The position numbers and the translations under genes are program-made. A stretch of 35,971 nt of DNA from Rhizobiales bacterium Ga0077556 (GTDB taxonomy: Bacteria; Pseudomonadota; Alphaproteobacteria; Rhizobiales; Phreatobacteraceae), in the NCBI GenBank assembly GCA_001464235.1, contig LNFH01000372.1, positions 1 to 35,971 of the forward strand. The letters run 5' to 3'. The notes beneath the pieces were generated by a model. It searched no databases. It was not told the DNA's origin and was given only the letters and a program-made list of their open reading frames with translations. Below are positions 1 to 35,971 of this stretch, piece by piece. Numbering within the stretch: the stretch's first letter is position 1; each line of letters opens with the position of its first letter.

Positions 1-537
1 GCCACGGTCGATCTTCTCGCCGTTCCGGAACAGCGTGATCGAAAACCCGGTCAGTGCCGCCAGCCACCCCTCCGCATCGCCAGAGACCTCCGTCCGCGGG
101 CCGCAGAACAGCGCCCCGTGCAGGCCGAAGGCCGCCTGGCAGTCGGCCCCCTGGAAGCGCCAGCCGGGGAACAGCGACTGGACGACCTCGAAGCCGTGGG
201 CGACCCACCCGACCGCGCCGAGGATGGCCCGCTCGTCCATGCCGGCGGTCACCGGCGCCTTGAAGCCCAGGACGATCTCGGGCTCGATCCGCGGCTCGAC
301 GAGATGGCCGATGGCGGCCTCCGCCGGTCCGTCCACGTCGCGGAAGGTGCTGTCGTAGACGGGGCCCCAGATCGGCGAGAACACCCCGTATTCGGCCCAG
401 ATCGTGCGGTTGGTGAAGCCGATCTTGCGGCCGATGATCCTTTCGCCGGCCGCCACCCGCCGCCGCGCCACCTCGTGGCCGACCTTCTCGCCGTCCGCCA
501 CCGCGAAGGTCGGCTCCGCCTGCGTCAGCGGCGGCAT
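1..537 (-). CDS. 2-keto-4-pentenoate hydratase-like protein (FAH superfamily), C-terminus cut by window edge
   Basis: This reading frame is absent from the ORF track because it runs off the left edge; I translated it from the reverse strand. It starts MPPLTQAEP at 537 and gives about 179 residues with no stop. The segment GRKIGFTNRTIW, the later EPRIEPEIVLGF and a GFEVVQS stretch are typical of the MhpD/HpaH branch of the fumarylacetoacetate hydrolase superfamily. That branch hydrates 2-hydroxy-dienoates or decarboxylates oxalocrotonates in meta-cleavage pathways. The EPEI stretch would carry acidic metal ligands of the fold. A full member is about 260 residues, so roughly 80 are missing. No clear Shine-Dalgarno sequence precedes this ATG, so the start is moderately sure. 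It lies downstream of ctpA, from which a terminator separates it. The precise substrate is not readable. Confidence 0.8.
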   Translation of the reverse strand, partial: MPPLTQAEPTFAVADGEKVGHEVARRRVAAGERIIGRKIGFTNRTIWAEYGVFSPIWGPVYDSTFRDVDGPAEAAIGHLVEPRIEPEIVLGFKAPVTAGMDERAILGAVGWVAHGFEVVQSLFPGWRFQGADCQAAFGLHGALFCGPRTEVSGDAEGWLAALTGFSITLFRNGEKIDRG

Positions 538-600
538 CTGCGAACATCCGGGTCTGGGAGGAGCAGAGTGACATGGCGCGATCCTCGGCGAGTGCCGGAC

Positions 601-630
601 AAACAAAACCCCGGCGCGTGGGCCGGGGTT
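601..630 (-). terminator. Rho-independent terminator downstream of ctpA
   Basis: On the minus strand a 9-bp perfect stem (AACCCCGGC / GCCGGGGTT) with a 6-nt loop is followed by TTGTTT. It lies 29 bp beyond the ctpA stop codon and before the hydratase-like gene, so it probably ends the envC-like/ctpA transcript. Confidence 0.8.
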
Positions 631-658
631 CTGCAAAGGCTGGAAGAAGCGCCGGGCC

Positions 659-2049
<1,391 letters not shown>

Positions 2050-2053
<4 letters not shown>

Positions 2054-3378
2054 CCGCGAACCCTTTCATTGGCCTGCACGCCCGGTGTCCTCGTGGTCCA
2101 CCATGGCGCTGGGTCGACACTCGACCCGTCTTTCCGGAACTCGACGTAGAGAACGGGCTGGGATGAGCCCGTCGTCACCGCGGAGGCTGGCGGCGGGGCA
2201 TGGCCCATCACACCGACCGGCTCCCCCGCCAGCACGAACTGTCCAAGATCGACCGTGATCCTGTCCATGCCGGCCAGAACGAGATGATACCCGCCGCCGG
2301 CGTTCAGGATCAAGAGTTGGCCGTAGGTCCGGAACGGACCCGAATAGACCACCCATCCGTCCGCCGGCGCGGTCACCGAGGCCGCCGGCCGCGTCGCGAT
2401 CGACAGGCCGCGCTCGGCGCCGCCGAGCCCGTCGGGATCGCCGAACTCGCGCAGCCGCACGCCGAGGACCGGCAGGGAAAGGGCGCCGCGCGCCTGTTCG
2501 AAGGGGATGGCGGGGTTCATCCGCGCCGCGTTCTGCAACGCAGCCATCTGCTGGCGCCGGTCCACGACGGCCGGTCCGCGGGTGACCGTGGTGGTACGGG
2601 CGGCCTCCGCGGCGCGGTGCGCGGCGGTGATCTCCGTCTCCATCCGGCCTATCAAATGTTCGAGATCGGCGGCCTGTCGGGCAAGCGTCGCCGCGCGCGC
2701 CTTCTCCGCCTCCAGCGACTGTTCGCCGGCCGTCACCTGGCCGCGGCGCGCCTCGGCGAGGGCGTCGAGCCGCACCCGCTCGGCGCGCAGCGTCACCGCC
2801 TCGCGGCGCAGGTGGTCGCGTTCGGTGGCGATGCGGGTGCGCAGGCTCGAAAGCTCCTCGAGGTCGCGCGCCAGCACCGTGACCGCCTCGCGCATCTCCG
2901 GCACGAGCGTGCCGAGCAGCATGGCGGTCCGCACGCTCTTCAGCACGTCGTCGGGGCCGACCAGCATGGCGGGCGGCGGACGCCGGCCCATGCGCTGCAG
3001 CGAGGCGAGCACCTCTGCGATGAGCTGGCGGCGGTCGTGCAGCGACTGGCGCAGGGTAAGCTGCCGGGCGTCGAGCCCCGTCAGGTTGTCCTCGATGGCC
3101 GCCATCCGCTCCTCGCCGGCGCGCACCCGGGCGGCCGTGTCGATGCTGGAGCGCACGAGGGCGGCGCGGTCGTTGCGCAGCGCGGTGACCTCGGCCTCGA
3201 CGCGGGCGCGGTCGGCGGCGCTGCGGGTGATGTCGGCCTGGATGGCCTCCAGCTCCCGCTGGCGCTCGCGGCGCTCGGCCTCGGCGCGCTCGGCCGGCGT
3301 CGCCGGTTCGGCCGAGACCGGCCCGGCGGGAGCCAGGGCGAGGACGGCGGCGACGAGGAGGAGGAGCCTGGACAGCAT
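2050..3378 (-). CDS. EnvC-like murein hydrolase activator (coiled coil plus degenerate LytM/M23 domain)
   Basis: A 442-residue exported protein. It has a signal peptide (MLSRLLLLVAAVLALAPAGPVSA), a long Ala/Glu/Arg-rich coiled coil over roughly residues 25-290, and a C-terminal LytM (M23) domain from about 300 to 435. The domain keeps the fold signature (APADGWVVYSG, HLVLAGM, LYVEFRKDG). However, the zinc-binding histidines of active M23 peptidases are absent: the HxH position reads LYVEFR and the first HxxxD region has no histidine. That matches EnvC of Escherichia coli, which activates amidases instead of cutting peptidoglycan itself. It overlaps ctpA by 4 bp. Start chosen at 3378 because it gives a clean signal peptide. 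It probably acts at the septum, by family analogy. Confidence 0.88.
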
Positions 3379-3446
3379 CGGTCCCGAATCAGCGGGGGCG
3401 TGAAGACACCGATGCTACATGGCGGCACCGCCGGGCGGAATCGCGG

Positions 3447-3485
3447 CGGCCGCTTGCCGATTTGAAGGCGGGGAACAAGCGGCCG
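3447..3485. repeat. Perfect 10-bp inverted repeat in the cheZ to envC-like gap
   Basis: CGGCCGCTTG is followed 19 bp later by its exact reverse complement CAAGCGGCCG. It lies just after the cheZ stop and before the envC-like gene. There is no T-run on either side, so it is not a standard intrinsic terminator. It may be an mRNA 3' stem-loop, a processing signal or a protein site. Confidence 0.4.
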
Positions 3486-3494
3486 TGATCGCCG

Positions 3495-4214
3495 TCAGTT
3501 GAACAGCGCGTCGATGTCGTCCTGGCTGGCGTGGCCGGCATCCTCGGAGAGCTTGGGACCGTTGAGGAGGGCGGCGTCGCCCGTGGCCTCGGCGATCCCC
3601 TCCACCTCGATGTCCTTGAAGCTGTCGAGCCCGCCCCAGATCTCCATCATCTTCATGATCCGGTCCTCGATGAACTTCAGCGTGTTCACCACCTTGGTGA
3701 TGCGCTGGCCCGTGAGGTCCTGGAAGTTGCAGTGCTCGAAGACGGTGATGATCTTCTGCTGGATGTCGTCGATCGCGGCCTTGTCCTGGGTGCTCTTCAG
3801 CTTGGCGGAAAGCTGGCTGGCGATCTGGTCGATGCCCTCGGCGGCGGACAGGATGCCCTCGGTCGCCTCTTCGGTGCCGGTGACGATGGCGTCGAGTTCG
3901 TGCGTGACGCGCGTCATCTGCTTGCCCTTGAAGCCGGTGACGTGGAGCGTGGCGATCTCGTGCTTGGTCTGGTCGATGGCCTGCCAGATCTGGTCGAGCT
4001 CGGCCTTCAGCTTGATCGCCTCCTGCATCTCGGCGCGATAGGCGTCGATCATCTGCTTGGACACCTCCTCCGGCGGGCGGATGAGGGCGCGCAGCTGTTT
4101 GATCTCGGACAGGATCTCGTGATGTCCGCCCTGGGCGGAGGCGCCTTTGGGATGCGACGTGGTCTCCGGCTGGGAGATCACTTCGATGCGGAAGGCTCGT
4201 TTTTGGGCGCGCAT
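3495..4214 (-). CDS. cheZ: Chemotaxis protein phosphatase CheZ
   Basis: About 239 residues from the chosen start (MRAQKRAFRIEVI). The protein is mostly helical and carries CNFQDLTGQRITKV, the CheZ active-site helix. In Escherichia coli CheZ the D and final Q of QDLTGQ are the residues that dephosphorylate CheY-P. The C-terminus ends QDDIDALFN, like the C-terminal CheY-docking peptide of CheZ. The track ORF starts 58 codons earlier at 4388, but those codons fall in a lower-G+C upstream region and do not look like CheZ, so I prefer 4214. No che or flagellar genes adjoin it here, which is usual for the lone cheZ of many alphaproteobacteria. Its job would be to lower CheY-P and so affect motor switching. 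Confidence 0.85.
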   Translation of the reverse strand: MRAQKRAFRIEVISQPETTSHPKGASAQGGHHEILSEIKQLRALIRPPEEVSKQMIDAYRAEMQEAIKLKAELDQIWQAIDQTKHEIATLHVTGFKGKQMTRVTHELDAIVTGTEEATEGILSAAEGIDQIASQLSAKLKSTQDKAAIDDIQQKIITVFEHCNFQDLTGQRITKVVNTLKFIEDRIMKMMEIWGGLDSFKDIEVEGIAEATGDAALLNGPKLSEDAGHASQDDIDALFN

Positions 4215-4566
4215 GGACGATCCGGGCAATTCTTCGCCTCCGGCCTGAGCGACCGGTCCGGACGACGGTACCGTCAGGGAGTTAAGAGCCGGTTCCACCC
4301 CAAACCCACAGAAAGTTAGGGGACAATCCAAAAGACGATCAGGGTTAATGATGGCTTTACACCGAGGCTGGACGTTTTCGGCCACCATCCCGGCGACTTT
4401 TACATGCGCTTAACCGTAAAAACACGCCGACGACATGCACACTCCGAAAAGGATGCTGGAAAGCGCCGCGTTTACCATTCCATGGCCGTTTGCGGTGTTC
4501 TGCTGAAGGCTCAGGAGACGTCGGGCATCTTGTCCCGTCGCCCCGTCCAGCGTTCCGAGTACGGCG
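4215..4566. other. Divergent intergenic region between cheZ and the L,D-transpeptidase gene
   Basis: A 352-bp gap with noticeably more A+T than its surroundings (runs such as AACCGTAAAAACA and CCAAAAGACG). It should hold the promoters of both divergent genes. I could not place confident -35/-10 pairs. The best motif in it is a CtrA-like TTAA-N7-TTTAC (listed separately). No small ORF with a good ribosome site stands out. Confidence 0.6.
4345..4360 (+). promoter_or_regulatory. Possible CtrA-type box (TTAA-N7-TTTAC)
   Basis: TTAATGATGGCTTTAC matches the alphaproteobacterial CtrA consensus TTAA-N7-TTAAC with one mismatch in the right half. It sits about 130 bp upstream of the preferred cheZ start. 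CtrA often controls motility genes in this group. One near-match of this length can occur by chance, so this is only a candidate. Confidence 0.3.
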
Positions 4567-5349
4567 ATGTCCCCTTTCCGTCTGATGGCCGCCCTGGCGG
4601 CGCTCTGCCTTCTCGCCACCATCCCCCAGGCCTCCGCGCAGATCGCCGGCGCCCGCCGGGATCTCGGCGGCGGCTTCATCGAGTTCCTCTACAACGGCGG
4701 CCAGCCCGCCGGCCCCATCGCCGGCGCCCGGCGCCAGGGCGCTCCCGCTCATGCCGCGCCGGCCTATGCGGCGCCGACCTCTCCGGCACATCTCAGGGCC
4801 TCGCACGGCGTCGCACCCGATCTCGAGCCGGTGCGCCCGCTCCGGCCGCAGACCTCCGAGCCGCAGCGGGAGGCGACACCCCGTTCGGCCCCCGCCCGCG
4901 GCATCGATCCGCGTTTCCTGCCGCAGCAGGTGCCCTACCAGACGAACCACCGCCCCGGCACCATCGTCATCAACACCGCCGAGCGGCACCTATACCTCGT
5001 CCAGGCCGGCGGCACCGCCATGCGCTACGGCGTCGGCATCGGCCGCCCGGGCTTCGGCTGGCGCGGCACCAAGACCGTCACCCGCAAGGCCGAGTGGCCG
5101 GACTGGCGCCCGCCCGCCGAGATGCTGCGCCGCCGCCCGGACCTGCCCCGCTTCATGGCCGGCGGACCCGCCAATCCGCTCGGCGCGCGGGCCCTCTATC
5201 TCGGCTCCTCGCTCTACCGCATCCACGGCTCCAACGAGCCCTGGACCATCGGCCAGGCGGTCTCCTCCGGCTGTTTCCGCATGCGCAACGAGGACGTGAT
5301 CGACCTCTACAGCCGCGTGCGGGTGGGAACCCGGGTGGTGGTGATGTGA
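4567..5349 (+). CDS. Secreted L,D-transpeptidase (YkuD/ErfK family)
   Basis: A 260-residue protein with a signal peptide (MSPFRLMAALAALCLLATIPQASAQ) and an Ala/Pro-rich linker to about residue 115. A YkuD domain fills the C-terminal half, opening at about residue 130 with GTIVINTAERHLYLV. The catalytic motif is complete: the His of IHGSNEP followed by the Cys of SSGCFRM. Enzymes of this family form 3-3 peptide cross-links in peptidoglycan or attach proteins to it, using the Cys as nucleophile. It stands alone, transcribed away from cheZ and followed by a strong terminator. ATG at 4567 is chosen because it starts a clean signal peptide. The family assignment is firm; which cross-link it makes is not readable. 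Confidence 0.9.
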   Translation: MSPFRLMAALAALCLLATIPQASAQIAGARRDLGGGFIEFLYNGGQPAGPIAGARRQGAPAHAAPAYAAPTSPAHLRASHGVAPDLEPVRPLRPQTSEPQREATPRSAPARGIDPRFLPQQVPYQTNHRPGTIVINTAERHLYLVQAGGTAMRYGVGIGRPGFGWRGTKTVTRKAEWPDWRPPAEMLRRRPDLPRFMAGGPANPLGARALYLGSSLYRIHGSNEPWTIGQAVSSGCFRMRNEDVIDLYSRVRVGTRVVVM

Positions 5350-5444
5350 GCTTCGCCGCCGGGCCCCCGGGCCCTGCGGCTGTCCTTGCGGCGGGCAAGC
5401 GTAACAGCGCCCCGCCGCGGCGCTCGACACGAGCGGACAGGAGG

Positions 5445-5480
5445 GGCCGCTCCGTCTCACGACGGGGCGGCCTTTCTGTT
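5445..5480 (+). terminator. Rho-independent terminator after the L,D-transpeptidase gene
   Basis: A 12-bp stem (GGCCGCTCCGTC / GACGGGGCGGCC, one wobble pair) with a TCAC loop is followed by TTTCTGTT on the plus strand. It sits between the convergent L,D-transpeptidase and mbfA genes. Confidence 0.75.
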
Positions 5481-5485
5481 GAGCG

Positions 5486-6478
5486 TCAGGCTCCGCCGAT
5501 GAGGATGCCGGCCGCCAGCACCAGCCCGCCGCCCAGCACGATCTGGAAGGCAGCCCTGAGGAACGGCGTCTCCATGTAGCGGTTCTGGATCCAGACGATG
5601 GCCCAGAGCTCGATGAAGACCACGGCGAAGGCGATGGCCGTGGCGGTCCAGAAGTTCGGGATGAGATAGGGCAGCGCGTGGCCGAGCCCGCCGACCGTCG
5701 TCATCACGCCCGACGCGATGCCGCGCTTCCACGGCGAGCCGCGCCCCGACACCTTGCCGTCGTCGTGGGCGGCCTCGGTGAAGCCCATGGAGATGCCGGC
5801 GCCGATCGAGGCCGAGAGCCCCACCAGGAAGGTCGTCCAGGGATTTTGCGTCGCGAAGGCGGTGGCGAAGATCGGCGCCAGCGTCGACACCGAACCGTCC
5901 ATCAGGCCGGCGAGGCCAGGCTGCACCCAGGTCAGCACGAACTGGCGGTGGGCGGCGGCATCCTCGCCGGCGCGGCCCTCCTCGGTCAGGTGCTCGGCGG
6001 TGAGCGCGTTCGCCTCGCGCTCGTGGCCGGCCTCGGCGGCGGCGAGGTCGCCCAGGAGCTTGCGGGTCTCGGCGTCGGTCGCCCGCGCCGCGGCGGCGAC
6101 GTAGAATTCGCCGGCCTGCCGCTCCATGTCGGCGGCTTCCTCGCGGACGCGGTCGAGGCCGAGATTCTCCACCAGCCAGACGGGGCTGCGGGCGATGTAG
6201 CCCGCCACATGCTCGCGGCGGATCGGGATGATGAAGTCGCCGAAGCGGTGCCTGTAGAGGTCGATCAACCGGCGGCGATGCTCGTTCTCCGTCGTAGCCA
6301 TGCCCTCGAACACGGCGGCCGAGTTCGGATACTGCGCGGCGAGCTTGGCCGCATAGGCGCGATAGATCTGCCCGTCCTCCTCTTCCGCGGAGATGGCGAG
6401 CGCCAGGATTTCCTGTTCGCTGAGATCGTCGAAACGGCGCCTTGAGCCGAAACCGGGAATGGAGAAGCGGCTGAGCAT
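5486..6478 (-). CDS. mbfA: Membrane-bound ferritin MbfA (ferritin-like domain fused to VIT1-type iron transporter)
   Basis: 330 residues in two parts. Residues about 20-165 form a rubrerythrin/ferritin-like di-iron four-helix domain, with glutamate/histidine motifs at SAEEEDGQIY, TTENEHRRR, DMERQAGEFY and AEAGHEREA. Residues about 185-330 form a VIT1/CCC1 membrane domain with several transmembrane helices. This architecture is that of MbfA of Bradyrhizobium and Agrobacterium, which exports iron across the inner membrane and protects against iron and peroxide stress. In those genera the gene is repressed by Irr and derepressed at high iron. An ICE-like palindrome sits just upstream of this start, in agreement. 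ATG at 6478 is the only start that keeps the ferritin domain whole. Confidence 0.92.
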   Translation of the reverse strand: MLSRFSIPGFGSRRRFDDLSEQEILALAISAEEEDGQIYRAYAAKLAAQYPNSAAVFEGMATTENEHRRRLIDLYRHRFGDFIIPIRREHVAGYIARSPVWLVENLGLDRVREEAADMERQAGEFYVAAAARATDAETRKLLGDLAAAEAGHEREANALTAEHLTEEGRAGEDAAAHRQFVLTWVQPGLAGLMDGSVSTLAPIFATAFATQNPWTTFLVGLSASIGAGISMGFTEAAHDDGKVSGRGSPWKRGIASGVMTTVGGLGHALPYLIPNFWTATAIAFAVVFIELWAIVWIQNRYMETPFLRAAFQIVLGGGLVLAAGILIGGA

Positions 6479-6491
6479 GGCAATGGCCTTG

Positions 6492-6508
6492 ATTGGAATA
6501 ATTCTAGA
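6492..6508 (-). promoter_or_regulatory. ICE-type iron control element (Irr-binding site) of mbfA
   Basis: On the minus strand TCTAGAATTATTCCAAT matches the Irr consensus TTTAGAA-N3-TTCTAAA at 11 of 14 defined positions, including the core TAGAA...TTC. It ends 14 bp before the mbfA ATG, a place where bound Irr would block transcription. The surrounding DNA is G+C-rich, so this A+T-rich palindrome stands out. Confidence 0.75.
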
Positions 6509-6671
6509 CTACAGGTAGGCCCGCCGAGCCGCGGATGCAAGCGCCGGCAGGACCACCGCCACGCCAGTCAGGGCGCCCCCCGCATCCCTCCCTTTCGCTT
6601 TCTCCGCCTTGCTCCCCGTCGGCCTCTTGGTATGGTCGTCCTTCACCACGGCCATCCCGGAGATTTTTTCC

Positions 6672-8048
6672 ATGTCCAAGACGAGCGCGCTGCGTGTGGT
6701 CGGCGACGACGCCAGCACCACCGCCATCCCGAACGACCTCCAGGCCTTCTGGATGCCGTTCACGGCCAACCGCTCGTTCAAGGCGCGCCCGCGCATGGTC
6801 GCCCGCGCCAAGGGGCTCTACTACTACACGCCCGAGGGCAAGCAGGTGATCGACGCCACGGCGGGCCTGTGGTGCTCCAGCGCCGGCCATTCGCGCGAGC
6901 CGATCGTCGAGGCGATCCAGAAGCAGGCGGCCGAGCTCGACTTCGCCCCGACCTTCCAGTTCGGCCACCCCAAGGCCTTCGAGCTGGCGAGCCGCATCGC
7001 GGCGCTCGCCCCCGGCGACCTCGACCACGTCTTCTTCTGCAATTCCGGCTCCGAGGCGGCCGACACCGCGCTGAAGATGGCGATCGCCTACTGGCACGCC
7101 CGCGGCAAGGCCTCCAAGACCCGCCTCATCGGCCGCGAGCGCGGCTATCACGGCGTCGGCTTCGGCGGCATCACGGTCGGCGGCATCGTCGCCAACCGCC
7201 GCGTCTACGGCTCCATGCTGGCCGGCGCCGACCACCTGCCGCACACCTACAACCGCGAGAAGCAGGCCTTCTCCAAGGGCGAGCCGGAGTGGGGCGCCCA
7301 TCTCGCCGACGAGCTGGAGCGCATCGTCGCGCTGCACGACGCCTCCACCATCGCCGCCGTCATGGTCGAGCCGATGGCCGGCTCCACCGGCGTCCTGCCG
7401 CCGCCCCAGGGCTACCTGAAGCGCCTGCGCGAGCTCTGCGACAAGCACGACATCCTGCTCATCTTCGACGAGGTCATCACCGGTTTCGGCCGCCTCGGCG
7501 CGCCCTTCGCCTCCGAGCGCTACGGCGTCATCCCCGATCTCATGACCTTCGCCAAGGGCGTCACCAACGCCGCCGCGCCCATGGGCGGCGTCGTCGCCCG
7601 CAAGCACGTCCACGACGCCTTCATGACCGGCCCGGAGCACGTGGTGGAGCTGTTCCACGGCTACACCTACTCGGCCCATCCGCTGGCCTGCGCCGCCGGC
7701 CTCGCCACCCTCGACCTCTACCGCGACGAGGGCCTGTTCGAGCGCTCCAAGGCGCTGGAGCCGGTCTGGGCCGATGCCATCTTCTCCAAGCTGAAGGGCA
7801 AGCCCGGCGTTCTCGACATCCGCCAGGTCGGCCTCACCGCCGCCGTCGACTTCGAGGGCTGGAAGGATGCGCCGGGCAAGCGCGCCTTCGTGGCCATGGA
7901 CAAGGCCTTCCATGACGAGGGCATGATGGTCCGCACCTCCGGCGACTGCCTGGTGGTGACCCCGCCCTTCATCGTCACCGAGGACGACATCGCGCAGATC
8001 GCCGACAAGCTCTCGAACGTCATCGACGCGACGGTCAACCCGTCCTGA
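6672..8048 (+). CDS. Class III omega-aminotransferase (omega-amino acid--pyruvate type)
   Basis: 458 residues from ATG 6672, which has GGAG 9 nt upstream; the track start at 6609 adds an unlikely leader. It is a PLP-dependent fold-type I, class III aminotransferase. The PLP site is clear: CNSGSEAADTA binds the phosphate, IFDEVITGFGR holds the ring-contacting Asp, and the Lys of FAKGVTNAAAPMGG forms the Schiff base. The opening FWMPFTANRSFKARPRM is characteristic of beta-alanine/omega-amino acid:pyruvate transaminases. These move the amino group of beta-alanine, GABA-like compounds or amines to pyruvate. Two neighbours differ in composition or strand, so it seems to be a single-gene unit, possibly followed by the small gene at 8058. 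The exact amine donor cannot be told from sequence. Confidence 0.9.
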   Translation: MSKTSALRVVGDDASTTAIPNDLQAFWMPFTANRSFKARPRMVARAKGLYYYTPEGKQVIDATAGLWCSSAGHSREPIVEAIQKQAAELDFAPTFQFGHPKAFELASRIAALAPGDLDHVFFCNSGSEAADTALKMAIAYWHARGKASKTRLIGRERGYHGVGFGGITVGGIVANRRVYGSMLAGADHLPHTYNREKQAFSKGEPEWGAHLADELERIVALHDASTIAAVMVEPMAGSTGVLPPPQGYLKRLRELCDKHDILLIFDEVITGFGRLGAPFASERYGVIPDLMTFAKGVTNAAAPMGGVVARKHVHDAFMTGPEHVVELFHGYTYSAHPLACAAGLATLDLYRDEGLFERSKALEPVWADAIFSKLKGKPGVLDIRQVGLTAAVDFEGWKDAPGKRAFVAMDKAFHDEGMMVRTSGDCLVVTPPFIVTEDDIAQIADKLSNVIDATVNPS

Positions 8049-8057
8049 GGCACGGCA

Positions 8058-8294
8058 ATGGCGATCGTCACGAGGTTCGAAAAAGTTCCTGGCGAAGGTC
8101 GTCTTCATCCCACCAGCGTGGTCGCCAAAGTTAAAACCTTTGGCGACCCTAGCCGAACTCCAATCGTACAAATCGACACGATGGGTTCGAACGAGCGCGA
8201 GATTCCTGGAAAGCTAAGTCAAACACTTCAGCTAACCGAGGATTCAGCACGCCAACTATTCGAGATCCTGCGCGATACTTATCGCTTTCGCTAA
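8058..8294 (+). CDS. Small conserved-type protein of unknown function, low G+C
   Basis: 78 residues, MAIVTRFEKVPGEGRLHPTS to a C-terminus LRDTYRFR. It resembles, from memory, a widespread ~80-residue family with a PGE..LHPTEV opening, a central QIDTMGSNERE-like segment and an ARQLFEIL-like helix. Some databases label such proteins methionyl-tRNA formyltransferase, but real formyltransferases are about 310 residues, so that name should not be trusted. GAGG lies 7 nt before the ATG and overlaps the aminotransferase stop, so translation is plausible. By eye the gene is about half G+C, far below its neighbours near 70 percent. It also uses codons rare here (AAA, TTA-type triplets, CTA, TCA). That points to recent transfer. 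Its stop overlaps the stop of the convergent dehydrogenase gene (CTAA). Function unknown. Confidence 0.65.
   Translation: MAIVTRFEKVPGEGRLHPTSVVAKVKTFGDPSRTPIVQIDTMGSNEREIPGKLSQTLQLTEDSARQLFEILRDTYRFR
8120..8148. repeat. Perfect 11-bp hairpin inside the small low-G+C gene
   Basis: GGTCGCCAAAG, a 7-nt loop TTAAAAC, then the exact complement CTTTGGCGACC. It lies within codons of the 78-residue gene. There is no U-run after it, so it is not a classic terminator. It could fold strongly in the mRNA. Confidence 0.7.
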
Positions 8295-9328
8295 GACCCA
8301 AACGCGATCTGCACCTTCATCGCCTTCGACCGGTCGGAGGCGAGGTGGAAGGCCTCCACCGCCTGCTCCATCGGCAGCGTGGCGGTGAGCAGCGGGCGCA
8401 CGTCGATGCGCCGCTCGCCGATCATCGCCACGGCGGTCGCGAACTCATGGTGGAAGCGGAACGTGCCGCGCAGCTCCAGCTCCTTCGCCACCAGCACCGA
8501 GATCGGCAGGGTGAAGTCGCCGCCCGTGCCGACCTGGACGATGACGGCGCCCGGCCTGAGCGCCGCGAGGGCCCCCGTCAGCGCCTTCATGTTGCCGGAC
8601 GCCTCGAACAGCACGTCGAAGCTGCCCTTGTCCGCCTCGTAGGGTTTCAGCGCCTCGGGGTCCGCCGCGGTGTTGAGCGTCGTCGCGATCCCCATCCCCC
8701 TGACCACCGCCAGCGTCGCGTCGGCGACGTCGGTCGCCACCACCTCCGCCGCCCCTGCCGCCCGGGCCGCGAGGATGCAGAGCGCGCCGATAGGCCCGCA
8801 GCCGGTGACGAGCACGCGCTTGCCGAGGAGCGGTCCCGCCCGCCGCGCCCCGTGGAGACAGACCGCCAGCGGCTCGCAGAAGGCGGCCTCCCCGAGGCTC
8901 ACCCCGTCCGCCACCTTGTGGGCCTGGACCGCGTCGCAGACGAGCACCTCCCGGAAGGCGCCCTGGATGTGCGGGAAGGGCATGGCCGACCCGTAGAAGC
9001 GCATGTTCAGGCAGTGGTTGGCCATGCCCTCCAGGCAGTAGCGACAGGCGCCGCAGGGCCTCGACGGGCTCACCGCGACACGGTCGCCGGGCTTCACCGA
9101 CCCGACGTCCGCGCCGACGCGCTCCACCGTGCCGGCGATCTCGTGGCCGAGGATCATCGGCTCCTTGAGGCGCACCGCGCCGAACCCGCCGTTGTGGAAA
9201 TAGTGCAGGTCGGAGCCGCAGATGCCGCCCGCCCCGATCCTGACCGCGACCTCGCCCGGCCCGAGCGGCGCGACCTCGCGCTCCTCGAGCCTGAGATCGT
9301 GCGGAGCGTGGATGACGAGCGCCTTCAT
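8291..9328 (-). CDS. Zinc-dependent medium-chain dehydrogenase, L-idonate 5-dehydrogenase-like
   Basis: 345 residues from ATG 9328, which has GGAGG just upstream; the longer track ORF from 9370 lacks this. The catalytic zinc site is present (Cys of GGICGSDLHYF, His-Glu of LGHEIAG). The four-cysteine structural zinc loop is also present (CGACRYCLEGMANHC), as is the NAD(P) Rossmann motif GCGPIGALC. The GGICGSDLHYFHNGGFG opening and the GMANHCLNMRFYGSAMPFPHIQG-type region resemble L-idonate 5-dehydrogenases, which oxidise L-idonate to 5-ketogluconate. Sorbitol or xylitol dehydrogenase activity is an alternative. No sugar-acid genes adjoin it, so the substrate is an inference. The gene ends tail to tail with the small gene at 8058-8294, sharing four bases. 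Confidence 0.8.
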   Translation of the reverse strand: MKALVIHAPHDLRLEEREVAPLGPGEVAVRIGAGGICGSDLHYFHNGGFGAVRLKEPMILGHEIAGTVERVGADVGSVKPGDRVAVSPSRPCGACRYCLEGMANHCLNMRFYGSAMPFPHIQGAFREVLVCDAVQAHKVADGVSLGEAAFCEPLAVCLHGARRAGPLLGKRVLVTGCGPIGALCILAARAAGAAEVVATDVADATLAVVRGMGIATTLNTAADPEALKPYEADKGSFDVLFEASGNMKALTGALAALRPGAVIVQVGTGGDFTLPISVLVAKELELRGTFRFHHEFATAVAMIGERRIDVRPLLTATLPMEQAVEAFHLASDRSKAMKVQIAFGS

Positions 9329-9424
9329 GGGATCCTCCGGTCGCCCGGTCGTGGACCGCAGGCGCGGCATCGGGCGTTGCGCTCAACCCTATCAGGCCGG
9401 CACGCCGGCGGAAGGCCCGACGCG

Positions 9425-10225
9425 TCAGAGCAGGCGCGGCAGGGGCCGGCCGGCGAGCGCCTGCTGGTAGGCGAGCCAGACGAGGCCCGTCCAGCCGACC
9501 GCGGCGATCCAGACCGCGGCCATGGCGGCGGGCGGCGGCAGGCTGCGCGCGGCGATGAGCCCGACGAGCGGGATCGCCTGGATCATGTGCGTGGCGAGAA
9601 AATGGGCGATGCGCAGGTCTCCCACCACGAAGGACCAGCCGGTCAGCGCCATCCGCGCGCCACCCGGCGGATGGGTGCCCACATGAGGGCTGAGCCGACT
9701 ACCGATGGTGAAGGCAGTGATGAGGGTGAGGACCGCACCGCCGACGAATCCGAGGAGGACCGCCATTCGCAGGGCCGGCCCGATCTCCGCCTCCCTGTCG
9801 AGGAAGGCCGCCACGCCGACCGCCGCGGCGCTGAGCGTGATGACCACCGCTCCCGCCGCCATGGCCGTGTACATGGCGCGGGTGAAGGGCGTCGCGAGGT
9901 TGAAGTGCGAGGCCTGCTGACGGGCCGCCTGCACGATGATCCAGATCATCTCGCCGAGCGAGGCCAGGGCACAGGCCGCTGCCACGAGGGCGAGCAGGCT
10001 GCCCGTCCGCCACCCCGCTCCGAGGAGGCCGACGACGAGGGCCAGCGTCGCCATGTGCACGGCGAGGGACACGGCGAACTTCATCGGCTTCGCCCAGACG
10101 CTGACCTCGCCGATCAGGCGCTTGTCGATCGTCCAGAGGACGGCGGCGAGGGCCAGCATCAGGGCCATGACGAGGGCGCCGGTCCACAGGACCAGTTCGG
10201 CGGTTCCCGGGCGTGCATCCATCAT
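9425..10225 (-). CDS. Seven-transmembrane protein of unknown function
   Basis: 266 residues from ATG 10225 (a second ATG follows directly). Seven hydrophobic helices can be picked out. The first is LVLWTGALVMALMLALAAVLW and the last runs around AAVWIAAVGWTGLVWLAYQ. Between them, loops carry polar signatures that look conserved: WAKPMKFAVS, RQQASHFNLATP and GDLRIAHFLATHMIQAIP. I recall similar uncharacterised membrane proteins but no known function. Start and TetR stop overlap (ATGA), so it is coupled to the broken regulator upstream and belongs to the SDR-tetR-membrane operon. Because of the tetR frameshift, this frame is open all the way back to 10840, so a fused product is possible in this strain. 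Confidence 0.65.
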   Translation of the reverse strand: MMDARPGTAELVLWTGALVMALMLALAAVLWTIDKRLIGEVSVWAKPMKFAVSLAVHMATLALVVGLLGAGWRTGSLLALVAAACALASLGEMIWIIVQAARQQASHFNLATPFTRAMYTAMAAGAVVITLSAAAVGVAAFLDREAEIGPALRMAVLLGFVGGAVLTLITAFTIGSRLSPHVGTHPPGGARMALTGWSFVVGDLRIAHFLATHMIQAIPLVGLIAARSLPPPAAMAAVWIAAVGWTGLVWLAYQQALAGRPLPRLL

Positions 10226-10840
10226 GGTTGTTCGTCCTTGGGCAGCGGCGCGGTCATCGCCGCATGGAGCCGGCCCATCGCATGGGGCTGCACCGCGGCA
10301 TGGACGGAGGCCGGCAGGGCCAGCGTCTGCATGGCGCTGGACTGCATCATGCCGGCGAGGCCATGGACGGTAGCCCAGACGTAGAGCGCGTCCAGCGGCA
10401 CGGCGCGGCCGGCCGGGCTTGCGGCGTCGGGCCGTCCATGAACGCGGTCGATAGCCTCGTTGAGGATCGCGAAAGCGTGGCGTGCGCTCGCCATCATGGC
10501 GGGATGGGCCTCGGGGTCGGGCAGCGGGGTTGCGAACATCAGCCGGTACTGCAGGGGATGGGCACGCGCATACGCTACTGCCGAGATCCTCATACGGATC
10601 GTCGTGGCGGGGCCGATCATCGAGATGACGGGCAAATCCGTCGTAGATCCGCCGCACGACCTCGGCCAGGAGATGGTCGCGGCTGGGGAAATGCTTGTAG
10701 GGCGCCTGGTGCGAGACGCCGAGGCCGCGGGCGACCTCGCGCAGGCTGAGGGCCTCGACGCCGGAGCGTTCGATCACCGCCAGGGCCTCGCGCAGGCACG
10801 CCTCGCGCAGGTCAGGCGCGCCGGCCGCTCTCTTCGCCAT
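10222..10840 (-). pseudogene. TetR-family regulator, frameshifted between DNA-binding and ligand domains
   Basis: The N-terminal part (MAKRAAGAPDLREACLREAL..., frame starting at 10840) is a normal TetR helix-turn-helix: SLREVARGLGVSHQAPYKHF followed by LLAEVVRRIYDGFA. After DDPYEDL near 10580 the frame loses sense. The next part of a TetR C-terminal (WHG-type) domain continues in another frame: ARAHPLQYRLMFATPLPDPEAHP and on to the stop at 10222. The frames rejoin by a one-base shift around 10576-10582. Compared with what I know of this subfamily, about five residues also seem to be missing at the break, so a deletion of around 17 bp is likelier than a single miscalled base. The intact gene would be about 205-210 residues and would regulate the SDR operon through the twin operators upstream. 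Confidence 0.75.
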
Positions 10841-11657
10841 GTCCCTTCCCCGTCATGCCCCGCATCACCTGTTCCATGATCCGCACGCGGCCGGCGCGCG
10901 GCAACAGGGACAACGAGCCCTCCAGCACCTTGGCGAGAAGGCCCGGCCGCACGGTGGTTTTCCGACCGAGGGCCGCGAGGGTCTGGCGCGCGACGACCTC
11001 CGGCTTCTCGGCGCGGCCCATGGTCATGGCGGCGCGCGCCGCAAAGCCGCTCGCCACCGGGCCCGGGGCCGAGGCGACGACGTCGACCCCCAGAGGCGCG
11101 AGTTCGCGTGCCAATCCCTCGGCGAGGGTCTGCACATAGGCCTTGGTGGCGGCATAGTGGGCGGTGCGCGGAACGCCCTGGAACGCCACCAGCGAGCTCA
11201 TCAGGACGAGACCGCCCTTGCCGCGGGCGGCGAGACGTCGGCCGAACCTGTGCGTGGTCAGCATCCGGCTTTCGCAGTTGAGCCGGAGCATGTCGCGCTC
11301 GTTGGCTTCCTCCGCATCCAGGAAGGGCCCCGAGGTACCGAACCCGGCGGCGCAGACCACCAGTCCGACATCGAGAGATTCGGTCGCCGTGCACAGCGCG
11401 GCGACGCCCTCGTCGGTGGCGAGGTCGCCGGCCACGACCACCGGAGCGAAGCCCCCTTCCGCCGCGATTCGTGCGGCGAGGGCATCGAGCCTGTCCTTGC
11501 CCCGCGCGGCAAGAACCACGCCGAAGCCGGCGGCCGCGAGCTCCAGCGCGAAGGCGCGGCCGATGCCGTCGGAGGCACCGGTGACCACGGCCCAGGGACC
11601 GTATTGGGCGAGACGGCCGCGCGGTAGCGGCGATGCCGGCTGGTCGGAGATGCACAT
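10812..11657 (-). CDS. Short-chain dehydrogenase/reductase (SDR)
   Basis: 281 residues from ATG 11657 (MCISDQPASPLPRGRLAQYG); the track start 13 codons earlier would lie in the operator region. Classical SDR features are the cofactor motif TGASDGIG, the CAAG segment in place of the usual NNAG, the Ser of VLMSSLVAF and the YAATK catalytic Tyr-Lys. The C-terminal 60 residues (TTVRPGLLAKVLEGSLSLLPRAGRVRIM) look like those of SDRs acting on lipophilic or acyl substrates. It is the first gene of an operon with tetR and the membrane protein, overlapping tetR by 29 bp. Two TTGACAgTGTCAA operators precede it, so the TetR protein likely repressed it. The substrate is unknown. Confidence 0.85.
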   Translation of the reverse strand: MCISDQPASPLPRGRLAQYGPWAVVTGASDGIGRAFALELAAAGFGVVLAARGKDRLDALAARIAAEGGFAPVVVAGDLATDEGVAALCTATESLDVGLVVCAAGFGTSGPFLDAEEANERDMLRLNCESRMLTTHRFGRRLAARGKGGLVLMSSLVAFQGVPRTAHYAATKAYVQTLAEGLARELAPLGVDVVASAPGPVASGFAARAAMTMGRAEKPEVVARQTLAALGRKTTVRPGLLAKVLEGSLSLLPRAGRVRIMEQVMRGMTGKGHGEESGRRA

Positions 11658-11679
11658 GGGGGATCTCGATCTCGGGATG

Positions 11680-11686
11680 TTGACAG

Positions 11687-11692
<6 letters not shown>
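11680..11692 (-). promoter_or_regulatory. Operator half of a twin site (TTGACAGTGTCTA)
   Basis: An imperfect copy of the palindrome TTGACAgTGTCAA, centred 23 bp from the perfect copy at 11703-11715. It overlaps the predicted -10 of the SDR operon promoter. It is probably a binding site of the operon's own TetR. Confidence 0.65.
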
Positions 11693-12945
<1,253 letters not shown>

Positions 12946-12951
12946 CGACGC

Positions 12952-12983
12952 GCAAAAGGGCGCCGCGGTGACCGCAGCGCCCC
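12952..12983 (-). terminator. Intrinsic terminator between frmA and the FMN-binding protein gene
   Basis: A G+C-rich stem (GGGCGCCGCGGT / ACCGCAGCGCCC, one mismatch) is followed by TTTTGCG on the minus strand. It serves the minus-strand gene ending at 13003 and may also stop frmA from the other side. Confidence 0.7.
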
Positions 12984-13002
12984 TTCAGTCCTTGCGGCGT
13001 TC

Positions 13003-13494
13003 CTAGCGCATGGCGACCTTCGCCACCTTGTCCTCGTAGTCTTCCTTGGGGTCGGCGCCGATCATCAGCTTGAAGCCCGCCCAGAGGCTGGTGGCGTTCT
13101 CCCAGATCTCCGCCTTCGCGGGCTCGAAGCGCAGCAGGGCGAGCTTCGGGTCGTCCTTGCCCTCCTCGTACCAGGCGGCGACGAAGCGGTTCCACAGCCG
13201 GTCGATGACGGCGCGGTCGTTGTCGACCACGAAGGTGCCGTGGACGCAGGCGAAGAGGTCGTGCGACTTCGACGTGAGGGTGATCGAGCCCTTTTTCGAC
13301 TCGGCGCCCAGCGCCTTGGCCATGTCCGTATCCTTCGCCGTGAAGAACCAGATCGGCCCGTGGTCGGCGTCGCCGTCGAGCTGGGCGGTCAGCGGACGCA
13401 TGTGGCCGTCTTCGTCCGCGAGCCCGGCCATCACCGTCATTTCGGAGCGCAGGTGGGTCCAGAAGGCCTGGGTCAATTCGGCCGGCGTCGGCAT
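13003..13494 (-). CDS. Pyridoxamine 5'-phosphate oxidase-like, FMN-binding split-barrel stress protein
   Basis: 163 residues from ATG 13494, which has GGAGA just upstream; the 444-codon track ORF is an extension through noncoding DNA. The order of features fits the small general-stress branch of the split-barrel fold. These are an N-terminal helix (AELTQAFWTHLRSEMTVMAG), a strand with RPLTAQLD, PIWFFTAKDTD, then SKSHDLFACVHGTFVVDND and a WKNxF-like helix (DRLWNRFVAAWYEEG). Such proteins bind FMN or F420-like cofactors. The biological role is mostly unsettled and it is too short to be a true PdxH. It stands alone, divergent from the oxygenase-like gene. Confidence 0.85.
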   Translation of the reverse strand: MPTPAELTQAFWTHLRSEMTVMAGLADEDGHMRPLTAQLDGDADHGPIWFFTAKDTDMAKALGAESKKGSITLTSKSHDLFACVHGTFVVDNDRAVIDRLWNRFVAAWYEEGKDDPKLALLRFEPAKAEIWENATSLWAGFKLMIGADPKEDYEDKVAKVAMR

Positions 13495-13692
13495 GGCGGT
13501 TCTCCGGGGTGAGGGGGTCGGTGGGGCAACGCGCCGCCCGGCCCCCCGTTCCCCGCCCGCCGCGTCACAGGTGCGGAGAGCGGCTGTCGAAACGCTGCAA
13601 CAATTGCGCTTCAGCGTAGGTTCATGCGCAGGGTGCTGGCCTGTCCCTGGGGTGGCACCGATTTTTTTTCGAATGACCGGCCGGAGCAGACA

Positions 13693-14415
13693 ATGGACGA
13701 TCGCGACTATGTGAAGCTGAAGCCCGAACTGATGGGGTTCCGCTATGTGGGGACCGTGCCGCAGGAGGCACGTCCCTTGCTGACCCGCGCCTATGAGGAC
13801 CTGAAGCGCACCATGGGTCCCAAGTGGGACGAGCAGATCGCCGCTAGGGAAATCTGCTGGATGAACGTCTGGCAGGAGGACGAGGAGGGCGACGCCATGG
13901 AGCTCTCCGACAAGGCGCTCGCCGCCGAGCTTCACGCCTGGTGCGAGACCGCTGCCGGCCAGTTCGCCGAGAAGGGCGCCATCATGGATGGCTACGGCTT
14001 CGTGGTGAACCCGGTGGGCTCGAAGCCGCAGGTCTGGCACGTCGACTACACCACCGACGCCGCCGCGATCTGGATCCCGCTGACCCAGTTCACCGACCGC
14101 AACGCCACCCAGTTCATCACCCTTCCCGAGACCACGCCGGAGGATGCGCTGGAGAAGGTCGCCTCGAACGTCGACGCCGTGGACGTGGAGGCTCTCGCCC
14201 GCAGCGTCGACCATTTCCAGGTCCACCAGATCGTCGCCAAGCCCATGTCGGTACTCTACATGGGCCGCGGCACCATCCACCGCGGGATCACCAACAGCGG
14301 CGACGACAACCGCATCTCCTTCTACATCTCGCTGCACTTCATCCGCGACTACTCGGTCTATCCCTATTACGCCGACGAGCGGTCCGAGCAGGCGGTCGTC
14401 AACTTCAACGACTGA
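13693..14415 (+). CDS. 2-oxoglutarate/Fe(II)-dependent oxygenase-like protein
   Basis: 240 residues from ATG 13693 (GGAG six bases upstream); the track extension to 13624 has no support. I do not know a named homologue. The visible metal-binding pattern is that of the jelly-roll Fe(II)/2-oxoglutarate enzymes: His116-x-Asp118 in WHVDYT, distal His196 in GRGTIHRGIT and Arg207 in DDNRISFYIS, eleven residues later, where the 2OG-binding Arg is expected. The surrounding strands (AAAIWIPLTQF, SVLYMGRGTIH) fit the same fold. Members hydroxylate or demethylate small molecules or proteins. The gene stands alone between two divergent or convergent genes, so context gives no substrate. A phytanoyl-CoA dioxygenase-like role is one option. 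Confidence 0.6.
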   Translation: MDDRDYVKLKPELMGFRYVGTVPQEARPLLTRAYEDLKRTMGPKWDEQIAAREICWMNVWQEDEEGDAMELSDKALAAELHAWCETAAGQFAEKGAIMDGYGFVVNPVGSKPQVWHVDYTTDAAAIWIPLTQFTDRNATQFITLPETTPEDALEKVASNVDAVDVEALARSVDHFQVHQIVAKPMSVLYMGRGTIHRGITNSGDDNRISFYISLHFIRDYSVYPYYADERSEQAVVNFND

Positions 14416-14426
14416 CCAGCCCCATG

Positions 14427-14460
14427 CGAAAAGGCCGCCCCCATCGGGGAGCGGCCTCTC
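14427..14460 (-). terminator. Intrinsic terminator between convergent genes
   Basis: GGCCGC and GCGGCC flank an inner CCCC/GGGG pairing. On the minus strand the hairpin is followed by TTTTCGC, so it ends the gene that stops at 14480; it can also help stop the oxygenase-like gene. Confidence 0.75.
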
Positions 14461-14479
14461 TCGTGTCAGGCGCGCAGCC

Positions 14480-14860
14480 TTAGTTCTGGTTCGGCGTCGC
14501 CGGCGCGGCAGGGGCGGGCTGGGCCGGAGCCGGCTGCATCGCAGGCGGCGTGGACGGCTGCGGACGCGGCACCGAGCCGGTCGCGGTCGGGTCGGCCGCC
14601 GGACCGCCGGCGGGCGTGCCCTCGGCGATCGGGGGACGCTCCGTCGTCGGCGTGGTGGCGGTGCGGTCCGACGCGCCGCCGAACATCGTCATGATCACGA
14701 AGACCAGGACGAGCGCGGCCGCGAGCCCGCCGAGCAGGCCCCAGCCGGTGCGCGACGCGGGGCGGGGATCGATCGGCTGCCGGGGATCCGTGCCGCCGGC
14801 CATCGGGGCGACCGGATCGGCGATCGGCCGGTTGGGGTCGCGGGGGTCGATATGGGTCAT
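14480..14860 (-). CDS. Proline-rich single-span membrane protein of unknown function
   Basis: 126 residues from ATG 14860, which has GGAGAG upstream. Residues 1-38 are polar and rich in Asp/Pro/Arg (DPRDPNRPIADP). A single hydrophobic helix follows at about 39-60 (GLLGGLAAALVLVFVIMTMF). The rest is a low-complexity Ala/Pro/Thr tail (APAQPAPAAPATPNQN). This looks like an inner-membrane protein with a flexible periplasmic tail. I recognise no domain. It lies downstream of the NCS2 permease on the same strand but 94 bp away, so co-transcription is uncertain. Confidence 0.7.
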   Translation of the reverse strand: MTHIDPRDPNRPIADPVAPMAGGTDPRQPIDPRPASRTGWGLLGGLAAALVLVFVIMTMFGGASDRTATTPTTERPPIAEGTPAGGPAADPTATGSVPRPQPSTPPAMQPAPAQPAPAAPATPNQN

Positions 14861-14954
14861 GTCGTCTCTCCTCACGGATGGATCGTCTGTGAGGTCAACG
14901 GGCGGCACCCCGGCAGGTTCCACGGCGGGTCGAGGCCCGCCGCGGGTTCCGGCC

Positions 14955-16538
14955 CTATTCCGCCGGTTGTGCGGTCATGGCCGGACGGTCGGCCGCCGCC
15001 TCCTTCCGCGAGGCCGCATAGAGCAGCCCGGCCACCATGAGATAGGCGAAGGCGACGCCGGGCGAGCGTGCGAAGCCCACGGCCTCGCCGTGCATGAAGC
15101 CGAAGAAGGTGAGCAGGGCTCCGGCGCCGGCGAACATCGCCGCCTCCATGAACTTCTTCTCGATGACGAAGACGGCGATGGCGCCGAGCACGAGGCCGGT
15201 GATGATGGCGCCGCCGCCCATGATCTCGAGACCATGATAGAGCACGCCGACCTGCGCCATCTTGTCGAGGCCGACCGCCGCGGCATTGGTGCCGGCGGCC
15301 CCGAGCGCCCCGTCCACCAGCACCTTGGCCCAGGCGGCGAGATGGGGCGTCAGCGCCAGGACGACTGCCGGCGCGTGGCTCGACGGCGTCGTCTGGAAGG
15401 CCTGCGCGCCGATCAGCATGCCGATGTAGAGGAGGATCGGCGCGATGGCGACGACGGGGATCAGCGCGGTCAGAAGCGCGATGATGCCGAACCAGGCGAG
15501 CACCAGCACCATGACCCCGGTGAGGGCGGAATAGCCGATGCGCCCGCCCATGGCCTTCCAGCCGGGATGGCCGATATAGACCGCGTTGATGAAGGGGTTG
15601 CCCATCAGGCAGCCGATCATCGAGACGACGCCGTCGGCGGTGAGCACCCGCGTCGTCGGATAATGGTCGCCGGCCGCCTCCGCGCTCTCCACGTTGTCCA
15701 TGGCCTCGACGAGGTCGTAGATGCCGAAGGGAATGGCGGTGACCAGGATGATGCCGAGGAACTGGAACCCCGAGAACGTGTGCCCGATGGCCGGGATCGG
15801 GAGCGAGAAGCCGAAGCTCGAGAAGGCCTGTCCGAGCTTGTCGAGGCCGACGCCGCCGATCGGCATGCCGATGGCGACGGAGGCCCAGGCGATGAGCATG
15901 CCCGCCGCGATGGCGACGAGGCCCGCGGGGATGCCGCGCGGATAGCGGAAGCCGCCGAACCAGGACAGCATGATGATGGCAAAGCAGGTGAGGCCGATCA
16001 CCGGCGTCATGTACATCTCCATCGCCGGGCGCATGGAGATGAAGGCGATGGAGACGCCGGCGAGCGTGCCGAGCAGCGCCGCCCGCGGCGTCACCTTGCG
16101 GATGTAGGGGGCGATGAAGCCGCCGGCCATCAGGATGATCGACTGGATGAACACCCAGGCGAGCCCCGCCTCCCAGCCCTTGATGGGATCGCCGGTGGAG
16201 ATCGAGATCGGCAGCATGATCACGAAGGTGACGATGAACATGTGCGGCACGCTGACCCCCGAGGGCAGCGCGCAGACGTCCGAGCGCCCGGTCTCCTTGG
16301 CGAGCTTCCAGGCGAGATAGGCGTAGTACATCGTCGAGAGCGCCATCATCAGCCCGAGGGCGGGCAGGATGCGGCCGAAGACCAGGCTGTCCGGCATCTT
16401 CAGCACGAAGCGCAGAAGGCCGGTGAGCACCAGCATGTTGACGAGGATGTTGGTGCCGAAGCCGAAGAAGGCGTTCCAGTCGCCCGGCGTCCACAGCGCC
16501 GGCTGGCCGCGCGAAGCGGCGGTCTCGGTCATGGCCAT
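14955..16538 (-). CDS. NCS2-family permease (xanthine/uracil/AzgA-like transporter)
   Basis: 527 residues with about 13-14 hydrophobic segments. The order and loop motifs (FFGFGTNILVNMLVLTGLL, GIYDLVEAMDNVESAEAAGD, NPFINAVYIGHPGWKAMGGRIGYS, NAAAVGLDKMAQVG) fit the nucleobase-cation symporter-2 superfamily. In AzgA-like members the DxxEAMDNVES-type helix contains key substrate residues. ATG 16538 has AGGGGAG upstream. The cysteine hydrolase gene lies only 27 bp upstream on the same strand, so the two look like an operon that imports and hydrolyses a ureide- or imide-like nitrogen compound. The exact substrate is open. Confidence 0.85.
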   Translation of the reverse strand: MAMTETAASRGQPALWTPGDWNAFFGFGTNILVNMLVLTGLLRFVLKMPDSLVFGRILPALGLMMALSTMYYAYLAWKLAKETGRSDVCALPSGVSVPHMFIVTFVIMLPISISTGDPIKGWEAGLAWVFIQSIILMAGGFIAPYIRKVTPRAALLGTLAGVSIAFISMRPAMEMYMTPVIGLTCFAIIMLSWFGGFRYPRGIPAGLVAIAAGMLIAWASVAIGMPIGGVGLDKLGQAFSSFGFSLPIPAIGHTFSGFQFLGIILVTAIPFGIYDLVEAMDNVESAEAAGDHYPTTRVLTADGVVSMIGCLMGNPFINAVYIGHPGWKAMGGRIGYSALTGVMVLVLAWFGIIALLTALIPVVAIAPILLYIGMLIGAQAFQTTPSSHAPAVVLALTPHLAAWAKVLVDGALGAAGTNAAAVGLDKMAQVGVLYHGLEIMGGGAIITGLVLGAIAVFVIEKKFMEAAMFAGAGALLTFFGFMHGEAVGFARSPGVAFAYLMVAGLLYAASRKEAAADRPAMTAQPAE

Positions 16539-16565
16539 GCTCGTCTCCCCTCGATGGTCAGGTCG

Positions 16566-17231
16566 TCAAAGCGCTGCGGTGATGTCTCCCGTCGTGGTGA
16601 CGAAGCCGAAGATCCCGCCCTGGGCGGCGATCATCCTCAGCCCCACCGCATGGAACTCGTCGAAATAGGAGGCGCAGGCGTCCCCCGGCACGAGGCAGCG
16701 GAAGCCGCGGTCGTTGGCCTCGCGCACCGTGGTGTGGACGCAGACCTCGGTGGTCACCCCGCAGACGATCAGCGTCTCGATGCGCCGGTTGCCGAGGATC
16801 AGCGCGAGGTCCGTCTCGTAGAAGGCGCCCTTGCCGGGCTTGTCGACCACCGGTTCGCCCGGAGCCGGCGCCAGCGCCGGGATGATGTCGTGGCCGGGCT
16901 CGCCGCGCACGAGGATGCGACCCATGGGGCCGCAGGCGCCGATGCGCAGGGCCGGGTCCCCCCGCTCCACCTTCAGCGGCGGGGCGTCGGCGAGGTCCGG
17001 CCGGTGGCCCTCGCGGGTATGAATGACGAGGAGCCCGTTCGCCCGCGCGAAGGCGAGGAGCGCGGCGATCGGGCCCACGGCGCGGGCGAGCTTGGAGACG
17101 TCGTTGCCGAGCGCCGCACCGAAGCCGCCGGGCTCGAGAAAGTCGCGCTGCATGTCGATGACGACGAGGGCGGTGCGATCGAGATCGATCGTCACCGGGC
17201 TGGGCTCCGCCGGAATGGTCGCCTGCCGCAT
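16566..17231 (-). CDS. Isochorismatase-fold cysteine hydrolase
   Basis: 221 residues. The catalytic triad of the family is visible: Asp26 (VVIDMQRDF), Lys134 (DKPGKGAF) and Cys164 ([11 protein letters not shown]). A TREANDRG-type segment follows. Members hydrolyse amides: nicotinamidase, biuret hydrolase, N-carbamoylsarcosine amidase, ureidoacrylate amidase. The spacing is close to what I recall for rhizobial biuret hydrolase, and the partner gene is an NCS2 permease, which makes a ureide or related small amide the best guess. N-carbamoylsarcosine amidase is an alternative of interest because sarcosine oxidase genes lie in the same window. Start 17231 fits a normal N-terminus; a promoter is predicted 64 bp upstream. 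Confidence 0.85.
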
Positions 17232-17294
17232 CGCGTGCTCCGCAGCTGTCGCGGACCACGCAGCAAGGAGCGGGCCAGACGAAAGCCCGTCCCG

Positions 17295-17323
17295 ATTGTA
17301 TACCGGACGAAGATACCGCCCAA
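17295..17323 (-). promoter_or_regulatory. Predicted promoter of the cysteine hydrolase-NCS2 operon
   Basis: On the minus strand TTGGGC (17323-17318) and TACAAT (17300-17295) are separated by 17 bp, about 64 bp before the ATG. The -10 is part of the palindrome-like ATTGTATAC on the plus strand, which could also bind a regulator. Confidence 0.4.
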
Positions 17324-17373
17324 TTCGGCGTCAGGCGCCGCCGGATACTGCCGCGTACTTGCGCAGCGCCGCG

Positions 17374-18435
17374 TCAATGCGCTCCGGTCGCGCCCCGCCT
17401 GTGCATGAGCGGCTCGACGACATAGTGCATGACGAGGAAGACGACGCCGCCGAGCGCCAGGCCGAGGAGGCCTGAGGCCACCGCCGTGACCAGCCACTCC
17501 ACCGCCGCCTTCACGGCGGGCACCACGGCCGCCACGGCGACGGCGACGCCGTGGATCGCGTGCTCGATGCCGGCGAGGCCATAGCCCGCGAGGCCGTGGA
17601 CGATGATGCCGCCGCCGACCCAGAGCATGGCGAGCGTGCCGACGAGGCTGAGCGTCTTGAGGAAATAGGGCATGCCGAAGACGAGCCCGCGTCCCACGGG
17701 CTGGGTCAGCCGGCTCACCGCACGGTCGAGGGCGGAGGGGCCGCGCGGCTCCAGTTCGGTCGGCCGGCCACGCATCACATGCCCCAGCCCGGTGACCGGC
17801 CGGCTGCTCTGGGCGAGCGCCAGGCCGACGTCGTCGGCCTTCACGATGAGGGCGACGGCGCCATAGACCAGCACGGTGATGCCGAGGCCGACCACCGCCA
17901 GGATCAGCGCCTGGGTCCACAGGCTCGGCGAGGTGATCGTCGACAGCGCGATGGCCATGATCTCCGCCGAGAGGATGAAGTCGGTGCGAATGGCGCCGGC
18001 GACGCGCTGGCTCTCCAGCGCCGCGGCATCGGCCGGGGACGCCGCGAGGGGGTCGGGCGCCGCGGCCTTCTCGCCGTGCGGCACCACCATCTCCAGCACC
18101 TTCTCGAAGCCCTCGTAGCAGAGGTAGAGGCCGCCGATCATCAGGAGCGGGGTGATCGCCCAGGGGGCGAGCGCGCTCAGCAGCAGCGCCCCCGGCAGCA
18201 GGAACAGGATCTTGTTCTTCAGCGACCCCCACGCGATCTTGCCGACGATGGGGAGTTCGCGCGCGGCGGCGAAGCCGACCGCGTAGCGCGGCGTCACGGC
18301 CGCGTCGTCGATGACGATGCCGGCCGCCTTCGTGGCAGCCTTGGTCGCCTGGGCGGCGACGTCGTCCAGCGTCACCGCCGCCACCTTGGCGAGGGCGGCG
18401 ATGTCGTCGAGGAGTGCGATCAGGCCGATGCTCAC
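17374..18435 (-). CDS. yedI: YedI/DUF808 family inner-membrane protein
   Basis: 353 residues starting at GTG 18435 (VSIGLIALLDDIAALAKV), preceded by GGAGG at 7 nt; the upstream track ATG at 18492 would add an unrelated leader. The opening LLALLDDIA...KVAAVTLDDVAAQ is the signature of DUF808 (YedI). Several hydrophobic segments follow, such as ILFLLPGALLLSALAPWAITPLLMIGGLYLCYEG, with GGGIIVHGLAGYG and VEPLMHRR near the end. The family is widespread in Proteobacteria and has no settled function. The gene is alone, between the TPP enzyme and the hydrolase pair. Confidence 0.88.
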   Translation of the reverse strand: MSIGLIALLDDIAALAKVAAVTLDDVAAQATKAATKAAGIVIDDAAVTPRYAVGFAAARELPIVGKIAWGSLKNKILFLLPGALLLSALAPWAITPLLMIGGLYLCYEGFEKVLEMVVPHGEKAAAPDPLAASPADAAALESQRVAGAIRTDFILSAEIMAIALSTITSPSLWTQALILAVVGLGITVLVYGAVALIVKADDVGLALAQSSRPVTGLGHVMRGRPTELEPRGPSALDRAVSRLTQPVGRGLVFGMPYFLKTLSLVGTLAMLWVGGGIIVHGLAGYGLAGIEHAIHGVAVAVAAVVPAVKAAVEWLVTAVASGLLGLALGGVVFLVMHYVVEPLMHRRGATGAH

Positions 18436-18511
18436 GGGGGGTCCTCCAGCGGTCGCAGGACCTTTAAGGCCATGTCCGCCGGAGGAAGGCAACCCGCAAT
18501 GCTGCGCCGCG

Positions 18512-20242
18512 TCAGGCGGGCCGGTCGCCCTTCTTCAGCTTGGCGGCGGCGCGGTTGTCGACGCCCGGCAGCATCTTGGCGGGATCGCGGGTGACCACCA
18601 CGTCGATCACCGAGGGGCCCTTGGTGGCGAAGGCTTCCTCGAGCGCCGCGCGCAGCGTCGAGGGATGCTCGACGCGGATGCCGTGGCATCCCAGCGCCTT
18701 CGCCGCATCGGCGTAGTTGGTCTCGGCGAGGTCCGAGGCGTGGTAGGCGCCAGGTCCATAGACCAGGTGCTGGAGCGCCTTCACATAGCCGGAGGCGGCG
18801 TTGTTGACGACGATGATGGTGAGGTCGAGGCCCATGCGGCGGGCCGTCTCGATCTCGCCGAGCATCATGTTGAAGCCGCCGTCGCCGGTAAGGCCGATGA
18901 CCTTCTTGCCCGGCGCGCCCATGGCGACGCCCATCGCGCCGGGAAGGCCGTAGCCGATGGAGGCGAAGCCGCGGTCCGGCACGAAGGAGCGGCCGGGCTT
19001 CTTGCTGTCGAAGAGGAGCCCGCCCCAGTGCGCGGCGAAGCCGCCGTCGGCGACGAGATAGCCGTCGGCCGGCAGCACCTGGTTGATCTCGGTCAGCAGG
19101 CGACCCATGCTCACCGGCACCTCGTCCGAGGTGAGCTTCTCGTTCACGTCGGCGCGCCACGTCGCCATGCGCTGCGGCACGTCGGCGGCATAGGCCGAGA
19201 GCCGCGCGCGGATCGCCTCGGCCTTCGGCGCGAGGGCGCTCGCGAGGTCCTCGATGCCGAGCTTCGCGTCGCCCCACAGCGTCACCTCCGGCTGCACGGT
19301 GCGGCCGAACTCCTCGGCGACGATGTCGAGGTGGATGATGCGCTTGCCCTTCGGCGGCACCGTGAAGCGCTTGGTGGCGATCTCGCCGAGCTTGCAGCCG
19401 ACGACGAGGATGAGGTCGCTCTCCTCGATCAGCGTGTTGGCGATGCGGTCGTAGCGGCCGAACAGGCCCGCCGAGAGCGGGCTGGTGCAGGCGATGGCGC
19501 CCTTGCCCGTCATGGTGTGGGCGACGGGGATGGAGAAGGTCTCGGCGAAGCGCTGCAGCGTCTCGGCGGCACCCGAGAGGTGCACGCCGCCGCCGGCGAG
19601 CACGATCGGCCGGCTGGCTTCGGCGAGAAGGGCTGCGGCCTTCGCCAGCGACGCCCCGTCCGGGCGGCAGCGCAGCGCCGGCGCGCCGCCATGGGCGGGA
19701 TCGACGCGGAAGTCGTCGTCGGTGAAGCCGTGGGTGCCGTGGCAGATGTCCTCCGGCACGTCGACGATGACCGGACCCGGCCGGCCGGTGGTGGCCACCG
19801 CGAAGGCGCGGCGCATCAGCTCGGGGATGCGGTGGATGGCCTCCACCCGGATCACCTCCTTGGCGCAGGGCCTCAGGATGTCGAGCTGGCGGCTCTCCTG
19901 GGTCATGTTCTTCCAGGAATGGTCGCGGTGCGTGTCGCCGACGATGGCGACCATCGGGGTGCCGGCGTTCAGCGCCTCGACGAGGCCGGTGACGAGGTTG
20001 GTGGCGCCGGGTCCGAGGGTGGCGTCGACCAGGCCGACGCGGCCCGTGACCTTGGCATAGGCGTCGGCGGCGAAGACGCCGGCGCGCTCGTCGTTGATGA
20101 GGTGGTGCTTGAGGCCGAGGCGGCGGGCGGCGTCGTAGAAGGGCAGGAGCTGGAAGCCGCCCATGCCGAACATCGGGCCGCCGTCGAAGGCGAGGATCAT
20201 CCGCGCCAGGGCTTCGCCGCCCGTCATCTCATTGTCGCTCAT
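18512..20242 (-). CDS. Thiamine-pyrophosphate-dependent enzyme, acetolactate synthase-like
   Basis: 576 residues from ATG 20242 (GGAGAGG upstream); the track start 35 codons earlier is in G+C-rich leader. Three-domain acetohydroxyacid-synthase fold. The N-terminal TPP domain carries the cofactor-activating Glu in NDERAGVFAADAYAKVTG. A central domain follows (about residues 200-330, GGGVHLSGAAE). The C-terminal TPP domain has the GDGGFNMMLGEIETARRMGLDL...VNN binding motif. Related enzymes decarboxylate or join 2-oxo acids. The GMGGFQLLPF start and the residues around the active site do not tell me acetolactate synthase from benzoylformate-type decarboxylase or another paralogue. It ends a catabolic gene run with a Liv-type transporter, so a catabolic lyase or decarboxylase is likelier than branched-chain amino acid synthesis. 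Confidence 0.8.
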   Translation of the reverse strand: MSDNEMTGGEALARMILAFDGGPMFGMGGFQLLPFYDAARRLGLKHHLINDERAGVFAADAYAKVTGRVGLVDATLGPGATNLVTGLVEALNAGTPMVAIVGDTHRDHSWKNMTQESRQLDILRPCAKEVIRVEAIHRIPELMRRAFAVATTGRPGPVIVDVPEDICHGTHGFTDDDFRVDPAHGGAPALRCRPDGASLAKAAALLAEASRPIVLAGGGVHLSGAAETLQRFAETFSIPVAHTMTGKGAIACTSPLSAGLFGRYDRIANTLIEESDLILVVGCKLGEIATKRFTVPPKGKRIIHLDIVAEEFGRTVQPEVTLWGDAKLGIEDLASALAPKAEAIRARLSAYAADVPQRMATWRADVNEKLTSDEVPVSMGRLLTEINQVLPADGYLVADGGFAAHWGGLLFDSKKPGRSFVPDRGFASIGYGLPGAMGVAMGAPGKKVIGLTGDGGFNMMLGEIETARRMGLDLTIIVVNNAASGYVKALQHLVYGPGAYHASDLAETNYADAAKALGCHGIRVEHPSTLRAALEEAFATKGPSVIDVVVTRDPAKMLPGVDNRAAAKLKKGDRPA

Positions 20243-20473
20243 CACGCCTCTCCACCCGCGGCTCCCGGCCGCTTGTTGGGGGCGAGCGAGGGTCGGGGCG
20301 CCGGCGCTTGGCGCGCCGCCGCCGTCCGGGCTCCCTCCCCGCCCCATTCAGGCGCCGTTGGCCGGCGCCTTTCCGCTTGGGCGCCACGGTTAGGGAGGGC
20401 CCGCAGGGCTGTCAACGCAGGCGAAAGGCAGGCCAGCAATGCCGGCCCGCCCCCGTGATAACGGCGCTCCCGC
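20243..20473. other. Gap between the amidohydrolase-like and TPP-enzyme genes
   Basis: 231 bp, very G+C-rich, with several overlapping imperfect palindromes built on GGCGCC. One, at 20350-20370, is followed by TTT on the plus strand, which is the wrong direction for the flanking minus-strand genes. I found no ORF or clear promoter. A local promoter or attenuation site for the TPP enzyme is possible. Confidence 0.5.
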
Positions 20474-21301
20474 TCACTCCGTCTCGTGGGCCTTCGACCA
20501 GGCTTCCGCCACCTCGGCGCCGGTCGCGAACCACACGCCGGGGAAGGTGCGGATGAAGGCGATGAGCTCGCGGATCAGCGCGATGCGGCTCGGACGTCCC
20601 CCCACCTGCGGGTGGAAGATCATGTCGAACAGGCCGCCCCACTTGTAGATCTCGCGGAACTCCTCCTTGTAGACGCTCAGCATGTGCTCGTTGGTGAAGA
20701 TCGGCCGCGGCGTCTTCACCGAGAACAGGGCGAAGGGCGCGTCGTCCAGCGACCAGTGCCAGGGCAACTCGATGACGCCCTTGGAGCCGTCCGGCATGAT
20801 GTGCCGGTAGGGGTTGATGTCGTCCATCAGCGAGGAATCGTAGAGGAAGTTGTGCTGCTTCAGGAGCTTGAACAGCCCTTCCGAGACTTCGCCGGCCGGC
20901 GAGCGGTAGCCCTTCGGCACCACGCCGACGGTGCGCTTCAGCGCCTCGAGCCCCTTCTCCATCTCCTCGACTTCCGCCTGGGGATCGTCGCTCACCCACT
21001 TGTGGGAATAGGAGTGGTGGGCGACCTCGTGGCCGTCCTTGAGGATCATCTCGACGCGGTCGGTGTGGTTCTCCGCGGTCCAGCCGGGCACGAAGAAGGT
21101 CGACTTGATCCCCTCGTCGCGCAGCGTGTCGAGAATCTTCGGCACGCCCACCTTGGCGCCGTAGCGGCCCTGGCTCAGCACGCCGGGGCGGCGGACGTTC
21201 TCCGGATCGCGCGAGGTCCACAGGGTCTCGGCGTCGAAGTCGAAGGTCAGCATCACGGCGCAGCGGGCGCCGTTCGGCCATTTGACGCTCATGTCGTGCA
21301 T
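20474..21301 (-). CDS. NodB-fold amidohydrolase (PuuE / PgdA / cyclic-imidase-like)
   Basis: 275 residues from ATG 21301 (GGGAG eight bases upstream). The start MLTFDFDAETLWTSRDPEN contains the metal-binding Asp of the polysaccharide deacetylase fold, and HEVAHHSYSH holds the two metal-binding histidines. Later segments (DSSLMDDINPY, PWHWSLDDAP, DMIFHPQVGGRPSR) match my memory of the cytoplasmic subgroup with PuuE allantoinase, the cyclic imide hydrolase of Pseudomonas putida and Helicobacter PgdA. There is no signal peptide, so it should act in the cytosol. In a transporter/dehydrogenase operon this favours hydrolysis of a cyclic amide or imide over cell-wall deacetylation. The exact substrate is not readable. 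Confidence 0.8.
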   Translation of the reverse strand: MHDMSVKWPNGARCAVMLTFDFDAETLWTSRDPENVRRPGVLSQGRYGAKVGVPKILDTLRDEGIKSTFFVPGWTAENHTDRVEMILKDGHEVAHHSYSHKWVSDDPQAEVEEMEKGLEALKRTVGVVPKGYRSPAGEVSEGLFKLLKQHNFLYDSSLMDDINPYRHIMPDGSKGVIELPWHWSLDDAPFALFSVKTPRPIFTNEHMLSVYKEEFREIYKWGGLFDMIFHPQVGGRPSRIALIRELIAFIRTFPGVWFATGAEVAEAWSKAHETE

Positions 21302-22074
21302 CGTCTCGTCTCCCTTGGATCAGGTTCTAGATCTTGCCGTGCCGGGCCGCGAGGAAGCCGCCGTCCACCGGCAGGACGGCGCCCGTGACGAAGGCGGCAT
21401 CCTCGGAGCAGAGGAAGGCCACCGGCCCCGCGATGTCGGCCGGGGTTCCCATCCGCTCCACCGGCGTGCCCTCGACGATGAGGCGGGTGTAGAGGGCGTT
21501 CTGCCGGTGGCCCGTGGTCATCGGCGTCGCGATGAGGCCGGGCGCCACCGCGTTGATCAGGATGCCCTCGGGCGCGAGCTCGCCGGCGAGCTGGCGGGTG
21601 AACTGGGCGACGCCGGCCTTCGCCACCGCATAGGCCGTGGTGCCGGGATAGCCGGTGATGCCGAAGATCGAGGAGATGTTGACGATGCGCCCGCCCGGCC
21701 GCGGCAGGTGCGGCACGACGGCCCGCGTGACGCGCAGCACGGCGGCAAGGTTCGTGTCGAGGAAGCGGTCGATGAGGGCGTCGTCGCTCTCCATCAGCCG
21801 CTTCGAGCCGCCGATGCCGGCATTGTTGACGAGGATGTCGATGCGGCCGAAGGCATCGAGGGCCGCCTTCGCCATGACCTCGCCGGCGTCGCGGTCGGTG
21901 ACGCTCTTGATGAGCGCGGTCTGGCCGAGGCGGGCGGCGGTCTCGGCCACCTCCGGGATGACGTCGACCAGGACAACCTTCGCGCCCTCGGCGGCGAAGC
22001 GCTCGGCAATGCCCTCGCCGATGCCGCGGGCGGCGCCCGAGACGATGGCGACCTTGCCCGCGAAGCGTGTCGGA

Positions 22075-22851
<777 letters not shown>

Positions 22852-22897
22852 GTCACAACCCTCGCATGGACCGGGCCGCGGGAGAGCGGCCGATTCG

Positions 22898-23614
22898 TCA
22901 GTGCTCCTGCCCGCCGAGATAGAACTCCTGGAGCTCTTCCATGGCGATGCCGTCGCCCACCTCGCGCTCGTAGGCGATGCGCCCGCCGCGGATGACGTAG
23001 ATGTGGTCGGCGATGTCGAGGGCCATGCCGACGTTCTGCTCGACGAGCAGCAGGGTCAGGCCGAGGTCCCTGAGGCCGAGGATCGCCTCGGCGATCTCCT
23101 CGACAATGCGCGGGGCGAGCGCCGCGGAGGGCTCGTCGAGCAGCAGCACCGAGGGGCGCGCCATCAGCGAGCGGCCGATGGAGAGCATCTGCCGCTCGCC
23201 GCCGGAGAGCATGCCGGCATTGACCTTGCGGCGCTCCTTGAGGCGCGGAAACCGCTGGTAGACGCCCTCGAGGTCGGAGGCGATGCCCTGCCGGTCGCGG
23301 CGGCGGTGATAGGCGCCCATGAGGAGGTTTTCCTCGACGCTCATGCCGGCGAAGACCTCCTTGCCCTGCGGCACGAGGGAGAGGCCGAGCGACGCGCGCT
23401 GTTCGGCCGGAACGTCGTTGATCACCTTGCCGTCGAGAACGACCTGGCCCTCCTGCACGGCGACGAGGCCGACGATGGCCTTGAGCGTGGTCGACTTGCC
23501 CGTGCCGTTGCCGCCGAGCAGGGCGACGAGGCCGCCCTTCGGCACCTCGAGGCTCACCCCGTGCAGGATGCGGGTGCGGCCGTAGCCGGCGACGATGCTG
23601 TCAACCTTGAGCAC
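22898..23614 (-). CDS. livF: Branched-chain-type ABC transporter ATP-binding protein LivF
   Basis: 238 residues. Walker A GGNGTGKSTT, ABC signature LSGGERQMLSIGRSLM, Walker B VLLLDEPSAALAP and a switch His region at VEQN. The size and the opening LKVDSIVAGYGRTRILHGVSLEV are those of LivF. It is the second ATPase of a HAAT-family importer. Its start lies within the end of livG (14-bp overlap). This family carries branched-chain amino acids but also many aromatic acids, amides and ureas, so the label does not fix the substrate. Confidence 0.93.
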   Translation of the reverse strand: MLKVDSIVAGYGRTRILHGVSLEVPKGGLVALLGGNGTGKSTTLKAIVGLVAVQEGQVVLDGKVINDVPAEQRASLGLSLVPQGKEVFAGMSVEENLLMGAYHRRRDRQGIASDLEGVYQRFPRLKERRKVNAGMLSGGERQMLSIGRSLMARPSVLLLDEPSAALAPRIVEEIAEAILGLRDLGLTLLLVEQNVGMALDIADHIYVIRGGRIAYEREVGDGIAMEELQEFYLGGQEH

Positions 23615-24389
23615 GGCGCTTCCACCCGGTTCCGATATAGGCCTCGATCACGACGGGATCCTTCACCACGGCGTCCGGCGCGCCCTCGGCGATCTTCACG
23701 CCCGAATCCAGCACGACGACGTGGTCGCAGAGGTCGCGCACGACGCGCATGACGTGCTCGACGAGGAGGATCGACACGCCGAACTCGTCGCGCAGCCGGC
23801 GCACCAGCTGGATGAGCTTGTCGACGTTGGGCGGCGACAGGCCGGCGGCGGGCTCGTCGAGCACGAAGAGGCTCGGCTCGCTCATCATGCCGCGGGCGAT
23901 CTCGACCATGCGCTGCTGGCCGATGGAGAGCGCCGAGACGGGCCGGTCCGCGAAATCCTGGAGGTCGAACCAGGCGAGAAGCTCGCGCGCGCGGGCCCGC
24001 GCCCTCTGCTCCTCCTCCCGCGCCGAACTGCGGCCGAAGATGGATGCGGCGATGCTGGCCTTCATCCGCATGTGGTTGGCGAGCAGCAGGTTGTCCTCGA
24101 CGCTCAGCGAATGGAACAGGCGCAGCAGCTGGAACGAGCGCGCCATGCCGAGCCGCGCCCGCCGGTGGGAGGGAAGGCTGGTGATGTCGGTGCCGTTGAA
24201 GAGGAAGGTCCCCTCGTTCGGCATCAGCTCGCCGGACACCAGGTTGACCATGGTCGACTTGCCCGAGCCGTTCGGGCCGATCAGCCCGACGATCTGGCCC
24301 TTGCCCACCGTGAGGCTGGCGTCGTTGACGGCGACGACGCCGCCGAACCGCTTGGTGATGCCGCGGGCTTCCAGGATGGGGGCGGTCAT
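23601..24389 (-). CDS. livG: Branched-chain-type ABC transporter ATP-binding protein LivG
   Basis: 262 residues. Walker A GPNGSGKSTMVN, signature LSIGQQRMVEIARGMM, Walker B LFVLDEPAAGL and a C-terminal KDPVVIEAYIGTG-like end that is typical for LivG. It pairs with LivF to power uptake through LivH and LivM. ATGA-type overlap with livM upstream. The first helix RGITKRFGGVVAVNDAS is the usual LivG opening. Confidence 0.93.
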   Translation of the reverse strand: MTAPILEARGITKRFGGVVAVNDASLTVGKGQIVGLIGPNGSGKSTMVNLVSGELMPNEGTFLFNGTDITSLPSHRRARLGMARSFQLLRLFHSLSVEDNLLLANHMRMKASIAASIFGRSSAREEEQRARARARELLAWFDLQDFADRPVSALSIGQQRMVEIARGMMSEPSLFVLDEPAAGLSPPNVDKLIQLVRRLRDEFGVSILLVEHVMRVVRDLCDHVVVLDSGVKIAEGAPDAVVKDPVVIEAYIGTGWKRRAQG

Positions 24390-25321
24390 CGCGCCGCCCT
24401 CGCGCGCAGGCGCCCGACGACGCCTTCCGGCATCAGCGTGACGACGAGCACCAGCAGCACGCCGTAGATCAGCATCTTGTACTCGGCGAACTTGCCGAGG
24501 AGCTCGGGCAGGATGGCGAGGAACACCGCGCCGAGGATCGGCCCGATGAAGGTGCCGCGGCCGCCGACCACCATCATCGCCACCACGGTGGCCGAGATCC
24601 AGATCGTGTAGTCGTCGGGCGTCACGCCGCGCAGGGAATGGGCGGTCAGCACGCCGGCGACGCCGGCCAGCGCCGCATAGGCGACGAAGGCGGTGAGCTT
24701 GCCACGGGTGGTGTCGAGGCCGACCGCGCTCGCCAGGGTCTCGTCATCGCGGATCGCCACCCATTCGCGGCCGAGGCGCGAGTTCACCAGGCGCCACGAG
24801 ATGAGAAGGGTCAGCGCCGTCATGGCCAGGGTCAGCCAGTAATAGGAGCGCAGCGAGCCGAACTCGAACAGCGTCACGCCGAACACCGTCACCGGGCCGG
24901 CATTGGGCATGGGCAGGCCGACCTGCCCGCCGGTGAACGAGGTCCACTGCGAGATGACGAGATAGACGATGGTCTGGAAGGCGATGGTGACGATGGCGAG
25001 GAAATGGCCCTTCAGCCTCAGGGCGGGAATGCCGAGCAGGAGGCCGAACAGGCCGGCGACGATGGCGCCCGCCGGCAGGTGGACCCAGATCGTCGTGTTG
25101 AAGTCGCGGGTCATGATCGCCGCGGTATAGGCCCCGATGCCGTAGAAGGCGCCGGTGGCGAAGGAGAACTGGCCGCAATAGCCGGTGACGAGGTCGAGGC
25201 CCACCGCCAGGATGACGAAGAACAGCACCATCATCAGCACGTTGGTCTCGTAACCGCCGATGCCGAAGGGCGCGACGGCGAGCCCCGCGAAGGCGAGGAG
25301 CGCGATGAGATAGACCCTCAT
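24386..25321 (-). CDS. livM: Branched-chain-type ABC transporter permease LivM
   Basis: 311 residues with about eight to ten membrane segments and the LivM signature around GLDLVTGYCGQFSFATGAFYGIGAY and GRGTFIGPILGA. The EAA-like cytoplasmic loop (SRLGREWVAIRDDETLASAVGLD) contacts the ATPases. Start ATG 25321 overlaps the end of livH by four bases. It is one of two permeases of the importer. Confidence 0.93.
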   Translation of the reverse strand: MRVYLIALLAFAGLAVAPFGIGGYETNVLMMVLFFVILAVGLDLVTGYCGQFSFATGAFYGIGAYTAAIMTRDFNTTIWVHLPAGAIVAGLFGLLLGIPALRLKGHFLAIVTIAFQTIVYLVISQWTSFTGGQVGLPMPNAGPVTVFGVTLFEFGSLRSYYWLTLAMTALTLLISWRLVNSRLGREWVAIRDDETLASAVGLDTTRGKLTAFVAYAALAGVAGVLTAHSLRGVTPDDYTIWISATVVAMMVVGGRGTFIGPILGAVFLAILPELLGKFAEYKMLIYGVLLVLVVTLMPEGVVGRLRARAAR

Positions 25322-26208
25322 GACCGCTCCACTGCCTTGCCGAACAGGCCCTGCGGGCGGAACAGCAGCACGAGGATGACGAAGACGAAGCCGACCACGT
25401 CGCGCATCGCGTTGGAGATGTAGGCGGAGGTGAGGGATTCCGTGATGCCGAGGAGGAGGCCGGCGACCGCCGCACCAGCGACATTGCCCATGCCGCCGAG
25501 GATGACCACCGTGAAGGCCTTCAGCGCGATCATGTTGCCGACGATGGGATAGACGAAGAAGACCGAGGACATCAGCATGCCGGCGGTTCCCGCCAGCGCC
25601 GCCCCGGTGATGAAGGTGACGATCGCCACCCGCTCCACCCGGACGCCGCAGAGGCGCGCCACGGTGGCGTGCTGGGCCATGGCGCGCAGGCCGCGGCCGG
25701 TCCAGGTGTAGCGCAGCACGACGTAGAGGATGGCGATGAGCAGCACCGTCGCGATCGGGATCAAGAGCCGCTGCTGCGGCAGGAAGACCGGGCCGAAGTC
25801 GGTCGGCAGCGACGACAGCACCGGGATCTTCGAGACGTCGAGGTTGAGCCGCTGCGGCTGCGGACCCATCACCACCAGCGCCGCGTTCTGCAGCGCCACC
25901 GCGAGCCCGAACGAGGAGATGATCGAGCTCGTGGCGTCGTGGTTCTTCATGGGCTTGTGCAGGATCGCCTCGGCGGCGATGCCCACCACCGCCGCCACCA
26001 GAAGGACGAAGGCGATGGCGGGCAGGACGGGAAGCTTGAGCACCGTGATGGCGACGATCCCGGCATAGCCGCCGATCATGTAGAACTCGCCATGGGCGAA
26101 GTTCACCACGCCGAGGATGCCGAAGATCAGCGTCAGGCCGACGGCGACGAGCACGTATGTGCTGCCGATGACGACGCCGTTGGCCATGTATTGCAGGAAG
26201 AGATCCAT
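25318..26208 (-). CDS. livH: Branched-chain-type ABC transporter permease LivH
   Basis: 296 residues from ATG 26208 (MDLFLQYMANGVVIGSTYVLVAVG); the track's GTG three codons earlier (26217) is an alternative. The protein has eight or so hydrophobic segments. Motifs include LIFGILGVVNFAHGEFYMIGGY, the loop GRGLRAMAQHATVARLCGV and GGMGNVAGA near the C-terminus, all standard for LivH. The gene is 20 bp from the substrate-binding protein gene and overlaps livM. Confidence 0.92.
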   Translation of the reverse strand: MDLFLQYMANGVVIGSTYVLVAVGLTLIFGILGVVNFAHGEFYMIGGYAGIVAITVLKLPVLPAIAFVLLVAAVVGIAAEAILHKPMKNHDATSSIISSFGLAVALQNAALVVMGPQPQRLNLDVSKIPVLSSLPTDFGPVFLPQQRLLIPIATVLLIAILYVVLRYTWTGRGLRAMAQHATVARLCGVRVERVAIVTFITGAALAGTAGMLMSSVFFVYPIVGNMIALKAFTVVILGGMGNVAGAAVAGLLLGITESLTSAYISNAMRDVVGFVFVILVLLFRPQGLFGKAVERS

Positions 26209-26228
26209 CGCGATCACGACACCCGGCG

Positions 26229-27380
26229 TCAGACGTCGAGGCGCCGCTTGCCGTCCTTCACCACGGCGATGAAGTTGGGGAAGTCGACGCTGCCCTTGGC
26301 GTTGAAGGCGGCCGTGGTGCCGGCGGGGCCCTGCACCAGCTGGAAGTCCTTCATGCCGCCCTTGAGCATCTTCTGGATCTCCAGGCCGTCAGGCTTGCCG
26401 ACGCGCCGCAGCGCCTCGATGCCGATGGTCATGGATTCGAAGCCGAGGGCGGAGAGCGTGTTGGCGTCGAGGTTGTGCCGGGCGCGGAACCGCTCGCCGA
26501 AGGCCTTGCCCACCGGGTTCGGCGTCGAGGGCTCGTAGAGGCTGGCGACGGCGAAGCCTTCCGAGGCCGGGCCGGCGAGGCGGATGAAGTCGTCCGAGTT
26601 CATCGAGCCGGAGCCGACGAACTGGGTGCGGATGCCCGCCTCGACCGCCTGGCGGACGATGTTGGCGCCGTCGCCCGCCCAGCCGCCGATATAGACCGCC
26701 TCGGGGCGCAGCGAGCGCAGCTTGGTGAGCATGGAGGAGAAGTCCTGCTCGCCGGCGTTGTAGCTGTCGGTGGAGAGGATGGTGCCGCCGACGCCGCTCA
26801 CCACGCGCGTCACCTGGGCGGCGAGCGTCACGCCGTAATTGGTGTTGTCGTGGATGATGGCGACACGGGTCTTCTTGAACTTCTCGACGATGGCGCGGGC
26901 GGTGTCGTCGCCCTGGGCGTTGCTGTCCGGCCAGGAGCGGAAGAACCAGGGATCGCCAGGGGTGTTCTGGTCGGTGGCGCCGGCGGCGGTCGATCCGCCC
27001 GAGAGCATCGCGACCTTGTATTCGGCGGCGATCTTCGAGGCGGCGATCGCCACGGCCGAGGCATAGGTGCCGACGATGAAGGGCGACTTCTCACGCTCGA
27101 TCAGGCGGCGCACGGCGGTGACGCCCTTCGTCGAGTTGCTCTCGTCGTCTTCCATGACGAGTTCGATCCGGCGGCCGAGCACGCCGCCCTTGGCGTTGGC
27201 CTCCTCGATCGCGAACTGGACGCCGGAGAGGATCTGGCGCCCCTCGATGCTGGCGGGGCCGGAGAGCGGGAGCATGCCACCAAGCCTGATCGGATCCGAG
27301 GACTGGGCGCGCAGGACGGACGGAGCGGCGACGCTCGCGCCCATGACGGCCAGCATGTGACGGCGGGAGAACTGCGTCAT
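26229..27380 (-). CDS. ABC transporter substrate-binding protein (Liv/HAAT type), Tat-like signal
   Basis: 383 residues from ATG 27380, with AGGAGG eight bases upstream. This is the first gene of the transporter operon; the 736-codon track ORF is a read-through of the noncoding region and a shadow of iclR. The N-terminus MTQFSRRHMLAVMGASVAAPSVLRAQ has an RR pair followed by a hydrophobic core, so Tat or Sec export is plausible. The mature part begins IRLGGMLPLSGPASIEGRQ and continues as a type I periplasmic binding fold (NAKGGVLGRRIELVMEDDES, GTYASAVAIAASKIA). A CGTATCG...AATAC motif lies 21 bp upstream of the ATG. The ligand is unknown; related proteins in soil alphaproteobacteria bind aromatic acids as well as amino acids. 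Confidence 0.92.
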   Translation of the reverse strand: MTQFSRRHMLAVMGASVAAPSVLRAQSSDPIRLGGMLPLSGPASIEGRQILSGVQFAIEEANAKGGVLGRRIELVMEDDESNSTKGVTAVRRLIEREKSPFIVGTYASAVAIAASKIAAEYKVAMLSGGSTAAGATDQNTPGDPWFFRSWPDSNAQGDDTARAIVEKFKKTRVAIIHDNTNYGVTLAAQVTRVVSGVGGTILSTDSYNAGEQDFSSMLTKLRSLRPEAVYIGGWAGDGANIVRQAVEAGIRTQFVGSGSMNSDDFIRLAGPASEGFAVASLYEPSTPNPVGKAFGERFRARHNLDANTLSALGFESMTIGIEALRRVGKPDGLEIQKMLKGGMKDFQLVQGPAGTTAAFNAKGSVDFPNFIAVVKDGKRRLDV

Positions 27381-27400
27381 GGTGAAACCTCCTAGCGAAA

Positions 27401-27421
27401 CCGTATCGACAAACAATACGG
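27401..27421. promoter_or_regulatory. Predicted IclR operator, transporter operon copy
   Basis: CGTATCGACAAACAATAC, flanked on each side to make a perfect CCGTAT...ATACGG inverted repeat with a 9-bp spacer. It is 21 bp upstream of the substrate-binding protein ATG. The same pattern recurs at 28491 and 31410. A looser reversed copy with one extra spacer base lies at 27424-27442. Confidence 0.7.
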
Positions 27422-27568
27422 TTATATTGATAATGTGATACGTATGTTCGCGCGCTGTCAAACCCCGCCGAAGGGCCGAAGCGCGCAAATTGTCGGCATG
27501 GGTGGCCTGTTTGAAACGCAGGACGGCCGTTCCTGCGGCAGCGCCGGCAGGCGTGCGACGGTCGCCCG

Positions 27569-28345
27569 TCAGGTGCTCAGGGCACGCGCGGCCTCGATGG
27601 CCAGCGGCGAGAAGCGCCGGCGGAAATCCGGGATGGCCCACTCGCTGAGCGAGCCCGCCACGTGGACGGCGCCGATGGGCCGCCGGTCGCCGTCGAGCAC
27701 GGCCGCTGCCAGCACCACCTCGCCGATCAGCGCCTCTTCCGCCGCCCAGGAATAGCCCTCGGTCCGCGCCTCGCGCACCTTCTCCCAGATCTCCGGCAGG
27801 CCGGTGCGCGACTTCGGCGTCAGCGGCCGGCGGTCGGAGCGGGCGAGGAGATCGTCCACCGCCGCATCCGCCATCTGCGCCATGCAGGCGCGCCCGCCCG
27901 AGGACAGGAAGGTCGGGATCCGCCGCCCCGGGAGGGTCGCGTAGAAGGTTTCGCGCTTGCTCTGCAGGCGGATGGCGTAGATCGTCGAGGTGTCGTCGAA
28001 GAGGCTGAGGTCGACGCGCTCGCCGGCGAGCTTGCGCAGTTCCATCAGCACCGGCGTCGCCCGCTCGATCAGCGGGTTGGAGCGCAGGTAGTCGAAGGAC
28101 CGGTCGAGCAGGCGGCGCCCGAGCATGAGCCCGCCGCTGTCGGCCCGCTCCAGATAGCCGCGCGCCAGAAGCGTCTGACCGATCCGCTGGGCCGCGCTCT
28201 TGTTGATGCCCGTCGCCGCCGCGATCTCGCCGAGCGATTTCGGCCGCGGGCTCTGGGCGAAGGCCTCGAGCACGTCGAGGGCACGGGCGACCGATTGCAG
28301 GAACAGGCGCTCGTCGACGGCGGTCACGCCGGCTGTCTTGGTCAT
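27569..28345 (-). CDS. IclR-family transcriptional regulator
   Basis: 258 residues from ATG 28345 (MTKTAGVTAVDERLFLQSV); the track start at 28519 would overlap a predicted operator and read through noncoding DNA. The N-terminal winged helix-turn-helix spans about residues 15-75 (SLGEIAAATGINKSAAQRIGQTLLARGYLERA). The C-terminal effector domain (FLSSGGRACMAQM, GYSWAAEEALIGEVVLAAAVLD, GAVHVAGSLSEWAI) follows to about 250. IclR proteins often govern breakdown of aromatic or carboxylic acids and often regulate themselves. It lies between the transporter operon and the P450 genes, and a matching DNA motif is found upstream of all three, so it is the likely controller. The activating ligand is unknown. 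Confidence 0.93.
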   Translation of the reverse strand: MTKTAGVTAVDERLFLQSVARALDVLEAFAQSPRPKSLGEIAAATGINKSAAQRIGQTLLARGYLERADSGGLMLGRRLLDRSFDYLRSNPLIERATPVLMELRKLAGERVDLSLFDDTSTIYAIRLQSKRETFYATLPGRRIPTFLSSGGRACMAQMADAAVDDLLARSDRRPLTPKSRTGLPEIWEKVREARTEGYSWAAEEALIGEVVLAAAVLDGDRRPIGAVHVAGSLSEWAIPDFRRRFSPLAIEAARALST

Positions 28346-28490
28346 CGTCGTCGCCGGACGGGCCTCGACGGCCCTCCCCCCTTGGTGCGATCCGTCCTCG
28401 CCGCGCCGCGGCTGTCGCCGGGCCCCGCGGGGGATGCATGGTTCACGTCCGCGACTGCTATGACCGCAGCACCGGTAAATTGCAACACGA

Positions 28491-28511
28491 GCGTATCGGC
28501 GCCCAATACTT
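28491..28511. promoter_or_regulatory. Predicted IclR operator, autoregulation copy
   Basis: CGTATCGGCGCCCAATAC lies between the ferredoxin reductase stop and the IclR ATG, about 146 bp upstream of the latter. It shares CGTATCG-N-C-N4-AATAC and the exact spacing with the other two copies. Confidence 0.6.
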
Positions 28512-28520
28512 GGGTGCACC

Positions 28521-29777
28521 TCAAGCCTGCACCTTCACCCCCGCTGCCAGCGCCTTGAGATCGAAGCCGGCGGCCTCGGCCTCGCCGTAGGTCGGTGGGG
28601 CGGGCAGGGCGAGGATGCGCCGCGCCAGCATGTTGTCGCCCGGACGGTTCACCGATTCCACGCCGATGAGCTGGCCCGCCCGGAAGGCGATGAGGGAAAA
28701 GCGGGCCGCATCGCGGTCACCGATGGCCACCTGGGCATCGAAGCCCGTGGTCAGCCCGGCCATCTGCAGTTTGAGGTCGCCCTGGTCGGACCAGAACCAC
28801 GGCACCGCGTGATAGGGCTGCGGCTTGCCGGCGATCCGCGCCGCGACGACGCGGCCCTGGTCGATGGCGTTCTGCACCGATTCCAGCCGCATGCGGCCGC
28901 CGGCGAAGGGATTGGGATGGTTGCAGCAGTCGCCGATGGCCGAGACGGCGGGATCGGCCGTCTGCAGGAGCGCATCGACGACGATGCCGTTGTCGACCGC
29001 GAGCCCGGCCTCGGCCGCGATCTCCGCATTGGCGATGCCGCCGATGCCGACGAGCACGAGGTCGGCGGGCAGCGTCTCGCCGCCGGCCAGCGCAACGCCG
29101 GTCACGCGCCCGGCCGGGCCGACGATGCCCTCCACCGCCGCGCCGAAGCGGAACTGCACGCCGGCGATCTCGTGCCGTTCGCGGAAGAAGGCGGAGATGG
29201 CCGGCGTCACCGCCCGCGCCATGACCCTGTCGGCCGCCTCGACCACATGGACCTGCTTGCCGCGCTTGGCGGCAACGGCGGCGAATTCGAGCCCGATGAA
29301 CCCGGCGCCGATCACCACCACGTCGCCCGCCGCCTCGAGCAGGGCACCGAGCGCCCGGGCGTCGGCGAGGGTGCGCAGGGTCGCGACACCGGCCAGTTCG
29401 CCACCTTGGCCTGTCCACGACCTGACGCGCGAGCCCGTGGCGATCACCAGATGCTCGTAGCCGCAGGAGCGGCCATCGGCGAGATGGACGCGGCGGGCGG
29501 CGCGCTCGATGCGTGTCGCCGCGACGCCTGCCGCGAGGCGGATGTCGGTCTTGTCGAGCATCGCCTGCGGCCGGAGCACCAGGGCGTCCTCCGTCACGGC
29601 GCCCAGCAGGAAGCCTTTCGACAGCGGCGGGCGCTGGTAGGGCAGGACCGCCTCGTCGCCGATCATCTGGATGGTGCCGGCAAAGCCTTCCTCGCGCAGC
29701 GACAACGCCGCCTGCAGGCCCGCCTGCCCTGCCCCGAGGATCACGACGTCGGCTTGGGGTGCGAGGGACTGGGTCAT
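28521..29777 (-). CDS. NAD(P)H-dependent ferredoxin reductase (P450 electron transfer)
   Basis: 418 residues from ATG 29777; a GTG three codons earlier is also possible. Two Rossmann motifs are visible: the FAD one VVILGAGQAGLQAALSL near the N-terminus and the NAD(P) one VVVIGAGFIGLEFAAV near residue 150. The second FAD contact VSAIGDCCN and the segment VPWFWSDQGDLKLQMAG, with LIGVESVNRPGDNMLARR near the C-terminus, are typical of the putidaredoxin reductase family. It passes electrons from NADH to the [2Fe-2S] ferredoxin encoded just upstream. The gene is the third of a P450-ferredoxin-reductase operon and so completes a class I P450 system. Confidence 0.92.
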   Translation of the reverse strand: MTQSLAPQADVVILGAGQAGLQAALSLREEGFAGTIQMIGDEAVLPYQRPPLSKGFLLGAVTEDALVLRPQAMLDKTDIRLAAGVAATRIERAARRVHLADGRSCGYEHLVIATGSRVRSWTGQGGELAGVATLRTLADARALGALLEAAGDVVVIGAGFIGLEFAAVAAKRGKQVHVVEAADRVMARAVTPAISAFFRERHEIAGVQFRFGAAVEGIVGPAGRVTGVALAGGETLPADLVLVGIGGIANAEIAAEAGLAVDNGIVVDALLQTADPAVSAIGDCCNHPNPFAGGRMRLESVQNAIDQGRVVAARIAGKPQPYHAVPWFWSDQGDLKLQMAGLTTGFDAQVAIGDRDAARFSLIAFRAGQLIGVESVNRPGDNMLARRILALPAPPTYGEAEAAGFDLKALAAGVKVQA

Positions 29778-29815
29778 GGCATTCACACGGGGTCTGGGCT
29801 GACGCCCCGGCGGCG

Positions 29816-30139
29816 TCAGATCTGCGCGTCCGGCACCGTTACCACGAGCCCATCCAGCGCGTCAGTAAGGACAATCTGGCAGGACAGCCGCGACGTCGCC
29901 CGCCGCTCGCTGGCCGTCGCGTCGAGCATCTCGTCCTCGGCCGGGCTCACCGGCGGGAGTCCCGCGGCGAAGGCCGGGTCGACATAGACGTGGCAGGTGG
30001 CGCAGGCGAGCGAGCCGCCGCACTCGCCGAGGACGCCCGGCACCTGGGCCCGCACCGCCGCCAGCATGAGGCTGACGCCGGCCGCGGCGTCGATGGTGGC
30101 AGGCCGTCCGCGCGGATCGAGGAAGGTGACGCGCGGCAT
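29816..30139 (-). CDS. [2Fe-2S] ferredoxin of the P450 system (adrenodoxin/putidaredoxin type)
   Basis: 107 residues. The cluster ligands are Cys40, Cys46, Cys49 (ECGGSLACATCHVYV) and Cys87 (RLSCQI), the arrangement of vertebrate-type ferredoxins. It begins one base after the P450 stop and ends 38 bp before the reductase start. It most likely carries electrons from the reductase to the P450. Acidic residues (EDEML, DALDG) sit where partner proteins dock in the family. Confidence 0.93.
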   Translation of the reverse strand: MPRVTFLDPRGRPATIDAAAGVSLMLAAVRAQVPGVLGECGGSLACATCHVYVDPAFAAGLPPVSPAEDEMLDATASERRATSRLSCQIVLTDALDGLVVTVPDAQI

Positions 30140-30140
30140 G

Positions 30141-31364
30141 TCAGGCCGCGGTCACGACGAGCGGCAGCGTCTTCAGGCTGCGCAGGTTGTTGTTGAGGGT
30201 GCGGGTCGGCGAGCCCGCCAGCGCCAGGGTCTTGACCTGGGCGACCATGGCCTTCAGCACCGCCTCGCCCTCGAGCCTGGCGATCATCTGGCCGATGCAC
30301 ATGTGGACGCCCGTGCCGAGGGCGAGGTGGCCCATGGTCTGGCGCGTCACGTCGAAGGCGTCCGGCCGCTCCCACTGGTCGGGGTCGCGGTTGGCCGCGC
30401 CCAGCATGACGAGGATCTTCGAATCGTTCGGCACCGTCACGCCGTCGATCACCACCTCGCGCGTGGTCTGGCGGCAGACGTTCTGGATCGGCGTCTCCAG
30501 CCGCATCGCCTCGTCGAGGGCGGGGCGGATGCGCGAAGGATCCTCCCGCAGCAGCGCCCATTGCGACGGGTCCATCGCGAGATACCAGAGCGCCGCCGAG
30601 ATCATGCTCGACGTGGTGTCGAGGCCGCCGCGCAGGAAGGAGCGCACCAGCAGCGGCGCCGTCTCCTGGTCGATCTCGCCGCGGTCGGCGGCCTGGAAGA
30701 TCTTCTCGCCGAAGCCGCCGGGCACCATGGCCTCGCGCTTCATGCTGTCCAGGTACCAGTCCCAGATGGCATCGGCCTTGCGCTGGGTCTCCTCGAAGCG
30801 GGCGTTCTTCGGCCCCTGGCCATCGAAGTTGAGCGCGCCGAGGAGGAAGAGGTTATCGCGGCGCTCGGGCGAATTGGCGAGGCCGAGCGCCTCCGGGAAG
30901 GTGGTGGAGACATAGGTCTCCGCGAGGTCGTGGACGCCGCAGAAGGCGCCCTTCTCGACGAGTTCGGCCACCAGCCGCTCCGCCTCCTTCTCGAAATCCT
31001 CGCGCCACTGGCGGATGACGGCGGGGGAGAGGATGCGCTGCAGAACGGTCCGCACATGGGTATGCTGCGGCGGGTCCACCTCGACGATGGGGCTCGGCGC
31101 GCGCCAGGCTCCGGGCTTGCGGATGTCGGCGAGGCCCGAGCCGCCGGTCGAGGAAAAGGTCTCCCAGTCCTTCAGCACCGGCATGATGTCCCGGTGCCGG
31201 CCCATGGCGTGGACGCCGTTGCGCGACAGGAAGACGACGGGGCCGGCGGCCCGGACGGCGGCGTGCATGGCGCCGGGCGCGTCCAGCGCCGCGTCCGAAT
31301 AGGGGTCGACGTCGATGACGGGCGCGGAGAGACCCTCGGACGGATGCAGGGCGGCGTCGGGCAT
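30141..31364 (-). CDS. Cytochrome P450, CYP199-like
   Basis: 407 residues from ATG 31364 (GGAG seven bases upstream). P450 landmarks: I-helix GGLDTT at 246-251, the ExxR pair in DEAMRLE, and the heme loop LGTGVHMCIG with Cys356. The usual Phe seven residues before the Cys is Leu349. Overall the sequence resembles, from memory, CYP199A4 of Rhodopseudomonas, which O-demethylates 4-methoxybenzoate. Residues lining up with its carboxylate-binding Arg92, Ser95, Arg243 and Ser244 are kept here (Arg88, Ser91 in WRAPS; Arg241, Ser242 in LVRSF), while Ser247 is Arg245. This suggests an acidic, perhaps para-substituted aromatic, substrate. It heads an operon with its ferredoxin and reductase. The identity and substrate remain an inference from my recall of the family. 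Confidence 0.9.
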   Translation of the reverse strand: MPDAALHPSEGLSAPVIDVDPYSDAALDAPGAMHAAVRAAGPVVFLSRNGVHAMGRHRDIMPVLKDWETFSSTGGSGLADIRKPGAWRAPSPIVEVDPPQHTHVRTVLQRILSPAVIRQWREDFEKEAERLVAELVEKGAFCGVHDLAETYVSTTFPEALGLANSPERRDNLFLLGALNFDGQGPKNARFEETQRKADAIWDWYLDSMKREAMVPGGFGEKIFQAADRGEIDQETAPLLVRSFLRGGLDTTSSMISAALWYLAMDPSQWALLREDPSRIRPALDEAMRLETPIQNVCRQTTREVVIDGVTVPNDSKILVMLGAANRDPDQWERPDAFDVTRQTMGHLALGTGVHMCIGQMIARLEGEAVLKAMVAQVKTLALAGSPTRTLNNNLRSLKTLPLVVTAA

Positions 31365-31409
31365 GGCATGTCTCCGTCGGCTGGCCAGAGGCGGTGGAAG
31401 ATCCGCAAG

Positions 31410-31430
31410 GCGTATCGCCAGAAAATACGG
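31410..31430. promoter_or_regulatory. Predicted IclR operator, P450/sox divergent promoter copy
   Basis: CGTATCGCCAGAAAATAC, followed by GG, lies 46 bp upstream of the P450 ATG and about 170 bp upstream of soxB on the other strand. It keeps the shared CGTATCG-N-C-N4-AATAC pattern. A second small inverted repeat, AATACGGCAGTATT, overlaps its right end. Confidence 0.65.
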
Positions 31431-31602
31431 CAGTATTGTCCAATCTTGGGGATGGGACAGCCGGCCTGTCAATCGCCACGCCCTGCCCGCGCTGCATGGC
31501 TCTTGCCCGGCGATGGGTGACGGATGCGCGCCGGCACGACTGGCGCGAGCGCACGCAAGCGGCGACAATACCGCTCCATCGCCTCTCGGACGCCTTTCGC
31601 CC

Positions 31603-32853
31603 ATGCGCTATTCCGTCTTTTCGCTGCTCGGCCAGGCCCTCGCCGGCAATACCGGCTGGAAGCCGGCCTGGCGCGACGCCGCGCCGCAGCCCCGCTACGA
31701 CGTGATCGTGGTCGGCGGCGGCGGCCACGGACTGGCGACGGCCTACTACCTCGCCCGCACCCACGGCATCGCCAACGTCGCCGTGCTGGAGCGCGGCTGG
31801 ATCGGCGGCGGCAATGTCGGCCGCAACACCACCATCGTCCGCTCCAACTACCTGCTGCCCGGCAACATCCCGCTCTACGAGCTGTCCATGCAGCTGTGGG
31901 AGGGGCTCGAGCAGGACATCAACTACAACGCCATGGTCAGCCAGCGCGGCGTCCTGAACCTCTACCATTCCGACGGCCAGCGCGACGCCTATGCCCGCCG
32001 CGGCAACGCCATGCGCCTGCACGGCATCGACGCCGAACTCCTCGACCGGGAGGGCGTGCGCCGCCTCTACCCCTTCCTCAACTTCGACCAGGCGCGCTTT
32101 CCCATCCAGGGCGGCCTGCTGCAGCGCCGCGGCGGCACGGTGCGCCACGACGCGGTGGCCTGGGGCTATGCGCGCGCGGCCAGCGACCGCGGGGTCGACA
32201 TCGTCCAGAACTGCGCCGTCACCGGCTTCCTGCGCGAGGGCGGCCGCATCACCGGCGTCGAGACCACCCGCGGGACCATCCGCGCGCCCAAGGTCGCCCT
32301 GGCGGTGGCCGGCAGCTCCTCGCAGGTGGCGGCCATGGCGGGGCTGCGCCTGCCCATCGAGAGCCACGTGCTGCAGGCCTTCGTCTCCGAGGGGCTGAAG
32401 CCGATCATCCCCGGCGTCATCACCTTCGGCGCCGGCCATTTCTACATCAGCCAGTCCGACAAGGGCGGCCTCGTCTTCGGCGGCGACATCGACGGCTACA
32501 ATTCCTACGCCCAGCGCGGCAACCTCCCCGTCGTCGAGGACGTCTGCGAGGGCGGCATGGCCCTGATGCCCGCCATCGGCCGGGCGCGGATGCTGCGCAG
32601 CTGGGGCGGCATCATGGACATGTCGATGGACGGCTCGCCGATCATCGACCGGACGCCCCTCGACGGCCTCTACCTCAACGCCGGCTGGTGCTATGGCGGC
32701 TTCAAGGCGACGCCGGGATCCGGAGCCGTCTTCGCCCATCTCATCGCCCGCGACGAACCCCACCCCGCCGCGACCGCCCTCACCCTCGGCCGCTTCGCGG
32801 CGGGCCGGGTCGTCGACGAGAAGGGCCAGGGCGCCCAACCGAACCTGCACTGA
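31603..32853 (+). CDS. soxB: Sarcosine oxidase beta subunit-like flavoprotein
   Basis: 416 residues from ATG 31603 (MRYSVFSLLGQALAGNTGW, the usual SoxB opening); the longer track ORF is a 5' extension. The FAD motif VIVVGGGGHGLATAYYLA is present. RGGTVRHDAVAWGYAR contains the His that anchors FMN covalently in heterotetrameric sarcosine oxidases. The C-terminus (LNAGWCYGGFKATPGSG, AGRVVDEKGQG) fits the family. SoxB catalyses oxidative demethylation of sarcosine or another N-methyl amine. It is followed by soxD after six bases and then soxA. The operon lies divergent from the P450 genes. Confidence 0.92.
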   Translation: MRYSVFSLLGQALAGNTGWKPAWRDAAPQPRYDVIVVGGGGHGLATAYYLARTHGIANVAVLERGWIGGGNVGRNTTIVRSNYLLPGNIPLYELSMQLWEGLEQDINYNAMVSQRGVLNLYHSDGQRDAYARRGNAMRLHGIDAELLDREGVRRLYPFLNFDQARFPIQGGLLQRRGGTVRHDAVAWGYARAASDRGVDIVQNCAVTGFLREGGRITGVETTRGTIRAPKVALAVAGSSSQVAAMAGLRLPIESHVLQAFVSEGLKPIIPGVITFGAGHFYISQSDKGGLVFGGDIDGYNSYAQRGNLPVVEDVCEGGMALMPAIGRARMLRSWGGIMDMSMDGSPIIDRTPLDGLYLNAGWCYGGFKATPGSGAVFAHLIARDEPHPAATALTLGRFAAGRVVDEKGQGAQPNLH

Positions 32854-32859
32854 GGACCG

Positions 32860-33117
32860 ATGCGCATTCCCTGCCCCTATTGCGGCCCGCGCGACAGTTC
32901 CGAGTTCGCCTATCTCGGTGACGCCGCCCCGCGCCGGCCGGCCGACGGCGATGCCGAAGCCATGGCGACCTACGTCTATCTGCGCGACAACCCGGCAGGT
33001 CCGATGGACGAGCTCTGGTACCACGCCCAGGGCTGCCGCTCCTGGCTGGTCGTCTCCCGCGACACGCGCGACCACGCCGTCTCGGGCGCCCGCCTCGCCG
33101 CCGGAGCCTCCGCATGA
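32860..33117 (+). CDS. soxD: Sarcosine oxidase delta subunit
   Basis: 85 residues. CPYCGPRDSSEF with the CxxC pair, an Arg/Asp-rich middle (YVYLRDNPAGPMDELWYHAQGC) and a final Trp-Leu-Val are characteristic of SoxD, the small zinc-binding subunit. It sits between soxB and soxA. Its stop overlaps the soxA start (ATGA), so translation is coupled. Confidence 0.93.
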   Translation: MRIPCPYCGPRDSSEFAYLGDAAPRRPADGDAEAMATYVYLRDNPAGPMDELWYHAQGCRSWLVVSRDTRDHAVSGARLAAGASA

Positions 33118-35971
33118 GCGTCAACCGCCTCGCCTCGGGGGGCCTCGTCGACCGCGAGACGCCCATCGGCTTCACCTTCGACGGCCGCCCGCTCACCGGC
33201 CTTGCCGGCGACACGCTGGCCTCGGCGCTGGTCGCCAACGGCATCCGCCTGGTCGGCCGCTCCTTCAAGTACCATCGCCCCCGCGGCATCGTCTCCGCCG
33301 GCCCGGAGGAGCCGAACGCCCTGGTCGAGAAGGGCCGCGGCGCCTATCGCGAGCCCAACACCCGTGCCACCACCATCGAGCTCCATCCGGGTCTCGACGT
33401 CGCCAGCCAGAACCGCTGGCCCTCGCTGCGCTTCGACATCCAGGCGCTGGGCCAGCTGGCCTCGCCCCTGCTCGCCGCCGGTTTCTACTACAAGACCTTC
33501 ATGTGGCCGGCGGCCCTCTGGGAGAAGCTTTACGAGCCCGCCATCCGCCGCGCGGCGGGCCTCGGCCGCCTCTCCGGCGCGCCCGACCCGGACACCTATG
33601 ACAAGGCCTATGCCTTCTGCGACCTGCTGGTGGTCGGCGCGGGCCCTGCCGGCCTCGCCGCCGCCCTCACCGCCGGCCGCGCCGGCGCGCGCGTCATACT
33701 GCTCGAGCAGGACTTCGCGCTCGGCGGCCGGCTCCTGAGCGACGATCTCGAGATCGACGGCATGCCGGGCCCCGTCTGGGTCCGCGAGGCAGAGGCCGAG
33801 CTTGCCGCGCTGCCCAACGTGCGCATCCTCACCCGCACCGCCGCCTTCGGTCTCTATGACGGCGAGATCGGCGCGGTCGAGCGCCTGACCGACCACCTCG
33901 CGGTCGCCCCCGCCGGCATGCCGCGCCAGCGCCTCTGGACGATCGTCCCCGCCCGCACGGTCCTCGCCGCCGGCGCCCTCGAACGCCCGATCGTCTTCGG
34001 GGGCAACGACCGGCCGGGCGTCATGCTCGCCTCGGCCATGCGCACCTATGTCCGGCGCTTCGCCGCGCTTCCCGGCCGGCAGGTCGCGGTCTTCACCACC
34101 ACCGACGACGGCTGGCGCACGGCCGCCGCCTTCGCCGGCGCCGGAGCCCCGGTCGCGGCGGTGATCGACGCACGCCGCGAGGTGGCGCCGACGGTGCGGG
34201 CGCTGGCCGGCGACGCGCCCGTCTATCTCGGCGCCCGTGTCCTCGATGCGGTGGGCGGCCAGGCCCTCACCGGCATCGAGGTGATCGGCGACCATGGCCG
34301 CCGCCGCATCGCCGTGGACGGGCTCGCCGTCTCCGGCGGCTTCAATCCCGACGTCGCCATCGCCACCCATCTCGGCCACAAGCCGCGCTGGGCCGACGAC
34401 ATCGCCGCCTTCGTCATGGATGATATGCCGGCTAACGTCTCCGTCGCCGGTGCTGCCGCCGGCCGCTTCACGCTCGCCGAGGCCCTCGCCGACGGCGCCC
34501 GTCGCGGCGCCGAGGCGGCCCGGGCCGTCGGCCGCGCGACGATCGATCAGCCGACATGGCGTGCCGGCGACGAGACCTTCGCCGTCTCGCCGCTGTTCCA
34601 CGTCGAGGGCGGCCGCGGCAAGGCCTTCGTCGACCTGCAGAACGACGTCACCGACAAGGACGTCGCCCAGTCCGTGCGCGAGGGCTTCGTCTCGGTCGAG
34701 CACCTGAAGCGCTACACGACGCTCGGCATGGCCACCGACCAGGGCCGCACCTCCAGCGTCAACGGCCTCGCCATCCTCGCCAGCCTCACCGGCCGCAGCA
34801 TTCCCGAGACCGGCTCGACCCGCGCCCGGCCGCCCCACGGCCCCGTCGCCATCGGCGCCTTCGCCGGCCTCCACACCGGCACCCATTTCAAGCCGACCCG
34901 CCTCACCGCCTCCCACGGCTGGGCGAAGGAGCAGGGCGCCGTCTTCGTCGAGACGGGCCAATGGCTGCGCGCCCAGTGGTTCCCGCGCCCGGGCGAGACC
35001 GACTGGCTTCAGAGCGTCACCCGGGAGGTCCAGGCCGTGCGCTCGGGCGTCGGCATCTGCGACGTCTCCACCCTCGGCAAGATCGCGCTCGCCGGCCCCG
35101 ACGTCGGGACCTTCCTCGACCGGGTCTATTGCAACACCTTCTCGACGCTTCCCGTCGGCAAGGCGCGCTACGGCCTCATGCTGCGCGAGGACGGCTTCGT
35201 CATGGACGACGGCACCACGGCGCGGCTCCGCGAGGACGAATGGGTCCTCTCCACCACGACGGTGAATGCCGGCAAGGTCATGCAGCACCTCGCCTTCTGC
35301 CACCAGGTGCTGTGGCCCGAGCTCGACGTGCAGATGGTGTCGGTCACCGAGCAATGGGCCCAGTTCGCCGTCGCCGGCCCCCGCTCCCGCGACCTGCTGC
35401 AGCGGCTCTTCGGGGCGGGCACCGACCTGTCGAACGCGGCCTTCCCCTATCTCGCCTGCCGCAGCTTGCCCCTCGGCCCGACGACGGCGCGGCTCTTCCG
35501 CCTCTCCTTCTCGGGCGAGCTCGCCTACGAGATCGCCGTGCCCGCCGGCTATGGCGACGCCCTCGTCCGCGCCCTGATGGAGGCCGGTCGCGACCTCGGC
35601 GTCACGCCCTACGGCACGGAGGCGCTCGCCGTCATGCGGGTCGAGAAGGGCCATGTCGCCGGCGCCGAGCTCAACGGCCAGACCGTCGCCCGCGACCTCG
35701 GTCTCGGCCGCATGATGTCGAAGAAGAAGGACTATGTCGGCCGCCTCATGGCGGAGCGCGAGGCGCTGAACGATCCCGCGCGCCCGACCCTCGTCGGCCT
35801 GAAGCCGACGGTGGCGGGCGTGCGGCTGCGCGCCGGCGCCCATTTCCTTCCCCTCGGCGCCGCCGCCACGGCGGAGAACGACCAGGGTTACATGACCTCG
35901 ACCGCCTTCAGCCCCACCCTCGGCCACTGGATCGGCCTCGGCCTGCTCGCCAACGGCCCGCAGCGCCTGGG
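33114..35971 (+). CDS. soxA: Sarcosine oxidase alpha subunit, C-terminus cut by window edge
   Basis: Not in the ORF track because it has no stop in the window; I read 952 codons. The start is ATG 33114, overlapping soxD. From the N-terminus it has a ferredoxin-like fold without cluster cysteines (FTFDGRPLTGLAGDTLASAL), then a Rossmann FAD/NAD domain with VVGAGPAGLAAALTAGRAGA. Past residue 600 there is a T-protein (aminomethyltransferase) domain (HFKPTRLTASHGWAKEQGAVF, VRSGVGICDVSTLGKIAL, DYVGRLMAEREAL). This is the folate-using half that can take the methyl carbon as 5,10-methylene-THF. Full SoxA is about 1000 residues, so only the end is missing. soxG would normally follow outside the window. 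The exact amine is unknown; sarcosine or a related N-methyl compound is expected. Confidence 0.93.
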   Translation, partial: MSVNRLASGGLVDRETPIGFTFDGRPLTGLAGDTLASALVANGIRLVGRSFKYHRPRGIVSAGPEEPNALVEKGRGAYREPNTRATTIELHPGLDVASQNRWPSLRFDIQALGQLASPLLAAGFYYKTFMWPAALWEKLYEPAIRRAAGLGRLSGAPDPDTYDKAYAFCDLLVVGAGPAGLAAALTAGRAGARVILLEQDFALGGRLLSDDLEIDGMPGPVWVREAEAELAALPNVRILTRTAAFGLYDGEIGAVERLTDHLAVAPAGMPRQRLWTIVPARTVLAAGALERPIVFGGNDRPGVMLASAMRTYVRRFAALPGRQVAVFTTTDDGWRTAAAFAGAGAPVAAVIDARREVAPTVRALAGDAPVYLGARVLDAVGGQALTGIEVIGDHGRRRIAVDGLAVSGGFNPDVAIATHLGHKPRWADDIAAFVMDDMPANVSVAGAAAGRFTLAEALADGARRGAEAARAVGRATIDQPTWRAGDETFAVSPLFHVEGGRGKAFVDLQNDVTDKDVAQSVREGFVSVEHLKRYTTLGMATDQGRTSSVNGLAILASLTGRSIPETGSTRARPPHGPVAIGAFAGLHTGTHFKPTRLTASHGWAKEQGAVFVETGQWLRAQWFPRPGETDWLQSVTREVQAVRSGVGICDVSTLGKIALAGPDVGTFLDRVYCNTFSTLPVGKARYGLMLREDGFVMDDGTTARLREDEWVLSTTTVNAGKVMQHLAFCHQVLWPELDVQMVSVTEQWAQFAVAGPRSRDLLQRLFGAGTDLSNAAFPYLACRSLPLGPTTARLFRLSFSGELAYEIAVPAGYGDALVRALMEAGRDLGVTPYGTEALAVMRVEKGHVAGAELNGQTVARDLGLGRMMSKKKDYVGRLMAEREALNDPARPTLVGLKPTVAGVRLRAGAHFLPLGAAATAENDQGYMTSTAFSPTLGHWIGLGLLANGPQRL

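Follow-up and report, generated by a model that had tools for sequence, protein, structure and literature searches.

A CYP199-related cytochrome P450 with a heme-loop leucine and an altered pocket, encoded in a conserved proteobacterial gene cluster

RESULTS

The P450 gene and its neighborhood

The window, meaning the whole 35,971-nucleotide stretch of DNA analyzed here, encodes a 407-residue protein with a single P450 domain (Pfam PF00067). The preliminary description of this DNA had placed the gene correctly, and we add that it is read from the minus strand (Table 1). In the translated protein the heme loop reads LGTGVHMCIG from residue 349 (Leu349), and R88, S91, R241, S242, and R245 are found at the positions given previously. 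Cys356 is the heme thiolate, and Asp249/Thr250 form the acid-alcohol pair. Residues G350, G352, H354, C356, G358, E285, and R288 are invariant in the alignment, and the protein thus has both the GxGxHxCxG loop and the ExxR motif of the P450 superfamily. The predicted fold has a pLDDT of 82.7; this heme-free model was built from 16 sequences, and residues 351 to 355 are of low confidence. The gene encodes a genuine bacterial cytochrome P450 that is a distant relative of the benzoate-oxidizing CYP199A enzymes.

Table 1. Features of the window in and around the P450 gene cluster
Feature	Position	Strand	Length	Remarks
Sarcosine oxidase operon soxB-soxD-soxA	31603-35971	plus		divergent from P450; linkage not kept outside Phreatobacter
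Cytochrome P450	31364..30141	minus	407 aa	ORF and Pfam PF00067
[2Fe-2S] ferredoxin (Fer2)	29816..30139	minus	107 aa	ORF and Pfam; one base past the P450 stop
Ferredoxin reductase (Pyr_redox_2 and Reductase_C)	28521..29786	minus	421 aa	Pfam
IclR-family regulator	27569..28519	minus		resembles PcaR/PcaU/PobR but falls under the cut-off of that model
Liv-type ABC transporter substrate-binding protein	26229..27377	minus
LivH-like permease	25318..26217	minus
LivM-like permease	24386..25321	minus
LivG-like ATPase	23601..24389	minus
LivF-like ATPase	22898..23614	minus
SDR oxidoreductase 1 (SDR1)	22075..22851	minus		kept in the cluster of relatives
SDR oxidoreductase 2 (SDR2)	21327..22109	minus		kept in the cluster of relatives
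PuuE/HpPgdA-type hydrolase	20474..21301	minus		annotated polysaccharide deacetylase; candidate cyclic imidase
TPP enzyme (acetolactate-synthase family)	18512..20347	minus		uncertain cluster member
Isochorismatase-family hydrolase	16566-17231	minus		near the cluster; closest to biuret amidohydrolase; also in genome G019
Open reading frame	14955-16538	minus	527 aa	without a Pfam hit at 1e-8; related Phreatobacter have it at 95-97% identity

The Fer2 ferredoxin is the probable electron donor to the P450, and the two genes also adjoin in Bosea, Microvirga, Bordetella, and Ochrobactrum. The pairing is not obligatory, because in some Phreatobacter clusters the ferredoxin gene has apparently decayed to fragments (L032, at ~9222-9400, L033, and L034) beside an intact P450 and reductase. 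Loci L036 and L037 have no ferredoxin gene between these two.

Relationship to CYP199

Over ~395 aligned residues, the P450 is 42% identical to CYP199A2 and 41% identical to CYP199A4. These two enzymes and PbdA are its nearest solved structures by both sequence and fold, and CYP199A structures ranked top in a fold search with the P450 model. Conventional P450 nomenclature sets ~55% identity for a subfamily and ~40% for a family, and naming requires the committee. At 41-42%, the protein falls outside subfamily CYP199A and sits at the border of family CYP199, in a comparison confined to CYP families represented in the PDB. Its earlier designation as CYP199-like is a fair placement, given the solved relatives, as long as it is not taken to mean subfamily A or secure membership of the family. 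The best reading is a class I (ferredoxin-dependent) P450 whose new subfamily lies either within CYP199 or immediately beyond it.

Carboxylate anchor and substrate pocket

Alignment with CYP199A2 and CYP199A4, the check proposed in the preliminary description, paired R88 with R92, S91 with S95, R241 with R243, and S242 with S244, after allowing for PDB chain indices that equal the literature numbers plus 1. The CYP199A-type anchor, made up of Arg92, Ser95, Ser244, and a water held by Arg243, is thus matched in full. In PbdA, Arg84, Ser87, and Ser237 contact the substrate carboxylate directly, while Arg236 holds the water (PMC11530827). The same alignment set R245 opposite S247, bearing out the reported serine-to-arginine change. 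A literature search returned nothing usable on S247 mutants of CYP199A4.

In PbdA and CYP199A4, the residues listed as forming the hydrophobic cage (PMC11530827) are Phe182, Phe185, Phe298, Ala248, Leu98, and Thr252. Only Phe182 and Thr252 are retained in the P450, as F180 and T250; F185 is replaced by Q183, F298 by V296, L98 by V94, and A248 by G246. With the anchor kept, most of the aromatic cage replaced, and Arg245 at the Ser247 site, the alignment upholds the earlier claim of an altered pocket. It suggests a pocket that is smaller and more polar than that for benzoate.

Variation at heme-loop position 349

A DNA pattern for the heme loop was searched in 130 genomes of the order. Phe was present in 77 of the loops retrieved, Leu in 7, and Tyr in 1; the pattern also requires other loop residues and reads Leu through CTN codons only, so that it samples P450s and is no full count. 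Five of the seven Leu loops belong to the clade described below, and the other two are in genomes G032 and G038. Among 64 CYP199-like sequences, the position holds Phe, Tyr (10 rows), Met (2 rows; L064 and L066), or an independently acquired Leu (L065). Leu is therefore rare at this site, yet the site is not rigid: the statement that nearly all P450s carry Phe here holds insofar as Leu is unusual in the order but is too strong for the close kin. Most of the Tyr rows are CYP199A-like P450s from a single genus, probably Bradyrhizobium, with the loop YGSGIHMC (L017, L023, L025, L027, L028, L029, L031, L055, and L056).

A clade with Leu349 and Arg245

Leu349 and Arg245 occur together in 24 of 24 distinct orthologue and paralogue sequences, which indicates that the heme-loop Leu is not there by chance. 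These sequences, from Phreatobacter (12 of the 12 genomes examined), Bosea, Microvirga, Bordetella, Ochrobactrum, Oceanicella, and Pinisolibacter, form one monophyletic group (support, 100/99) that spans the alpha- and betaproteobacteria with identities down to 58%. Leu349 is a fixed trait of this lineage. The cage changes are near-uniform across it, the exception being the second Bordetella paralogue, in which residue 94 is Gly and residue 296 is Ala. In Bordetella (L040, L041, and L042; ~5.0-9.2 kb), two Leu349-type paralogues flank SDR2 and the hydrolase, with one such cluster in each of the three genomes.

The sister lineage (support, 100/100) is a pair of P450s from Paraburkholderia sp. 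SG-MS1 (L048) and Variovorax paradoxus plasmid CP063167.1 (L086), at 45-47% identity. Both share with the clade the carboxylate set, Pro84, and the clade-fixed W120, N179, R189, and R245, but they have Phe in the heme loop and Ala, not Gly, at 246. The clade-fixed columns that differ from the sister are Q183, G246, and S256. Because the sister lineage has Arg245 with Phe, the pocket Arg probably arose before the heme-loop Leu, an order that hinges on the root of a midpoint-rooted tree. The Paraburkholderia sister genome has no match to the hydrolase at an E value of 1e-40, and no hydrolase is annotated near the Variovorax sister P450.

Conservation of the cluster

In all clade genomes with a contig of sufficient length, the hydrolase gene lies close to the P450 (in Ochrobactrum, on the same-numbered contig), a neighborhood found in Phreatobacter, Bosea, further Rhizobiales, Microvirga, Bordetella, Oceanicella, Pinisolibacter, and Ochrobactrum. 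In Bosea sp. BH3, the hydrolase match (G1097:C1:435474-436295) was reported with one internal TAG stop. In most clade genomes the pair is accompanied by the Liv importer and SDR1, and almost always by SDR2 as well. The importer is absent between the IclR gene and SDR1 in four Phreatobacter clusters (L032 to L035), and the Oceanicella cluster has SDR1 plus only a weak second SDR match. An IclR gene is usual but was not observed in all regions, that of G065 being one example without it. Bosea-like clusters contain a penicillin acylase, those of Bordetella and Pinisolibacter contain an amidase, and the Microvirga cluster has GABA transaminase and succinate-semialdehyde dehydrogenase next to it.

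The TPP enzyme adjoins the cluster in no genomes but that of the window and its close Phreatobacter relatives. A core step like that of cyclohexane-1,2-dione hydrolase was considered for it and rejected, as the cluster regions of G065, G227, and G279 do not contain it.

Plasmids of Roseomonas, Agrobacterium, and Sulfitobacter carry the module without the P450. Because such relatives exist, the P450 step is separable from the rest. Loci L089, L090, and L091 are plasmid SDR/hydrolase modules of this P450-free kind, and two of them include an amidase or penicillin acylase.

The neighboring hydrolase

The hydrolase model (pLDDT, 76.6) matched three structures over its full length: 3rxz (TMq, 0.84), HpPgdA (3qbu; 0.78), and the PuuE allantoinase (3cl6; 0.76). 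Most CE4 deacetylases gave TMq values of only ~0.5-0.57, which places the protein in the PuuE/HpPgdA subgroup. Literal polysaccharide deacetylase activity was rejected as its likely role because both fold and sequence point to this subgroup instead. A relationship between HpPgdA and cyclic imidases has been described; one fungal enzyme of that group, HxnM, cleaves the ring of a cyclic imide that a dehydrogenase supplies (PMC9304392). By analogy, the hydrolase is a candidate cyclic imidase, in a family that includes members of unknown specificity.

DISCUSSION

On the basis of alignment and gene linkage, we infer the following substrate class and order of reactions. The P450 would grip a small carboxylate in the manner of CYP199A, through Arg88, Ser91, Ser242, and a water held by Arg241. 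Arg245 and Gln183, standing in place of the aromatic cage, would favor a smaller and more polar molecule, possibly a dicarboxylate or an acid bearing a lactam or imide. The imported acid would be hydroxylated by the P450, the resulting alcohol or alcohols would be oxidized by the two SDRs, and the PuuE/HpPgdA-type hydrolase would then open a cyclic imide or similar amide; in many relatives, an amidase or penicillin acylase would cleave the amide that remains. An imide or lactam is proposed mainly because the hydrolase matches the HpPgdA group, to which the cyclic imidase HxnM belongs. We assign a probability of about 0.5 to the reading that this CYP199-related subfamily hydroxylates a small polar carboxylate for an SDR/cyclic-imidase pathway, with Leu349 as a lineage trait and the heme potential raised. 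The more specific proposal, that the Phe-to-Leu change and the added pocket Arg define the oxidation of a polar cyclic-amide carboxylate in a new alpha- and betaproteobacterial pathway of this kind, is a tentative one that we regard as less likely than not.

The benzoic acids that the preliminary description had in view would fit a P450 that is a divergent demethylase or hydroxylase of para-substituted benzoates, like CYP199A4 or PbdA, with a neutral heme-loop change. The fully conserved carboxylate set, the nearest solved structures, the retention of Phe182 as F180, and the resemblance of the neighboring IclR regulator to PcaR/PcaU/PobR all speak for such an enzyme, but its aromatic cage is mostly replaced, and a charged Arg245 stands at the Ser247 site. 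Its conserved partners are SDRs, a cyclic-amide-type hydrolase, and amidases, and no genes for an aromatic-ring pathway, whether protocatechuate, catechol, or PobA-type, are among the annotated genes from 11.8 to 36.0 kb of the window. The conserved neighbors point to the breakdown of small acidic amide-type compounds, not benzoates, and we consider benzoate an unlikely substrate. Much less probable still is a role in the N- or O-demethylation of a methylated amino acid, in conjunction with the sarcosine oxidase operon. The soxB, soxD, and soxA genes diverge from the P450 gene no more than 300 bp from its start, an arrangement repeated in other Phreatobacter, but the P450 occurs without adjacent sox genes in Bosea, Microvirga, Bordetella, Ochrobactrum, Oceanicella, Pinisolibacter, and several Phreatobacter, where the SDR and hydrolase genes persist. 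Sarcosine oxidase was rejected as a core partner because its adjacency to the P450 is limited to the window genome and certain Phreatobacter.

The role of Leu349 can be weighed against P450 BM3, where F393A and F393H raise the heme potential, speed the first electron, and lower turnover, while F393Y is neutral (PMC9820634). This agrees with the earlier remark that the heme-loop Phe tunes the potential. The position is equivalent, but BM3 is a distant, self-sufficient P450 and its variants are laboratory mutants to Ala, His, Tyr, and Trp, whereas the Leu here is natural. By this analogy, it is plausible that Leu349 alters the heme potential; the potential would be somewhat raised, so that the first electron would arrive faster and the oxy-ferrous state would react less readily. 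Neutral drift at a tolerant site, without adaptive redox tuning, falls only a little short of even odds and is compatible with either a polar carboxylate or a benzoate as substrate. The presence of Phe, Tyr, Met, and Leu at the site in the CYP199-like set and the neutrality of the Tyr variant of BM3 favor drift; the retention of Leu in every member of a clade that reaches across two proteobacterial classes, and the shifts caused by the nonaromatic BM3 substitutions, weigh against it.

The P450 has in common with CYP199A2 and CYP199A4 of Rhodopseudomonas and PbdA of Rhodococcus jostii the fold, the Arg/Ser/Arg/Ser anchor, the Asp-Thr pair, and the Phe182 equivalent, and its ferredoxin-type electron supply is like that of the Rhodopseudomonas enzymes. 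It differs from CYP199A2 and CYP199A4 in its gene cluster, in the heme-loop Phe-to-Leu change, and in the Ser247-to-Arg change. Chemical precedent for the later steps comes from the nicotinate pathway of Aspergillus nidulans, in which the polyol-type dehydrogenase HxnW is followed by the HpPgdA-related cyclic imidase HxnM and then the amide hydrolase HxnN, the order proposed here (PMC9304392); that pathway is fungal, has no P450 at that step, and acts on a hydroxypiperidine-dione. A paper on lumichrome was the sole usable result of a literature search for a P450/cyclic-imide cluster. In that Nocardioides simplex pathway, P450 oxidation by LumU precedes amide hydrolases and a TPP enzyme, a set of enzymes like that encoded in the window. 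This riboflavin/lumichrome route, prompted by the TPP enzyme, was discarded on two grounds: LumU is a self-sufficient P450 fusion, and neither an SDR pair nor a deacetylase-type hydrolase is named in the accessible part of the account.

The conserved cluster may represent a catabolic route for which our literature search found no description and which is present in every Phreatobacter genome examined. Carboxylate recognition and lignin O-demethylation are both studied with CYP199A enzymes as models. A naturally occurring relative in which the anchor is kept but both cage and heme loop are rebuilt would allow the joint evolution of pocket and heme potential to be tested, and the Phe-bearing sister lineage would serve as a natural control.
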